Source: Nitrincola schmidtii (GTDB taxonomy: Bacteria > Pseudomonadota > Gammaproteobacteria > Pseudomonadales > Balneatricaceae). From it: DNA of 64,000 nucleotides. The stretch lies in the NCBI RefSeq assembly GCF_008973715.1, contig NZ_WBOL01000007.1, positions 62,001 to 126,000 of the forward strand, written 5' to 3'. Below are positions 1 to 64,000 of this stretch, piece by piece. The first letter of the stretch is position 1, and every line of letters begins with the position of its first letter. Made by a program: the position numbers and the translations under genes. The notes under the pieces were generated by a model. That model saw only the letters and a program-made list of their open reading frames with translations. It did not search any database and was not told where the DNA came from.

Positions 1-1
1 G

Positions 2-1477
2 ACTGGTCTAGAAATCGCTCAGTACACCGCTGACATTATGCGTAAAGACATGGCTGAGTATGATGCTAACAGCGCTGACTACACACAATCTTTAGGTTGC
101 TGGCACGGCTTTATCGGTCAGCAAAAACTGATCGCTATCAAAAAGCACTTCGGTACGACTAAAAAGCGTTACCTCTACCTTTCAGGTTGGATGATCGCAG
201 CGCTTCGTTCACAGTTTGGTCCATTACCTGACCAATCAATGCATGAGAAAACTTCTGTGCCTGCGCTGATCGAAGAACTTTACACTTTCCTACGTCAAGC
301 TGACGCTCGTGAAATGGGCGGTCTGTTCCGTCAGTTAGACGCGGCGCGTGCTGCGGGTGATAAAGCTGCAGAAGCTGCTGTACAAGCTAAAATCGACAAC
401 TTCGAAACGCATGTTGTGCCAATCATTGCTGACATCGACGCTGGTTTCGGTAACGAAGAAGCAACTTACCTGCTAGCTAAGCGCATGATCGAAGCCGGTG
501 CTTGTGCTATCCAGATCGAAAACCAAGTATCTGACGAGAAACAATGTGGTCACCAAGATGGTAAAGTTACCGTTCCTCACGCTGACTTCCTAGCGAAGAT
601 CCGTGCCGTTCGTTACGCTTTCCTAGAGTTAGGCATCGATAACGGTGTTATCGTTGCACGTACTGACTCTTTAGGTGCTGGCCTGACTAAGCAGATCGCT
701 GTCACGAATGAACCTGGTGACTTGGGTGACAAGTACAACAGCTTCCTAGACGGTGACTACATCAACAGCGCTGATGACATCGCTAACGGTGACGTCGTTG
801 TTAAAGCGAACGGTAAGCTGCTTAAGCCTAAGCGTTTAGCGTCTGGTTTGTTCCAGTTCAAGAAAGATTCCGGTGTTGACCGTGTTGTTCTTGACTGTAT
901 CACCTCTTTGCAAAACGGTGCTGACCTTCTTTGGATCGAAACTGAGAAGCCACACGTAGGTCAAATCGCTGAAATGGTTAACCGCATCCGTGAAGTGGTT
1001 CCAAATGCTAAGCTGGTTTACAACAACAGCCCATCATTCAACTGGACCCTGAACTTCCGTCAGCAAGTATTTGATGCCATGGCTGAAGCTGGTGCAGACG
1101 TTTCTAAGTACGATCGCGCTAACCTGATGTCTGTAGAGTACGATGAGACTGAATTGGCTATCGAAGCCGATAACCGTATCCGTACCTTCCAGGCTGATGC
1201 ATCTCGTGAAGCGGGTATCTTCCACCACTTGATCACACTGCCAACTTACCACACTGCTGCGCTGTCTACTGACAACCTGGCTAAAGAGTACTTTGGTGAT
1301 GCGGGCATGTTGGGCTACGTCGAAGGTGTTCAGCGTAAAGAGATCCGTCAAGGTATCGCTTGTGTGAAACACCAAAACATGGCGGGTTCAGACATGGGTG
1401 ATGATCACAAAGAATACTTCTCTGGTGATGCTGCACTGAAAGCGTCTGGTAAAGACAACACCATGAACCAGTTCTAA
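2..1477 (+). CDS. aceA: Isocitrate lyase, 5' end cut by window edge
   Basis: Isocitrate lyase cleaves isocitrate to glyoxylate and succinate, the first step of the glyoxylate shunt, in the cytosol. The frame is open from base 2 and the first in-frame ATG (base 38) lies inside conserved coding sequence, so the true start is upstream of the window. The active-site loop reads KQCGH with a preceding DE and following QDGKV, the form found in the longer isocitrate lyases of about 530 aa typical of Pseudomonas and relatives rather than the 434-aa E. coli enzyme. The upstream PIIADIDAGFGN segment carries the metal-binding aspartates. The gene ends in a clear intrinsic terminator. Family certain; only the N-terminus is missing. 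Confidence 0.96.
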   Translation, partial: TGLEIAQYTADIMRKDMAEYDANSADYTQSLGCWHGFIGQQKLIAIKKHFGTTKKRYLYLSGWMIAALRSQFGPLPDQSMHEKTSVPALIEELYTFLRQADAREMGGLFRQLDAARAAGDKAAEAAVQAKIDNFETHVVPIIADIDAGFGNEEATYLLAKRMIEAGACAIQIENQVSDEKQCGHQDGKVTVPHADFLAKIRAVRYAFLELGIDNGVIVARTDSLGAGLTKQIAVTNEPGDLGDKYNSFLDGDYINSADDIANGDVVVKANGKLLKPKRLASGLFQFKKDSGVDRVVLDCITSLQNGADLLWIETEKPHVGQIAEMVNRIREVVPNAKLVYNNSPSFNWTLNFRQQVFDAMAEAGADVSKYDRANLMSVEYDETELAIEADNRIRTFQADASREAGIFHHLITLPTYHTAALSTDNLAKEYFGDAGMLGYVEGVQRKEIRQGIACVKHQNMAGSDMGDDHKEYFSGDAALKASGKDNTMNQF

Positions 1478-1496
1478 TTTAAGAACCGTTTCATAG

Positions 1497-1526
1497 AAAA
1501 CCCTCGCTTTTTAGCGGGGGTTTTTG
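1497..1526 (+). terminator. Intrinsic terminator of aceA
   Basis: A hairpin with stem ACCCTCGCT / AGCGGGGGT (one G-T wobble) and a short T-rich loop is followed directly by TTTTTGCTTT. It lies 20 bases after the aceA stop codon and is a textbook Rho-independent terminator. Confidence 0.9.
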
Positions 1527-1624
1527 CTTTACAAACCACAGATCTTTACTACACTGAAGGTAGAGAAGCTCAATTGCATCTCAGACCGCAAAGCTCCAGC
1601 CCTCGGGCTTGGTTGCATGGTCAA

Positions 1625-1655
1625 GGGCCAGTCACCTTCGGGTCGCTGGCCTTTC
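1625..1655. terminator. Hairpin with TTCG loop between convergent genes
   Basis: GGGCCAGTCACC, a TTCG tetraloop and GGTCGCTGGCC form an 11-pair stem with one mismatch and one wobble. TTTCTAATTT follows on the plus strand and a short CTTG run on the minus strand. It sits just beyond the 3' end of the Lrp-type gene and facing aceA, so it could stop transcription from either side. The minus-strand U-run is weak. Confidence 0.5.
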
Positions 1656-1682
1656 TAATTTGTGCCTTCTTGAGTCTCAGTA

Positions 1683-2144
1683 TTAAGCAATCGGCATAGG
1701 ACTCTCTGCCTTCACTGATCGAATCACAAAGTTACTCTGGATATCCTTAACATGCGGAAGCGATTGTAGCTGTCTTAGCATATTCTCGTACCCTTGCAGA
1801 TCTTTAACACGTATCTCCAAACGATAATCCGCTGAACCTGACACTAAATAACAATTAATGACATTATTTAGTCCTTCAATTGCCGCTTCAAACTCATCAC
1901 TGGCCGTATCATTGTGATGACTCAGTTTTAAATCAACGAACACAGTCATGCCAAGACCCAGCAAAGTAGCATTCAGTTGCGCTTTATAGCCACAAATATA
2001 GCCCGCCTCCTCCAGCAATTTAACCCGTCGAAGACAGGGTGACGGGGAAAGATTGATGCGCTCAGCAAGCTCAACATTGGTTAAACGTCCATTGGTTTGC
2101 AGCACATTCAAAATTCGTACATCAATAGCATCTAACGACAGCAT
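1683..2144 (-). CDS. Lrp/AsnC family transcriptional regulator
   Basis: A feast/famine regulator of about 153 aa: N-terminal winged helix-turn-helix (roughly residues 5-55, including NVELAERINLSPSPCLRRVKLL) and a C-terminal RAM effector-binding domain (about 65-145). These proteins bind DNA as dimers or octamers and sense amino acids. An upstream TTG at 2159 would add five residues (MELNN), but GGAA sits at the right distance before the ATG at 2144, so I choose that start. It is divergent from an EamA-type exporter with a 132-base AT-rich gap, the usual arrangement for a local Lrp-type regulator controlling an amino acid exporter. The ligand cannot be read from sequence. Confidence 0.9.
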   Translation of the reverse strand: MLSLDAIDVRILNVLQTNGRLTNVELAERINLSPSPCLRRVKLLEEAGYICGYKAQLNATLLGLGMTVFVDLKLSHHNDTASDEFEAAIEGLNNVINCYLVSGSADYRLEIRVKDLQGYENMLRQLQSLPHVKDIQSNFVIRSVKAESPMPIA

Positions 2145-2177
2145 GTTATTTAATTCCAATTAAACATATTAAAAAAG

Positions 2178-2276
2178 CATAAAATATCAAATAATGGTTT
2201 TTATGAAAAATATTCGCAAGGACATTCTAGCGCGCTTGGCAGCATAATACATGCTTATATTAATCAGGATGTTGCC
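2178..2276. promoter_or_regulatory. Divergent promoter region, possible Lrp-type operator
   Basis: The AT-rich gap between the Lrp-type gene and the exporter holds an inverted repeat, CATAAAA (2178-2184) and TTTTATG (2199-2205). It also has a -10-like CATAAT at 2243-2248 on the plus strand with an AGGA ribosome binding site at 2266-2269. Assignment as operator is inference from position and symmetry. Confidence 0.3.
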
Positions 2277-3224
2277 ATGCAATCACCATCAGATAGTCCA
2301 GTGATTCCGAGTTATCGACAGATTGCACAGGGTTTGCAATTCCAACTTGGCGTATTCTCAGCAATGTTAGTGGTCTGTATCTGGTCAGGGTGGCTGATAT
2401 CGGTTCGTTACTCCAGCGACTCATTGTTACAGGTTTTTGACCTAGCGATGATGCGCTATGGAATACCGGCACTCATTCTAAGTCCATTCGTATGGAAGGC
2501 CCGTAAGCAGATAATGCTAACGCCCAAAGGTTACCTCATCGGTATGACGTTAGGTGCGGGCATTCCCTTCTTTTATTTAAGCGCTACCGGACTTCAGTAT
2601 GCTCCGGTTGTACATGCGGGTCTGTTGATACCGGGAACTTTCCCTGTATTTGTCACATTGATGGCAATGCTATTTTATAAAGAACCCGTTAATCCAAAGC
2701 GCTTAATAGGATTATCGATGATTCTCGTTGGAGTCGTGGTACTGCTGCTGCCCACATTACTTAATCAAGAGTTAAGTGTGCTTAAAGGTGACATGATGTT
2801 GCTAGGCGCGAGTGCCTGCTGGGCAATTTATACGGTTTCAATGCGGGTCGCAGGACTCCCACCCTTAGCGGCTGCAGGCATTCTTTGCCTAGGATCAACC
2901 CTTCTATTATTACCATTAAGCTTTTTTGGCATTGTTGAGAGTGGTATCTCACAAGCCTCATCAACAGAAATTGCGATGCAATTGGTCATGCAGGCATTAG
3001 GTGCGGGTCTATTAGCTGGTTTCTTTTATGGTTTTGCGATTAATCGCCTTGGTGCTGAAAACACCTCGGCTATTGGATCCCTAACTCCGGTCGTGGCTGG
3101 ACTGGCTGCAATTCCTTTGTTGGGAGAAGCATTAAGCCTGCCAGCCATGATTGGGATGATCTGTATCTGCTTCGGTGTGCTTAAAGCCAGTGGCCTTAAG
3201 CTAGGCAAACGCATTACAGCGTAA
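2277..3224 (+). CDS. EamA/DMT-superfamily transporter
   Basis: A 315-aa inner-membrane protein of the drug/metabolite transporter superfamily with about ten hydrophobic segments in two EamA repeats (roughly residues 25-155 and 165-310). Members export amino acids, their analogues or other small metabolites. AGGA lies seven bases before the chosen ATG. It is divergent from an Lrp-family regulator, which suggests amino acid export under substrate control, though the substrate is not determinable here. Its last 11 bases overlap tail-to-tail with the threonine aldolase gene on the other strand. Confidence 0.87.
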   Translation: MQSPSDSPVIPSYRQIAQGLQFQLGVFSAMLVVCIWSGWLISVRYSSDSLLQVFDLAMMRYGIPALILSPFVWKARKQIMLTPKGYLIGMTLGAGIPFFYLSATGLQYAPVVHAGLLIPGTFPVFVTLMAMLFYKEPVNPKRLIGLSMILVGVVVLLLPTLLNQELSVLKGDMMLLGASACWAIYTVSMRVAGLPPLAAAGILCLGSTLLLLPLSFFGIVESGISQASSTEIAMQLVMQALGAGLLAGFFYGFAINRLGAENTSAIGSLTPVVAGLAAIPLLGEALSLPAMIGMICICFGVLKASGLKLGKRITA

Positions 3225-4281
3225 ACGACGCACAAAGGGCTAGAAATTGCTCGACTTCGTTATCTGTCGTCACAAAAGAGGTCACCATTCTAACGAACTG
3301 ATGCGTCTCTTGAATGACATAACCTTCTGGTAACGTGGTGATATCCCACTCGTAAAAAACCGCTCCTTGCGCCTGCAGGGATTGTGCAAGGAGCTTTGGC
3401 AGCATGACAAAAAGCTCATTCGCTTGAACTGGCCAAATAATCTCAACATTCTCAATTTGACCTAAACCCGTCGCTAAGGCTTGTGCTTGCTGATTGGCGT
3501 GATGTGCCAATGACAACCAGTGATCTTCTTGAAACCAAGCGTCAACCTGTGCACCTAGCAATCGTCCTTTGGACAATAGATGACCTGCTCGCTTTCGACG
3601 AAACTCAAAATCTTCTGCCAGTTTAGGATCAAAAAAAATCACCATTTCTGCAGCTAAACAGCCGTTTTTACTGGCACCTAAACAGAGCACATTGACTCCT
3701 GCACGCCAAGTCATGTCGGCAGGCGAGCAGCCTAACGAGGCAACAGCATTAGCAAAACGAGCGCCATCCATGTGTACTTTCATGCCTTTATCATGAGCCA
3801 ATCGACATAATGCTGCCACTTCGTCCGGTTGATATACCTGTCCGGCTTCGTTTGCTTGAGTCAGACTTAACGCGCCAGGAACGGGGTTGTGAGGCACGTG
3901 CAACGCTTGGCGTTGAAGGTAGTTCGATAAGGTAGCTTCAGTTAACCGCCCTTTTCCTGCATCCAAGGGAATCAGTCGTGCACCACCGGTAAATAACTCA
4001 GGCGCTGTCGATTCATCCATCGCGATATGAGCCTGCTGATGACATAAAATCGTCTGCCAGGGCTTTACCAAGGCAGATAAGGCTAAACAATTGGCAGCGG
4101 TTCCGGTTGCTACAAAATAGACCTGGCAATCAGGATGATCAAAGGCTTTTCTGACCGACTCAATAGCCTGATTGCACCAGTCATCATCGCCATAGGATGC
4201 ACTAACACCTGAATTCGCTTTTACTAAGGCATCTAGAATCTGTGCAGATGCGCCGGTTTGATTATCGCTACCAAAATACAT
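3214..4281 (-). CDS. ltaE: Low-specificity L-threonine aldolase
   Basis: A PLP-dependent fold-type I enzyme that splits L-threonine or allo-threonine into glycine and acetaldehyde. The start YFGSDNQTGAS, the HMDGARFANA segment that contacts PLP, and the Schiff-base lysine in GASKNG match the threonine aldolase/beta-eliminating lyase family, as does the length of about 355 aa. A GTG at 4287 immediately follows the stop of the upstream gene and would add two residues; I prefer the ATG at 4281. It is the last gene of an apparent operon with rbgA and a small basic protein. Glycine production fits no obvious link to ribosome assembly, so the grouping may be incidental. Confidence 0.88.
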   Translation of the reverse strand: MYFGSDNQTGASAQILDALVKANSGVSASYGDDDWCNQAIESVRKAFDHPDCQVYFVATGTAANCLALSALVKPWQTILCHQQAHIAMDESTAPELFTGGARLIPLDAGKGRLTEATLSNYLQRQALHVPHNPVPGALSLTQANEAGQVYQPDEVAALCRLAHDKGMKVHMDGARFANAVASLGCSPADMTWRAGVNVLCLGASKNGCLAAEMVIFFDPKLAEDFEFRRKRAGHLLSKGRLLGAQVDAWFQEDHWLSLAHHANQQAQALATGLGQIENVEIIWPVQANELFVMLPKLLAQSLQAQGAVFYEWDITTLPEGYVIQETHQFVRMVTSFVTTDNEVEQFLALCASFTL

Positions 4282-4287
4282 AGACAC

Positions 4288-4581
4288 TTATTCGTCCGTG
4301 GTTTGTTCCGATTTCTTTTTCTTTGCATTGATACGACGGATCTTATCAGCCAAAGGACCTAACTTTCGCTCACCGCGTTTTCCCGCAGCTGCATTCTTAG
4401 CTTCTTGCTCTTCTTCTAAACGAGCTTTTTCATAGACAGAAAGCTGTTTTTTACGTTTTTTCATTGCTGCTTGTTTGCGGCTTTCATAGCTATCTGGATC
4501 GGTTAAGCGCTCCTTTTTCTTGGGGGTCTTCTCAAGAATCACCATTTCAACGGTGCGGCGTTGTTTTTTCATTCGTGTCAT
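4288..4581 (-). CDS. Small lysine/arginine-rich protein coupled to RbgA
   Basis: A 97-aa protein with no family I can name. It is very basic, with clusters such as KKKERL, KKRKKQ and NAKKKKSEQ, and a central charged stretch likely to be helical (about residues 40-70). There is no signal peptide or membrane segment. Its ATG overlaps the stop codon of the ribosome-assembly GTPase gene (ATGA), implying translational coupling, and the next gene starts directly after its stop. High positive charge plus coupling to a ribosome-biogenesis GTPase suggests an RNA- or ribosome-binding partner; this is inference only. Confidence 0.7.
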   Translation of the reverse strand: MTRMKKQRRTVEMVILEKTPKKKERLTDPDSYESRKQAAMKKRKKQLSVYEKARLEEEQEAKNAAAGKRGERKLGPLADKIRRINAKKKKSEQTTDE

Positions 4582-5483
4582 GATTTTTCTCCAGCATCTT
4601 CAGATGCTGCTTCTAATGCGGCTAGACGGGCAGTTTCGTCTTTTAACTGCCACTCTTCAGGGGTTTCAAAACTGATAGGACCTAGTTTTCCAGCACGCAT
4701 TTCATTAATTAAAATTTCTGAGGCTTTATGACGATCAACAATACCGCCGGGGCGTAAACAGCCTCGTTTGCGGCCTAGTTGATCTAATAATTCATCACTT
4801 ATTTCGGGCAAGGTATCAAAACGATAACGTTCTTTAAGACGATCAGGGTATTGATCTAACATGAATCGCGCAGCATAACCTGCTACTAGCTCATGCTCAA
4901 TGGCTGTGTCTTTAATAGCGCCGCTGACAGCTAATCGATAGCCCGCATCATTATCCTCTATTTTAGGCCAAAGAATACCTGGGGTGTCCGATAATGCGAG
5001 GCCTTTTTGTACCGTATATTTTTTTTGATGGCGAGTGACTGCAGGTTCATTACCCACTTTGGCTAGCTTACGACCCAAAATGGCATTCAACAGCGTTGAT
5101 TTACCGACATTGGGTATCCCCATAATCATCGCCCTAACCGGACGACCTGCTTGTGATCGTGCAGGAATCATCTGTTTACAGATGTCAGGCAAGCGTTTAA
5201 TCAATTTTTGTTGTGTCTGATCCATTGAGATTGCTTGAACGTTATCCTGATCATTGAAATAGTCTAACCAGCGTTGAGTAATAGTCGGATCGGCAAGATC
5301 ATTCTTATTCAGCAGCTTTAAAACCGGCTTACCTTTGCGCAACTGGCTTACCAATGGATTTTCGCTAGAGCGAGGCAAGCGCGCATCTAGTACTTCGATA
5401 ACAAGATCTATCTCTCCCATGACTTCGGCAATTTCTTTACGTGCCTTGTGCATATGTCCGGGGAACCAATTGATTTGACTCAT
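4578..5483 (-). CDS. rbgA: Ribosome biogenesis GTPase YlqF/RbgA family
   Basis: A circularly permuted GTPase that helps late large-subunit assembly. The N-terminal INWFPGHMHKA is diagnostic. The G motifs appear in permuted order: G4 LLNKNDLAD (about residue 60), then the P-loop GIPNVGKST (about 125) and G3 DTPG (about 170). A C-terminal helical domain follows. The total length of about 301 aa is typical. A TTG three codons upstream (5492) is possible, but ATG at 5483 begins the conserved MSQINWF. It heads an operon with the basic protein and threonine aldolase and is divergent from an HDOD protein. Confidence 0.92.
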   Translation of the reverse strand: MSQINWFPGHMHKARKEIAEVMGEIDLVIEVLDARLPRSSENPLVSQLRKGKPVLKLLNKNDLADPTITQRWLDYFNDQDNVQAISMDQTQQKLIKRLPDICKQMIPARSQAGRPVRAMIMGIPNVGKSTLLNAILGRKLAKVGNEPAVTRHQKKYTVQKGLALSDTPGILWPKIEDNDAGYRLAVSGAIKDTAIEHELVAGYAARFMLDQYPDRLKERYRFDTLPEISDELLDQLGRKRGCLRPGGIVDRHKASEILINEMRAGKLGPISFETPEEWQLKDETARLAALEAASEDAGEKS

Positions 5484-5540
5484 ATTTTCCAAACTGCTTT
5501 AAATAAAATTGATTATGACCACACATAAGAGTGCGTTCAA

Positions 5541-5568
5541 TTGATAAACATTATACACTTTCCATAGT
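5541..5568 (+). promoter_or_regulatory. Possible sigma70 promoter for EAL-HDOD gene
   Basis: TTGATA (5541-5546) and CATAGT (5563-5568) are separated by 16 bases and lie about 33 bases before the start codon. Reasonable consensus match, no experimental support. Confidence 0.35.
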
Positions 5569-5600
5569 CCCTCAGTCGTTAATAAAGGTTATTGTAAACT

Positions 5601-6818
5601 ATGAGCAATACAGCTCAGATGCTGCTAACTCGCCAACCCATCTTTGATGCTCACCAAAAAGTTGTCGCTTATGAACTTCTCTGCAAAAGCGAGTCTGTTC
5701 ATCAGTTAGTCAGTGCTGATGACGATAGCCTATCATCTGTTGCAGTGCTTGATGCTTATACTAGTATTTCAGATCATGGTGAAGTGAAGCGTGTTCCTGC
5801 ATTTATTTCTTTATCCTTTGCTATCTTAGAAAAAACAGGCTTACCTGGTTTGCCTAAAAAGCAAGTAATTTTAGAGTTTAGCTTGCAAGGTATTGAGCCA
5901 AAAACCGCCCTTAAATCATTGGTTCCTCTCATTAATGAAGGTTATCGTGTTGCGGTTAGCAATATCAGTGATCCGGCTGCATTTGCCTCTCTTTTAAAGT
6001 TAGTTTATGTCGTTAAAGTGAGTGTTGCGGATAAATCTGCCACAGAAATTCTGGCACTCAGAAAATCGATGACAGAGTGGAAGCGCCCTTTGATGGCAAC
6101 AGATATCAATGACTACGATACACTAGAGCATTGTATTGAATGTAAATTCAGCCTATATCAAGGCAACTTTTTGAGTAAACCTAGAACGATTCAGGGTCAA
6201 AAAGTAAAAGCGAACGAAGTGGTTATTATACAGTTACTGCAAATATTAAATGATCCTAAAGCCACGCCTGAAAAAATTGAAAAACTGATCCTTCAAGACC
6301 CTGTGCTTACCTATAAGCTGCTTCGTATCGTCAACTCAGCAGCTTATGCCTTAGTTCGCGAAGTAGAATCGGTTGCCCAGGCTGTAGTGTTATTAGGATT
6401 AGAGCAAGTACGTAAATGGGCGACGGTGATCTCGTTAGATTCTCATACCGGTAAGCCAGAAGAACTAACCCGTAACTTGCTAGCTAGAGCACATATGTGT
6501 GAACTCATTGCCATCAAACAAAAACGTCAACCCGCATCATCCTTTTTTATGGTCGGCATGATGTCTGGTATTCATCTGCTTTTGGACATACCTCAAGATG
6601 AACTGTTAGTCCAATTACCTCTTGCTGATGATATTAAACAGGCAATTGCTGATTTTAGTGGACCCTTTGGCGATATTCTATCCCAGGTCATGTACTACGA
6701 AGCAGGTGAATGGGATAAGTTGCCAGATGATTTTGACGGAGAACTTTATGAGAACGCCTATCGAGAAGGTCTGCGCCTGACCAGAGAATCCATGCAGGCG
6801 CTATACGAAGCTGGTTAA
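5601..6818 (+). CDS. Degenerate EAL plus HDOD signalling protein (YuxH type)
   Basis: A 405-aa cytosolic protein with an N-terminal EAL-like domain (about 8-195) and a C-terminal HDOD domain (about 200-395). The opening TRQPIFDAHQKVVAYELL is typical of the YuxH class. The catalytic EAL signature is replaced by YELL and no DDFG is present, so c-di-GMP hydrolysis is not expected. HDOD domains (here ILQDPVLTYKLLRIVNSAAY and AVVLLGLEQVRKW) resemble HD phosphohydrolases without the HD dyad and act as protein-interaction modules in stress or motility signalling. The gene stands alone on the plus strand and converges on the nitrilase gene with a 9-base gap. Confidence 0.88.
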   Translation: MSNTAQMLLTRQPIFDAHQKVVAYELLCKSESVHQLVSADDDSLSSVAVLDAYTSISDHGEVKRVPAFISLSFAILEKTGLPGLPKKQVILEFSLQGIEPKTALKSLVPLINEGYRVAVSNISDPAAFASLLKLVYVVKVSVADKSATEILALRKSMTEWKRPLMATDINDYDTLEHCIECKFSLYQGNFLSKPRTIQGQKVKANEVVIIQLLQILNDPKATPEKIEKLILQDPVLTYKLLRIVNSAAYALVREVESVAQAVVLLGLEQVRKWATVISLDSHTGKPEELTRNLLARAHMCELIAIKQKRQPASSFFMVGMMSGIHLLLDIPQDELLVQLPLADDIKQAIADFSGPFGDILSQVMYYEAGEWDKLPDDFDGELYENAYREGLRLTRESMQALYEAG

Positions 6819-6827
6819 CAATAGCGT

Positions 6828-7643
6828 TTATAAAACAATACGAAAATCATCTGCGTCTTGCCATGCAGGAAACGTCTCTCTAAACGCGCTCAATTGTTCC
6901 AAAGATATTGTATGTGTCTCAACAAAGGCATGTCCTGCTGGGTGATCACAGATTAATTGGCCTTTGAAATCCACTAACATGGAGTCACCACTATAGTCAT
7001 TGCCTTTCGCATCGCTGCCAACACGGTTAACACCGATAACATAAGATAGATTTTCAATTGCACGCGCCTGTAACAGAATTCGCCACGGATGAGCCCGCGG
7101 TTTTGGCCAGTTAGCAACGCAGATTAAAAGATCGTATTCAAAAGGCTGGTCGGCCAAAGGCTGTTGACGCAGCCAAACTGGAAAACGCAGGTCGTAGCAT
7201 ACGGTCAGTAAAATACGGAAACCCTTTAACTCAACCACGACACGTTCATGGCCCATAGCATAGCGCTCATGCTCTCCCGCCATACGAAACAAATGACGCT
7301 TATCATAATAAGTGATTGCTCCATCGGGTTTAGCCCAAACCATTCGATTGAAATAGTGATTGTCTTCTTTAACCGCAACGCTACCCGTCACGACACACCG
7401 TCTCTTTTTGGCTTGCTGTTGCATCCATTGAATCACTTCACTCTCATGGGCATGTTGAGCCATTTCACGTGAATTCATAGTAAAGCCAGTCGCAAACATC
7501 TCAGGCAATATAATCAAATCTGTTTGGTTATGACTAAGATCACCCAATAAAGCATCTATGCGATGGCAGTTTTCATTAGGATCTTCCCAACGAAGGTCGC
7601 ACTGAACAATGGTTGATCGTAACTCACTCAATGAATTTGTCAT
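6828..7643 (-). CDS. Omega-amidase-type carbon-nitrogen hydrolase (YafV-like)
   Basis: A 271-aa nitrilase-superfamily enzyme with the full catalytic triad: Glu48 in LPEMF, Lys115 in YYDKRHLF and Cys149 in TVCYDLRFP. Overall features best match the YafV/Nit2 group, which hydrolyses 2-oxoglutaramate or 2-oxosuccinamate as metabolite repair after transamination. An extra N-terminal MTNSLSEL precedes the usual start of the domain. The only neighbours close by are two HDOD genes, and the upstream one on the same strand ends 27 bases before its start, so cotranscription is possible. Substrate assignment rests on family resemblance. Confidence 0.87.
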   Translation of the reverse strand: MTNSLSELRSTIVQCDLRWEDPNENCHRIDALLGDLSHNQTDLIILPEMFATGFTMNSREMAQHAHESEVIQWMQQQAKKRRCVVTGSVAVKEDNHYFNRMVWAKPDGAITYYDKRHLFRMAGEHERYAMGHERVVVELKGFRILLTVCYDLRFPVWLRQQPLADQPFEYDLLICVANWPKPRAHPWRILLQARAIENLSYVIGVNRVGSDAKGNDYSGDSMLVDFKGQLICDHPAGHAFVETHTISLEQLSAFRETFPAWQDADDFRIVL

Positions 7644-7670
7644 CTATGGCTCCTAATCTGCTCAACGCAC

Positions 7671-9260
7671 TTATTTATCAGCATGCTTTGATGGCGAAAG
7701 CTTTTTACCCATCTCTAGTGCGATTCGACATTGAATCACAAACTGATTAAATACTTTAAAATCGCGATCTTCAACAGGACCCGCTGCTTGTGTTTTGTCG
7801 GCATAAAACAAACCAATGGTTTTACCATCGACCGTTAAGGGTGCAATAATCAGCCCGCCAGGCATGACACTGTCTAGATACTCTTTAGGTAAACGATTAA
7901 GCCAACTGGGATCTCGCGCGTCATGCACTAAAAGTGATGATCCTTTATCCAGCATATGGAAAAAAAGACGATGATGTCCCACCTCTCGCTTTAATTGAAA
8001 ATACGCCACTAAAGGATCCAGCTGTTCACCTTCAAGCAGTTTTGCAACCAGTTTTTTCCCACCGTCCATACTTAGGCAAAACACCACGCGCTCAAGTGAT
8101 GAACTGGCTTCAATACCTTCAACACAGGTCTTAAGAACTTGAGCTGTTGGCGCCTGGCCTGTCATTAAATCACTCATTTTTTCGAGATAAACGAGTTGCT
8201 GCCGATTATATTCGCTCAAGCGTTTATGTTGTTCGGCTAACAAGCTGTCATCTTGCTTAGGGTGATTTCGTTTTTGCTCTTGACGGGAGTGAACATAGAA
8301 AGCCACTTTACGTGTCATCTCATCAAGTGTTTCATTGCCACTGGAGCTAACCGGCGGTATCAGTGAGCGGTGTGATAAACCGTATTGGTCTATATGGTCG
8401 CATAGCTGTCTCACCGAATGATTGATTGTCTCTTCCAATTTCTCAGGAGCTAAGCGAGTTAACTCCGCCATATGAACGAGTTGTTCGGTATACTCATCGC
8501 CTAATAGTTGCGGTGAGCGTTGATAAATTTGCTCAAAAAGTTGGTGACAGCCGGAAACTATCTGTTGATTTAATCGCTCCTGCTTAGACAAACCTTCAGC
8601 TGACTCTCCTGTGCGAATACTGCTAACAACTCGTTTAGAGAATCCCCAGCTTTGGATTAGATCACGTCCAATAGAAACAAAATCACCGCCCAAATTTTGT
8701 TGCTGAATATTCACCCAACTGAGCTTTCGCTGTTTTCGTAAAACCAGCATCTGTTTGTAAATATCCGGCAAGGTATAAGCAACAACAATTTCACCTAAGC
8801 TAAAGAGTAAGCCGCAAATATAGGTTTCTTCTACATCTTCAACCCCCGCATTGATAGCAAGATCTCTAGCCGTTGCGGCATTCAAAACAGCTGCCACTAG
8901 AAGATCCTCGATACCCGTATCGGGATCTTTATCACCAAAGCTTTCGATTAGTTTTAATGTCATGCAGAGGTTGCGAATACGCTCGAAACCAATCAATACG
9001 ACGGCACGGGATATGGCGGTCACTTTGCCACCCGTTCGATTGTATTGACTGGAATTTGCTAATCGCAGTAACTTAGTTGTTAGGTTAGGATCTTTCATAA
9101 TCGCGATAGCCAATGACATCGCATCGGTATCACTGGAGGAGCTAATTTGACGAATCTGATTGACGGTGGCGCTAAAAACGGGCAAGTCGCCTAGGCGATC
9201 TAAACGCGCATAAATGATGTTAAGCGTTTCTTGATACTTCAAAGAAATGATACCTGTCAA
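7671..9260 (-). CDS. HDOD protein with C-terminal GAF domain
   Basis: A protein of up to 529 aa. Residues about 20-220 form an HDOD domain (IMKDPNLTTKLLRLANSSQY, AVVLIGFERIRNLC). A helical linker follows, and about 360-515 looks like a GAF domain, a small-molecule or redox sensor fold. There are no catalytic HD or GGDEF residues, so it is probably a regulatory scaffold. The start is uncertain: the frame opens with a TTG at 9260 lacking a Shine-Dalgarno sequence, and a second TTG at 9242 has AGG upstream. It is the second HDOD protein within 4 kb but is not a close copy of the first. Confidence 0.82.
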   Translation of the reverse strand: MTGIISLKYQETLNIIYARLDRLGDLPVFSATVNQIRQISSSSDTDAMSLAIAIMKDPNLTTKLLRLANSSQYNRTGGKVTAISRAVVLIGFERIRNLCMTLKLIESFGDKDPDTGIEDLLVAAVLNAATARDLAINAGVEDVEETYICGLLFSLGEIVVAYTLPDIYKQMLVLRKQRKLSWVNIQQQNLGGDFVSIGRDLIQSWGFSKRVVSSIRTGESAEGLSKQERLNQQIVSGCHQLFEQIYQRSPQLLGDEYTEQLVHMAELTRLAPEKLEETINHSVRQLCDHIDQYGLSHRSLIPPVSSSGNETLDEMTRKVAFYVHSRQEQKRNHPKQDDSLLAEQHKRLSEYNRQQLVYLEKMSDLMTGQAPTAQVLKTCVEGIEASSSLERVVFCLSMDGGKKLVAKLLEGEQLDPLVAYFQLKREVGHHRLFFHMLDKGSSLLVHDARDPSWLNRLPKEYLDSVMPGGLIIAPLTVDGKTIGLFYADKTQAAGPVEDRDFKVFNQFVIQCRIALEMGKKLSPSKHADK

Positions 9261-9330
9261 AATGGCTTAGTAGCGTTTATACATAGCTGAAGCATAGTCT
9301 TAGCGACTTATCTACTCAAGCATTGATCAC

Positions 9331-10989
9331 TTAATCTATACGCCTTCCATGATCTAATCTGATATGTTGATCAAATCGATCCAGCCCTTGCTGATGATGT
9401 GTAATTATAATCAGCGTCTGATCCGGTTGGTGCGACATTACTGCATCCATAACTTGCTTTGCTGTATCGATATCTAAGCCTTCAGTAGGCTCATCTAAGA
9501 TCAGTATCGGTGCAGTTTTTAGCAAGGCTCTAGCAATCCCTAGGCGCTTCCGTTGACCACCCGATAAGCGATTTCCACCCTCGCCTACCTCACGATCTAA
9601 ACCGTCACTGCCTAACATTTCAGTCAGAGCTAAACGGTGCAACACAGCAAGCATTTGTTCATCAGTGGCTTTTGCATTACCTATCATCAAATTATTTCGA
9701 ACACTTCCCGCGAACAACTGAACAGGTTGAGACAACACGCTAATGTGCGATCTGAGTTGTTCTTCTGGGTAATGCTCAACGGGGATACCACCGAGTAATA
9801 TTTGTCCTTGTTGGTAACTCCAAAAGCGCGTTAATAGATTGATGATCGAGCTCTTACCACTCCCTGTGTGGCCGCTTAATGCGACTTTTTGACCTGCGTG
9901 AATATGTAAACTCAGATCATGCAGAATCACTCGTTCATCATACGCAAAACGCACTGAGTTAAATTCAATACTGCCAGGTGTTAATGGCTGCACCATTTCT
10001 TCTGGAAAAGTGATATCGCTTTGCTGTTGGGTTATCTCCAATAGGTTTGCGGCAGAGGCTCTGGTTTTACCCAGATATTGATAGGCTAAAGGCAAAGGGG
10101 CCACCGCCTCAAAGCTGGCTAGAACACAGAAGACAACTAATGCTAGCCATGCGGGGGCTAACTGCCCCTCTGTCACTAAAGAAATGCCTATTACTAGCGC
10201 GAATAATGTTGTTAATCCTGCAGCAAACGTCATTAACGCAGTGACTAGTCCGGTGATTAAACTCATTTTTAACTGTAAAACTTGCATAGCTGCTTGTCGT
10301 TCTTCAAGCAGTGACTGTTGAATTTCTAAAGCCTTATAGAGATGTAACTCACTCATGCCCTGAATATAGGTTAGGGTCGCTTGGCGTAAAGCAGAGGATC
10401 TGATGACTTGTTCTGAACCGACGCTTTTACCCAGTTGATGCCCTATCCAAGGCACACAGATACCAGCGATCATCAAAGCGATAAACATCAGCATCCCAAA
10501 TGAAGGTGAAACCCACCATAAAAAAAGCGTAATCAGCAGCGTCGTCACTGCAGCAATTAAGCTGGGTGACAATACTCGCAAATAGAGATTATCCAATGAA
10601 TTAATATCGGTGATAATTCTATTGAGAAGATCTGCAGATCGATATTGGCGCAGTCTCGCAGGATTTAGCGGCTCTAGATGCTCGTAAAACCAACTACGTA
10701 AGCTAGCTAGCAATCTAAAGGTCGCTTCATGGGTGGTGATACGCTCAAAATAACGTCCAGCGGTTCTAGCGATAGCAAAACCACGCACCCCACCACCTGG
10801 GGTCATATAATTGAAAGCTTGTGCTGAAGCTACGGAGATACCTGCCAAAGCCGTTGCGGCAATAAACCAGCCTGAAAGCGTTAACAAACCGATACTGGCA
10901 AACAGCGTAAATAAGCCTAAAAAGCTACCCAGAAGAACCCAGCTGAGATGCGGTTTCATCAAACGAATAAAAGGAAGAAGAACCTGCAT
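9331..10989 (-). CDS. cydC: Thiol exporter ABC subunit CydC
   Basis: One half of the heterodimeric CydDC ABC exporter, which pumps cysteine and glutathione to the periplasm and is needed for cytochrome bd assembly. The 552-aa protein has an N-terminal six-helix membrane domain (about 1-310) and an ATPase domain with Walker A SGHTGSGKSS, signature LSGGQRKRL and Walker B ILILDEPTEGLD. Its start overlaps the last base of cydD, so the two are translationally coupled. No cydAB genes are present in the window. Confidence 0.92.
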   Translation of the reverse strand: MQVLLPFIRLMKPHLSWVLLGSFLGLFTLFASIGLLTLSGWFIAATALAGISVASAQAFNYMTPGGGVRGFAIARTAGRYFERITTHEATFRLLASLRSWFYEHLEPLNPARLRQYRSADLLNRIITDINSLDNLYLRVLSPSLIAAVTTLLITLFLWWVSPSFGMLMFIALMIAGICVPWIGHQLGKSVGSEQVIRSSALRQATLTYIQGMSELHLYKALEIQQSLLEERQAAMQVLQLKMSLITGLVTALMTFAAGLTTLFALVIGISLVTEGQLAPAWLALVVFCVLASFEAVAPLPLAYQYLGKTRASAANLLEITQQQSDITFPEEMVQPLTPGSIEFNSVRFAYDERVILHDLSLHIHAGQKVALSGHTGSGKSSIINLLTRFWSYQQGQILLGGIPVEHYPEEQLRSHISVLSQPVQLFAGSVRNNLMIGNAKATDEQMLAVLHRLALTEMLGSDGLDREVGEGGNRLSGGQRKRLGIARALLKTAPILILDEPTEGLDIDTAKQVMDAVMSHQPDQTLIIITHHQQGLDRFDQHIRLDHGRRID

Positions 10990-12734
10990 TACGGGCCCTC
11001 CTGCTCTAGACGAGTCCGAGTATCAAGATCAGCTTCATAGCACTTTCCTTGATCCAATACATAGATACGTTTAGCTATTTTCATCGACGCTGGACGATGT
11101 GTCAGTAACAAAGTAGTTCGACCTTCACACAGCACTTTCAACGACTCAAGGATCTGTTGTTCACTGGTGATATCCAGACTTGCGGTTGGCTCATCGAGTA
11201 ACAGTACAGGTGCATTTTTTAAGAAAGCACGTGCTAGTGCTAAGCGTTGTATTTGACCGCCTGAGAAATTACCGCCCGCCTCACCGATTTCAGTATCTAA
11301 TCCTTTTTCAAGGCATTGAATAAACTCTGTTGCTGCGGCAAGGTCACAGGCTTGCTGAAGTTCTTGATCGGTTGCTTGAGGCTTTGCCATCAAAAGATTA
11401 TCGCGAATCGTACCTGGAAATAACGTGGTATGTTGGCTAACGAAGGCAACATGATCCATCCAGTCTGAACGAGAGACTTTTTCTAAAGACAAGCCTGAAA
11501 TACATACCTGACCGGATGAAGGTTTCTCGAAACCCGCTAACAGATTAAGTAACGTTGATTTTCCAGCACCACTGGGTCCGACCAGCGCCACACATTCCCC
11601 TGCTGCAACATGTAAACAAACATCGTTAAGCACGATAGACTGTTGTCCCGTGTAGGAAAAACTAACCGCGTTAACAGATAAATCGGGAAGCGATTTCGGC
11701 AAGGAAAGATCACCACCCTGCTGTAATCTTTCTGCTTCATCAAGCAGATCAATAATACGTTCTGCTGCTGCAGTGGCCTCTTGCTTTGCATGATAATGTG
11801 TCCCTAACTCTCTGAGAGGTAGGTAAAACTCTGGAGCAAGAATTAACAAGAATAGTGCATGATACAGAGTGATTTGTTCACCCCAGCTACCAAAATTAAG
11901 TAGACCTAAAAAACTAAAGCCGAGATAAACGGCTAACACGGCAATCGACACCGAAGCAAAAAACTCCAGTACCGCAGAAGATAAAAACGCCAAACGCAAA
12001 ACTTGCATAGTACGTAAACGAAACTCTTCTGCATTGCGAGCAATGATCTTTTTCTGAGCTTTACTTTGCGAGAAGAGTTTCAGCGTGGCTAAACCTTGAA
12101 CCACATCCAAAAAGTACGCACTGAGTTGCGCAAGAGCTTTAAAGTTACGACGATTCGCTTCAGCAGCGCGACCACCGACCAAGGCCATAAAAATAGGAAT
12201 AAGCGGTGCGGTGATCAAAAAAATCAATGTAGCTGCCCAATTAACGGGTAATACAAACACTAGGATCACCAATGGCAGCATCACAGCAAGCGCCATTTGT
12301 GGTAAATAGCGTGCGATAAAACCATCCAGAGCCTCAACCTGCTCCATTAACAAGCTACTCAGTTCACCACTACGCTGCTGACGGGTATAGGCTGGACCCA
12401 ATATAGCTAGCCTTTGAATCAATTCAGCTCTCAATCTTGAACGTGCACCCACTGACGCTCTTTGACCTGACCATTCACGCACAACGCCGGCACCAGCTCG
12501 CAACACCAGTGCCAGCAGGATAATAGCAAGCCACCCCCACATATCATTAAGCTGAGCATTATGGAATAAGGTTGCATCTACCGCTTTCGCTAGCAGGTAG
12601 GCCTGAAGGATTAACATTAAGCCGGCAAATAAACCAGCAGCGATACTTAAGCGGATCCAACGCTTTTCATCCCCAATTAACCCTTTTAACCAACGGGACT
12701 TTTCACGGCTGGACTCACGTGTGGTTGCTTGCAT
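10989..12734 (-). CDS. cydD: Thiol exporter ABC subunit CydD
   Basis: The 581-aa partner of CydC: membrane domain to about residue 320, then an ATPase domain with Walker A GPSGAGKST, signature FSGGQIQRL and Walker B VLLLDEPTASLD. The order cydD-cydC matches enterobacteria. AAGAG precedes the ATG. It lies 70 bases downstream of nagZ on the same strand, and a near-palindrome in that gap could mark a separate promoter. Confidence 0.92.
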   Translation of the reverse strand: MQATTRESSREKSRWLKGLIGDEKRWIRLSIAAGLFAGLMLILQAYLLAKAVDATLFHNAQLNDMWGWLAIILLALVLRAGAGVVREWSGQRASVGARSRLRAELIQRLAILGPAYTRQQRSGELSSLLMEQVEALDGFIARYLPQMALAVMLPLVILVFVLPVNWAATLIFLITAPLIPIFMALVGGRAAEANRRNFKALAQLSAYFLDVVQGLATLKLFSQSKAQKKIIARNAEEFRLRTMQVLRLAFLSSAVLEFFASVSIAVLAVYLGFSFLGLLNFGSWGEQITLYHALFLLILAPEFYLPLRELGTHYHAKQEATAAAERIIDLLDEAERLQQGGDLSLPKSLPDLSVNAVSFSYTGQQSIVLNDVCLHVAAGECVALVGPSGAGKSTLLNLLAGFEKPSSGQVCISGLSLEKVSRSDWMDHVAFVSQHTTLFPGTIRDNLLMAKPQATDQELQQACDLAAATEFIQCLEKGLDTEIGEAGGNFSGGQIQRLALARAFLKNAPVLLLDEPTASLDITSEQQILESLKVLCEGRTTLLLTHRPASMKIAKRIYVLDQGKCYEADLDTRTRLEQEGP

Positions 12735-12784
12735 GAAAACTCTTAGAAATCGCTTGGTGAAAAATTTGAAATCAACATGTTAAC

Positions 12785-12804
12785 GTCATTACTTAAGCAA
12801 TGAC
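12785..12804. promoter_or_regulatory. 20-bp near-palindrome between nagZ and cydD
   Basis: GTCATTACTTAAGCAATGAC is symmetric at 18 of 20 positions and begins at the base after the nagZ stop. There is no T-run, so it is more likely an operator or weak hairpin than a terminator. A redox-regulator site for cydDC is a guess; it does not match the FNR consensus. Confidence 0.3.
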
Positions 12805-13809
12805 TTAAAATAAATTAGCTGAAATTTGGCGAGCCTGTTGTAAACGATCCTGCGATTCATTTAGCGCCAAAGGCTTACCCCGCATCGACGAAATCCTAGG
12901 ATTTTGTGATGATGGCTGTTGCTTCAAGAAAGCTAACACTTCTTTAGCTGCGTCTGGATGATTACAGACCAACACCATATCACAACCAGCCTCTAAGGCA
13001 CGACGACAACGCTCAGGATAACTACCGGCAATACTGGCACCTTCCATCGTTAAATCATCACTAAAAATGACACCGTTGAATCCCAATTGACGACGGAGTT
13101 TTTCCTGTAGCCAGAAATGTGAAAAACCAGCGGGTTGAGAGTCAATTTGGCTGTAAACCACATGCGCTGGCATGATGGCATCTAAGCCACTGCTCACCAA
13201 CGATTTAAAAGGTTTCAGGTCAGCAGCTTCAAGATCAGCCTCGGAACGTTCGTCGATAGGTAGTTCTAAATGGGAGTCAGCACCTACCCATCCATGACCT
13301 GGAAAGTGTTTCCCCGTAGCAGCCATACCTGCTTCATGCATACCTTGCATAAACGCGGTAGAAAGCCCGATTAGCGCAAAGGGTTCAGAAGCAAAAGCAC
13401 GATCACCAATCACAGAGCATTGCTGCCAATCAATGTCTAGCACTGGCGCAAAACTGATATCAATATCATAAGCACGTAACTCGGCTGCCATCAGCCAGCC
13501 GAGTTCTTTGGCTGCATAACAAGCTGCTGCTGGATCTTGTTGATAGTGTTTTCCAAGGTTGGCCATAGGAGGAAGTGCCGTGAAACCCTTGCGAAAACGT
13601 TGTACCCGACCACCTTCTTGATCAACAGCGACAATCAAATCTGGTCGAATGACACGAATTGACGTCATTAAGGATTGGAGTTGATCAGGGTCAGAATAAT
13701 TACGACTGAACAGAATAAGTCCGCCGACTTCGGGTTGTTGTAAGGTTTTTGCTTCATCATCTGTCAGCTGAGTCCCTTCAAGATCCAGCATCAAGGCGCC
13801 AATTGTCAT
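12805..13809 (-). CDS. nagZ: Beta-N-acetylhexosaminidase NagZ
   Basis: A cytosolic glycoside hydrolase family 3 enzyme that removes GlcNAc from GlcNAc-anhydroMurNAc peptides during peptidoglycan recycling. The signature KHFPGHG with the following D-H loop (ADSHLELP) carries the catalytic histidine, and the downstream IFSDDLTMEG holds the nucleophilic aspartate. The 334-aa length without signal peptide is typical. It follows the YkuD gene by 11 bases in a psrA-ykuD-nagZ operon. The muropeptide permease gene ampG is elsewhere in the window (53.7-55.1 kb), so the pathway is well represented. Confidence 0.94.
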   Translation of the reverse strand: MTIGALMLDLEGTQLTDDEAKTLQQPEVGGLILFSRNYSDPDQLQSLMTSIRVIRPDLIVAVDQEGGRVQRFRKGFTALPPMANLGKHYQQDPAAACYAAKELGWLMAAELRAYDIDISFAPVLDIDWQQCSVIGDRAFASEPFALIGLSTAFMQGMHEAGMAATGKHFPGHGWVGADSHLELPIDERSEADLEAADLKPFKSLVSSGLDAIMPAHVVYSQIDSQPAGFSHFWLQEKLRRQLGFNGVIFSDDLTMEGASIAGSYPERCRRALEAGCDMVLVCNHPDAAKEVLAFLKQQPSSQNPRISSMRGKPLALNESQDRLQQARQISANLF

Positions 13810-13820
13810 GTTTTATCTCA

Positions 13821-14303
13821 TTAAGCAGTTATCAGGACACCGCAACCAATCGGAACCTGTTGAAAAAGATCAATAATATCGTGATTTCTCATACGAATAC
13901 AGCCATGTGAACGAGGTATACCCATAGGTTCAGTGTCAGGTGTACCATGAATGTAGATATAGCGCCGCATGGAATCGACATTTCCGAGACGATTGTAACC
14001 TACTTGCTCACCACACAACCACAAAATGCGCGTCAAGATCCAATCTCTATGAGGATATTTTGCCGCCAGTTCTTCTGAGTAGATTTCACCCGTGAATCGC
14101 CTGCCGACGAAAACGGAATTGATAGGGAGATCTGTGCCAATTTTGGCACGAATGCGATGATGACCGAGGGGTGTGCAACCGGAACCTTCTTGATTACCGA
14201 CACCATTAGTGGCAGTTGAAACAGCATAGCTGCGCAACAAAACCTCAGAGTTATGTAACTCCAAGGTTTGCTGCGTAATGGAAATTTTGATAAGACTAAC
14301 CAC
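13821..14303 (-). CDS. YkuD-domain protein without signal peptide, putative L,D-carboxypeptidase
   Basis: A 160-aa protein that is almost entirely a YkuD catalytic domain, with the motif SHGCIRM (nucleophile Cys at about 135) preceded by IHGTPD. Classical L,D-transpeptidases are exported; this one starts MVSLIKIS and has no signal peptide or membrane anchor, so it should be cytosolic. It sits between psrA, whose stop overlaps its GTG start by one base, and nagZ, a cytosolic recycling enzyme. Signal-less YkuD proteins in Acinetobacter and Vibrio have been reported to trim tetrapeptide to tripeptide in recycling, replacing LdcA. I infer the same role here. Confidence 0.82.
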   Translation of the reverse strand: MVSLIKISITQQTLELHNSEVLLRSYAVSTATNGVGNQEGSGCTPLGHHRIRAKIGTDLPINSVFVGRRFTGEIYSEELAAKYPHRDWILTRILWLCGEQVGYNRLGNVDSMRRYIYIHGTPDTEPMGIPRSHGCIRMRNHDIIDLFQQVPIGCGVLITA

Positions 14304-14959
14304 TAGATACGGCTAAAGTAGGTTTTCTCACCACGCGCTTGCAGACCGGCTGCTAAAACAGGAATCATCCTGTTTAGAATATTTTCTATCTCAGCACTGT
14401 CTTTAAAGCTTTTCTTTTCCAGAGAAAGCAGCATATGGTAATTGGATAATGTAAAGACGATTGAACCTAGCAAAAAATGTAGACGCCAGAAAAATTCATT
14501 ATCTTCCATCGGCGATGAGTCTTTACGAAGACAATCCAAGAAGGCTTCCAGTCTATGCCAATATTCAAGCATAAAGAAATCACGAAGATCTTCTTGGTTT
14601 TTCATGTAGGCGAGCTCAAGCAACCTCATGAAAACCGACAAAGAATACGAATTAATCTGGCTAACATTCAACAATGCTCGCATCAGAATCTCTAACAGCT
14701 CATCAACACTGACTGGCGATGAGTTAAGCATTCGATCAGAAAGGGCTGTTTCAATTTCGGTACACAAAGGCTCCATCAATCTTTCACATACCGCGTTTAC
14801 CAAACCTTGCTTGGAACGAAAATGATAATTTACCGCTGCCAAATTAACATCAGCGGCTGTAGTGATCTGACGCATTGTAGTTTCAGTGAAACCTTGCTCG
14901 GCAAACAAAGCCTCGGCAGCTAAGATAATCCGAGTAGCAGTCTTTAGGCGCCGCTTCAT
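14303..14959 (-). CDS. psrA: TetR-family regulator, PsrA-like
   Basis: A 218-aa TetR repressor with N-terminal HTH (about 8-52: LFAEQGFTETTMRQITTAAD, then VNLAAVNYHFRSKQ). Its length and its position before nagZ match PsrA, the fatty-acid-responsive regulator of Pseudomonas and relatives. Two starts are possible: ATG at 14971 or ATG at 14959. GGAGGA lies just before the second and overlaps the first, so I use 14959. The 100 bases upstream contain several GTTT/AAAC half-sites (around 14998-15027) that could serve autoregulation. Family certain, PsrA orthology likely by context. Confidence 0.82.
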   Translation of the reverse strand: MKRRLKTATRIILAAEALFAEQGFTETTMRQITTAADVNLAAVNYHFRSKQGLVNAVCERLMEPLCTEIETALSDRMLNSSPVSVDELLEILMRALLNVSQINSYSLSVFMRLLELAYMKNQEDLRDFFMLEYWHRLEAFLDCLRKDSSPMEDNEFFWRLHFLLGSIVFTLSNYHMLLSLEKKSFKDSAEIENILNRMIPVLAAGLQARGEKTYFSRI

Positions 14960-15060
14960 TATTTCCTCCATGCCTAATCCTTCAGTTTTAGATATTGCGT
15001 TTCAAACAATCTCTGTTTATAAGTTTGATACTATCACAAAATACTGGACTGTATACTCTG

Positions 15061-16137
15061 TTACATAAACGGACGCTGTCCCAAACGCTGCCACCAACGT
15101 AACAACAATTTGTCTGATGAATCAGCTGCCAGTTCACCCAAACGATCTTGTAGACCTTTTTTATACTGATAAGAGACTTTATACAGATCTGCATCGTTTG
15201 CTGCTTCCGTTAAATATTCATCGCTGGTCATGATAGAATCTACCAATCCTTGCTTAAGGGCTTGGCGACCATACCAAATCTCTCCAGTTGCCACTTTGGA
15301 TATATCAAGTGACGGACGATATTCTTGCACGAAGTCTTTAAAGAGCTGATGAGTCTCCTCTAACTCTTCAACAAACTTCTCACGACCCTTATCAGTATTT
15401 TGTCCAAACACCGTGAGTGTACGTTTATACTCTCCAGCCGTAAGCACTTCGTAATCAATCTCATGCTTTTTCAATAAACGATGGAAATTTGGTAATTGAG
15501 CAACCACCCCAATTGATCCAATCACAGCAAAAGGCGCAGCTATAATATGATTACCAATACACGCCATCATATAGCCACCACTGGCCGCAACCTTATCTAC
15601 GCAGATGGTCAACTGAATCTGCTTACGTCTTAAACGTTCTAACTGTGAGGCCGCAAATCCGTACGCATGAACCATTCCACCGGGGCTTTCTAAATTGATC
15701 ACCACTTCATCTTTATCGGCACGCGCAATAGATAAGATCGCGGTAACTTCTTCTCGCAGTTGATCTGTGGCAGAGGCGCTCATATCACCATCAAAGTCGA
15801 TGACATAAATGCGTTTTTTATCCTCTTCCTCTAATTCACCTTTTTTTGCGGCTTTTCGACGCGCTTTAGCATCAGCTTTTTCTTGCTTACGCTCATCCTT
15901 TATACGTTGGCGAAGTAGCTCTTCGTCTATGACGTTTTCTTCTAATGCTTCATATAAGTCTTTGTACTTATCATTTAAACACTTAACTTCAATATGACCT
16001 TCTGTTTGATGCTGTCGGCGACGGCTTGCCAAACTTACAATAAGCACCACAACTAACAATATGGCTACGACCAGCGTGGCAGTTTTCGCTAAGAACAATC
16101 CATACTGGGTTAAAAATTCAATCACAAGGTTCTCCAT
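15061..16137 (-). CDS. sohB: Inner-membrane S49 protease SohB
   Basis: A 358-aa serine protease with a membrane helix near the N-terminus (about residues 17-38), a long charged helical region with many Lys/Glu (about 58-108), and the S49 peptidase domain. The catalytic Ser is in VAASGGYM (about 186) and the Lys in GEYKRTLT (about 238), giving a Ser-Lys dyad. In E. coli SohB is a periplasm-facing peptidase that can compensate for DegP loss. A TTG directly precedes the chosen ATG. It is divergent from a small SCP2 protein and 102 bases upstream of psrA. Confidence 0.92.
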   Translation of the reverse strand: MENLVIEFLTQYGLFLAKTATLVVAILLVVVLIVSLASRRRQHQTEGHIEVKCLNDKYKDLYEALEENVIDEELLRQRIKDERKQEKADAKARRKAAKKGELEEEDKKRIYVIDFDGDMSASATDQLREEVTAILSIARADKDEVVINLESPGGMVHAYGFAASQLERLRRKQIQLTICVDKVAASGGYMMACIGNHIIAAPFAVIGSIGVVAQLPNFHRLLKKHEIDYEVLTAGEYKRTLTVFGQNTDKGREKFVEELEETHQLFKDFVQEYRPSLDISKVATGEIWYGRQALKQGLVDSIMTSDEYLTEAANDADLYKVSYQYKKGLQDRLGELAADSSDKLLLRWWQRLGQRPFM

Positions 16138-16230
16138 CAATCTGGGATCTAATCGGTTCGCTTTCGCGGTGCGCTAATGTACCATAGCTATTCAGAAATA
16201 GCCTTCCAAAACAAGCTCGGATGATCATGC

Positions 16231-16554
16231 ATGTCAGAACATTTAACCCTTGAAAAGATCGTACAAAAACTTCCAGCAAAATTTAATCCAGAACAAGCCC
16301 GTGGTTTAAATGCGGTTTATCAATTCAACCTTAATGATGCCGATGATTTTTATCTGACTATTTCTGAAACGACCTGCACCTCAAGCTATGGCAATCATAA
16401 AGATCCTGACATCACCTTAATCATGAATGAAACAACGCTAATACGAGTGATTAGCGGTGAACAAGATGGTATGAGTGCCTTTATGAAGGGCCAGTTAAGA
16501 GCAGAAGGAAATGTGATCTTAGCAACTCGCTTAGGTAAGCTATTCAAACGATAG
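16231..16554 (+). CDS. SCP2 sterol-transfer family protein
   Basis: A 107-aa single-domain SCP2 protein. The family binds lipids or other hydrophobic molecules in a tunnel; in bacteria it includes ubiquinone-biosynthesis accessory factors. The features GVYQFNLND-like strand (here LNAVYQFNLND), DITLIMNETTLIRVISGEQDG and AFMKGQLRAEGN follow the SCP2 pattern closely. There is no signal peptide. It stands alone, divergent from sohB, with 18 bases to the convergent nudC. Specific ligand unknown. Confidence 0.85.
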   Translation: MSEHLTLEKIVQKLPAKFNPEQARGLNAVYQFNLNDADDFYLTISETTCTSSYGNHKDPDITLIMNETTLIRVISGEQDGMSAFMKGQLRAEGNVILATRLGKLFKR

Positions 16555-16572
16555 AACTCATTATGATAGCCG

Positions 16573-17157
16573 TTAAGCCGAAGTTTTCTGCTTCACAAAA
16601 GCCTCTATTAATTGTCTGGAAATAGAAAACTCCGGAGGTAGATCTGGTAGGTCATTAGGATCAAACCATCGAGCTTCAAGTATCTCTTCACCATCCGGAA
16701 CAATCTCCCCTGATAGGTAGTCAGCAAAGTAACCCAGCATCAATGAATGAGGAAAGGGCCACGACTGGCTTTTCACATAGCGTATGTTACAGACATCAAC
16801 ACCTACTTCTTCTTTGACTTCTCTCGCAACTGCTTGCTCAGCACTCTCACCCGGCTCAATGAATCCAGCTAGCGTGCTGTAGCGACCTGAAGGATACTTA
16901 GACGCATGAGCCAATAAGCAAAGATCCCCACGAGTCACCAGAACAATAATACAGGGTGAAATAGGAGGATAATGAATATGCTCACAGACACTGCATTGTC
17001 TAGCAATCGACTCTATGGGGTGTGGTTTTAACTCACCTGAGCAGATGCAACAATACTTTGCATGCTCCTGCCATCGTGAAAGTTGTGCATTCTTTGAAAG
17101 TTCTGCGTATTCAACTTCATCTATGGCCTTGGCTAGGGACTCACGAAGAGGATCCAT
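16573..17157 (-). CDS. nudC: NudC-type NADH pyrophosphatase, short form
   Basis: A Nudix hydrolase that splits NAD(H) to AMP and NMN(H) and can remove NAD caps from RNA. It has a zinc ribbon (Cys36, Cys39, Cys55, Cys58), the Nudix box GFIEPGESAEQAVAREVKEE and the NudC-specific SQSWPFPHSLM. At 194 aa it lacks about 60 residues of the N-terminal domain of E. coli NudC (257 aa). An in-frame stop lies two codons before the ATG and AAGGG provides a ribosome site, so the short form is genuine rather than a missed start. It begins 18 bases after dnaQ and may be cotranscribed with it. Confidence 0.88.
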   Translation of the reverse strand: MDPLRESLAKAIDEVEYAELSKNAQLSRWQEHAKYCCICSGELKPHPIESIARQCSVCEHIHYPPISPCIIVLVTRGDLCLLAHASKYPSGRYSTLAGFIEPGESAEQAVAREVKEEVGVDVCNIRYVKSQSWPFPHSLMLGYFADYLSGEIVPDGEEILEARWFDPNDLPDLPPEFSISRQLIEAFVKQKTSA

Positions 17158-17175
17158 GTATCACCCTTATCAATG

Positions 17176-17895
17176 TTATAAACCTTCCTGTTGCCTCCAA
17201 AGGCACTGACCACCCGACTTCTTATCCAGCATTTCAATAAAAGCCGCATGAGCGTTTAATTCCTCATCACTAGGAGGAATGACTTTTAAAACCAAGGATG
17301 ATGCATCGACAGGTCTTGGATGACTGACACCATCTTCATCCATTCCATCACCCTCACTTCCCAAAGCTAAGGCAGTTTGACCGCCAGTAAGAAGTAAATA
17401 AACTTCGGCTAGAATTTTTGAATCAAGCAAGGCTCCATGCAATTCACGATCAAAATGCTCAATACCAAAACGACGACATAACGCATCAAGGTTATTTTTT
17501 TGTCCGGGAAACTTCTTGCGAGCTAGGATCAAGGTATCGGTGATCTTGGGACAGATATCTTCCATCCGTTCCTTGCATCCATTGCGTTCAAGTTCTGTAT
17601 TTAGAAAGCCGATATCGAACGCTGCGTTATGGATAATCAACTCAGCTCCACGAACAAACTCAATAAACTCATCACTGATTGTCGCAAACTTGGGCTTATC
17701 GACCAAGAATTCATTCGTTATTCCATGAACTTCAATGGCTTCAGCCTCAACGTCACGATCGGGCTTGATATATTGATGATAATGATTGCCAGTCAGACGC
17801 CTTAAGTGCATCTCGATACAGCCAATCTCAATAATATTATGGCCTTCTGCGGGATCTATACCGGTTGTTTCAGTATCTAGTACAATTTGTCTCAT
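17176..17895 (-). CDS. dnaQ: DNA polymerase III epsilon subunit (3'-5' exonuclease)
   Basis: The proofreading subunit of the replicative polymerase, 239 aa. The DEDD exonuclease motifs are present: Exo I DTETTG (residues 7-12), Exo II HNAAFDIGFL and Exo III HGALLDSKILAEVY. A C-terminal tail for binding the alpha subunit follows. The start overlaps the last base of rnhA. The cluster methyltransferase-rnhA-dnaQ opposite gloB is conserved across gammaproteobacteria. Confidence 0.95.
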   Translation of the reverse strand: MRQIVLDTETTGIDPAEGHNIIEIGCIEMHLRRLTGNHYHQYIKPDRDVEAEAIEVHGITNEFLVDKPKFATISDEFIEFVRGAELIIHNAAFDIGFLNTELERNGCKERMEDICPKITDTLILARKKFPGQKNNLDALCRRFGIEHFDRELHGALLDSKILAEVYLLLTGGQTALALGSEGDGMDEDGVSHPRPVDASSLVLKVIPPSDEELNAHAAFIEMLDKKSGGQCLWRQQEGL

Positions 17896-18341
17896 TAGGC
17901 TTTCCGTTTACCAAACTCTTCTACACCGCGATTAGCTAGGCTATCCGCAATCTCATTTTCAGTGTGACCACTATGACCTTTGACCCAACACCATTCGATA
18001 GTGTGTCGACTCACTTCACTGTCCAAGGCCTGCCACAAATCTGCATTTTTTACCGGTTGCTTAGCAGCAGTTTTCCAGCCATTACGTTTCCAACCTGAAA
18101 GCCACTCTGTGATACCTTTGCGTAGATACTGCGAATCAGTTGTCAAACGCACTTGGCAAGGTCTTTTGAGGCACTTTAATGCCTCGATTGCTGCTAACAT
18201 TTCCATTCGGTTATTCGTGGTATCTGGCTCACCACCATACAGTTCTTTGTGCTTCTCACCGTATCTTAACAAGGCCCCCCAGCCACCAGGACCCGGATTT
18301 CCCTTGCACGCACCATCGGTGAATATTTCCACTAAACTCAA
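17895..18341 (-). CDS. rnhA: Ribonuclease HI
   Basis: Removes RNA from RNA-DNA hybrids. The 148-aa protein opens with [17 protein letters not shown] and has the acidic active-site residues of the DEDD type: Asp in TDGAC, Glu in NNRMEMLA, Asp in LTTDSQY and the late Asp in NEIADSLA. It overlaps the methyltransferase gene by four bases at its start and dnaQ by one base at its end. Confidence 0.96.
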
Positions 18342-19114
18342 ATCGACTTACCCCGAGCAGATTTTTGACGAGCACTAGGCTCAGCAACAGGAAAAGAGAT
18401 GAGTTTACGCGTTTTCCATGCCGGTTTTAAAGGGGTCATACCCATAACATCTTTTCTGACCCACATCATCAATATACATCCATTGTGTGTAGGCAATTTA
18501 GAAAACCAAGAATCCATGAAGCCCAATCGCTTAAACCAGCGCTCATTTTCGATAGGAGGACGATGAAAATCACTGTGACTTTTTAATTCGGTAAGATCCA
18601 ATAGTCTGATCCAGTCATGTAAGCGCCAATGAGAAAAACCATGTGCTGTCCAAGGTGGTGATGGATTTCGATGACAGCGACGACACACGCCCCAAAAACT
18701 GTTGGGATTAAAGCTAACGATTAACAGATGACCGCCTTGTCTTAATACACGAGAAGCTTCTCGAAGCACTTGGTGAGGGTGATCAGCAAAATCTAATGCA
18801 TGATGCAGTATCACGACATCCTGACTGTTGTCTGTGATGGGTAGCTCGTGAGGCTCAGCAATAATAGTTTGCTCTGTCATTCCCAACGACATTCTTGGAC
18901 AAAGCATGACCTTATGTGACACAGGACTGGACTCAAAAAGAGGAACAGACGCCACAAACCCTATTTGTAAAAGATGATAACCAAATGCACTGTGAATAAT
19001 TGAGTCAGCCATCTGCTTTTCACAGGCAGCCATTTTTTCACCTAAGGGTGTTGCATACCAGCTACGTAAAGCTTCAGAAGGATGTTCATTCATATTAGAT
19101 GGCAACTTTCCCAT
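18338..19114 (-). CDS. Class I SAM methyltransferase-like protein (YafS type)
   Basis: A 258-aa protein found next to rnhA and opposite gloB in many gammaproteobacteria. The C-terminal half of a methyltransferase fold is recognisable ([38 protein letters not shown] is split over residues 105-142). The glycine-rich SAM-binding motif I expected near residue 45 is degenerate, so activity and substrate are unsure. The start could be ATG 19114 or the internal ATG at 19093; neither has a strong ribosome site. Confidence 0.8.
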
Positions 19115-19240
19115 GAAAACCCCTCATTGAATTTTGAACGTAATAACTATAATGACCTATTCAGTTTATGCTGGCAAAGCGAGTTTCGCTGTAATAAGGT
19201 ACAATTGAATTGGATTAAAGTTTCATTGATGGGGCGAAAA

Positions 19241-20020
19241 ATGCTGAATCTGACACCGATACCTGCTTTTAATGATAATTACATCTGGGCAATATGCGAT
19301 CCTGAGAATCCCGATGCCGGCGTTGTGGTTGTAGATCCGGGTATTGCTGAGGCAGTAAAACAATGGCTAGATGAACACCAAAAAACTTTATCTGCAATTT
19401 TGATCACCCATCACCATCAAGACCATACCGGCGGTGCTTTAGAACTGCAACAGCAAAATGATTATTGCCCCATATACGGGCCAGCCAATTCACCTTTTGA
19501 AGGTATTACACAGCCATTAACAGACGGTGATCTAATCTACGTTTTGAATAGTGGCTTTGAAGTTAAAACGATACCTGGTCATACCCTTGACCATATCAGT
19601 TACTTTTCACCGACAGATCATCTTTTATTATGCGGTGATACTCTTTTTATGGCGGGCTGCGGACGACTTTTTGAAGGAACGGCTGAACAAATGCAAGCGG
19701 CGATGGATTATTTTGCCAGCTTACCTGACGACACTAGCGTTTATCCGGCACATGAATACACCTTGTCAAATCTTGCTTTTGCGCACGCTGTCGAACCAGA
19801 AAATAATGATATTCGCATCATGACCGAGAAATGTCGTAGCTTACGCGAACAAAACTTACCTACCTTACCCTCTCGAATAGGCATTGAGAAAGCCATAAAC
19901 CCTTTTATGAGAACCGCTGAAATGTCTGTTATTCATACTGTTTATGGTCATACAGGCGAACATCCTGAAACACCTGCAGAAACACTGGCTCTGTTAAGAG
20001 AATGGAAGAACAACTTTTGA
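19241..20020 (+). CDS. gloB: Hydroxyacylglutathione hydrolase (glyoxalase II)
   Basis: Hydrolyses S-lactoylglutathione to lactate and glutathione, the second step of methylglyoxal detoxification. The metal site THHHQDH (THxHxDH) is followed by the conserved GHT, GDTLF and PAHEYT residues of the metallo-beta-lactamase fold, and the C-terminal glutathione-binding helical domain is present. The frame stays open back to 19082, but ATG 19241 gives MLNLTPIPAFNDNY, the normal N-terminus, with GGGG upstream and a family-typical 259 aa; the longer reading would overlap the divergent gene. Confidence 0.95.
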   Translation: MLNLTPIPAFNDNYIWAICDPENPDAGVVVVDPGIAEAVKQWLDEHQKTLSAILITHHHQDHTGGALELQQQNDYCPIYGPANSPFEGITQPLTDGDLIYVLNSGFEVKTIPGHTLDHISYFSPTDHLLLCGDTLFMAGCGRLFEGTAEQMQAAMDYFASLPDDTSVYPAHEYTLSNLAFAHAVEPENNDIRIMTEKCRSLREQNLPTLPSRIGIEKAINPFMRTAEMSVIHTVYGHTGEHPETPAETLALLREWKNNF

Positions 20021-20083
20021 TTGCGTCTGACGCTATCGCTGTTAGAATGTATCGTTAAGTTTACATTCAGTTTCGAGAAGCCT

Positions 20084-21289
20084 ATGTCCAGACTCAGAAC
20101 AGGACTTATAGCCTTGTCGCTTGCCTCTTTGGTTGGTGGCTGCGCTAATCAAAGTCAGTATCCCAATACGGCCAACCTATCTTCACCTGATGAAAAGGTA
20201 AGATTGCTGGTAGGGTTAGATTATGGCAATTTGTATAACAGAAACCTTATCTTCGGCCTAGATCAGCAAAATGCTTCTGAAAGCGCCTGGGAGTTAACTC
20301 GTCAACATCTGTTACTCGAACTAGATCTAGAAAATATTCGCATTGAACGTGAACTCGTTTGGCTTGAAAACAACCCCAGACATGTGAATGAAGTAAGCCA
20401 AAGAGCACTTCCCTACTACCAATACATCTTGTCACAAGTTCTTGAAAGAGGAATGCCCGCAGAAGTGGCACTGATTCCTTTTATTGAAAGCGGTTTTAAT
20501 CCCTTCGCAGTTTCACCCGCACAAGCTGCAGGTCCTTGGCAATTTATTCCCGGAACAGCAAAAAACTTTGGCCTAGAAAACAATTGGTGGTATGACGGTC
20601 GAAGAGATATTGTTGCTTCTACGGATGCTGCATTAAATTACCTCTCACAGCTTAACGATATGTTTGATGGGGATTGGCTTCTGACTTTTGCCGCATACAA
20701 CGCCGGTGAAGGCAATGTTATCAGGGCTATCAACCGTAATACTGAATCAAATAAACCTGTTGACTATTGGTCTCTTCATCTACCAGGTGAGACCATGCGT
20801 TATGTACCCAAGTTGTTAGCGACTGCTCGTGCTATTCGTGATGCTGATATTCTTGGGTTGACGCTTGAAGAAATATCCGCAGAACCCTATTTTGCAGAAG
20901 TTCATACCACCGGGCAGTTAGATCTATCTCAGGCAGCCAGTCTTGCCGAAATAGATCTTGAAGAGCTTAAACGTCTCAACCCAGGATTTAGTCGCTGGGC
21001 TACCGCTCCCGAAGGTCCACACCGTCTTTTGATCCCTATCGAAAGTGCAGAACAATTTCAGACAGCACTGATGCAACTTCCTGTTGAAAATAGAGTCAAC
21101 TTTCAACACTATACAATAACTCGTGGTGACACCTTGAGTACGATAGCCAGACGCTTTGGTACCACCGTCTCAGCGATTAAAGAAGCTAATCAGATGAACT
21201 CAACGAACTTACGTGTGGGTCAAACCTTGTTAGTCCCAGCTGATGGAAATGATGTCGCCTTGCAAACGTCACGTGCTGAATCAGGATAA
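20084..21289 (+). CDS. mltD: Membrane-bound lytic murein transglycosylase D
   Basis: A lipoprotein that cleaves peptidoglycan to anhydro-muropeptides. The signal ends in LVGGC (lipobox), supporting ATG 20084 over an upstream ATG at 20021 that would bury the signal. The transglycosylase domain (about 95-240) has the catalytic Glu in PFIESGFNPFAVSPAQAAG and the GPWQFIPGTAKNFGL segment. One C-terminal LysM domain (about 345-390, starting YTITRGDTLSTIARRFG) binds glycan. At 401 aa it has fewer LysM modules than E. coli MltD. The order gloB-mltD-peptide transporter resembles Pseudomonas. Confidence 0.92.
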   Translation: MSRLRTGLIALSLASLVGGCANQSQYPNTANLSSPDEKVRLLVGLDYGNLYNRNLIFGLDQQNASESAWELTRQHLLLELDLENIRIERELVWLENNPRHVNEVSQRALPYYQYILSQVLERGMPAEVALIPFIESGFNPFAVSPAQAAGPWQFIPGTAKNFGLENNWWYDGRRDIVASTDAALNYLSQLNDMFDGDWLLTFAAYNAGEGNVIRAINRNTESNKPVDYWSLHLPGETMRYVPKLLATARAIRDADILGLTLEEISAEPYFAEVHTTGQLDLSQAASLAEIDLEELKRLNPGFSRWATAPEGPHRLLIPIESAEQFQTALMQLPVENRVNFQHYTITRGDTLSTIARRFGTTVSAIKEANQMNSTNLRVGQTLLVPADGNDVALQTSRAESG

Positions 21290-21295
21290 GATTGA

Positions 21296-23116
21296 ATGAC
21301 AAAAGGTCTGCGACACTTTACACGCGTTACAGCAAGCCTTCTTTTTTTTAGCCTCAGCAGTTGGAATTTAGCAGACACATACGATAACCATACCTCAGTT
21401 ATCGAATCTATCCATGGCATTGCCATGCATGGTGACTTGAAATACCCCGCTAACTTTACTCACTTCGACTACGTCAATCCAGATGCACCCAAGCGTGGCC
21501 GAGTCGTCCAATCCTCTATTGGTAGCTTTGACAGCTTTAATCCCTTTATCGTTAGGGGCACGCCTGCTGACGGCCTTGGACTTATCTACGACAGCTTAAC
21601 CAGTAAATCTGATGATGAACCCTTTTCTGTTTACGGTCTTTTAGCAAAAAGAATCCGCCTTCCGGAAAATCGTCGCTGGATTGAATTTGATATGCATCCA
21701 GAAGCTGAATTTAGTGATGGCGTTCCAGTTACCGCAGAGGATGTCGTCAATACTTTCCGCTTACTGAAAGAAAAGGGTAGCCCTTTCTATCGTGCTTATT
21801 ATGCAGACATCATTAATATAGAAGCTCTTGATACCCATACCGTTCGCTTTGAATTCGCTGATACCGAAAACAGAGAGTTGGCGTTAATCGTCGGTGAGGT
21901 CCCCATTCTCCCAAAGCATTTTTGGGAAGAACGTGATTTTGAAGCCTCTAATCTGGATATCCCTATTGGCTCTGGCCCCTATATTCTAAGCAGCTTTGAC
22001 CCCGGAAGATCAGTCACATACCGACGCAATCCAAACTATTGGGGTAAGAGCTTACCCGTCAGAAAAGGTCGTAATAATTTTGATGAATGGATCTTTGATT
22101 ACTATCGTGATGGCACCGTAGCTCTACAAGCTTTTCGTGCTGGTCAATACGATTTTAGAACAGAACACTCTGCTAAAAACTGGGCAACTGGATACACAGG
22201 TTCGGCCCTGCGTGAAGGCCGCATCATCATGGAAGAGATTACGCACCAAAACCCTGTCGGCATGCAAGCCTTTGTGATGAATACTCGCCGTGCTCTGTTC
22301 ACTGATCCACAGGTACGGCATGCATTAGCCCATGCGTTTGATTTTGAATGGACCAATCGAGCTATTTTTTTCGATGCCTACAAGCGCAGTCATAGTTTTT
22401 TCTCTAACTCTGAGATGGCCGCTGACGCTTTACCCGATGCTGCTGAATTAGAGATTTTAGAACCTATACGCCATCTACTACCACCGCAAGTCTTTACCGA
22501 AGTCTATCGAGCACCGCAAACCGATGGTGATGGCAATATTCGAATACAGCTCCGTGAAGGTTTGCGTTTGCTGCATGATGCAGGCTGGCAACTTGAACAA
22601 GGTGTTCTAAGAAATACACAGGGCCAACCCTTTCGTTTTGAAATTCTTATTATTCAACGCGACTTGGAACGCTTGATCAATCCATTTATCCGCAACTTAG
22701 AACGGATGGGGATTCAAGCTAATATTCGTGTGGTTGATATTTCTCAATACATTAATCGTCTGCGTGAATTCGATTTCGATATGATCATCACCAGTTATGG
22801 TCAATCTAACTCGCCTGGTAATGAGCAGCGTGAATATTGGCATTCGAGCAGCGCTGAAAGACCCGGCAGCCGCAATTTGATCGGTATTCGTAATCCTGGA
22901 GTCGATCACTTAGTAGACCAGCTCATCCAAGCACCCGATCGCGAGCAACTGGTGTTTCGTGCCAGAGCCCTTGACCGAGCTTTGCAATGGAATCATTATG
23001 TTATACCGCACTATCACACTAACGCTTATCGCATCGCTTATTGGAATAAGTTCGGCATTCCCGACATCCGACCTAAGCATGCGATAGGTTTCGACACCTG
23101 GTGGGTTAAAGACTAA
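21296..23116 (+). CDS. yejA: Periplasmic peptide-binding protein, YejA-like
   Basis: A 606-aa family 5 extracellular solute-binding protein with an N-terminal signal peptide ending near NLADT. The sequence [24 protein letters not shown] and the family 5 segment [20 protein letters not shown] place it in the YejA group, which imports peptides including microcin C-type compounds. It begins six bases after mltD and its stop overlaps the start of the permease gene, so the whole set is probably one transcript. Proximity to a murein hydrolase suggests cell-wall peptides as possible substrate (inference). Confidence 0.9.
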
Positions 23117-24207
23117 TGGGCGCCTATATTGTCCGACGTTTGTTGCTGATTATTCCAACCTTGTTTGGCATCCTAGTGCTGAATTTTATGATTGTTCAGC
23201 TTGCCCCGGGTGGTCCTGTCGAACAAACCTTAGCCCATCTACAAGGCTTTGGTGATACCACCGGTGAGCGTATTGGTAGTGGTGCCGGGTCTGATCTTGC
23301 ATCCGCACCCTCCTCTGAAGGCACCGGCTATCGTGGCGCTCAAGGGCTGGATCCTGAACTGATTGCTGAGATAGAGCGCATGTATGGTTTTGACAAACCT
23401 GCCCATGAGCGCTTCTTTCAGATGCTGGTGAGTTACTTAAAATTTGATTTTGGCACCAGCTTTTACAGCAGCAAAACGGTGATAGAGTTAATCATCGAAA
23501 AAATGCCGGTCTCTATCTCTTTGGGCTTATGGACCATGTTAATCGCTTACTTTGTCTCTATACCCTTAGGTATTCGAAAAGCCGTTCGAGATGGCACTTC
23601 GTTTGATATGTGGACCAGTAGCGCCATTATCATCGGCTATGCCATTCCTAACTTCCTTTTTGCAATCTTACTTATTGTGTTATTTGCAGGCGGCACCTAT
23701 TTTGATTGGTTCCCACTTAGAGGCTTAACCTCGCCAAATTTTGATGAGATGACGCTTCTACAAAAGATAGGTGACTACTTTTGGCACTTAACCTTACCCG
23801 TATTAGCCTCGGTAATCTCAAGTTTTGCCACTTTAACCATGCTGACTAAGAATGCTTTTTTAGATGAGATTCATAAGCAATATGTATTGACCGCGAAAGC
23901 CAAAGGTCTTGCTGAGAATCGCGTTCTGTATGGCCATGTATTCCGTAATGCCATGCTTCTCATCATTGCAGGAATGCCAGCTGCCTTGATCGGCATTTTC
24001 TTTACTGGGTCGTTACTGATTGAAGTGATTTTCTCTTTAGATGGATTAGGACTGCTGGGTTATGAGGCTGTCATACGTCGCGATTATCCAGTCATCTTTG
24101 GGACGCTGTATATCTTTACTCTGGTAGGCTTACTTCTGAAGCTTGTCAGCGATATCACCTATACGCTGGTTGATCCACGTATCGACTTCAGTAGTCGGGA
24201 GGGCTAA
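23116..24207 (+). CDS. yejB: Peptide ABC transporter permease YejB
   Basis: A 363-aa inner-membrane permease of the DppB/OppB class. The N-terminal [20 protein letters not shown] is characteristic and the C-terminal half has five hydrophobic segments with the EAA-loop region [21 protein letters not shown] Gly/Ser-rich insert (about residues 45-75) is typical of YejB. Coupled to yejA by a one-base overlap. Confidence 0.92.
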
Positions 24208-24210
24208 ACC

Positions 24211-25230
24211 ATGTCTCCGATTATGCGCCGTCGAGTGGATGCTTTTTGTCGCAACCGTCGTGGCTATTGGTCCTTATGGATCTTCTTGGCACTCTTTATA
24301 CTCTCGTTAGGTGCCGAGCTTATCGCCAACAACAAACCTATTCTGGTGAGTTTTCAAGGTAAACTCTACACGCCCATTTTTACCAGCTATTCAGAATTAG
24401 AATTTGGTGGCGAGTTTGACCTTCCAGCTGACTTTCGTGACCCTTTTGTTAAAAACTTAATTGATGAAGCCAATGGCTGGATGATTTGGCCGATCATTCG
24501 CTACAACTATCAAACCATCAACTTCGACCTCCCCTCACCGGCACCATCACCACCCTCATGGGAGAACTGGTTAGGTACTGATGATCAAGCACGCGATGTC
24601 ATGGCTCGTGTCATATACGGTTTTAGAATCTCTGTACTGTTTGCGTTGGTTTTGACCCTTGCCAGTTCTGTGATTGGGGTTGCAGCCGGTGCTGTTCAAG
24701 GCTTTTATGGCGGTAAAGTAGACTTGCTGTTTCAACGTTTCATTGAAATCTGGTCAGGCTTACCCGTACTGTTTTTATTGATCATTCTTGCTAGTCTGGT
24801 CGAGCCAAACTTCTGGTGGCTACTCGGTATTATGCTGCTGTTTTCTTGGATGAGCCTTGTTGACGTAGTTCGTGCAGAGTTCTTACGCGGAAGAAATTTA
24901 GAATATGTCAGAGCAGCCCGAGCATTGGGTTTGAATAACAGCACTATTATGTTCAGGCATATCTTACCTAACGCGATGGTGGCAACCCTGACCTTTATGC
25001 CGTTTATCTTTAACGGCTCAATTGTAACTCTGACCGCCCTTGATTTCTTAGGCTTTGGTTTACCACCGGGTTCACCTTCCTTGGGTGAGTTAGTGGCTCA
25101 AGGGAAAAATAATCTTCACGCGCCTTGGTTAGGCCTTGCTGCCTTCTTTACCCTGGCGTTGATGCTGACCTTGCTGATCTTCATTGGTGAAGCGGTTAGG
25201 GATGCTTTTGATCCACGCAAAATTAACTAG
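24211..25230 (+). CDS. yejE: Peptide ABC transporter permease YejE
   Basis: A 339-aa DppC/OppC-class permease: N-terminal cytosolic stretch and first helix (RRGYWSLWIFLALFILSLG), a periplasmic insert, then the core membrane domain with EAA-type loop RAARALGLNNSTIMFRHILPNA. It would pair with YejB. In E. coli and Pseudomonas a double-domain ATPase gene follows; here the next gene is on the opposite strand and overlaps the yejE 3' end by eight bases, so no ATPase is encoded in this cluster. Confidence 0.92.
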   Translation: MSPIMRRRVDAFCRNRRGYWSLWIFLALFILSLGAELIANNKPILVSFQGKLYTPIFTSYSELEFGGEFDLPADFRDPFVKNLIDEANGWMIWPIIRYNYQTINFDLPSPAPSPPSWENWLGTDDQARDVMARVIYGFRISVLFALVLTLASSVIGVAAGAVQGFYGGKVDLLFQRFIEIWSGLPVLFLLIILASLVEPNFWWLLGIMLLFSWMSLVDVVRAEFLRGRNLEYVRAARALGLNNSTIMFRHILPNAMVATLTFMPFIFNGSIVTLTALDFLGFGLPPGSPSLGELVAQGKNNLHAPWLGLAAFFTLALMLTLLIFIGEAVRDAFDPRKIN

Positions 25231-25705
25231 CGTTTCGGTATTTACTCTTAAGACGAACATAGACTCGACGGGTTACCTTAGCAACTAAAGTACCCTGTTG
25301 GTCTTTAATATAGACCACAAACTCAGGGAAGAACTTATCCCCTTCGGCAGTTTTCTGACGAATCTCATGAAGTTGTTCGTCATTTAAATGGAATTCAGCG
25401 GTCAATCGTCCAATCCCTGGAGAGATAAAATCTATCTCTGCTGAGCTATCCCAAATGTGGTAGCGATGAAAACCCAAGCACCCAAACAATAATAATGCGT
25501 AAAATGGGTCCGTCATAGAAAACAAGCTACCACCGTACTGGCTGCCATTAATATTGCGTGTAGATGTTTTCCACTTCAAATCGACGCGAGCGTAACGGAA
25601 ATCTTTACTCAGCTCGACTAACTTAATGCCACAGAACAGCATCGGTGGCCATAGGTTCATACCGAGACGAAATAACCATGGATGACGGAAGAAAAAAGCT
25701 TTCAT
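25223..25705 (-). CDS. DUF4442 / hotdog-fold thioesterase-like protein
   Basis: A 160-aa protein resembling the DUF4442 group of hotdog-fold acyl-CoA thioesterase relatives: NINGSQYGGSLFSMTDPFY corresponds to the substrate-side helix and RVYVRLK to the final strand. There is no signal peptide. GAGG lies seven bases before the ATG. It is 73 bases downstream of the sensory operon on the same strand, so read-through is possible, but nothing in its sequence links it to signalling. Substrate unknown. Confidence 0.75.
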   Translation of the reverse strand: MKAFFFRHPWLFRLGMNLWPPMLFCGIKLVELSKDFRYARVDLKWKTSTRNINGSQYGGSLFSMTDPFYALLLFGCLGFHRYHIWDSSAEIDFISPGIGRLTAEFHLNDEQLHEIRQKTAEGDKFFPEFVVYIKDQQGTLVAKVTRRVYVRLKSKYRNAS

Positions 25706-25778
25706 AACAAACCTCTAGAAAATCAAAGCCCATGCTAACATGAGCTGTAGTGATCTCTAGTGACAAATTAGGTCAAGC

Positions 25779-26543
25779 TTAATGAATGGAAAAGTCAACT
25801 TCAGGAAGTTCTTCGAAACCGGGTTTTGCAAAATAATAACCTTGCATTAAAGACACCCCTAACGATCGAAAAAATTCAACCTCTTCGATCGTTTCAAGTC
25901 CTTCTGCCAGCACCCGTACGCTAAGCTCTTTGCACATGGCAACCAGGTGCCTAACAATGATCTGCTTAGTGGGATTTTTATCAATATCCCTTATCAAATC
26001 CATATCAATTTTTAGCACACTGGGCAAAAAATCAGCCAATAAATTCAATCCAGCATGACCAGCACCAAAGTCATCGATCGCGGTGATGAAACCTTGTTTT
26101 TCGTAGCTTTTAAAAATATTGGTTAGATGCTGTCGATTATAGACCTGTTCAGATTCAACGATCTCAAACATCAGGTTTTCAATAGGAAAGCCTGTCTCTT
26201 TAGCTGCCGCCAAGGTGCTACGAATACAATGTGCAGGCTCGTAAACTGCATTAGGCAAGAAGTTAATACTGAGTACTTTATCAAGTTTTAGTGTTGCCGC
26301 TAATCTAATTGCTTTTACACGACAAGCTTGGTCAAAAGCATAACGATTCTCATCATTTACTTTTTCCAAGACACTGTAAGCAGATTCGCCCTTCGGCCCT
26401 CTAACTAGGGCTTCATAACCAAAAATTTCTTTAGCATTCAGGTCGATAATCGGCTGAAATGCAAAGCTGAAATCAAATTCTAATGGTACATAGCAAAAGC
26501 CACATCCAATACTGGAAATCTCTTCAGGAAACTGCGTGCTCAA
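25779..26543 (-). CDS. Stand-alone EAL c-di-GMP phosphodiesterase
   Basis: A 254-aa protein with a single EAL domain (about 24-250) and a short N-terminal stretch containing a Cys pair (GCGFC). The catalytic set appears complete: EAL in YEALVRG, Asn in SINFLPN, Glu in FEIVESE, IDDFGAG, Lys in VLKIDMD, Glu in LAEGLE and the final QGYYFAKP. It should hydrolyse c-di-GMP to pGpG. The start is a TTG with AGGGGG seven bases upstream. It is the last of six genes in the light/chemotaxis operon, 26 bases after the multi-PAS MCP-like gene, and would lower c-di-GMP locally. Confidence 0.88.
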   Translation of the reverse strand: MSTQFPEEISSIGCGFCYVPLEFDFSFAFQPIIDLNAKEIFGYEALVRGPKGESAYSVLEKVNDENRYAFDQACRVKAIRLAATLKLDKVLSINFLPNAVYEPAHCIRSTLAAAKETGFPIENLMFEIVESEQVYNRQHLTNIFKSYEKQGFITAIDDFGAGHAGLNLLADFLPSVLKIDMDLIRDIDKNPTKQIIVRHLVAMCKELSVRVLAEGLETIEEVEFFRSLGVSLMQGYYFAKPGFEELPEVDFSIH

Positions 26544-26569
26544 GATATGCCCCCTATTTATTTAAGCTT

Positions 26570-28321
26570 TTAACCGTTAATGCGCTCGAGTGATACCGCA
26601 AGTTGATCAATTCTTGTTCGAGTTGCACCCACTAAACCACCGATTTGACCTGCAGATTCTGAAGAACGACTGGCTAACTCTCTGACTTCTGAAGCCACAA
26701 CCGCAAACCCTCTTCCAGCTTCTCCAGCTCTAGCCGCTTCAATGGCAGCATTCAACGCCAGCAAGTTCGTTTGTCCTGCTATGCCCGAGATGCTACCAAC
26801 GATATCACCTATCTGATTACCCACCTTTAACAATTCGTCCATCGCTTGATGCGTTTCTTTCAATGCAATTTGGCGATCGGTAATATCAACACCAAAGACG
26901 ACAAAGCGAGTGACTTTACCTTCGAAGTCTTTTAATTCACAGACACGAGCATCGAATGATCGCTGAACACCATGATGATCGGTAAACTCTACAATCAAAC
27001 TGACTTGATTACCTTTATCCAGCTCTGATTTACGTGATTTTTCAGCATTTAACTGCTGCCAAATCGAATCTGAAGCTTTTCGCGCAGTCTCTTGATTACC
27101 CGCGCGCTTTAAGAATAGCTCATTGGTATGAGCCAAGGTACCATTAGGATTCCATTCCACTACCATGAGTGACTCGTTAATTAAATCTAAACGATCTAAA
27201 GAGTCTTTAGCGGCTTGTTTCATGGTGGTTATATCAGCTTGAACCGACACAAAACGATACAGCTTTCCATTTGAATCAAACACAGGGTTGATCGACATGG
27301 CTATCCAATAAGGTTTACCGTCTTTAGTGTAGTTCAATATCTCTTCATAAAACGGCTGATGACGGGATAGTTTTTCTCTAATGTGTTCTACAGTGACTGG
27401 ACTAGTCTCAGGTCCTTGCAAGAATTTACCTGGAACTTTTCCTTTCACTTCGTTTAAATGATAGCCAGTCATCAACTGAAATCCTCTATTAACATACAGA
27501 ATCTCACCTTTTGGACTGGTAATGATAACGGCATTACTGGTTTCGTTTGCCACCAGTGACAACATTTCAATTTCTTCACGTTTCGCCACTTCGTCAGTGA
27601 CGTCTTTAACAAATGCAGTGAATAAAACTTCTCCAGCGACTTCAACTTTCGCTAAGGTTATCAAACCCCAGCGCACTTCACCGCTTTTAGTATGCACCGG
27701 CAACTCTATCGGCTTACCGATTAATCGGTTAACACCAGTGTCTCGGTTACGATTAACATAGTTATCATGGTTGGAACGATGTTCGGGAGCCACCAACATC
27801 TTGATATTCTGGCCCAACATCTCTTTGGCAGAATAGCCCCATAACTTCTCCGCTGCAGGGTTGGCAAAAATGATGTTGTTTTGTGAATTGATTGTTACCA
27901 CACCATCATGCGCTTGATGGAGAACTTGCTCCACCATGCCACGCTCTGCACGCTCTTTGCTACAATCCCGGGCAAACGCGGTGTAGTAAAGTTTATTGCC
28001 AAGCTTTACCTGTGAAAGGGTTATGTTAGCCCAGGTTTTGGAACCGTCCTTTTTTTCTAACTCTAATTCTACCGAAGAGCCAACAATTTTATTATTGCCC
28101 TCGTTGCGATGACGATTGACATAATTATCGTGATTCGGCTGGTGCATTTTGGGCACCAGCATCTTCACATTGTTACCCAGCACTTCATTAACTGAGTATC
28201 CCCATAGCTTTTCAGCGGCAGTATTCATATAGATAACGATATTATCGGGATCAATGGTCACAACAGCGATCACACTTTGATCAAGTGAGCGTTTCGATAA
28301 ATCTGGTTTTCCAAAGAACAT
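26570..28321 (-). CDS. Soluble four-PAS receptor with minimal MCP signalling tip
   Basis: A 583-aa cytosolic protein. PAS1 (about 15-120) and PAS2 (about 135-240) are near copies, both with AEKLWGYS and [11 protein letters not shown]3 (about 255-365) is LOV-like: [22 protein letters not shown] and a final VQADIT, but the photoactive Cys position is Gly298. PAS4 covers about 376-490. Residues about 505-583 form only the conserved hairpin tip of a chemoreceptor ([20 protein letters not shown]), far shorter than a normal signalling domain and without a methylation-helix bundle or CheR-docking pentapeptide. AAGGGG precedes the ATG. It may signal through CheA/CheW or compete with full receptors. 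Confidence 0.87.
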
Positions 28322-28338
28322 TAACTACCCCTTAGTTA

Positions 28339-29964
28339 TTATACTTTAAACTGCTCAACTTGATATTTGAGCTGTTGTGCTAGTTCTGATAGTTGCTGAC
28401 TGGCTATCGATGTTTGCTCAGCACCTTCTACGACTTCACTGACGATACTGACCACTGTATGGATATTTTGATTGATATCATTGGCAACGGCGGTTTGTTC
28501 TTCAGTGGCTGATGAAATATGCACATTCATATCCACAATTGTACCCACTGCAGCGCTGACGGATTCAAAGGTTTCACCATTAACTTTGGCATTTTCAACA
28601 CCTTGCTGTGCGGCTTCATTTGAAAGCTTCATTTGTTGCACGGCTTTTTTAGCAACCGATTGAAGTTTGCTGATGCTATCTTGGATACGCTCAGTCGATT
28701 GACGGGTACTGCCTGCTAAATTTCGAACTTCATCAGCAACCACCGCAAAACCTCTCCCAGCATCACCTGCTCTTGCAGCCTCTATCGCCGCATTCAAAGC
28801 CAAAAGGTTGGTTTGTTCCGCGATGGATTCAATCATATCCAGTACTTCAGTAATTTGGTCAGCCTGAGCATCTAACTCACTAATTTGCGCAGCTGACTCA
28901 CTGATATTTCTGGCCAGGGATTCAATCATTTTGATCGTTTCACGTGTTCTTGTTAAACCTTGTCGAGCCTGATCATTGGCATGATCTGCAGATGTGGAAG
29001 CACTTTGAGCGTTCGAGGCAACTTCTGAGATAGCAGCAGTCATTTCATTAATAGCGGTGGCAATCATGGTGGTTTGATCTTCTTGATTGCGCGCACTACC
29101 GCTGACTTGAGTACTGATGGCACTCATCTCTTCAGCAGAAGCAGCCAAGGTTTGACTTGCGGCTGCCAAGTTATGAATAAGCTTTTGAAAATGATCGATC
29201 AATTTGTTAAAGGATTCACCCACTTCTGCAAGTTCATCCGTTCCTTCGACTTTGGTTCTTAAAGTCAGATCTGAATGTTTACTAATGTCAGACATGGTAT
29301 TAACCAGACGACTAATCGGCTGCTGGATGGACATGGAGATTTTCCAGGCAATCAATGCCGTGATCAGCGCAGCAACCGTTCCCATGATCATAAATAGATT
29401 ACGATCACGAATAAATTGCTCCACACTTGCATCACGCAGCTTTGAAGCTTCTATTAATTGATAGTTAGTAGCTTCATCAATAGCAGCAGAAAGGGGGTCG
29501 AAAGTGCCAAACAATCGAGAATTAAATTCTCTATCTGAAAGAGTGATCAACGATCCCTGTTCAGCAGCTTGCAAAAACTCATCCTTTAAACGCATTGCTG
29601 CCGTCAGTTCTTGCTGAATTCGATCAATTAAACGTCGCTCTTCATTATCCATATTGCCAGAGGAAACACGATTCCATGAGCGGTCACCTACCTCTGCGGC
29701 ATCCGATAGGGTTGTGCGCAATTCTTGAAGTGAAAACAGCCCTGATCTGTATTTTTGAAAAGCATCGACCGAGGTCACGGCATAGCTATCCGCAAGTTGT
29801 TTAAGCTCGCGTAAAGGGACGATACTTTCGTTATACATTTGGGTCGTATTTTCGCTTAAGGTTTGCATATCCTTAATCGCGATGACATAACTAATAGCCA
29901 GAACAACGATAGGAAAAACACATAATGCTATTAAACGTGTCGTTACTTTGAATTGATTAAGCAT
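28339..29964 (-). CDS. Methyl-accepting chemotaxis protein, transmembrane
   Basis: A 541-aa receptor with TM1 (about 11-31), a periplasmic four-helix-bundle-like domain (about 32-188), TM2 (about 190-210), HAMP (about 212-265) and a full cytosolic signalling domain with tip [23 protein letters not shown] split around residue 385. There is no C-terminal pentapeptide. AAGGA lies seven bases before the ATG, and the gene overlaps the heme oxygenase stop by eight bases. In this operon it is the most direct membrane partner for the CheB/CheR domains and could receive the phytochrome signal; ligand unknown. Confidence 0.9.
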
Positions 29965-30547
29965 AGTTCATTCCTTGTGTACGGTTTCTAGACATAGATT
30001 GCAATGAGTGAATAAAACACTCAAAAGCGACTTTTGCTGCAGAGACTACTTGTTCTTCATCGATATTTTTAATTGTTGTTAATTCAGTAAATCCTTTCCA
30101 GCCAGAGGCTTGGTCATGGATAGCCGATTGAAAGAAGGCTGTTGGAAGATGTTTATCCGACAAACAACGCAGAATGTATCGCCCTCCTAGCTTTGAACCT
30201 TCGAGTACATAAAGAATTCCTAAAGCCATTGATGGATTAGAAATATTCAGTTCCAATATAGGGTTATCGGCTGGTTGTTCATTTAATTGAATTAAATCTT
30301 TTTCAATCAATGGGTAACGTAACGTGTATTGATAAGATGGGAAATAAAGTGATAAGGCCGAAACGAGATTAATCTCAAGAGCTTTTTGAGGTGGATAAAG
30401 TGCTTGTAGTGACGTTATATACTCCTCTGTAGTTAATTTATTATTCACTAATACTTTTAAAATTTTATGCCCATCCAGATGACTATGTAACAGATCAGTA
30501 TGATGTCTTAAATTTTCCAATAAATCTCTATTCATGTTGCGAACCAT
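29957..30547 (-). CDS. bphO: Biliverdin-producing heme oxygenase (BphO-like)
   Basis: A 196-aa all-helical protein of the heme oxygenase family, which opens heme to biliverdin, CO and iron. The N-terminal [13 protein letters not shown] contains the likely proximal heme ligand (His21 by alignment pattern), and [13 protein letters not shown] matches the distal helix with its Gly-rich kink. The start may be ATG 30547 or ATG 30535; both overlap the end of the phytochrome gene (20 or 8 bases). Coupling to a bacteriophytochrome gene is the classic bphO-bphP arrangement and implies supply of chromophore. Confidence 0.86.
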
Positions 30548-32027
30548 CTACTGAAAACCAACTAATGTTTCTATTTGACGATCTTTGCAGTTCATCTCTT
30601 AGTCTCAGTAGTCGAAGTCGAGTAGCGCTTTCCCAAGCTCGGCTATAACCTAAACGTTTTTCTATCCACTTACCAAAAGACTGTCGGGGAGCAATACCCA
30701 GCACGCCATCGTGATATTCCACAGGTTTATTGGGATTACCTCCCCATATCACTTCATCCACTTGCTCTATCCTAAGTAAAAATAAATGAGCATTGGTACC
30801 GTTCTTCATACGAATACGTAAACCTGCAGCACCTGCTATATGGGTCAACAAATCAGCTGAAATCAACTCTCTGATTCGATCTTTGTAAAACACCAATTCA
30901 TTACAGTGTGAACGGAACCAACCTTCAAGTTGTTCAATCAATGGCTGTTCGAAAGGAAGACCTGCACTAAGCGATAACTGTTGGTGAGACCAAACAACAG
31001 CGTCAACATCAAACTCCTTAAGTAACCAATCACTAAAATATTGCCACTGAGATTCTTGCTCATGCATCACTTCAAGAGACTTGAGCATTTGGTTGGTGTT
31101 GTATGCTATCTCATCCACTAAACGCACACGATGAGTGGTTATAGTGTTTCTAAGCAGTCTATTAAACTCATTCACCACCTCTTTAATCTCAGATAAACGC
31201 TTCAGAGGTAAAGTGCGTGACTCATGGCTGTGACAAGAAATTAGTGCATCAAGCTCTTGGCCAGCACTAATCGGAAAGGATAAAGATGAACGATCTCCCA
31301 TATTTTGCATATAAATTGCATGAACAGGAGAGACACTTCGTAGATCTGAATAGGTCAGATCTGCTCTCGTTTGACCCAATAAACCGTTGCTTTCTGCCTT
31401 GGCATCAGAAATAACACGCCATGGATTTTTCAGGTAGAGCTGTCTAGCAATGAGTGGTATGTCACTGGCAGGAAAACGTAAGCCTAAGTAACTGCCACGA
31501 GAAGCCACTTTTGATACTTCAGCAATCACTTCGCCATCACCACCTTCAAGGAACTGGTAATACATGACACGCTCAAAACCGGTCACTTCTGCTATCCAAG
31601 ACACCAACTGCTCACGAAGTGACTGCAAGCTTGATAGATCTGAAATATCTTTAAAACCTGGTGGAAGAACCCATTTTGGGGCATCCAGTTGATGCTTGAA
31701 GAACTCTAGAATCAGTTCATTTTCCGCACCGCGAGTGATAATTAAATCAAAACCTCCTTTATCGGTATCAAGTGCAGAATAAAGCTCAGAACGATATCCC
31801 ACTGTATTTGAATATGAGAACAACGCTGGAAGTAATGTTTTAGATAATACAGATTCTGCAAAATCATAGGGATCAAGACCTGTAAAGCCCAAAAAATTCT
31901 CAGAATAATGGGTCAGTTCAAAGCCTTTGGATAAAATAATAATTGCCCCATGTGATTGAATAGCACCACTAAACTGGAGCTGCTCTTTCTCACAATCATC
32001 AAGAAATCCACGATGTAAGCTACTCAT
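30528..32027 (-). CDS. bphP: Bacteriophytochrome photosensory core (PAS-GAF-PHY) without kinase
   Basis: A 499-aa red/far-red photoreceptor module. PAS (about 8-115) has Cys12 in DDCEKE, the biliverdin attachment position, followed by SGAIQSHGA. GAF (about 130-300) has the DIP motif (189-191, in FPASDIP) and the chromophore-pocket His236 (SPVHAIY) and His266 (ISCHSH). PHY (about 310-490) keeps the tongue residues WGG (428-430) and PRQSF (447-451). The protein stops right after PHY, with no histidine kinase or other output domain. Its ATG overlaps the stop of the CheB-CheR fusion gene (ATGA), and its stop lies within the heme oxygenase gene. Output must be by interaction with another protein (inference). 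Confidence 0.92.
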   Translation of the reverse strand: MSSLHRGFLDDCEKEQLQFSGAIQSHGAIIILSKGFELTHYSENFLGFTGLDPYDFAESVLSKTLLPALFSYSNTVGYRSELYSALDTDKGGFDLIITRGAENELILEFFKHQLDAPKWVLPPGFKDISDLSSLQSLREQLVSWIAEVTGFERVMYYQFLEGGDGEVIAEVSKVASRGSYLGLRFPASDIPLIARQLYLKNPWRVISDAKAESNGLLGQTRADLTYSDLRSVSPVHAIYMQNMGDRSSLSFPISAGQELDALISCHSHESRTLPLKRLSEIKEVVNEFNRLLRNTITTHRVRLVDEIAYNTNQMLKSLEVMHEQESQWQYFSDWLLKEFDVDAVVWSHQQLSLSAGLPFEQPLIEQLEGWFRSHCNELVFYKDRIRELISADLLTHIAGAAGLRIRMKNGTNAHLFLLRIEQVDEVIWGGNPNKPVEYHDGVLGIAPRQSFGKWIEKRLGYSRAWESATRLRLLRLRDELQRSSNRNISWFSVDGSQHE

Positions 32028-35000
32028 TTTTTCAACAGTGCTCCAAACTCATCTGCGCTAATAGGCTTAGATAGAAAATAGCCTTGAATTTGATCACAAC
32101 CATGATGTTGTAACCAGGCTAATTGCTCTTGTGTTTCGACACCTTCAGCAACGGTCCTTAGTCCTAGCGCTTTTGCCATCCCTAAAATAGCTTTGGCTAT
32201 CGCCTCATCATTTTCATCAGTACCAAGACCGTCTACAAACGTCTTATCAATTTTCAACTCAGTTAATGGCAAACGCTTCAGATAACTTAATGACGAATAA
32301 CCCGTACCAAAGTCATCCACCGAAAGCTTAATGCCCATGTCATGCAGCAATAGTAAACCGTCCGCTTCTTCACCCTCGTTCGTCATTAAAGAACCTTCAG
32401 TAATTTCTACTAAAATTGACGAAGGTGGAAGAAGGTTATCTTTTAATAAACCTTGCAGACGGTCAGCAAACCCCTTATCTCTAATGGATCTAGCACTCAC
32501 ATTCATGGCAACGGGCGGACAAAAAATGCCTTCATGCTTCCAATTGAATAATTGTTTGACCAACATTTGCTCGACGAGTTTTGCTAAATCGAGAATCTGA
32601 GTGCTTTTTTCAGCAACGGGAATAAAGTCCGAAGGACTGACCTGCCCTAGCGTTTTATCCTTCCAGCGAAGCAAGGCTTCAGCACCGACAACTCGAGTCG
32701 TATCATGAGCATCAAACTTGGGTTGATAGACTAGATATAAGTTTCTATGTTGTATTGCCTCATATAATGCACTTTCAATCGCAGCCTGTTTCAGTATGTG
32801 AGTGCGATGTTCAGGTCTAAACAGTTGTAAACGATTACGGCCATCCTCTTTAGCACGATACATGGCTGTATCCGCAGCTTTAATCAAACCCGATGAATCG
32901 TCCGCATCTTGCGGATAAAAAGCTGCACCGATACTTGCGGAAACAAACACCTTTCTACCTTGAATAAGGAAATGACGATTCATTTCATTCAAAATACGAA
33001 CGGCGATGATTTCGGCATCCTCAACGACACATTCAGTCAGTATGACGGTAAACTCATCTCCACCAATGCGTGCGACCGTGTCCACATCTCTCACAACACT
33101 TCTAAGTCTATCTGCCGCTTCAAGAAGCAACTCATCGCCAGCGTGATGACCTTGGGTATCATTGATGGATTTAAAATTATCGAGATCAATAAACAACAAT
33201 GCCAAACTAGATTTATGTCGACGTGCTTGTGCAATCGCATGATCTATTCGATCTTGAAATAGATTACGATTAGGTAAATTGGTTAAGGTATCGTGAGTCG
33301 CTAAAAACTCAACTTTACGTTGAGAGTCTTTTAAATCGGTAATGTCTGAAAAAACTGCGACAAAGTATTCAACTTCATTCTCTTTATTCTCAATTCGATT
33401 GATGTTTAGCCATTCAGGATAGACTTCACCCGACTTACGCTTATTCCAGATTTCACCCTGCCAGTAGCCACGATGATTTAACTCTGACCACATGCGCTCA
33501 TAGAAATCTTTACTATGGCGACCTGATTTGAGTAACCTCCCGATTGAGCGCCCTACCGAATCAGCACTGTCATAACCGGTAATGCGGGTAAACGCTTCGT
33601 TCACAGATTGAATAAAACCGCTGCCGTCAGTAATAGCAATGGCCTCACCCGCATTTTCGAAGACTCTAGCGGCTATCTTTAGTTGATCTTCAGCGTGGCG
33701 ACGACGCGTTACATTTTCAGACTCGGTAATAATAACTTCTGGCTGACCTATGCTATTTCGAAGCACTTGATGGACAGTTTTATAAATCTGCTTGCGACCT
33801 TTCAACTCAAAGGTATGTTCTTGCTCTTTAACCAATCCTGTTCGTATCGCTTCAAGATCACATGCCCACAAGCTGCCCGCAAATGAATTGGGAAAGAGTT
33901 CAAAATCATTTTTACCAATGTAATCATCTAAACTTAGGTTAAAAGCTTCCAGAAAACGGCGATTAGCAAAGAGGTATCGGCCATTCAGATCCTTCATGGC
34001 CATCAATACCGTGGTGTTTTCCATCAAGGTATCCAGGCGAGATTGTGATGCTTTTAACTCTGATTGCGCCTGTGCAACATCGGTGATATCAAGAATAGTC
34101 ACCACTAAGGATTGAATTCGATTATGTAAATCCAAGCCTGGGGTAACGGTCATCTGGAGTGTTCGTCCCTCTCCAGTTAACAAGACTTCTTCACGATCGC
34201 CATGCGCAAGAACGGACTGCATTAGCGAAGGAATAGATTTTAGATGCTCCGGAAATCGTATTCTTTCAACATTTTGCATAATAGCTGTCGGTCTTAAGTT
34301 AAAGCGACGACCAGCAGATGCATTAAAGCGACGTAAACACCCCTTCTCATCAAACACTAAGATTGGGAACTCTACCGCGTCATAAAGATGACTGTACTCG
34401 TTGGTTAACTGCATTAACTCAGCAGTTTTAACATTCATCTCTTCATTAAGGCTAACTAGCTCTTCATTCGTGGCTTGCAACTCTTCGTTGGCAGCTTCTA
34501 ACTCTTCATTCGTTGCCTGCAACTCCTCGTTAGCTGCCTGAGCCTCTTCATTTAAAGATTGCATCTCTTCATTAGCGGTCGCTAACTCTTCGATCAAAGA
34601 CTGCAAGTGCTCTCTGGTGGCAGAAAGTTCCTCCGCCATTTCCAATTCAGGAATCAGTGGCGGCTGAAAATCAGGTGTGTCTATCTCTTTCTTAGAAACG
34701 ACGTTACTGATCATTACCACGAAGGATCCATCAAGCCTTAAGGAAACCGGAAGCACTGCCATCTGAAAATTTTTATCATCCAAAAAACGAGGACGACCGA
34801 TTTGACGCTTACTGGTTTTTTTAAAGCGATGCAGCAATGCCATTAACTCACCCTGGTAGGTGTTTAGAATGACATCTGAGACGGTTGCGGAGGCATTTCC
34901 AACGGGAAAGTGAAAATATTGACCGACTTGACCCACGGTATGAATCACTCGACCCGATGAATCACATAAGGCCAACGTTGCGTCTAAATAGGTAGCAACA

Positions 35001-36499
35001 GCATCTAATAAAGTGGAGACATGGTCCGATTTTTTGTTGACGGGTGTCGATAAGCGCTTGGGTTTAGTACTTAACATAGGTAAAACACTACTGTCGCCTT
35101 GCTTAACAAAAAGACGCTCTCGCCTATTATCAGCAGAAAATAACTGCTCTGCTTGAACTATGCTCTCAGAGCGTCCTAAAAAAAGATAACCTGGATGTCT
35201 AAGCGCAAAATGAAAACGTTGCAGAACACGTGTCTGCAAGGGATTATCGAAGTAAATAAGCACATTTCGACACGTAATTAAATCGAGTCGTAAAAAGGGT
35301 GGATCGTCTACTAAGTTGTGACGTGCGAAAACAATCATGTCTCTAAGGCGTTTATTTACCTCGAAGTATTTTTGCACTGGTCGAAAAAATTGCTTCAGCC
35401 TATCCTGTGAAAGCGATGCTAGAGATGCTGAAGGATACAATCCACGCCTTGCTGTATTTAACGCTTCATCATCAATATCGGTAGCAAAAATCTGTAAAGG
35501 TTGAGTTAAAATTCTCTCCCCCAAGGTTTCAGCAAATAAAATAGCAATGGAATAAGCTTCCTCACCACTCGCACAACCTGCAACCCAGACTCTAATTTCT
35601 TCATCTATCGAGCGTTTATTACAAATATCCTCCACCTTTTCACGTAACACAGCGAAGGCATCTTTGTCTCGAAAAAAAGAGGTCACTGATATAAGGATAT
35701 CTCTTGAGAGTAGGTCTAACTCTTCAGGGTTTGAATTCACCCATTGCAAGTAATCTTCTGTGGATTCATGACCTGTGGCGACAACTCTTCTGCGAATACG
35801 ACGCGCTAAGGTACCAATCTTGTAACCGGAAAAATCCACCTGACATCGTTTCTTCAGCAAACCCAGCAATTGATTAAGAGCGTTATCAGGAACCTTATCA
35901 ATATCAACCGCTTTTGCGGGGATCAATAAAGGTAAACGTGCGGCGATTTGATCAGGAGATAGAATAAAATCTGCAACTCCCGCTTCAATAGCGGACTGAG
36001 GCATACCCGGATACTTAGCTGTATCTGGCGTTTGAACAATAGTAATACCGCCAGCGGCTTGTATTGATCGAAGGCCAGCGGTACCGTCCGAACCAGTTCC
36101 AGAAAGTACAATACCGACCGCACTCTCTCCCGCTTCAGCGGCCAAGGATATAAAGAATTCGTTAATAGATGGCTTAGGAAAGACTTCCGGCTCTGCGGGT
36201 TGAAGATGCAGCACACCATCTTTTATAGACGCATTAAAACTAGATGGAACCACATAAATGGTTGCTTTTTCTGGTTTTGTACCATCTTTCATCTCAACAA
36301 CCTTAAGTGCGGTTTCACGGCTTAAGATTTCAGCCATCATGCTTTTATGAGAAGGGGAAAGATGTTGCAGAATAACAAAACTAAGATGTGTACTAGGCTG
36401 AAGAGAAGATACAAAACGCGACAGTGCCTCTAAGCCGCCGGCAGAAGCACCTATACCTACCACTGGAGCAGTGGCAAAGCTTCCCTGTGTTTCACTCAT
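32024..36499 (-). CDS. CheB-CheR-PAS-GGDEF-EAL fusion protein
   Basis: A soluble protein of about 1491 aa. CheB methylesterase domain (about 11-190) with catalytic Ser19, His46 and Asp138 but no receiver domain. CheR methyltransferase (about 205-470) with SAM loop AGCASGEE (307-314) and CRNVLIYF. A PAS-like segment (about 490-605), then a long NEEL/ATNEEL coiled coil (about 620-700) and three PAS domains (about 700-810, 815-930, 940-1055). GGDEF (1146-1150) is intact, with inhibitory-site RDVD exactly five residues before it. EAL (1274-1276) is intact with DDFGTG and EGVET. ATG 36499 is preferred over an adjacent TTG; AAGG lies upstream. First gene of the sensory operon. Confidence 0.92.
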   Translation of the reverse strand: MSETQGSFATAPVVGIGASAGGLEALSRFVSSLQPSTHLSFVILQHLSPSHKSMMAEILSRETALKVVEMKDGTKPEKATIYVVPSSFNASIKDGVLHLQPAEPEVFPKPSINEFFISLAAEAGESAVGIVLSGTGSDGTAGLRSIQAAGGITIVQTPDTAKYPGMPQSAIEAGVADFILSPDQIAARLPLLIPAKAVDIDKVPDNALNQLLGLLKKRCQVDFSGYKIGTLARRIRRRVVATGHESTEDYLQWVNSNPEELDLLSRDILISVTSFFRDKDAFAVLREKVEDICNKRSIDEEIRVWVAGCASGEEAYSIAILFAETLGERILTQPLQIFATDIDDEALNTARRGLYPSASLASLSQDRLKQFFRPVQKYFEVNKRLRDMIVFARHNLVDDPPFLRLDLITCRNVLIYFDNPLQTRVLQRFHFALRHPGYLFLGRSESIVQAEQLFSADNRRERLFVKQGDSSVLPMLSTKPKRLSTPVNKKSDHVSTLLDAVATYLDATLALCDSSGRVIHTVGQVGQYFHFPVGNASATVSDVILNTYQGELMALLHRFKKTSKRQIGRPRFLDDKNFQMAVLPVSLRLDGSFVVMISNVVSKKEIDTPDFQPPLIPELEMAEELSATREHLQSLIEELATANEEMQSLNEEAQAANEELQATNEELEAANEELQATNEELVSLNEEMNVKTAELMQLTNEYSHLYDAVEFPILVFDEKGCLRRFNASAGRRFNLRPTAIMQNVERIRFPEHLKSIPSLMQSVLAHGDREEVLLTGEGRTLQMTVTPGLDLHNRIQSLVVTILDITDVAQAQSELKASQSRLDTLMENTTVLMAMKDLNGRYLFANRRFLEAFNLSLDDYIGKNDFELFPNSFAGSLWACDLEAIRTGLVKEQEHTFELKGRKQIYKTVHQVLRNSIGQPEVIITESENVTRRRHAEDQLKIAARVFENAGEAIAITDGSGFIQSVNEAFTRITGYDSADSVGRSIGRLLKSGRHSKDFYERMWSELNHRGYWQGEIWNKRKSGEVYPEWLNINRIENKENEVEYFVAVFSDITDLKDSQRKVEFLATHDTLTNLPNRNLFQDRIDHAIAQARRHKSSLALLFIDLDNFKSINDTQGHHAGDELLLEAADRLRSVVRDVDTVARIGGDEFTVILTECVVEDAEIIAVRILNEMNRHFLIQGRKVFVSASIGAAFYPQDADDSSGLIKAADTAMYRAKEDGRNRLQLFRPEHRTHILKQAAIESALYEAIQHRNLYLVYQPKFDAHDTTRVVGAEALLRWKDKTLGQVSPSDFIPVAEKSTQILDLAKLVEQMLVKQLFNWKHEGIFCPPVAMNVSARSIRDKGFADRLQGLLKDNLLPPSSILVEITEGSLMTNEGEEADGLLLLHDMGIKLSVDDFGTGYSSLSYLKRLPLTELKIDKTFVDGLGTDENDEAIAKAILGMAKALGLRTVAEGVETQEQLAWLQHHGCDQIQGYFLSKPISADEFGALLKK

Positions 36500-36536
36500 C
36501 AACGAAAACCTTATTACAAAAATTCAAACAAAAATG

Positions 36537-36566
36537 TATATAAATAGTAGTGAATACATTCTTCAA
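36537..36566 (-). promoter_or_regulatory. Candidate promoter of the light/chemotaxis operon
   Basis: On the minus strand TTGAAG (36566-36561) and TATATA (36542-36537) are 18 bases apart, about 38 bases before the start of the fusion gene. The strong terminator upstream implies that the operon needs its own promoter in 36503-36650; this is the best sigma70-like match I see. A TGTTATGAT extended -10 around 36572-36580 is an alternative. Confidence 0.3.
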
Positions 36567-36649
36567 TGGATCATAACAGAGAGGGACTTAATTACCAGAA
36601 ATTTTAAATTGCTAAGTGAGATTTCTTTAGCATGAATTTGAAAAATATG

Positions 36650-36699
36650 GAAAAAAATAAAAAAAGAGCTGAGATCGATTCCGTTTCGATCTCAGCTCT
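36650..36699 (-). terminator. Intrinsic terminator of the two-partner secretion operon
   Basis: A perfect 14-bp stem (36665-36678 with 36686-36699, seven-base loop) is followed on the minus strand by a long U-rich run (TTTTTTTATTTTTTT). It lies 21 bases after the stop of the IalB-like gene and isolates that operon from the sensory operon downstream. Confidence 0.93.
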
Positions 36700-36720
36700 A
36701 TCTCCTGCCACTTTCAAACG

Positions 36721-37212
36721 CTACTTAACCGATTGACTAGCTCGAGTGAACCCCATTAAGGACATCTCTAAAACCAGTGTTTCATTGGTATTGAAGGGAC
36801 GAAAACCAATTTTGGTCACACTGCCTGCGCGCAGTGCCGCAAGACGCGCATCATCGAGTGGAAACGCAACTAAACACCCTTCCTGCACACAGGTCAAAAA
36901 GCCAGAACCAAACTCTTCACCTTCATCAATTTGCATCACAATTCCGGCACGCAGATCTAAACCCAATGGCAGCAAGAGTTGCATCACCAGTTGGTTGTCC
37001 ATCATGTTAACGGATGCACGCAAAAGACGAGCATTACCTTGCTCATTTTCCATGTTTAAGGTTTGCTGAATTTCGCAGCGCTCTTGGCCTTGCACATCCG
37101 CACAAACGCCCACCCAGTCTTGGTATTCAGTGACACGGGGTTCTTGGGCAAAGGCTAGTCCACTAGCAATGAGTCCAGTCAAGGCAGCGGTTTTTACAAA
37201 GCTTTTTAGCAT
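36721..37212 (-). CDS. Invasion-associated locus B (IalB)-like periplasmic protein
   Basis: A 163-aa exported protein: signal peptide ending AFA (about residue 22), then a domain matching the IalB family (WVGVCADVQGQERCEIQQTL, later a second Cys pair in FLTCVQEGCLVAF that may form disulfides). IalB of Bartonella contributes to host-cell invasion, but the family is common in free-living bacteria with unknown function. It is the third gene of the adhesin operon, 18 bases after the transporter gene, and ends at a strong terminator. A periplasmic accessory role in adhesin secretion is inference. Confidence 0.82.
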   Translation of the reverse strand: MLKSFVKTAALTGLIASGLAFAQEPRVTEYQDWVGVCADVQGQERCEIQQTLNMENEQGNARLLRASVNMMDNQLVMQLLLPLGLDLRAGIVMQIDEGEEFGSGFLTCVQEGCLVAFPLDDARLAALRAGSVTKIGFRPFNTNETLVLEMSLMGFTRASQSVK

Positions 37213-37230
37213 GGAGTGTGTCCTTAATTT

Positions 37231-38862
37231 TTAAAAACGGTAGTTCATTGTAAACCAAATTCTAGGATCTCGCTGCTTGTCATCAGAATCTGCTTCACCA
37301 CCCTCTATCTTCCATGCTGAGCTCAGATCCATGCTAAAGGCATCACGGTTGTAGCGCAAACCAATACCCGCTCCGGCTAGATTTCTTCGATCGCTGTCTA
37401 CGCCACCTCTTGGTGTTGAACCCGCATCATAAAACGCATAGGGAGAAAAATGCGCATCAATCGCATAACGCATCTCTATTTGCGCTAACCAGCCACGACT
37501 GTCCGATCCTTCACCGACAGGGAAAGCACGCACACCATTTGGCCCACCTAATGAGAAGGATTCCGAGCCGTCTAGATCGCGTTTATCTGCATATTGAGTG
37601 CTGACATTACCAAATAAGGTAATTTGATCGTTTACACGCTGCAGACGTGCCAACTGGAGGTTGGTTTTAGTAAAGGAGTATTTTTCACTTTGATCATTAT
37701 TATCACTTTGTTTCAGTCGACCAGAAGTGATCTGAAGATTACCAAACGTAATGCCTCCACCGCCTAATCCATCACGATGATCAAACTGCAACGACACTGG
37801 AATAGAATTCACAGTTTTTTTACTGCTAAAATCATCTTGAGTTCGATTATCTTTAAGCTCTTTGTAATCGTAACTACCCGCTAAAACTAGATTCGATCGC
37901 TGACTTCTGAGGATAGGATAACTCAAACCCACACTGGTAACTTTGGCCAGACCGGTTGCCCCTAACGCACTAAAGTCTTTACCCAACTGATAATCCGTAT
38001 GCGCGTAACTGACGTTACCACGCAAACCTGAATACCCCAACGGCAAAGAGTAACCAACTTGACCTAACCAAGTATCTTCACTGGTGTAAAGCGCTCGGAC
38101 TGAGAGCTCATCACCGAGCATCAACAAACGGTTATAACGCAAATCGGTTTGACCGCGATACTCGCCACTAAAACGGTTACCGTGATTATCTAACCCTACA
38201 CTGCCACTAAACTGTGGTTCTTCAAACACTTGAACATCTAAATCACCCGCACCGACTTCGGCACTGGGTCGCATCACCGGAACAACGCGCACACCCGGCA
38301 AGTCGCCCAATAGTAAGGTACTACGCTCTAACTGAGTCGACTCAATCACATTGCCGGGTTTCAACTGATGCAAAAAAGGCAAGGCATCCGCAGCCACTGA
38401 TGCATCACCGCTAGTAATGACCTGACCATATCTACCTTCAATCAATTGTATAACCAATACCCCTTCGCTCATGTTTTGCGCGGGAATAACGGCACGGGCA
38501 AAAGGATAGCCATTATTGCGATAATGAATACTGATTTGATTTGCTAGCTGACGCAAACCAGCCAAATCATAATCATTACCGATTACATCGCCCAAGACAG
38601 CCATCAATGCTTCAGCAGAATATATGCTGTTACCGGTAAATCGAATACCTGTTAAGTTGACTGTCGCACCTCCAGGTTCTGCATCCGTCAAAGGCTGACC
38701 TTCAACGGTAAAGTCCACTGAAGGCGCAAGTGGTTGAAGTGTTTGCGGCAAACTATCTTGTAAAATTCGTCCAGCATCCGGTGGTGTTTGAGCTGCCACC
38801 GGAAGTGAAAACGCCACAGCCAAAGCTAGAATTGAAGGCTTAAAAAAAGGTTGTACAGTCAT
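37231..38862 (-). CDS. Two-partner secretion outer-membrane transporter (FhaC/ShlB family)
   Basis: A 543-aa TpsB protein that moves its adhesin partner across the outer membrane. Signal peptide (cleavage near PVAAQ), POTRA repeats (about 65-225, including VNLTGIRFTGNSIYSAEALM and GVLVIQLIEGRYG), then a 16-strand barrel with the conserved loop motif VRAFPVGEG (VRGY/F type) and a C-terminal Phe for barrel assembly. It follows the giant adhesin gene by 24 bases. The gene order tpsA-tpsB is less common than tpsB-tpsA but well known. Confidence 0.92.
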   Translation of the reverse strand: MTVQPFFKPSILALAVAFSLPVAAQTPPDAGRILQDSLPQTLQPLAPSVDFTVEGQPLTDAEPGGATVNLTGIRFTGNSIYSAEALMAVLGDVIGNDYDLAGLRQLANQISIHYRNNGYPFARAVIPAQNMSEGVLVIQLIEGRYGQVITSGDASVAADALPFLHQLKPGNVIESTQLERSTLLLGDLPGVRVVPVMRPSAEVGAGDLDVQVFEEPQFSGSVGLDNHGNRFSGEYRGQTDLRYNRLLMLGDELSVRALYTSEDTWLGQVGYSLPLGYSGLRGNVSYAHTDYQLGKDFSALGATGLAKVTSVGLSYPILRSQRSNLVLAGSYDYKELKDNRTQDDFSSKKTVNSIPVSLQFDHRDGLGGGGITFGNLQITSGRLKQSDNNDQSEKYSFTKTNLQLARLQRVNDQITLFGNVSTQYADKRDLDGSESFSLGGPNGVRAFPVGEGSDSRGWLAQIEMRYAIDAHFSPYAFYDAGSTPRGGVDSDRRNLAGAGIGLRYNRDAFSMDLSSAWKIEGGEADSDDKQRDPRIWFTMNYRF

Positions 38863-38886
38863 TATCAGTTTCCTTAATCGCTAGCT

Positions 38887-41800
38887 TTAGTTAAGAATTT
38901 CAGGGGTAGAAGACTCATCACTACTGCCACCCTGTCTAGACTGTCCCTCGACGTTAATGCCGCCGTCGATGACAAACATCCGCAAGAATCCAGTAGCATT
39001 GCCATTACCTAACATAGCCAAAGAACCAAGGTCGCTACTCTCTAACTCAATCACCTCAAGTGAACCTACCTGGCCTGTGCCTCCTTGAGCAGCAGTGTTT
39101 GGTATGGTTAGTGAGGTGTTATTGAAGAATTGAATGCCTTGCAGAAATGGTTGTGAGGATTTTGGTATGCTAGCGATAACCTCCTCTAAAGAACCTTCAG
39201 GTATCGGTTGCTGTGTTGTATCTTCAGTTGGCTCTGGAGCCGGAACAGGAGTTGGTTCCGGAGTGGGTTCTGGCATGATTTGAAGAGTACCATCAACAAA
39301 AGCGATGTCATATCCAAGGCCATTGTCTAAGCCACTCGGTGTCAAAACATACATACCCTCTTCAATAGCACCTTGACTATTACCTCCATACACCAAAGCA
39401 CCCGTTAGAACTGACTCAGCGTCTCCATTAACTAGACCAGATATATCTATACCATTTCCGCCAGAGTAAGGAGTCGCACTAACGGTTTTATTATCATTTC
39501 TAGCCGAAACAGTGATCGTCGGCTGTTCTCGGTAAATAGCAAATATTCCCTCTTGACCCAATGCAGTAGTAAAGTTTGTGGTTGTGGCATTACTGTTATA
39601 GCGGAAATTGCCAGAACCAGAACCAACAAGATCAGTGACACCAGTGCTGCCATTCACACTACCTGTGTAAAGTAAAGCTCGTCCACCATTGGCGGTTGTA
39701 ATGCTGCCGTTTTGATGAATGATGTTACCGCCATTGGCTGTTCCAGCTAAAGCGCTTCTAGCCGCATTTAGTAGAATTGCATCATTGTCGGAGGAGTCAG
39801 ACGAGATATTTCCATTTACTATTAAATTACCTACTTGAGTCGCGACATTAATTTTACTACTAGCGGTGATACTTACTAATTCAAGTGCATCGCTATTCGT
39901 AAAACTTACACTACCTGTATTAGCAGTCAGTATATTCACGTTATTTTGAATACTTTCAAGTGTGTAATCTACACCCGCACCTAAAAGATTCAAGGTATTT
40001 GCGGTAATCGATCCTTCAAAGTTAATAAAGGTATTGGAGTTCAGTGTGATATCACCCGTGAACGGATTAACACCATCATAACCAATACTACTTGTTGTGT
40101 TCCCCGGCCATACATTGATGCCTGCTACATTTGAATTAGCAGAAAGGCCACTCAAACTAATGTTACCCGTTTGTGAAACAATATTTTCTTGGCTAGATCC
40201 AAAGAGAAAAATACCGCCATACTGTTGATCAAAGCCTGAACTGTTGAGACGACCTGTTATATTGATATCACCTGAGTTAGACCGGATTTCGACAAGACTA
40301 TTATTGTTATTCCAACCATAAAGTCCTATACCTGCACCATGGTTTTGCTCTTGAAAAGAGGTTTCACCATTAATAGATATATTGCCACTGGATGAAGCAA
40401 TTGAAGATGTTTGATTGTTCAAGTAAGTGGTCATTAACAGACCATAATACCAACTAGCAGTTGCACTGCTATTATTCGAAATCGCTCTGATTTCAATATT
40501 GCCATCACCTGAATCAATAGAGGATTTATCGAAAAGAATTCCAATGTAACCCTGAGCAGTACTTGATTGGTTTGCACTCATACCGGATAGCGAAATATTG
40601 CCACCTCCTGTGGAAATATTGGAGTTAGATATTGAAATTCCATTGAGGTAATTCAAGGATGAACCCAGCGTCACCGCATGAGCACTTCCAGCCATGGCAT
40701 ACCCATCGCCAACACTTAAGCCATTCCAGTTTATCGTCCCATTGCCACCTCCCATCCAAAGATGTCCACCATTGGTAGTAATAGTTGAACTATCCATCAA
40801 ATATATAGAACCTGCACCCGATCCATCTGCATCAGACCACACTGTTAAAGAAGCATTTTCATTCAAAGAGCCCATCATTGAGGAACTTGACTCCAAAACG
40901 ATGTCGTTTGCTGTTTTTAACGTAAGGTTGTCATTAAAAATAGTGTCACCGCCAACCGCAATATTGCCGGCGGTGTCACTTCCGATGATGATATTGGAGA
41001 AACCATTAACAAAGTTAGTACTGAAATAGCTTGAATCCAACGATAGCGTACCTGAGGCACCACCAATACCGATCGTATTGGCCGTGGTATTCGGATTAAT
41101 GACGAGATTTCCAGATGAGGAAATTCTTTGATTACTGGATAAATCTAGAGTGTCAGCGACGATCGTTATATCTCCGCCTTCTGTGCTTTGTATCAAGTTG
41201 TTTACATTTCCCGAGTTCAGACTCACACCCTCTGAACTTCCATGCAAGCCAGCTGTACCCTGCAAAGTGATTGAACCGTTTGCAGTAGTCAGTTTTCCGC
41301 CGTCGAGTCTGATACCATCATTATCAGTGTTTGCTGTAATGCTGGCATTACCTCCACCGCTACCAATCAGGGTGATATTTCCTGCACCACTTGCAATTAA
41401 ATGTGAGTTTGCATCCATGCGAATGCCATGATTTTGCCCACCATTAGACCCCGCACTTTGACCGCCACCTTGACCGTTAACAGTAATATCACCGGTCGCA
41501 TTCATGGTGGTGTTTTCAATCCCTACACCCCAGTTACCTCGATTGGTATCATCGCCTGTCGCAGTATTAGCCGAGCCAATACCATGAATAGAGATATTAT
41601 TGGCGGTGATGGTGTTGCCACCGTTAAAACGAGTCCCTATCCCGAAGCGATAATCTGTCTGAAAACTCTTGCCCGACATGTATAGATCGCCGCTTCCTGC
41701 ATCTAGTGCGGCACCAATAACATTAATACCGGCATAGGTTTCATTTACGTTAGAATCAGCAATTGACGTATTCAAATTAGCGGCGTAGGAATTGCCCACT

Positions 41801-44478
41801 GTCAGACCCTTCCAAATTGAACTGCCGGCACCACCACCCATCCAAAGATGGCCATTGCGAGTATTTATGTTTGAACCTGTATCAAACAATATTCCACCAC
41901 TATCGTTACCATCAGTGTCTGCCCAGAGTACGAGATTTAAACTACCACCTGATGAGACCACACTCCTTTCAGGCACAAAAACAATATCTCGCTGAGCTTT
42001 CAAAGTCAGTGTTGATTCACCCACCACTGAAATACTGTTGAAGTTCTGATTCAGTATTAAGTCATTTGCTGACTCAATCACTAAATTTTGATTGAGCATC
42101 AAAGCTTCACTCCCTTGAGCCCTCAGAAAGGGAGTGAAATATCCATCAAGCGAGGTCCAGCTATCACCAAAACCACTATAAGTTGATAGGCTGTTTTCGT
42201 TTGTCGTAATTCTTAAGCCACCCGCACTGCTATCTAATCCATTTACCCAGTAACTATCGGTTACATTTGTACCATCATTTTGAAAATTCGCACCGACAAG
42301 CCCACCTTTGCGGTCACCAGTACCCGTGGTTGTTACCAATCCTGATGAATAGCTGTTTGAGACAGTCGCATCAATATTACGTATTTCTCCAACAAGGCCA
42401 CCCACACCAGTATTTCCAGTATTATTTAACTGACCTACTACATTACCAGTAGCATAGGAGTTGGAAATACTACTTGCGTTTCGCAAAGCTCCTACTAATC
42501 CACCGATATTGCCTTGATTTCCTGATGTTTCAACACTGCCCAAAGCAAACGAGTTCTCTATACTTGCCGAATTTGTTGCATCACCGACCAAGCCGCCAAC
42601 ATTTCTTCCATTAGCAATAACATTTACATTTGCGCTACTAAAACGAATAGAACCACCAACTTGAAAACCAACCAAACCACCAGCATCCGCTGCCGTATCG
42701 GCAGCCCTTGTGGATGTTACTACTCCGTTAACGTGTACGTTATTAACGTTTGTATTGGTGGCATTACCAACAAGTGCTCCTACACCACCGCCAGAATTGG
42801 TAATGTTGACACCCGCCAGCCTAAGATTAGAAAGGGTCGCCCCATCGGTACTGCCAAACAGCCCTGCACCCGAGGCATTGTGGCTTACAACCAAGTCATG
42901 AATCTGATTACCCAAGCCATTAAAATGCCCAGTAAAGACTCCAATCGGTGTCCAGTTACCCGTGAAATCAAGATTTCCACCCAGCACATAACGACCATCT
43001 AGGTCGTTAGTGATACCCGCCACTTCTGACTGATTACGCAGGATGGTGTGGTTTGCACCATTAATGGCAAGGGTATTTACAGACGTTTCAGACAGGTCAA
43101 CGCGGCCATGCACGATCAAATGGCTATTGTCATTACCGTAGGTTGGACTGACAGCATTACCATTCCAGCCATGATTAAGAACAAGCTCAGCTGAGCCAGC
43201 TGCAGTAAGCGTAGAGTTAATCAAAATATCGCCATGAGCAGTTAGCGTCAGTGTGTTCTCATTCCAAGTCACATCAGCGTTTACATTGATATTACCTCGG
43301 TCACCGCCTGTTGAAACGGTCTGAATTTCAATATCACTGTCGGCAAGGTTACTTTGTAACGTAGTAGCACCAATACCCGAATCCGTTTGAGATGCTACAC
43401 CGCTACTTATCGTGAAATCAGTCGGATCAATTAGCCATTTGCCGGTTAGACCATTTTCTGAACGAGTAGTTACTTTTAGTTCAGGCTGAATCTGCACATT
43501 AGCAGCAGAAGTCTCAATGAAACCACCATTTCCAACATTTGGCGCAGACGCATCTAAAACACCCGCTACCTGAATAACGCCCGATTCCATATCTCCCATC
43601 AGGAAGATTTCACCGTTCTGGCCACTTGCTAGTGTTTGCGCTTCTGTAATACCGGTGTGGTTGATCACACTACTGGTCAGTTCACCCGCAGCCTTTGCCG
43701 TTAGGAACACCAAACCACCATCAGCTTTTATCGCGCCACCTTGTTCAATATAGGTGTCAAGCAAGGCTTCCTTGACTTCAATTTTGACAGGGCCGCCCAG
43801 ATCAAGCGTGACTCGACTACCGGCACCCATCAGCACAGTACCTTCGTCGGCTGTGATGCTGCCGGCATTGATGATCTGTGCAGCGATCATGGCAACATAA
43901 CCACCGTCCGCTTTAATATTGCCTTGATTAATAACAGCATTGGCGCTGGTACCACTGAAGGTGTAATTACCCTGCATAAAATCTTCAGTGGAGATGTCCA
44001 GCGTAGAGGCAACCAGTGCACCTACATCCACTTGTGCAGTAGAACTGAACAACACACCATTAGGATTAACTAGAAAGACTTGACCGTTAGATTTAAGTGC
44101 ACCACGGATAGTAGAAACTTGGTCACCGGTCACACGGTTAAGCGCAGCAGAGGATGAACTCGGTTGTACAAATTCAACTTGGTTTTTGTCACCGATAGAA
44201 AAACTTTGCCAATCAATCGCTAGCTTATCGGTAGATTGATGAATGGTCATATTGTGGCCAGAAGTGGAAATACTGGCATTGCCACCTACCACTGTTCCAT
44301 TGGTCGGTAAGTCAGATGCGAGCGCTTGTGTACTAATCAGGATAAGACTTCCCGCGCCAATGATTACTGGGCGCATTAGACGCATGGATTTTTGCTTGCC
44401 TTTGCTAGAGCCGATCTCTCCAGCAACTTGCCAAACCCCTTTGGCAGAATTCCATACGGTACGATAAAACTTGTTCAT
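38887..44478 (-). CDS. Filamentous-haemagglutinin-type adhesin (TpsA)
   Basis: A 1863-aa secreted protein. It starts with an extended signal peptide (MNKFYRTVWNSAKGVW, hydrophobic core 36-54). The TPS secretion domain (about 55-300) has NPNG at 138-141. The rest is repetitive beta-helix: GLUG-type repeats with GGLVG (about 610-745), two related modules carrying GHLWMGGG (about residues 880 and 1241), an MBG-like domain near 1650-1730, and a Pro/Glu/Thr linker (PEPTPEPTPVPAPEPTE) before a C-terminal globular tail. CGGAG lies seven bases before the ATG. Predicted role: attachment or biofilm matrix. Expression is probably controlled by the divergent two-component system. Confidence 0.92.
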   Translation of the reverse strand: MNKFYRTVWNSAKGVWQVAGEIGSSKGKQKSMRLMRPVIIGAGSLILISTQALASDLPTNGTVVGGNASISTSGHNMTIHQSTDKLAIDWQSFSIGDKNQVEFVQPSSSSAALNRVTGDQVSTIRGALKSNGQVFLVNPNGVLFSSTAQVDVGALVASTLDISTEDFMQGNYTFSGTSANAVINQGNIKADGGYVAMIAAQIINAGSITADEGTVLMGAGSRVTLDLGGPVKIEVKEALLDTYIEQGGAIKADGGLVFLTAKAAGELTSSVINHTGITEAQTLASGQNGEIFLMGDMESGVIQVAGVLDASAPNVGNGGFIETSAANVQIQPELKVTTRSENGLTGKWLIDPTDFTISSGVASQTDSGIGATTLQSNLADSDIEIQTVSTGGDRGNINVNADVTWNENTLTLTAHGDILINSTLTAAGSAELVLNHGWNGNAVSPTYGNDNSHLIVHGRVDLSETSVNTLAINGANHTILRNQSEVAGITNDLDGRYVLGGNLDFTGNWTPIGVFTGHFNGLGNQIHDLVVSHNASGAGLFGSTDGATLSNLRLAGVNITNSGGGVGALVGNATNTNVNNVHVNGVVTSTRAADTAADAGGLVGFQVGGSIRFSSANVNVIANGRNVGGLVGDATNSASIENSFALGSVETSGNQGNIGGLVGALRNASSISNSYATGNVVGQLNNTGNTGVGGLVGEIRNIDATVSNSYSSGLVTTTGTGDRKGGLVGANFQNDGTNVTDSYWVNGLDSSAGGLRITTNENSLSTYSGFGDSWTSLDGYFTPFLRAQGSEALMLNQNLVIESANDLILNQNFNSISVVGESTLTLKAQRDIVFVPERSVVSSGGSLNLVLWADTDGNDSGGILFDTGSNINTRNGHLWMGGGAGSSIWKGLTVGNSYAANLNTSIADSNVNETYAGINVIGAALDAGSGDLYMSGKSFQTDYRFGIGTRFNGGNTITANNISIHGIGSANTATGDDTNRGNWGVGIENTTMNATGDITVNGQGGGQSAGSNGGQNHGIRMDANSHLIASGAGNITLIGSGGGNASITANTDNDGIRLDGGKLTTANGSITLQGTAGLHGSSEGVSLNSGNVNNLIQSTEGGDITIVADTLDLSSNQRISSSGNLVINPNTTANTIGIGGASGTLSLDSSYFSTNFVNGFSNIIIGSDTAGNIAVGGDTIFNDNLTLKTANDIVLESSSSMMGSLNENASLTVWSDADGSGAGSIYLMDSSTITTNGGHLWMGGGNGTINWNGLSVGDGYAMAGSAHAVTLGSSLNYLNGISISNSNISTGGGNISLSGMSANQSSTAQGYIGILFDKSSIDSGDGNIEIRAISNNSSATASWYYGLLMTTYLNNQTSSIASSSGNISINGETSFQEQNHGAGIGLYGWNNNNSLVEIRSNSGDINITGRLNSSGFDQQYGGIFLFGSSQENIVSQTGNISLSGLSANSNVAGINVWPGNTTSSIGYDGVNPFTGDITLNSNTFINFEGSITANTLNLLGAGVDYTLESIQNNVNILTANTGSVSFTNSDALELVSITASSKINVATQVGNLIVNGNISSDSSDNDAILLNAARSALAGTANGGNIIHQNGSITTANGGRALLYTGSVNGSTGVTDLVGSGSGNFRYNSNATTTNFTTALGQEGIFAIYREQPTITVSARNDNKTVSATPYSGGNGIDISGLVNGDAESVLTGALVYGGNSQGAIEEGMYVLTPSGLDNGLGYDIAFVDGTLQIMPEPTPEPTPVPAPEPTEDTTQQPIPEGSLEEVIASIPKSSQPFLQGIQFFNNTSLTIPNTAAQGGTGQVGSLEVIELESSDLGSLAMLGNGNATGFLRMFVIDGGINVEGQSRQGGSSDESSTPEILN

Positions 44479-44561
44479 AATGCGCTCCGAGTACTTTGCC
44501 GCAATAACCTACTCATTTTGATGGAATAAATAGGCTTGTTTTAAAATTTTATACTACTCTT

Positions 44562-44567
44562 ACTATA
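44562..44567 (-). promoter_or_regulatory. Candidate -10 element for the adhesin operon
   Basis: TATAGT on the minus strand lies 20 bases downstream of the tandem 11-bp boxes and about 85 bases before the adhesin ATG. No good -35 is seen, which fits an activator-dependent promoter. A further AT-rich TATAAAAT lies slightly downstream. Confidence 0.35.
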
Positions 44568-44586
44568 ATCGATTAAAAATCAACCT

Positions 44587-44619
44587 GTCCTGAACGCGTT
44601 ATGAACAAGTTATGAACAA
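44587..44619. promoter_or_regulatory. Three tandem 11-bp boxes in the divergent adhesin/kinase promoter
   Basis: GTCCTGAACGC, GTTATGAACAA and GTTATGAACAA follow each other without gaps. The last two are identical, the first shares TGAAC at the same phase. OmpR-family regulators bind direct repeats of about this spacing, and one is encoded by the second gene to the right, so this is the likely operator for the adhesin operon and possibly for the kinase genes. Confidence 0.6.
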
Positions 44620-44702
44620 AGCGATAAATTTACTGACTTAGATCAAGATTCACTCTATAGTTTTGGACATATTAAATAGTTGCGGCTAAATCATTTATTT
44701 GT

Positions 44703-46367
44703 ATGTTTAAAATGCGAACGTTTCTCACCAGCACTATAGGACTTACTTTTGGTCTCTTAGTCGCTGTTCCGTTAGTCAATTCTTCCGAAACTGATAGCCC
44801 GTATCTGGAACCAGTGACTGTCCAACTGTGTGTTGATCCTGACTGGGAACCTTATGAGTGGATTGATAAAGAGGGAAATTTTCATGGTATCGCTGCTGAT
44901 TTAATCAACAAAATAGCGGGTAATGCCAATGTAAATTTCGAGATAGTGGCGACTCGCGACTGGCCAGAAAGTCTTGAGTTTGCAAAAGCTAGACAATGTG
45001 ATGCCCTAGCATTTTTGAACCAAACACCAGAGCGATCTGAATGGCTTGATTTTTCTGAAATTTACTTTACAGATCCAAACGTATTTATTACACACCAAGA
45101 TTTTGAATACATTCGAAGCCTGGCTGAATTAAATGACAATCGTGTCGCCTTACCTCATGGTACAGGTGTTGAACAGCACTTGCGCCGTCACTACCCTAAA
45201 CTAACCATCCAAACCTATGATTCTGAAATTGATGCCATTCTGGCTGTACAAAGTAAAGATGCAGATATTGCCATACGCTCTTTATCGGTTGCTGCCTATC
45301 TACTGAGAAAAGAAGGATTATTCGATTTAAAGGTTGCAGGTAATTTAGAGGGGTTTAGTAATCAATTTCGCATCGGTGTCGTTAAAGACAATGAAGCTCT
45401 AGTGGAAAGACTAAATATCGGTATTTTTCTGTTAACACCCGATGATATTCGTTCGGCGGTCAACCGTTATGTTTATATTAGATTTTACTCAGAACCTGAC
45501 TACACAATGCTTGTTACCGTGATTGCCATATCAGGCATTTTAATAGGGCTGATATCTTTCTGGACAATTAAACTCAAACGCTTAAATTTACAACTACAAA
45601 CTAATCAATCTGCTCTTAAATCTTCTCGAGATCAACTTCAAAAATCGCTAGATGAAGAACATATGACCAATATGCGCCAGCATCAATTCATGAGAATGGT
45701 TGCACATGAATTTAGAACACCATTAAGCGTGATTGAATCCAGTTGTGATTTGCTTGAATTACAAAGCAGCCAACATCCCATGCTGACCCCTACAATTGAA
45801 AAGCAACGACTTTCTGCGCGTTATCTATCCGACCTTGTCAATCGATCACTCGCAGAAGATCGCATGGTGAAAACCTATTGGCAACGCAATGCTGCCTGGG
45901 TGAGTTGTGAAGAGATAATAAGAACAGCTGAAAACTATGCATTGCTTTTGAATCAAGGACAACATCAGATCATTGCGATTAATAAGGCTAATAAAATTTC
46001 GGGAGATGGTGAGCTTTTACAAATGATGATGAATAATCTCGTTGAAAATGCCATTAAATACTCACCCAATGGTGGCAACATTACTATCCAAGCGCTTGAG
46101 GAAAACAATCAAGTCATACTTTGTGTTGCTGATGAAGGCATGGGTATTTCAGAAGCTGATCAGCCGATGATGTTTGGAAAATATCAACGAGGTCAACATG
46201 ATACTCCGGGTCTAGGGCTGGGTTTGTATTTAGTAAAAGGAATTGCAAAACTACACAATGGACAGGTTAATTTAACGTCGGAGGTTATGAAAGGAACCAC
46301 AATTAGCGTAACATTACCGATCTTGATGAACAATAACGATGCAAAAGACTTGAGGTTAGAAATTTGA
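44703..46367 (+). CDS. Sensor histidine kinase with periplasmic solute-binding domain
   Basis: A 554-aa membrane kinase. N-terminal signal/TM (about 8-27), one periplasmic SBP_bac_3-like domain (about 37-262, starting VTVQLCVDPDWEPYEW), TM (about 272-292), a short coiled coil, HisKA with His335 in VAHEFRTP, and HATPase with NNLVENAIKYSPNGG and GLGLGLYLVKG. The sensor domain is of the type that binds amino acids or other small polar ligands. Start at ATG 44703 or 44712; neither has a clear ribosome site. It overlaps the regulator gene by four bases and is divergent from the adhesin operon. Confidence 0.9.
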   Translation: MFKMRTFLTSTIGLTFGLLVAVPLVNSSETDSPYLEPVTVQLCVDPDWEPYEWIDKEGNFHGIAADLINKIAGNANVNFEIVATRDWPESLEFAKARQCDALAFLNQTPERSEWLDFSEIYFTDPNVFITHQDFEYIRSLAELNDNRVALPHGTGVEQHLRRHYPKLTIQTYDSEIDAILAVQSKDADIAIRSLSVAAYLLRKEGLFDLKVAGNLEGFSNQFRIGVVKDNEALVERLNIGIFLLTPDDIRSAVNRYVYIRFYSEPDYTMLVTVIAISGILIGLISFWTIKLKRLNLQLQTNQSALKSSRDQLQKSLDEEHMTNMRQHQFMRMVAHEFRTPLSVIESSCDLLELQSSQHPMLTPTIEKQRLSARYLSDLVNRSLAEDRMVKTYWQRNAAWVSCEEIIRTAENYALLLNQGQHQIIAINKANKISGDGELLQMMMNNLVENAIKYSPNGGNITIQALEENNQVILCVADEGMGISEADQPMMFGKYQRGQHDTPGLGLGLYLVKGIAKLHNGQVNLTSEVMKGTTISVTLPILMNNNDAKDLRLEI

Positions 46368-47086
46368 GTCAATATAGAATCCTTATACTTGAAGACGATG
46401 AATGTCTTTGTTCTGTAGTAAAGGATTACTTATCCATGCTAAATTATCATGTTGATGTTTGTCATAACGCCGTTTGTTTTGCGCAGTCAATCCAGCATCT
46501 TAACTATGATTTAGTCATGCTTGACCTCAACCTCCCAGATGCTGATGGTTTAGATGTGCTTCAACAGCTTAGAGAATCCAACCAAATTCTAGTTTATGTC
46601 ATTTCTGGCAGAACGGATCAACAAAGCCGAATTAAAGCATTTGAGTTAGGCGCAGATGACTTCATAACAAAACCTTTTAGTATTAAAGAACTTGAATTAA
46701 AAGTCAGAAACGCGCTACTCAGGTCGGGGCTTTCATCAAATCAAACTGATGACACTTCCGTCAATGATACCCTCACACTGACAATATTTGATTTATGCTT
46801 AGACAAAAATACGCGTGCCATGAAAAGAAATGGTTATGATCCAATCGATTTAACCCGAGGAGAATTTGAATTGCTAGGCACGCTGATTAAAGCAGATGGG
46901 GCTATCGTTACGCGAAAAGACCTTCTCCAACACCTGTCAAAAACTTGCAACATCAACTCACAAGAATCAATCACGACACTGGTGTATCGACTAAGAAAGA
47001 AATTTATGCTGATTGACATGGACTGCCCCATTCTGACCGTTGCGGGTGAAGGTTACCGACTGGAAAGACGTAAAGTCGGTAACTAA
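46364..47086 (+). CDS. OmpR-family response regulator
   Basis: A 240-aa regulator with an N-terminal receiver (phospho-acceptor Asp54 in VMLDLNLPD, acidic pair at 11-12, Lys in FITKPFS) and a C-terminal winged-helix DNA-binding domain (about 140-235, ending TVAGEGYRL). The start is a TTG inside the kinase stop region (TTGA overlap) with GAGG nine bases upstream. It should bind tandem direct repeats, and a matching array lies in the promoter region before its partner kinase. Confidence 0.92.
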   Translation: MSQYRILILEDDECLCSVVKDYLSMLNYHVDVCHNAVCFAQSIQHLNYDLVMLDLNLPDADGLDVLQQLRESNQILVYVISGRTDQQSRIKAFELGADDFITKPFSIKELELKVRNALLRSGLSSNQTDDTSVNDTLTLTIFDLCLDKNTRAMKRNGYDPIDLTRGEFELLGTLIKADGAIVTRKDLLQHLSKTCNINSQESITTLVYRLRKKFMLIDMDCPILTVAGEGYRLERRKVGN

Positions 47087-47105
47087 ATGCTAAAAGTTCA
47101 GACGT

Positions 47106-47933
47106 TTAACGCAGCCTAATCCCATGCTCTTCAATCGCGATAATCCCTTGCTTTAGCAAATTACCAATGGCCATTTTGAAGGCTTTTTTACTAACGCCGA
47201 ACAAGGCTTTGATCTCATCAGGTGAGCTTTTGTCATTCAACGGACATGAGCCGCCTTTTAGATTCAGATAATCAATGATTTGCTGAGCAAGTGGCTCAAC
47301 CTTGCCATAGCCGGGCTTATCTAGCATCACATCTATTTTGCCATCTTCTTCACGTACTTGTTTGATGTAACCCGGCAGTATCAAACCGGCTCTGACCGGC
47401 TTAAACAGATCCTGCTGATGCAGTAAACCGATATGCTGATGATTAATGATGGTTAAAAAACCCAATTCAGTACGACGCCAAATCATTAAAGAGACAGGGT
47501 CTCCAGATCGATAATCTGCAATCGTTTTATTCAGATGTCTTTCTAATCGCGCTGACGCCGCTAAGCGTCCTGAATTATCAATATACATAGCAACAATAAC
47601 CTGCTGCCCCACCTCAACTCGTTGAGGTTGCTCCGCAAACGGCATAAACAACTGTTTAGGCAACCCCCAATCCAAAAACGCCCCGACATCATTGGTATCC
47701 GCAACCCGCAACTGCGCAAACTCACCCCGTTGAATGCGTGGCACTTTCAAGGTCGCCACCGGAAAATCATCACTGTCCAAATAAACGAACACAGATAACT
47801 CATCACCCACTTCAAGCCCCTCTGGAACTTCATGGGTAGGCAAAAGCACTGTTTCAGAATTAGCCGCCTCTAAATAAGCCCCCTGCTCAACAACACGCTT
47901 CACCGTCAGCTGATTAATACGCCCTAATTCCAC
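47106..47933 (-). CDS. cvfB: S1-like RNA-binding protein CvfB/YitL
   Basis: A 275-aa cytosolic protein with several S1-like OB domains (about 1-205) and a C-terminal winged helix (about 220-275, SPDEIKALFGVSKKAFKMAIGNLL interrupted here by its own turn). The start MELGRINQLTVKRVVEQGAYLE and the LPKQLFMPFAEQ segment identify the CvfB family, studied as a virulence regulator in Staphylococcus and widespread as a conserved RNA-binding factor. It converges on the response regulator gene with a 19-base gap. Function in this organism unknown. Confidence 0.87.
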   Translation of the reverse strand: MELGRINQLTVKRVVEQGAYLEAANSETVLLPTHEVPEGLEVGDELSVFVYLDSDDFPVATLKVPRIQRGEFAQLRVADTNDVGAFLDWGLPKQLFMPFAEQPQRVEVGQQVIVAMYIDNSGRLAASARLERHLNKTIADYRSGDPVSLMIWRRTELGFLTIINHQHIGLLHQQDLFKPVRAGLILPGYIKQVREEDGKIDVMLDKPGYGKVEPLAQQIIDYLNLKGGSCPLNDKSSPDEIKALFGVSKKAFKMAIGNLLKQGIIAIEEHGIRLR

Positions 47934-48251
47934 AACAACACCCCTTCAATAATTTCTATGCTAAGAATATCACACCCACCTATACCTATTCACTCACCCC
48001 AACTCGCTTTTCTGTTTTCTAAATAACACGAAATCTCAGTGTGAATTGTTGGTATGCCTATTAGTTGACCGTCTGACGCCACGGATGGCGTCAGCCGAGC
48101 GATCATGGACGATGCAAAGCGTGTCATCTAATAGGTATGCCAACGGTTCTAGCACATATGTTCTTTCTTAAAAACATAACGCCTATCACCTTGCGACCAA
48201 GGTATAAAAAAGATTACTATTTGATTAAATATTCTTATACGTTGTCTACCT
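47934..48251. other. 318-base intergenic region with a palindromic element
   Basis: The gap between cvfB and the amino acid transporter operon holds one structured element (48048-48144, listed separately). It also holds an AT-rich stretch (48200-48245) that should carry the transporter promoter, such as TTGCGA near 48192 with TTACTAT about 17 bases later. I see no coding frame or RNA gene in it. Confidence 0.6.
48048..48144. repeat. 97-bp palindromic element with nested hairpin
   Basis: The ends are a perfect 17-bp inverted repeat, GTTGGTATGCCTATTAG (48048-48064) and its complement (48128-48144). The match extends inward to 22 positions with one mismatch. Inside lies a second perfect hairpin, CTGACGCC (48073-48080) and GGCGTCAG (48087-48094), with a six-base loop. 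No reading frame is associated. It looks like a small REP/MITE-type repeat; only one copy was noticed in this window. Confidence 0.7.
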
Positions 48252-49055
48252 ATGAACTCAAACAACCATCATACAGACACCCAACCCACCACCAGCGCAA
48301 CACTTGAAGTTAAAGACCTTCACAAGCGCTACGGTCAGATTGAAGTCCTTAAAGGCATCTCATTAACCGCACGCGACGGCGACGTTATCTCCATCATCGG
48401 ATCGAGTGGCTCTGGTAAATCCACCTTTCTTCGCTGCTTAAACCTTCTAGAAAACCCCTCAAAAGGCTCTATTACACTGCGCGGCGAATCGCTGGATTTA
48501 GTGTCGAACTCCAAAGGGGAATTAGAAGCACGTAAACGCCATCAACTTGAAAGAATGCGTGCTCGAATCGGTTTTGTGTTCCAAAATTTTAATCTTTGGC
48601 CACACATGACGATTCTGGACAACATTATGCTAGCGCCAACCTTAGTCAAAGGCGCCAGCAAAAAAGATTCCAAAGAACGCGCCATGCAACTGCTCGAAAA
48701 AGTAGGCCTTGCAGATAAAGCAAAATACTATCCCGGTAACTTATCAGGTGGTCAGCAACAGCGTATTGCCATCGCTAGAACTCTGGCGATGGACCCTGAG
48801 GTGTTATTGTTCGACGAACCTACCTCAGCCTTAGATCCAGAACTGGTTAACGAGGTTCTTGGGGTCATGCAAGGCCTTGCCGAAGAAGGTAGAACCATGC
48901 TGATCGTCACTCACGAAATGCGCTTTGCTCGCGATGTATCCAGCCAAGTGATGTTTTTACATCAAGGTAAAGTTGAAGAGTTTGGCCCTCCATCACAAGT
49001 TTTTACTAATCCTACCTCAGAAAGATGTAGAGAATTTTTATCCAGTCATCTATAA
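48252..49055 (+). CDS. Basic/polar amino acid ABC transporter ATPase (HisP/AotP-like)
   Basis: A 267-aa ATPase with Walker A IGSSGSGKST, signature LSGGQQQRI, Walker B VLLFDEPTSALD and the switch His in IVTHEMRFA. A polar N-terminal extension of about 15 residues precedes the domain. No Shine-Dalgarno sequence is visible before the ATG at 48252. First gene of a four-gene operon (ATPase, binding protein, two permeases) like the histidine/lysine/arginine/ornithine importers. Confidence 0.9.
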   Translation: MNSNNHHTDTQPTTSATLEVKDLHKRYGQIEVLKGISLTARDGDVISIIGSSGSGKSTFLRCLNLLENPSKGSITLRGESLDLVSNSKGELEARKRHQLERMRARIGFVFQNFNLWPHMTILDNIMLAPTLVKGASKKDSKERAMQLLEKVGLADKAKYYPGNLSGGQQQRIAIARTLAMDPEVLLFDEPTSALDPELVNEVLGVMQGLAEEGRTMLIVTHEMRFARDVSSQVMFLHQGKVEEFGPPSQVFTNPTSERCREFLSSHL

Positions 49056-49104
49056 CTAAAGACTAAACGCGCACTATAAAAATTGAACTGTAAGGAAGTG
49101 AATT

Positions 49105-49866
49105 ATGCAATGGTCCAAGAAATTTCTGACATCCGCTGTACTGATGGCATCTGCCAGCATGATTGCACCTGCTGCAATGTCCGATACGATTCGTATTGCC
49201 ACTGAAGGCGCCTATGCACCTTTTAACTTTATTGATAGCACGGGTAAGCCTGGAGGTTTTGACGTCGAAATTGCAGAAGCCCTATGTGCTGAAATGCAAG
49301 CGAGTTGCGAAATCGTCACTCAAGATTGGGACGGTATTATTCCAGGCCTGCGTGCTCGTCGCTACGATGCCATTATTGCATCCATGTCGATCACTGAAGA
49401 ACGTGAACGCGTTGTTGCTTTCACCAACCCCTACTACTCTAATGTGCTAGCGTTCATTGGCCCTGCGGGTTCTGAAATGTCTACCGACTCAGAAAGTTTG
49501 GCAGGTAAAACTATTGGCGCTCAACGTGCGACGATTGCGGGTCAATTTTTAGAAGACAACTTGGGTAGCGTTGTTAACGTTCGTTTATATGATACCCAAG
49601 ACAACGCCTATCTTGATTTAGCATCTGGTCGCTTGGATGGCATGCTATCTGACAAATTCCCTGCTTATGACTGGCTACAAACCGATGCAGGTAATGGTTT
49701 TGAATTCAAAGGCGAAGATATCGATATCGATGACAAAATCGCCATCGCTGTCCGTTTGAATGACACCGAACTAAAAGAGCGCTTTAATGCTGCTTTAGAA
49801 GCCATTGTTGAAAACGGCACCTATGCTGAAATCAATGCACGTTACTTCCCCTTCTCTATCTATTAA
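49105..49866 (+). CDS. Periplasmic lysine/arginine/ornithine-binding protein
   Basis: A 253-aa SBP_bac_3 protein with signal peptide (cleavage near PAAMS) and the family opening IRIATEGAYAPFNFID, followed by GFDVEIAEALC and WDGIIPGL. These match ArgT/HisJ/AotJ proteins that bind basic amino acids. AAGGAAG lies seven bases before the ATG. A stable hairpin follows the gene before the permeases, which would let the binding protein be made in excess. Confidence 0.9.
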   Translation: MQWSKKFLTSAVLMASASMIAPAAMSDTIRIATEGAYAPFNFIDSTGKPGGFDVEIAEALCAEMQASCEIVTQDWDGIIPGLRARRYDAIIASMSITEERERVVAFTNPYYSNVLAFIGPAGSEMSTDSESLAGKTIGAQRATIAGQFLEDNLGSVVNVRLYDTQDNAYLDLASGRLDGMLSDKFPAYDWLQTDAGNGFEFKGEDIDIDDKIAIAVRLNDTELKERFNAALEAIVENGTYAEINARYFPFSIY

Positions 49867-49883
49867 GAAATAACAGGGGAATG

Positions 49884-49925
49884 AGGGCCGGATGATCGAT
49901 AATAGTCTACCGGCCCTTTGTTTTT
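49884..49925 (+). terminator. Attenuator-like hairpin between binding protein and permeases
   Basis: AGGGCCGG (49884-49891) and CCGGCCCT (49910-49917) form a perfect eight-pair GC-rich stem with an 18-base loop, followed by TTGTTTTT. It probably gives partial termination or 3' protection inside the operon, lowering permease expression relative to the binding protein. Confidence 0.75.
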
Positions 49926-49953
49926 ATATGACCTTCTCAATGTGAGCATCTGA

Positions 49954-50628
49954 ATGGATTTACACGGTTTTGGCCATCTGCTTTTGGCGGGTACTTGGAT
50001 CACCCTAAAACTGGCATTCACCAGTCTGTTTTTTGGTTTAATACTAGGCCTAATAGGAGCTGCAGCAAAATTATCACCTATTCGTGCATTGCGTTGGATT
50101 GCCACCACCTATACCACCTTAATTCGTGGCATACCTGAACTATTACTGGTACTGATTATCTACTTCGGTACCACCGAGATTTTATTACGTCTTTTTGATA
50201 AATATATTGAAATCAGTGCCTTTGCTGCGGGTGTTACCGCACTTTCTATTGCCTTTGGTGCTTATGCCACAGAAGTGTTTCGTAGCGCATTACAAGAGAT
50301 TCCCAAAGGTCAGCGTGAGTCAGCCATGGCGATGGGATTAAATCGCTGGCAGACGTTTACCCGAATTCTAATGCCTCAGTTGTGGCGAATTGCCATTCCT
50401 GGTCTCGGCAATCTATTTCTCGTCCTGCTTAAAGACACGGCACTAGTCTCTGTTATCGGTCTGGATGACTTAATGCGTCAAGCCTATGTGGCTGCAGGGT
50501 TTACCAAGCTTCCGTTTACGTTTTATCTTGCAGCGGCCTTTATCTATCTATTATTGACGATTATCTTTATGCAGGCGATCCGCTTTATGGAGATACGTGC
50601 TAACCGTCCATGGCAGGGAGCACGATAA
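49954..50628 (+). CDS. Amino acid ABC transporter permease (HisQ/AotQ-like)
   Basis: A 224-aa permease with five hydrophobic segments and the His/Glu/Gln family signature (LIRGIPELLLVLIIYF early, then EVFRSALQEIPKGQRESAMAMGL as the ATPase-contact loop, split by its own Gly). It pairs with the next permease. Its stop overlaps the next start (TAATG). Confidence 0.9.
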   Translation: MDLHGFGHLLLAGTWITLKLAFTSLFFGLILGLIGAAAKLSPIRALRWIATTYTTLIRGIPELLLVLIIYFGTTEILLRLFDKYIEISAFAAGVTALSIAFGAYATEVFRSALQEIPKGQRESAMAMGLNRWQTFTRILMPQLWRIAIPGLGNLFLVLLKDTALVSVIGLDDLMRQAYVAAGFTKLPFTFYLAAAFIYLLLTIIFMQAIRFMEIRANRPWQGAR

Positions 50629-51440
50629 TGAGCGAACTGATCATTCAATTATCACAATGGTTATTAACGCTAACTCAAGGTGCTGAACCTTGGGATTCTT
50701 ACGCTCGCTACCTTCCACGTTTAATGGATGGTGTCTGGGTTACCCTTCAGCTAGTGGTCGTTTCAGGCATTGTCGGTTTTTTAATGGCGATCCCTATCGC
50801 CTTGATGCGCATTTCGAAAAGTCCGTGGTTATGGATATTTCCTTACTGCTATATCTTTTTCTTTAGAGGTACGCCGTTACTGGTCCAGATTTTCTTGATT
50901 TACTATGGGCTATCGCAGTTTGAAAGCTTGCGTAATCTAGGTTGGATTTGGACAGATGTGCTATCACAACCCTATTGGTGCGCCATCATTGCCTTCAGTT
51001 TAAATACCTCAGCCTATATTGCCGAACTTTTCAGAGGGGCCATTTTAGCGGTCCCTAAAGGAGAAGTAGAAGCCGCACAATCTCTTGGAATTAGCCGCCG
51101 CAAACAGTACCAGCATATTATTTTACCCAGAGCGTTTGGCATTATCCTGCCTGCTTATGGTAATGAAGTGATCTTGATGCTGAAAGGTAGTGCTTTGGCT
51201 TCAACGATCACACTGCTTGACTTGATGGGCGCGACACGCGGTGCGATTGCTCGAACCTATATGAGTTTAGAGTTCTTCTTACTGGCGGGTTTACTTTACT
51301 TGTTACTGACAGCGGTGCTTATCGGTTTCTTTAGGTTACTGGAAAACTGGTATAATGCGCATCAACATGCAATCAACATGTCACTTGAGAAAGTCGATCC
51401 GCAACTGCGCGATAAACATCTTGAAGATAATGTGCGTTAG
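50628..51440 (+). CDS. Amino acid ABC transporter permease (HisM/AotM-like)
   Basis: A 270-aa permease with FFRGTPLLVQIFLIYYGL and the EAA loop AVPKGEVEAAQSLGISRRKQ. I place the start at ATG 50628, which overlaps the previous stop and has AGGGAG about nine bases upstream; an in-frame ATG at 50610 lies inside hisQ and lacks such a site. The tail after the last helix is polar and longer than usual. Overlaps the convergent coiled-coil gene by four bases. Confidence 0.9.
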   Translation: MSELIIQLSQWLLTLTQGAEPWDSYARYLPRLMDGVWVTLQLVVVSGIVGFLMAIPIALMRISKSPWLWIFPYCYIFFFRGTPLLVQIFLIYYGLSQFESLRNLGWIWTDVLSQPYWCAIIAFSLNTSAYIAELFRGAILAVPKGEVEAAQSLGISRRKQYQHIILPRAFGIILPAYGNEVILMLKGSALASTITLLDLMGATRGAIARTYMSLEFFLLAGLLYLLLTAVLIGFFRLLENWYNAHQHAINMSLEKVDPQLRDKHLEDNVR

Positions 51441-51799
51441 TCTTTAACCTGCGTCTCTGGCTGGCTTTCTTGCTGACTGTCTGGCTGACCGTCTGGACCA
51501 GCATCTGTGACTGAAATGTCGGTCTCGGCTGTTGACTGCTCTTTAGACTTTAAGCCCTCTTTTAGCTCTTGGACTCTATCTACGCCCTTCTTACGTTGGG
51601 CGTAGATCACATCCAGCCGAAGCTGAAGTGATTCTTTAGTTTCACTGTCTTTTTCATGTTCCAATTGCTCTCTAAGCATACGCTCTTTCTCTTTCAGCTC
51701 TTTTAACACCTTGCGAATGGATCGAATTTTGTCAAGTTGAGTGTGACGATCCGCATCCAAAAACTGCTTCACACGCTCAAGTAGTTTCTTCGCTTTCAT
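51437..51799 (-). CDS. Small charged coiled-coil protein
   Basis: A 120-aa protein without recognised family. Residues about 1-90 are Lys/Glu/Leu-rich and predicted helical coiled coil (KVLKELKEKERMLREQLEHE); the last 30 residues are a disordered Gln/Asp/Ser-rich tail. No signal peptide. GGAG lies before the ATG. It follows the Na/Pi cotransporter gene by 48 bases on the same strand and may be cotranscribed. Function unknown. Confidence 0.7.
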   Translation of the reverse strand: MKAKKLLERVKQFLDADRHTQLDKIRSIRKVLKELKEKERMLREQLEHEKDSETKESLQLRLDVIYAQRKKGVDRVQELKEGLKSKEQSTAETDISVTDAGPDGQPDSQQESQPETQVKD

Positions 51800-51847
51800 G
51801 GGTCACTCCTGGTTAATCATAAGATCAACCGCTATAGGGATTTATCT

Positions 51848-53638
51848 TTAATTCTTTTCCGCCAATTCAGAAAGCTCTTTTTCATCGAGATGAAGTGAAT
51901 CCTCAACTTTCTCTTGTGGTTTTTTCAATAAGATAGAGACTGAATCGAGTAAATTATTGACGATATCGGTCACATAGGCTTCGTCATTCATAATAGATGT
52001 GGCAATCGAAGCCGCGATGCGACGATGGCGAATCATCTCATCAAGTTCGTCAATCAGTTTACGTCTCGCTTTTTGCGATTCTACGCGCAGGGCATCAAGG
52101 GATAAATGCGTTAGATCATCATCCGTTGCCATAAGTTGTCGAAGCTCTCGCAAAACTTCAGCTAAGTGGATTCTGATTTGATCATAACGTTCACGCACCG
52201 CTAGATTGGTAGATAACCCGTGCTGCGATAGATTGGTGTGCAGATGCTTCATACCTTTCACGGCTTCGACGATATCGCGACTTGCCTGCCTTAGCGCATA
52301 TAACTCTTCAGTCGCTGCCTGAGTTGATTCACGCAGTTGAGCATCGGCAATGAAAGTCACGATTTCGTTATGCAGACTTTTAATCTTTTCTTCGTATAAA
52401 TCTTCGACATCAATCGGAAAAATACGTCGAGTATATTTAACCGCTTCAGATAACGACTCGGATGAGTCAATCGTACTGCGCTTTAGACTTAAACCGTGTG
52501 CTAACAGACCATAGGCATTTTCGAAAAGGTGTTTGACTTCCTGTTTTACCGCACTGACAACGGTTGCAGGTGTCTCTAAGGCTTGAGGAACAAGGTACAG
52601 CGGCTGCTCGATCCCTTTAGGTTTAAACTGAATAAAGCGGATTAATGAGGCCTCTATCTTGGGCACCCAAGGCATCAGCAGCAAGACACCCAAGACGTTA
52701 AACAAGGTATGGAATAACGCTAACTTCAGAAGGAAGTCATCTTCACGTATGCCCATCACAGAAGCCAACTGATCAACAAGCCAGGCAATTTGCGCTATAA
52801 AGATAATCGCTACGGCTGCGGTAATGACATTAAACAAGACATGAGAAGCTGCTAAACGCTTGCCTCCCAAGTTGGCGGCAATACTACCTAAAATGATGGT
52901 AATGGTACTACCCAGATTAGCACCTATGGCTAATGCCAGCGCATTTTCATAGCTGACCTGACCTGCTGAAAGCGCCGTAATGATGATCAGTAAGGTGGCA
53001 TGACTGGATTGCATAATGACGGTAATCGCCATACCTATCAAGGTAAAGATCACCAGACCCGCAAACCCTGTCATACCATATTCGGATAAATCAAAGCTTT
53101 GTTGGAAGGACTCAAAGCCCTCTTTCATAAAATGGATACCCAAGAACAGGAAAGCAAATCCCAGCATCAGGTATCCGATACCCTTGTTGGTTTTGCTCTT
53201 TTGCATCATGAACACCATGCCGAATACCAAGACAGGCATCGCATAGGCTGCAATATCAACTTTCAAACCTAAACCGGCAATTAGCCATGCACCTGTGGTG
53301 GTGCCAATATTGGCACCCATAATAATGCCAATACCTGCCGCTAAGGTGATCATTTCAGAACTAACGAAAGAGACGGTGATTAGTGACACTAAGGAACTGG
53401 ATTGCATCAGCGTGGTGCTGGTCATCCCAAATACGAGACTTTTCCAAAGTTTATCTGTGGATTTACGCAGTATGCTTTCGAGTGTGCCACCGGTAAAGGC
53501 TTTAAAGCCATCCTCCAAGCACAGCATACCAAACATAAATAAAGCAATGCCTGCTGCGATTTCAGTAAAATCTGAACTCACCCAAAATGCATAGGCTAAA
53601 AACGCTAACACCAATGGCAAGGATATTTTTTTAAGCAT
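51848..53638 (-). CDS. Na/Pi cotransporter family protein with PhoU-like tail
   Basis: A membrane protein of about 596 aa. Two inverted Na/Pi repeats carry the QSSS-type motifs (TLMQSSSLVSL near residue 80 and VIMQSSHATLL near 210), across about eight to nine hydrophobic segments up to residue 335. The C-terminal part (about 360-560) is helical and PhoU-like. The E. coli relative YjbB exports phosphate. Start is either GTG 53644 or ATG 53638; both are within reach of AGGAAG. No pho regulators are nearby. Confidence 0.87.
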   Translation of the reverse strand: MLKKISLPLVLAFLAYAFWVSSDFTEIAAGIALFMFGMLCLEDGFKAFTGGTLESILRKSTDKLWKSLVFGMTSTTLMQSSSLVSLITVSFVSSEMITLAAGIGIIMGANIGTTTGAWLIAGLGLKVDIAAYAMPVLVFGMVFMMQKSKTNKGIGYLMLGFAFLFLGIHFMKEGFESFQQSFDLSEYGMTGFAGLVIFTLIGMAITVIMQSSHATLLIIITALSAGQVSYENALALAIGANLGSTITIILGSIAANLGGKRLAASHVLFNVITAAVAIIFIAQIAWLVDQLASVMGIREDDFLLKLALFHTLFNVLGVLLLMPWVPKIEASLIRFIQFKPKGIEQPLYLVPQALETPATVVSAVKQEVKHLFENAYGLLAHGLSLKRSTIDSSESLSEAVKYTRRIFPIDVEDLYEEKIKSLHNEIVTFIADAQLRESTQAATEELYALRQASRDIVEAVKGMKHLHTNLSQHGLSTNLAVRERYDQIRIHLAEVLRELRQLMATDDDLTHLSLDALRVESQKARRKLIDELDEMIRHRRIAASIATSIMNDEAYVTDIVNNLLDSVSILLKKPQEKVEDSLHLDEKELSELAEKN

Positions 53639-53708
53639 GGGCACTGCTTCCTGCGACTAACTTTTTAGAATTATTAAACTATTGCAAGTATAGCAGTGCT
53701 TTAGATAA

Positions 53709-55079
53709 TCAGGATTGTTTTTCTGAGGCAAGCCGTTCGATAGGATATTTGCGCATAATCACCATCAATAGTGGCAACCCTATTAAGGCAATTCCCGCAC
53801 AGAGTAAGAAGAATAAAGCCCAGTCGCCATCCAATGAATCCACCATCATACCGCTGGTTGCAGAGAACCAGATTCGGGCAAGATTAGCCAAGGAAGCCAG
53901 TAAGGCATACTGTGTTGCGGTATAAGCGCTGTTACACAAGGAAGATAGATACGCAACTAAGGCAACGGTTACCAGTCCGGTCGTGAAATTATCGGATGCA
54001 ACGGCAAAAATGAACACCCCTGTCGACTGACCGGAAACCGCTAACCATGAATAGGTTAGATTGGTTGCTGCGGTAGCAAAACCAGAGATAAATAACGCTT
54101 TAAGGATACCAATCTTGGCAACTAATATACCCCCGATGACGATACCGACTAAATTAGCGGTCAAGCCATAGACTTTGGCGACCTCTGCTATCTCAGATAA
54201 TGAAAAGCCCAATTCTCGATAGAACACCCCAGACATTCGACCCAGTAGTGCGTCACCAAGTTTAAAGACGAAGATGAATATTAAAATAAGTAACCAGCCA
54301 TTGCGGCGAGTAAACTCAAATAAAGGCGCCAAGATCGTTAAGTAAATCCAACCCATAATGCGACGCGGTACTTCCGGAAGGAAGGTCCAGCGCTCTAGCA
54401 ATGCAATGGCCCGCTCTTCTTCGGCAAGGGTGTCTTCCGGTGGAGCAACGTTAGGTTCAGGGCTCATCAGTACCGCAAACATACCGATTAACACACCCAC
54501 CGATAACAACAAGTATGCCGCATTCCATCCAAAGGCTTCGGCTAAATACAAACCGCCCGCCCCGCCAATAAGCGTACCACCTAAATGCCAACCCCAGATA
54601 CCGGCGGCAGAGCCACTGCCATACTGGTTCAGATCCAGTATTTCTATTCGATAAGCGTCAATGACAATATCTTGTGTTGCCGAGATAAAGGTCACAAATA
54701 AAACCGCTGCCGCCATCAACCACAAACCATCACTGGGGCTAGTGAATGACAGCAGCACAATGGCAACCATGAGTAGGGATTGTGTCATCAGCGCCCAGCC
54801 ACGACGACGTCCAAATCGCGCCGTTAGCCAGGGTAACCGCAATCGATCGATCAACGGAGCCCACAAGAAATTAATCGCGTAAGGCGTAGCGGCCAGTGCG
54901 AACAAACCTATGTCTGTTCGACTGACCCCTTCATCTCGCAACCAGATGGACAAGTTTGAAAACACCAGCGGTGCTGGCAAGCCACTGGAAAAGCCTAACG
55001 CTAGCAGCGTCAGCATCCGTCGATCACGATAAGGTTCAAACCATAACTGTAGACGAGTGATGAAGCTCAAGTTGCCCAC
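53709..55079 (-). CDS. ampG: Muropeptide permease AmpG
   Basis: A 456-aa MFS transporter that imports GlcNAc-anhydroMurNAc peptides for recycling. The segment RMLTLLALGFSSGLPAPLVFSNLSIWLRDEGVS is diagnostic (interrupted here at residue 20 of the run for brevity: it spans about 20-55), and about 12-14 hydrophobic segments follow. The frame is open to a TTG at 55118 inside ppsA, but GTG 55079 sits two bases after the ppsA stop with AAGGG upstream and is preferred. Probably cotranscribed with ppsA; functionally it pairs with nagZ and the YkuD protein. Confidence 0.88.
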   Translation of the reverse strand: MGNLSFITRLQLWFEPYRDRRMLTLLALGFSSGLPAPLVFSNLSIWLRDEGVSRTDIGLFALAATPYAINFLWAPLIDRLRLPWLTARFGRRRGWALMTQSLLMVAIVLLSFTSPSDGLWLMAAAVLFVTFISATQDIVIDAYRIEILDLNQYGSGSAAGIWGWHLGGTLIGGAGGLYLAEAFGWNAAYLLLSVGVLIGMFAVLMSPEPNVAPPEDTLAEEERAIALLERWTFLPEVPRRIMGWIYLTILAPLFEFTRRNGWLLILIFIFVFKLGDALLGRMSGVFYRELGFSLSEIAEVAKVYGLTANLVGIVIGGILVAKIGILKALFISGFATAATNLTYSWLAVSGQSTGVFIFAVASDNFTTGLVTVALVAYLSSLCNSAYTATQYALLASLANLARIWFSATSGMMVDSLDGDWALFFLLCAGIALIGLPLLMVIMRKYPIERLASEKQS

Positions 55080-55081
55080 GT

Positions 55082-57454
55082 TTATGGCTGACCCTTGTCG
55101 TTGGCTAGGAAGAACCAAGTATCCATCACAGAGTCAGGGTTCAATGACACACTGGTAATGCCTTGATCCATCAACCATCTGGCAAAGTCAGGATGATCAG
55201 ATGGTCCTTGACCGCAAATACCGATGTATTTGTCGGCATCCTTACAGGCTTTAATCGCCATGGCTAAAAGTTTTTTAACCGCATCATTACGTTCATCAAA
55301 AAGATGAGCGATGATGCCTGAGTCACGATCTAAACCCAGTGTCAGTTGCGTTAAGTCATTCGAGCCGATAGAAAATCCATCAAAGTACTGCAGAAACTCA
55401 TCAGCCAACAAGGCATTCGATGGAATTTCGCACATCATGATCAAACGTAAACCGTTTTCACCACGCTTAAGACCGTTACGAGCTAACAACTCCACCACCT
55501 GTCTCGCCTCACCCACGGTACGTACGAAAGGCACCATGATTTCCACGTTGGTGAGTTTCATTTCATCACGAACACGCTTGAGTGCGCGACACTCTAGCTC
55601 GAAACAGTCTTGGAAAGTTTCAGAGATATAACGTGCCGCGCCACGAAAACCTAGCATTGGGTTTTCTTCTGCCGGCTCATAACGATCACCACCAATTAAA
55701 TGACCATACTCATTCGACTTAAAGTCAGACATACGTACAATCACTTTGCGTGGGTAGAAGGCAGCCGCCAGAGTCGAAATACCTTCAACTAATTTGTCGA
55801 CATAGAAGTCAACGGGAGAGGCATAACCGGCAATACGACGATTGATAATCTGTTTAATATCACGTGGTTGCTGTTCAAAGTTCAACAGCGCTTTAGGATG
55901 AACACCGATCATACGGTTGATTATAAATTCCAATCGAGCCAAACCAACTCCCGCATTAGGCAGTGATTGGAAGTCGAAAGCACGATCAGGATTACCGACG
56001 TTCATCATAATTTCAAAGGGTAAAACCGGCATGGATTCAACGCTGCTGGTTTGATGCTCAAACGCCAGTTTACCTTCGTAGGCACGGCCGGTATCACCTT
56101 CCGCACACGATACCGTCACTAACTGATTGTTGTTCAGACGATCAGTCGCATCACCGCATCCCACAATCGCAGGAATACCCAGTTCACGCGCAATAATCGC
56201 AGCATGACAGGTTCGGCCACCGCGATTGGTAATGATTGCTGCCGCACGTTTCATCACCGGTTCCCAATCAGGATCGGTCATATCCGTGACAAGGACATCA
56301 CCTGGCTGAACTTCGTGCATCTGGTCAATTGAGTCCACAATACGCACTGGACCTGATCCAATTCGATGACCAATTGAACGCCCTTCTACTAGAACTTTAC
56401 CCTTTTCTTTCAACAGGTAACGCTCCATTACTGCAGAAGAACTTTGACTTCTAACTGTCTCTGGACGCGCCTGAACGATATAGAGTTCGCCATCATCGCC
56501 ATCTTTTGCCCATTCGATGTCCATCGGACGTCCATAGTGCTTTTCGATAATGACCGCAATGCGAGCAAGGGCTTCAACATCGGCATCATTAATACAGAAG
56601 CGGTCACGATCTTCGCGAGGAACGTCGACGGTTTGAACAGCATTTGCGGTGTTACCTTCACCACCATAAATCATTTTGATCGCTTTCGACCCTAGGCTTC
56701 GGCGCAGAATAGCGGGCGCACCTAAGTTCAAGGTTGGCTTATAAACATAAAACTCGTCAGGGTTAACGGCTCCTTGAACCACCGTCTCTCCCAAGCCATA
56801 AGCAGCAGTGATAAAGACGACCTGCTTGAAGCCAGATTCAGTATCCAACGTGAACATAACACCCGAAGCGCCGGTTTCACTTCTAACCATGCGCTGAATA
56901 CCCGCCGATAAAGCAACCTCACTGTGAATAAAACCACGATGTACACGGTAAGAGATGGCACGGTCATTGTAGAGAGAGGCAAATACAGATTTGATTGCCT
57001 CTTTGATGTTATCGAGGCCGCGAATATTCAGGTAGGTTTCTTGCTGGCCAGCGAAAGAAGCATCTGGAAGGTCTTCTGCGGTAGCCGATGATCTGACCGC
57101 TACGGCAATATCTTTACCTTCAGACATCTCTTGATAAGCTTGGTCAATAGCGGCTTGTAAATCAGGTTGAAACTCACCTGCCATAATCCATTCACGCAGA
57201 GTACGACCCGTTTCTGCCAGTGCGCGAGTATCATTACAATCTAAGGATTCTAGCAGATCATTGATTTTGTCGACTAAACCATTGTGTTGGAGAAAATCTC
57301 TATAAGCGTGAGCGGTTGTGGCAAAACCACCGGGGACTTTAACACCGGCATCTTTCAGTTGATGGATCATTTCGCCAAGCGATGCGTTTTTACCACCAAC
57401 TTTATCAACATCGCCCATGCCTGCCTGATCAAGACGTATGACATAATCCTGCAA
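55082..57454 (-). CDS. ppsA: Phosphoenolpyruvate synthase
   Basis: A 790-aa enzyme converting pyruvate and ATP to PEP, AMP and phosphate, for gluconeogenesis. It has an ATP-binding N-terminal domain (GKNASLGEM near 22), the phosphohistidine domain with [18 protein letters not shown] around residue 420, and the C-terminal PEP-binding barrel ending with [18 protein letters not shown]. The start is a TTG with GGAGAG upstream. It is divergent from its regulator gene ppsR, the usual arrangement. With isocitrate lyase in the same window, growth on acetate-like carbon sources is supported. Confidence 0.95.
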
Positions 57455-57633
57455 GGTACACTCTCCTGTTGTTTAATTGAGTCTGTCTTAGTAAAGCTCT
57501 GCCGTGAATCTTTTTTCTACACTTTCAACTTCGGCACTAAAACTAGGATGATACTTCAGTTAAACTAAAAAATCCCAGCCTTGTTAGACATGTAAAGAAA
57601 TTACATAAAAGACTCATTCGTAAGGAAAGATCA

Positions 57634-58467
57634 GTGGAAAAGTCGATCAATAGCAGAACAGCGTTTTTTATTTCAGACGGAACCGGTATCACGGCTGAAA
57701 CACTGGGTAACAGTTTGTTAACGCAATTCGAAGGGATACATTTTGATATGATCACCCTTCCCTATATTGATACGCTTGAAAAAGCCGAACGCGTCGTCGC
57801 TAAAATTAATGAGGCCTGTGAGAAAGACCATAAAGCTGCCATTGTTTTTGATACCATCGTGAATCCAGAAATTCGAGAGATGATTGCAGCATCGAACGGT
57901 TTCAAAATCGATGTCTTTGAAACTTTCCTAAAACCTCTTGAAAAAGAGCTAGACGCACACTCTTCCTACACGGTCGGAAAATCGCACTCTATCAACGAGG
58001 CCAGTCGCTATAAAGAGCGAATCGCGTCGGTTAACTTTGCCTTAGACAATGATGATGGTGGGCGTGTTCAGCAATATCATAAAGCCGACCTTATTCTTGT
58101 CGGTGTATCTCGCTGCGGCAAAACTCCTACCTGTCTTTATATGGCGCTGCAGTTTGGTATACGTGCAGCCAACTACCCAATCACGATTGATGATTTAGAA
58201 GCACAGGGATTACCTGATATTTTAATGCAGCATCGTGAAAAGTTATTTGGCCTGACGATTGATCCTTTCCATTTAGCTGCGATACGCCATGAACGCCGTC
58301 CTAACAGTCGTTATGCTTCGTTAGAGCAATGCGAATTTGAAGTCAGAGAAGTGGAAAGACGTCTGCAACAACTGAACTTAGGCATGATTAATACCACCCA
58401 CTTTTCCGTTGAAGAGATCGCCACTCGCATCATGGCCGATGCAGGACTGAAGCGCAGAATTGCCTAG
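57634..58467 (+). CDS. ppsR: PEP synthase regulatory protein (kinase/phosphorylase)
   Basis: A 277-aa bifunctional DUF299 protein that inactivates PEP synthase by ADP-dependent threonine phosphorylation and reactivates it by Pi-dependent dephosphorylation. It opens with [19 protein letters not shown] and has the P-loop [10 protein letters not shown] (about residue 152). The start is GTG with AAGGAAAG upstream. Divergent from ppsA across a 179-base gap that must hold both promoters. Confidence 0.94.
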
Positions 58468-58493
58468 TGGTAATAGTGATCATGATGATTAAC

Positions 58494-59897
58494 CTAGTCC
58501 ATATTTAGTTTTTTCAATCGGTATCTTAGGGTACGAAACGAGATGCCGAGTTTTTTGGCTGCTGCCGTTTTGTTGTAATCAGATGCTTGCAATGCTTTTT
58601 CGAGTATCTGTCGCTCTACACTTTCTAAGTAACTTTCTAAACCTACCTCACAAACACTGTCGAGATTTTCAACTGCCACAGCATTCACTTGCGTCGTATG
58701 GCTTGAGCGACCATCGGTTTGAATATCATCTGCTTCAATCACATCACCATCGTTCAAGGTAATGGCTCTTGCTAAAAGATTTTCTAGCTCTCGCACATTG
58801 CCAGGAAATGCATGCTGGCAAAGTCGCTTCAACGCACAGTCAGAAAGACTCGGTACCGATCGACCCATCTCTTCAGCAAGCTGACTGAGAAAAAAGTTAG
58901 CTAAGCTTGGAATGTCTTCAGGATGCTCACGTAAAGGTGGAACTTTAAGCTCTATTACATTGATTCTGTAATATAAATCCTCTCTGAACTCACCCGCTTC
59001 TACCTTTGCTGCCAAGTCCTCATGCGTTGCACTGACAATACGGACATCGACATACTCTTCTTTTTGAGCACCCACAGGACGTACCGATTTCTCTTGAATG
59101 GCACGCAAAAGTTTTACCTGCATATCCAAAGGCAAATCGGCAACTTCATCCAGAAATAAGGTCCCACCTTCTGCCGCTTGAAAAAGGCCTTCTTTATTTT
59201 GCGTCGCTCCAGTAAAACTGCCCTTACGATGTCCGAAAAATTCACTTTCCATCAACTCAGCAGGAATAGCACCACAGTTAACGGCAATAAAAGGCTTATC
59301 ACAACGATGACTGCGATGGTGAAGCATTCGAGCAACTAACTCTTTACCTGTACCCGACTCTCCATGAATATGCACTGGTGCAAGGCTTCTTGCTAAACGG
59401 ATAACGAGTTTGCGAATTTTTTCAATGATTTCAGACTGCCCCATTAACTCAGGACCTGTATCACAGGATGCAACAACTTCCTTTTGTTGATCTAGACGCA
59501 ATGCAGATGTTACAAGATTCCTAAGGGTTTGAAGTTCAACAGGTTTATTCAAAAAATCGAAAGCGCCCGCTTTTAATGCCTCGATAGCACTGCTCATATT
59601 GCCATGTGCCGTAATCATCGCCACAGGAATTTGCGAAAACTGTTTTTGAATACGATAGATCAACTCCATACCATTGCCATCAGGTAAGCGCATGTCTGTT
59701 AAACACAGCTGAATGCCACCTTCTCCATGTAACTCTAGAAGCTGATTAGCCTGCGACAATGTCTCTGCCTCTAAGCACTCGACCTGCATTCGAGTCAACG
59801 TCAAACTAATTAACTCTCGAATATCTGGCTCATCATCGACAATAAGTACTTTAGGACGCTGATTGGGTACCCATGATTTAGCAGAACTGATCGACAC
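58494..59897 (-). CDS. pilR: Type IV pilus response regulator PilR (NtrC family)
   Basis: A 467-aa sigma54 activator: receiver (Asp68 in LTDMRLPDG), AAA+ domain (about 155-390) with Walker A GESGTGKE and the sigma54-contact loop GSFTGA (the GAFTGA motif with Ala to Ser at position two), and a C-terminal Fis-type HTH (about 425-465). In Pseudomonas it switches on pilA, which is not in this window. It follows pilS by two bases. Confidence 0.92.
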   Translation of the reverse strand: MSISSAKSWVPNQRPKVLIVDDEPDIRELISLTLTRMQVECLEAETLSQANQLLELHGEGGIQLCLTDMRLPDGNGMELIYRIQKQFSQIPVAMITAHGNMSSAIEALKAGAFDFLNKPVELQTLRNLVTSALRLDQQKEVVASCDTGPELMGQSEIIEKIRKLVIRLARSLAPVHIHGESGTGKELVARMLHHRSHRCDKPFIAVNCGAIPAELMESEFFGHRKGSFTGATQNKEGLFQAAEGGTLFLDEVADLPLDMQVKLLRAIQEKSVRPVGAQKEEYVDVRIVSATHEDLAAKVEAGEFREDLYYRINVIELKVPPLREHPEDIPSLANFFLSQLAEEMGRSVPSLSDCALKRLCQHAFPGNVRELENLLARAITLNDGDVIEADDIQTDGRSSHTTQVNAVAVENLDSVCEVGLESYLESVERQILEKALQASDYNKTAAAKKLGISFRTLRYRLKKLNMD

Positions 59898-59899
59898 TG

Positions 59900-61498
59900 T
59901 TAATCCTCTTCAATGATCACTTGAGCATTAAAGCTCAAGCGAAAACAGGTATAGTTTTTTTGCTGCTGATGCGCCAGATGAGATTGATTAGCCTGAGCTA
60001 ATTCACGTGATAAGTATAACCCTAAACCGGTTCCTTTGGCTGTTGTAGTAAAGAATGGTTCAAATAGCTGATCTCGATGCTGCTCTTTAACCGGTGGCCC
60101 ATTATTGATCACCTCTATAAACGTTGAACGCGAATCACCCCCTGACAATCTAACAATTACCTCAGGGGTTTGCTCTGATAGCAAAGCATAATCACAGGCA
60201 TTCCTGAAAAGGTTGCTGAGTATTTGGTGCAAGTGACCTGAGTCAAAAATAACGTGAATAGGTTGCTCTACTTTGTTATCGAAAATCACCAGTGGTTTTA
60301 TTTCTGGTTTCAAATACACAAGCTCATCAATAAAACGCTGTAGCCAAGATGAAATCTCTAACTTTTCTTTGCTAACTCGATCACGATTACCCAATTGCAA
60401 CACGTCTTCAACGATACGATTAACACGAGCAGTGTTTTCTTTGATGATGTCGGTTAAGCGCAAATCCTCAGGGGGGAGATGGTCTGACTCCGCCAGTAGC
60501 GCACTGGCATGACCAATTGAGCTAAGCGGGTTACGAATTTCATGAGCAATTCCGGCAGTTAAACGGCCTAAGGATGCCAGTCTTAATTGTTGTGACTGTT
60601 CGTCAACTAACGCAGCATCCTCTAAAAAAATCAGTACGCCAGCTTTACGTTCATCACCCCCGCTGCTGATGGGTACAATTTGAATTAATAAGCTGGCAGG
60701 TAAGGTATCCACGCGCTGTTTAGCATAGATAGATTTACGTTCCTTCATCCATAAACGCAATTGGAGATTTAACTCTGTACTGAAATATTGTAAGGGAGTA
60801 CCTAAACTTTGTGACGGCGCATCAAGTAAACGTCGAGCAGCCTCATTGACTAACCTAACACTTTGCTGTTGATCGACCACTAATACCCCCGTTGCCATTT
60901 GGCTGATCACCTGCTCAGTCAATTCGGACATATTCGCCAGATCCAATCCACGTGCATGTGCTAGGTCGGCATTTTCTCTGGCTTGTTTGGCTAGCACTGT
61001 TGCTAATACGGACGTTACTATCAGCGCCAACCCCAACAAACCCGCCATAGAGTAATTGTATTGACTGGTGTGTGAGTATACCTGACTGTAAAACTGCTCG
61101 AATAAGACAGCAATGGATGCAACTGCAGCAAAAAATACTGACATTCGCCCTGCAAGCAACATACTTGCGTTGGCGATACTGACCACTAAAAGCATACCTA
61201 CACCACTACTGATACCGCCACTAGCGTGCATCATCAAGGTAAATAGCACTATATCGATGGTGGTATGGGTATAAACCTGCCATGTGTAATGTGGTGTTCT
61301 GAGTAATAAAGGATATATAGCTAACAGCGATATGATTGCATAAAGAAAAACTGATGTATTAAATAGGTGAGGATAAGTTTCTCCTAACGGATCGGGTAGA
61401 TAACCAGTATGGATTAAAAATACGATAAGCATCGCCAACACAATACGATAAAGTGTCAGTAGGCGCATGATTCTCCATGCTTTTATAGTTACATCCAT
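59900..61498 (-). CDS. pilS: Type IV pilus sensor kinase PilS
   Basis: A 532-aa membrane kinase with six predicted N-terminal helices (about 12-180), a PAS domain (about 195-300), HisKA with the site GIAHEIRNPLSS (His about 320) and an HATPase domain (GTGLGLYLSRE). In Pseudomonas PilS senses pilin level in the inner membrane. It is divergent from pilB, unlike the P. aeruginosa arrangement in which pilSR lie apart from pilBCD. Confidence 0.92.
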   Translation of the reverse strand: MDVTIKAWRIMRLLTLYRIVLAMLIVFLIHTGYLPDPLGETYPHLFNTSVFLYAIISLLAIYPLLLRTPHYTWQVYTHTTIDIVLFTLMMHASGGISSGVGMLLVVSIANASMLLAGRMSVFFAAVASIAVLFEQFYSQVYSHTSQYNYSMAGLLGLALIVTSVLATVLAKQARENADLAHARGLDLANMSELTEQVISQMATGVLVVDQQQSVRLVNEAARRLLDAPSQSLGTPLQYFSTELNLQLRLWMKERKSIYAKQRVDTLPASLLIQIVPISSGGDERKAGVLIFLEDAALVDEQSQQLRLASLGRLTAGIAHEIRNPLSSIGHASALLAESDHLPPEDLRLTDIIKENTARVNRIVEDVLQLGNRDRVSKEKLEISSWLQRFIDELVYLKPEIKPLVIFDNKVEQPIHVIFDSGHLHQILSNLFRNACDYALLSEQTPEVIVRLSGGDSRSTFIEVINNGPPVKEQHRDQLFEPFFTTTAKGTGLGLYLSRELAQANQSHLAHQQQKNYTCFRLSFNAQVIIEED

Positions 61499-61600
61499 AC
61501 GCTACTTTCCTAATGGTAGGCTTGTAAGATTCTTGAGCAGGGTCAAATCCTTTGTAAATAATCACCACGAAAACAAGCTAGAATAGCTTAGGTCATTGAT

Positions 61601-61638
61601 AACTGTGATTAACTGTGATTTGATTGCTATGCTATAAG
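61601..61638 (+). promoter_or_regulatory. Candidate pilB promoter with tandem 10-bp repeat
   Basis: AACTGTGATT occurs twice in direct tandem (61601-61620). An extended -10 element, TGCTATAAG, lies at 61630-61638, about 34 bases before the pilB start. The repeats overlap the -35 region and could bind an activator. No sigma54-type GG-GC element is seen. Confidence 0.4.
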
Positions 61639-61671
61639 AATATCAATGATTAGGTTAACTTGGGAGTTACT

Positions 61672-63390
61672 GTGGCACAAGGGGCTCAACCACTTAGCGG
61701 TCTTGCAAAACGTTTGGTTATGGACGGCGTTTTTTCTGCTGAAGTTGCCACGGATGCAATTCAAAAATCTCGCGAATCTAAACAGCCGTTCGTGAGCTAC
61801 ATTATTAAGCAACGTCTTGTCAGTGCTCATCGTGCTGCTTCTGCGGCAGCTGAAGAGTTTGGTTTGCCTTTACTGGATCTTGATGCAATACCGGGTGATT
61901 CCTTACCCAAAGAGATTATTTCTGATGCACTAATTACCAAGCATCATATTCTGCCATTAATGAAGCGCGATAATCGACTATTCGTAGCGGTCGCTGACCC
62001 GACTAACATGCAGGGTGTCGATGAGATAAAGTTTCAAACTGGCATTATCACCGAAGTTGTCATTGTAGAAGAAGATAAACTGTCTGCCGCTTTAGATATT
62101 TATTTAGATCAACAACAGAGCTCTGCGCTTGGCGACTTGGATGATGCCGATTTAGATAATCTTGATATTGACGATGGCTCTCAACCCAAAGAAGAAGAGC
62201 AAACAGCAGAAGATGCTGCCAGTGAAGCACCAATTGTTCGCTTCATTAATAAAGTATTGATGGATGCCATCAAAACAGGCGCATCGGATATTCACTTTGA
62301 ACCTTATGAAAAAATCTACCGCGTACGTTGTCGTATCGATGGTATTCTTCAAGAAGTTCACCGCCCGCCAATGAACCTTGCTACCCGCTTAGCTGCCAGA
62401 CTTAAAGTTATGTCTCAGATGGACATTTCTGAAAAGCGCGTGCCGCAAGACGGTCGTATCAAAATGAAAGTCACCAAAAATCGCTCCATCGATTTTCGTG
62501 TGAATAGCTTACCCACCCTATGGGGTGAGAAAATTGTATTGCGTATACTTGATCCAACCAGTGCAAAAATTGGGGTTGAAGCCTTAGGTTTTGAACCTGA
62601 TCAGAAGAAAATTTACCTTACCACTCTAGAACAGCCCCAAGGCATGATCTTGGTAACGGGCCCAACGGGTTCAGGTAAGACGGTAACCCTTTATACGGGT
62701 TTGAATATTTTAAATACTTCAGAGCGAAACATATCCACCGCAGAAGATCCTGTCGAGATCAATATGGACGGTATCAACCAGGTTCATGTTAACACCAAAG
62801 TGGGTTTAACTTTCGCGGAAGCTCTTCGCTCTTTCCTACGTCAAGACCCTGATGTCGTTATGGTGGGTGAAATTCGAGACCTTGAGACGGCTGAAATTGC
62901 CATCAAGGCTGCTCAAACCGGTCACATGGTTTTGTCTACATTGCACACCAACAGTGCGCCTGAGACTCTGACTCGTTTACGTAATATGGGTGTACCCGCA
63001 TTCAACGTAGCCACCTCTGTCAGTCTTATTATTGCTCAGCGACTCGGTCGACGCTTATGTGAATCATGTAAACGCCCGGCAACGATCCCAGAAGCTGCGT
63101 TGCTCGAAGAAGGTTTCAAACCTGAACAGATACCCGATCTGCATATATATGAAGCCAATCATGATGGTTGTCCAAAATGCAACAAGGGTTACAAAGGACG
63201 CGTTGGGATCTATGAAATGTTGGCAATGAGCCAAGAAATAGCAGAATGTATCATGGAAAATGGTACTTCTCTCGATATACTGCGTGTAGCGCGCAAACAG
63301 GGATTTAAAACTCTTCGAGAATCCGGTCTTCTTAAAGTTGCAAACGGTTTAACAAGTTTAGAAGAGATGAATCGTGTTATTAAGACCTAA
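61672..63390 (+). CDS. pilB: Type IV pilus assembly ATPase PilB
   Basis: A 572-aa extension ATPase: N-terminal domain (about 1-150), then GspE-type ATPase core with Walker A GPTGSGKT (about 330), Walker B VVMVGEIRD, the His box region GHMVLSTLHTN and a zinc site of four cysteines (CESC and CPKC). GGGAG lies five bases before GTG 61672, so I choose this over a TTG at 61660. The pilC gene follows 17 bases later. Confidence 0.94.
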   Translation: MAQGAQPLSGLAKRLVMDGVFSAEVATDAIQKSRESKQPFVSYIIKQRLVSAHRAASAAAEEFGLPLLDLDAIPGDSLPKEIISDALITKHHILPLMKRDNRLFVAVADPTNMQGVDEIKFQTGIITEVVIVEEDKLSAALDIYLDQQQSSALGDLDDADLDNLDIDDGSQPKEEEQTAEDAASEAPIVRFINKVLMDAIKTGASDIHFEPYEKIYRVRCRIDGILQEVHRPPMNLATRLAARLKVMSQMDISEKRVPQDGRIKMKVTKNRSIDFRVNSLPTLWGEKIVLRILDPTSAKIGVEALGFEPDQKKIYLTTLEQPQGMILVTGPTGSGKTVTLYTGLNILNTSERNISTAEDPVEINMDGINQVHVNTKVGLTFAEALRSFLRQDPDVVMVGEIRDLETAEIAIKAAQTGHMVLSTLHTNSAPETLTRLRNMGVPAFNVATSVSLIIAQRLGRRLCESCKRPATIPEAALLEEGFKPEQIPDLHIYEANHDGCPKCNKGYKGRVGIYEMLAMSQEIAECIMENGTSLDILRVARKQGFKTLRESGLLKVANGLTSLEEMNRVIKT

Positions 63391-63407
63391 TTAGGAAAAT
63401 AACCAAG

Positions 63408-64000
63408 ATGGCGACAGCAGCAGCTAAAAAAGAAAAAAAGAAGCTTACTTTCCAATGGGAAGGCAAGGATCGTAGTGGCAACAAAAGTAAGGGTAAAATT
63501 GACGCTGAAAACGTCGCAATTGCCAAATCGTTGCTGCGTAAACAGGGCATAAACCCAAGTAAAGTTGCCAAGCAAAGTAGCCTTTCGTTTCTGGGTGGTA
63601 AAAACAAACCCATTAAACCATTGGATATTGCCTTCTTTACTCGACAGATGGCAACGATGATGAAATCCGGTGTTCCTTTGTTACAAGGGTTAGAGATCGT
63701 TGCCAATGGAACTGAAAAGGTCAAACTGAAAGAGATGACCTATGACATTCGTAATGATGTTAACGGTGGTACAGATTTCTCTACAGCCCTATCACACCAT
63801 CCTAAGTATTTTGATGAACTCACCTGTTCACTTGTACGAGCCGGTGAACAATCCGGTGCGCTGGAAACAATGCTTGATCGTATAGCCACCTATAAAGAAA
63901 AAATTGAGTCCTTAAAAGCGAAAATCAAAAAGGCGATGACCTATCCTGCAGCAGTTGTGGTCGTTGGTATCGTGGTTTCTGCTATTCTGTTGGTGAAAGT
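63408..64000 (+). CDS. pilC: Type IV pilus platform protein PilC, 3' end cut by window edge
   Basis: Open from ATG 63408 to the window end (197 codons). The basic N-terminus (MATAAAKKEKKKLTFQWEG) is followed by the first T2SSF domain with DIAFFTRQMATMMKSGVPLL and EQSGALETMLDRIA, and by the first hydrophobic segment at the window edge. It is the inner-membrane platform that PilB acts on. AGGA lies 11 bases upstream. Confidence 0.93.
   Translation, partial: MATAAAKKEKKKLTFQWEGKDRSGNKSKGKIDAENVAIAKSLLRKQGINPSKVAKQSSLSFLGGKNKPIKPLDIAFFTRQMATMMKSGVPLLQGLEIVANGTEKVKLKEMTYDIRNDVNGGTDFSTALSHHPKYFDELTCSLVRAGEQSGALETMLDRIATYKEKIESLKAKIKKAMTYPAAVVVVGIVVSAILLVK

Follow-up and report, generated by a model that had tools for sequence, protein, structure and literature searches.

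A bacteriophytochrome without an output domain, conserved beside a CheB-CheR-PAS-GGDEF-EAL fusion gene, suggests a light switch of two separate proteins

In a 64,000-nucleotide stretch of the Nitrincola schmidtii genome (here, the window), a gene for a CheB-CheR-PAS-GGDEF-EAL fusion protein is followed directly by a gene for a phytochrome that ends with its PHY domain, and usually, among relatives, a heme oxygenase gene comes next; these genes make up a conserved core. To judge from the sequences compared, an output-less sensor beside a four-enzyme protein suggests a light switch of two separate proteins, and we favor, with moderate confidence, control of the fusion by the phytochrome in trans.

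The core belongs to a row of six minus-strand genes that had been proposed from the sequence alone, and all six open reading frames (ORFs) were found at the window site. The row and its borders are as follows.

36721..37212, minus strand: IalB-like gene, which bounds the site upstream
36665..36699, minus strand: terminator-like stem-loop, 14 pairs plus T run, separating the six-gene row from the IalB-like gene
32024..36499, minus strand: CheB-CheR-PAS(x3)-GGDEF-EAL fusion, 1491 amino acids from ATG, core gene 1 (ORF list and Pfam)
30528..32027, minus strand: output-less bacteriophytochrome (PAS-GAF-PHY), 499 amino acids, core gene 2
29957..30547, minus strand: BphO-like heme oxygenase, 196 amino acids, core gene 3 (Pfam and motifs)
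28339..29964, minus strand: 4HB-HAMP-MCP chemoreceptor (Pfam)
26570..28321, minus strand: PAS-PAS-PAS receptor with short MCP domain, or PAS-MCP (Pfam)
25779..26543, minus strand: stand-alone EAL phosphodiesterase (Pfam)
25223..25705, minus strand: DUF4442 gene, which bounds the site downstream

The fusion ORF spans 32024-36502 with a TTG start; the next codon is the ATG at 36499, which agrees with the aligned homologues and with the gene end given in the sequence-only reading. The ORF coordinates reproduce the spacing ascribed to the row: the first four genes overlap by 4, 20, and 8 bases in turn, the heme oxygenase gene overlapping the phytochrome gene by 20 bases, and the last two genes follow after gaps of 17 and 26 bases. 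Gene by gene, Pfam detected CheB, CheR, PAS, GGDEF, and EAL; PAS_2 and PHY; heme oxygenase; 4HB-HAMP-MCP; three PAS and MCP; and EAL, in agreement with the domains claimed for the six genes, except that the PAS-MCP covers just 94 of the 172 positions of the MCP signaling model. Upstream, the supposed strong terminator does exist as a 14-pair stem-loop at 36699-36665, but the terminator scan gave 11 sites versus a shuffle mean of 9.3, so only the stem length of this site is notable. Positions 25000-37500 held no Rfam family at gathering score. Joint transcription of the six genes as an operon is predicted.

Pfam matched PAS_2 and PHY in the phytochrome and no GAF model, and the NCBIfam BphP model reached 113.9 of 1040 bits, far under its cut-off. 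Solved phytochromes align over residues 9-468, and the best PDB match found by Foldseek for an AlphaFold2 model (pLDDT 84.8) was a PAS-GAF-PHY module. As judged by these alignments and the model, the protein has the fold of a bacteriophytochrome photosensory module; the phytochrome core named by the sequence-only reading was borne out, with GAF recognized through solved structures, the BphP model, and AlphaFold2, not Pfam. The chain stops about 15 to 20 residues past PHY, and neither Pfam nor NCBIfam found an output domain, such as a C-terminal histidine kinase, in its 499 amino acids. Cys12, PASDIP, H236, H266, and the tongue are conserved. Among 15 output-less sequences, 13 of the 14 photoswitch sites checked are invariant (one Ser position varies), and the N-terminal chromophore Cys, the PASDIP Asp, two GAF His residues, and the tongue W.G and PRxSF are each kept in all 15. 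The names and numbers of these chromophore sites are those that we take to apply at the corresponding positions. The conserved residues argue for biliverdin binding at Cys12, and red/far-red photoconversion is predicted for the window phytochrome.

In the phytochrome tree, the 15 output-less sequences lie on one side of a branch (100/100), as a clade apart from the 50 long-frame phytochromes sampled (49 distinct). The residue table and trees leave out G006, for its frame breaks, and G202, for its truncated start; G906 is included in both and left out of the 14-row model alignment. Only nine positions set the output-less set apart under the criterion used, and they mark no obvious interface or clear docking surface; the C-terminal helix varies among lineages. 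Identity to a congener, G005, is 53% for the phytochrome, 37% for the heme oxygenase, and 70% for the fusion, and the first two diverge faster than the other genes of the row. A tblastn search of plasmids gave no close relative: it matched 125 records, all at <60% identity, and among the 15 of the 125 that were listed, the top match had ~30% identity and 10 were annotated as histidine kinases.

A phytochrome was counted as output-less if a match covered the core within an open frame of ≤581 codons; frames of ≥640 codons were not so counted, and the class therefore rests on frame length, as do the output domains attributed to control phytochromes (open frames of 728 to 1222 codons). The count leaves out shorter frames (G1034, C267 and C369; G978, C3; G1037, C177) and the broken frames of G796. 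It comprises 17 genomes of ten genera, one of them outside the window's class, and the genomes are non-independent, five belonging to one genus. A CheB-CheR gene lies directly upstream of the phytochrome in 17/17 (broken in some drafts) and carries GGDEF-EAL in 16/17; heme oxygenase lies directly downstream in 14/17. These counts strengthen the link, drawn in the sequence-only reading, of light to CheB/CheR and c-di-GMP, while leaving its six-gene module unsupported. Kept out of the count was G420, whose phytochrome frame (447 codons) lacks the PRxSF tongue and is followed by a GGDEF frame, with no CheB-CheR match; with it, the neighbor is present in 17 of 18. In G679, G776, and G988, heme oxygenase does not adjoin the phytochrome; of the matches elsewhere in these genomes, those of G679 and G988 exceed the family cut-off and those of G776 fall below it.

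None of ten control phytochromes with long frames had CheB/CheR nearby in regions of 9 to 17 kb, that of L157 including just 0.7 kb on the upstream side of its phytochrome. Nor was CheB/CheR seen at 50 control loci, but 49 of these extend only ~1.5 kb in either direction, a reach that could miss it. GGDEF and EAL occurred near 3 of the ten wide controls (L157, L158, and L085), so that the c-di-GMP tie is not peculiar to the output-less set and the CheB/CheR tie is.

Fusion and phytochrome genes are spaced by -8 to +47 bases (11 loci measured). Their distances correlate over 12 taxa (r = 0.887, a value reached by 0 of 5000 permutations), and 7 of 9 splits are shared; this comparison leaves out G431, G988, G009, G006, and G202. 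Such tree agreement is expected for linked genes. The G009 contig holds the fusion from residue 287 onward, with the CheB part on another contig, and G002 has a related CheB-CheR-GGDEF-EAL gene, its frame broken near the end, without a phytochrome. Sensor and GGDEF/EAL occupy separate open frames in the window and the relatives read, not a single polypeptide. The arrangement is of the two-chain PapB-PapA kind, an output-less sensor gene conserved beside an enzyme gene.

Catalytic motifs were aligned in 12 long fusion homologues, the window's included. The CheB S/H/D residues and CheR SAM motif of a CheB-CheR fusion are kept in 12/12, GGDEF in 12/12, and the EAL residues in 11/12, the EAL half of G776 being degenerate. 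A regular-expression count had indicated EAL motif loss in four homologues; the alignment shows it in G776 alone. In the CRNVLIYF block of CheR, G679 and G776 have F in place of C. No receiver domain was matched on the fusion, whose CheB begins at residue 15, unlike a canonical CheB. An AlphaFold2 model of residues 470-1065 contains a PAS-like fold, a long helix, and three PAS domains; with a pTM of 0.31, domain placement in it carries no meaning. A single origin of the fusion partners, as against unlinked CheB-CheR fusions, had only weak support (84/85) in a tree of 16 rows that include two very long ones and in which G431 is represented by its first open frame. The heme oxygenase scored 45.8 bits against a Pfam cut-off of 23, with no NCBIfam match, and contains the motifs LLHSHL and [14 protein letters not shown]; it has the proximal His and G..YVLEGS.LGG that we take to be the BphO signature.

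The remaining three genes lie outside the conserved core. A self-contained, conserved six-gene module, as first proposed, is not supported: among the 11 genus genomes, the six-gene order is present in 3, which are that of the window, G006 (where frames are broken), and G008 (where the row spans two contigs); G009 is impossible to judge. On the gene distribution in and outside the genus, we reject a single conserved unit of all six. In G005, the order is permuted and the EAL gene is missing. Within the genus, an MCP and a PAS-MCP adjoin the core in 4/4 viewable core-bearing genomes (G000, G005, G006, and G008). Outside it, no MCP, and hence no conserved photoreceptor-chemoreceptor pairing, was found beside the core in the stretches read of 12 genomes (7.7 to 19 kb; that of G988 ends 1.6 kb past the phytochrome). 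G001, G002, and G007 have a PAS-MCP and no phytochrome. EAL homologues are present in 10/11 genus genomes, some of which have no phytochrome match. In G010 and G002, the EAL gene comes right after the IalB gene. At this site the EAL gene is the older neighbor and does not belong to the conserved unit. It is RimA-like, scoring below the NCBIfam RimA cut-off (360.2 versus 430 bits).

The first two PAS domains of the PAS-MCP resemble the heme PAS of DosP/FixL, DosP being the best PDB match, and HDxY is present in both in 7/7 sequences, the window's included. We take its His to be the proximal His on the F helix of the FixL/DosP heme PAS; the distal Met/Arg that we presume for DosP/FixL is absent from the matching places of the window protein. 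Heme binding by the PAS-MCP is putative. Genome-wide, there were eight CheW-domain and five CheR-domain matches.

Gene content, order, conservation, shared phylogeny, and intact catalytic and chromophore motifs are the observed basis from which we infer chromophore binding, a complex, the direction of a light effect, and physiology. Heme oxygenase would supply biliverdin, to be bound by the separate phytochrome at Cys12. Having no output domain, the phytochrome must signal to another protein, most likely the fusion encoded directly upstream. Red/far-red light would change the phytochrome, which would dock on the PAS/coiled-coil part of the fusion, perhaps via its short C-terminal helix, and docking would shift the GGDEF/EAL balance and thereby local c-di-GMP, possibly also affecting the activity of the fusion's CheB/CheR on chemoreceptors. 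In the window's genus, with two chemoreceptor genes in line with the core, the fusion may tune those receptors too. A physical phytochrome-fusion complex with light-dependent activity is putative, with PapB-PapA as a precedent. A bolder version, which we hold only tentatively, gives a four-enzyme hub the phytochrome core as its separable light-sensing subunit, through which light would directly set both chemoreceptor methylation (CheB/CheR) and c-di-GMP (GGDEF/EAL), bypassing CheA and CheY.

A conserved neighborhood could also mean coexpression without contact. In a rival reading, the phytochrome might serve an unlinked partner, such as a histidine kinase, or store biliverdin, lying beside the fusion only for shared regulation. 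We give this little credence: the missing output domain and the faster divergence of phytochrome and heme oxygenase relative to the fusion fit it, but the upstream neighbor is the same in ten genera, with matching trees, and invariant tongue residues would be superfluous in a protein that only stores biliverdin. That the phytochrome is a decaying remnant left by kinase loss is scarcely credible. Despite the shortened protein and the frame breaks in some relatives (G006 and G202), the proteins form one clade with 13/14 checked sites invariant in 15 intact sequences, and the G006 contig matches a metagenome record of coverage 2.9.

Two further readings differ from control of the whole fusion in where light would act. 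The six genes could be a phototaxis module, the phytochrome acting on the two linked chemoreceptors and a CheA array, with CheB/CheR for adaptation and the EAL gene as a c-di-GMP branch. The chemoreceptors adjoining the core in every viewable genus genome, the genomic set of CheW- and CheR-domain matches, and the phytochrome-like Ppr of Rhodocista, reported to interact with CheW through its kinase domain (PMC2993699), argue for it. We consider it unlikely, however, given that no MCP adjoins the core in the stretches read outside the genus, PAS-MCP and EAL homologues exist without a phytochrome, the window phytochrome lacks a kinase domain, and the PAS-MCP signaling domain is short. Alternatively, light might directly write chemoreceptor methylation through CheB/CheR only, with the GGDEF/EAL half under its own PAS domains. 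Consistent with this are the CheB and CheR motifs kept in every aligned fusion, set against one degenerate EAL, and the CheB without a matched receiver, whose control must then come from elsewhere; GGDEF is equally conserved (12/12), however, and we regard such restricted control as quite improbable.

Control of the entire fusion in trans, if true, would connect red light, via one protein, with c-di-GMP and the enzymes of receptor adaptation and offer optogenetics a natural two-part red-light c-di-GMP switch; the hub version would amount to a light-written behavioral memory across several families of one bacterial phylum. With a clade of output-less phytochromes identified and a likely partner named, in-trans signaling by a bacterial phytochrome becomes directly testable. 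No description of the core module was found among the titles and abstract starts of the matches listed in the open-access literature.

Ordinary bphO-bphP pairs also place heme oxygenase beside a phytochrome gene, as at 21/50 control loci; the window phytochrome differs in lacking an output domain and in having a CheB-CheR fusion as its neighbor. Ppr of Rhodocista (Rhodospirillum) centenaria is a phytochrome-related sensor linked to chemotaxis proteins, but it is reported to work via a histidine kinase domain and CheW, and the abstract of PMC2993699 names no CheB-CheR-GGDEF-EAL fusion. In Nitrincola alkalilacustris, a light sensor is tied to a chemoreceptor as a PYP-MCP fusion, for which phototaxis is reported as so far undetected (PMC12826048); the window has a phytochrome gene row instead. 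Rhodobacter BphG, Idiomarina IsPadC, and the Thermochromatium PYP-Phy-GGDEF-EAL protein are described as tying a phytochrome module to c-di-GMP turnover, as here, but such single-chain proteins are one polypeptide, whereas the window encodes sensor and enzyme in two genes, with CheB and CheR added to the enzyme. A close likeness is to Rhodopseudomonas palustris, in which PapB, a BLUF protein without an output domain, is reported to control the EAL protein PapA in a complex (PMC8846402). Both systems pair an output-less photoreceptor with a separate c-di-GMP enzyme; PapB-PapA joins a blue-light BLUF protein to a solo EAL protein in a reported complex, whereas the pair described here consists of a phytochrome and a CheB-CheR-PAS-GGDEF-EAL fusion in a putative complex.

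The six minus-strand genes that the sequence-only reading had placed at 25779 to 36499 are present, with matching overlaps (4, 20, and 8 bases) and gaps (17 and 26 bases), and profile searches with Pfam and NCBIfam bore out the domains claimed for them. They encode, in order, a CheB-CheR-PAS-GGDEF-EAL fusion, a phytochrome, heme oxygenase (whose gene comes after the phytochrome gene with the 20-base overlap), a 4HB-HAMP-MCP receptor (MCP), a multi-PAS receptor (PAS-MCP), and a stand-alone EAL protein. The longest fusion ORF begins with TTG at 36502; the next codon, ATG at 36499, agrees with aligned homologues. The terminator proposed upstream of the row was found as a long terminator-like hairpin at 36699 to 36665, after an IalB-like gene. 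Adjoining the IalB gene, at 37231 to 44478, we read from the sequence a two-partner secretion pair, an FhaC-like transporter and a large FhaB-like protein.

At 499 residues, the window phytochrome ends shortly past the PHY domain and is an output-less photosensory module. Solved PAS-GAF-PHY modules align to residues 9 to 468, and Foldseek searches with an AlphaFold2 model (mean pLDDT of 84.8, pTM of 0.79; low at residues 1 to 6, 437 to 443, and 492 to 499) returned solved photosensory modules with E values down to 9e-38. The chromophore Cys, PASDIP Asp, both GAF His residues, and the tongue motifs are kept in 15/15 output-less sequences, and among the 14 photoswitch sites checked, named after those of the Deinococcus phytochrome, a single Ser position varies.

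Phytochrome cores in open frames of ≤581 codons were counted as output-less, with long-frame phytochromes as controls. A search of the class (369 genomes, of which 15 matched at E ≤ 1e-20) gave four, the window's own genome, G135, G202, and G304; a search of the phylum (398 genomes, of which 66 matched at E ≤ 1e-40) also gave four, the own genome, G431 (outside the window's class), G679, and G776. The order of G304 (251 genomes, 52 with a match) gave G304, G886, G988, G807, G898, G1010, and G906. We left out G420, whose 447-codon phytochrome frame lacks the PRxSF tongue motif; its locus (L084, 6569 to 8577), with a 204-residue GGDEF frame after the phytochrome frame and CheB-CheR absent, looks like a split phytochrome-GGDEF gene.

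With the genus included, output-less phytochromes occur in 17 genomes of ten genera and seven families, and every one of the 17 has a CheB-CheR gene immediately upstream in the same orientation. That gene carries GGDEF and EAL in 16 (the assembly breaks the fusion frame in G431 and G988). The exception is G202 (L081, 10232 to 15284), where the GGDEF-EAL part is absent, the CheB-CheR frame passes into that of the phytochrome at about residue 39 of the latter, and a separate 1,071-residue PAS-GGDEF-EAL gene lies just upstream. Heme oxygenase directly follows the phytochrome in 14/17; of the remaining genomes (G679, G776, and G988), only G679 and G988 have matches elsewhere above the family cutoff. 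Within 9 to 17 kb of context, no CheB or CheR was found near any of 10 control phytochromes, and GGDEF and EAL matches were found near 3. The association of the CheB-CheR fusion with the output-less phytochrome is real and conserved and made of known parts; that the two are partners, we infer.

The output-less phytochromes are one family: a branch with 100/100 support separates 15 of them from 50 other phytochromes. Across 12 taxa, the phytochrome and fusion trees have 7/9 splits in common, and their distances correlate at 0.887, a value reached in 0/5,000 permutations; this agreement is no proof of contact, since linked genes are expected to be congruent. All 12 fusions compared retain the catalytic Ser, His, and Asp of CheB, together with the CheR SAM motif and GGDEF; the EAL residue set is conserved in 11/12. 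In G776 (L156, 3569 to 8068), the EAL half lacks several catalytic motifs, with the GGDEF, CheB, and CheR SAM motifs intact.

The claimed six-gene order held in part. Output-less phytochromes occur in 4/10 other genus genomes. The window's order through DUF4442 recurs in G006 (a single contig, frame-broken) and in G008 (two contigs, each with part or all of heme oxygenase), and in G009 the contig ends within heme oxygenase. In G005 the row stands at a different place and runs PAS-MCP, fusion, phytochrome, heme oxygenase, MCP, with its EAL gene elsewhere. In G010 and G002, EAL and then DUF4442 directly follow the IalB gene (spacing of about 124 and 120 bases, respectively), an arrangement that is an empty site. 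EAL homologues occur in 10/11 genus genomes and PAS-MCP homologues in 8/11, including G001, G002, and G007, which have no core (fusion, phytochrome, and heme oxygenase); at the site, G001 has a frame-broken MCP and a PAS-MCP but none of the three core genes. From this distribution, the EAL gene is an older neighbor of the site and the chemoreceptors are separable from the core. Outside the genus, no MCP was found in the stretches read around the core (12/12 genomes).

Several loci in the genus are irregular. The draft G009 holds two different fusion-phytochrome copies (L017 and L021; phytochromes sharing 86% and, across 149 residues, 74% identity with the window's), from either strain mixture or duplication. 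With both MCPs at the site and the light core absent, the G001 MCP (L055, 5971 to 7601) falls into two frames of 338 and 196 residues, perhaps by decay after core loss or by sequence error. G002 carries a CheB-CheR-GGDEF-EAL gene (L058, 3447 to 7922) that is 42% identical to the window's and frame-broken near its end; no phytochrome match was found in that genome.

The first two PAS domains of PAS-MCP (26570 to 28321) best match, among solved structures, the oxygen sensor DosP. A FixL/DosP-type His is present in both in 7/7 sequences; the distal residues of FixL and DosP are absent. Its signaling domain is short (94/172 MCP model positions). If PAS-MCP is a heme-based receptor, its place alongside an enzyme that degrades heme might couple oxygen sensing to light sensing in the window's genus, which we offer as speculation.

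A sensor that keeps its photoswitch, lacks an output, and has the same enzyme as its neighbor across ten genera would most simply regulate that enzyme, here the adjoining fusion, in trans. With four catalytic domains in the fusion, light acting through the phytochrome could control c-di-GMP, the methylation of receptors, or the two together; our data do not discriminate among these outcomes. Pfam matched no receiver domain on the fusion's CheB, which therefore probably lacks its usual regulation through CheA phosphorylation. The own genome has eight CheW-domain and five CheR-domain matches, with two of the CheR matches lying in additional CheB-CheR fusions, and so probably encodes a chemotaxis system on which the fusion could act.

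In the open-access titles, abstracts, and passages searched, we found no description of this module. Nitrincola alkalilacustris is reported to have flagella and a complete chemotaxis gene set, with phototaxis undetected (PMC12826048). Regulation in trans is reported for PapB-PapA, where the photoreceptor is of a different type (PMC8846402).
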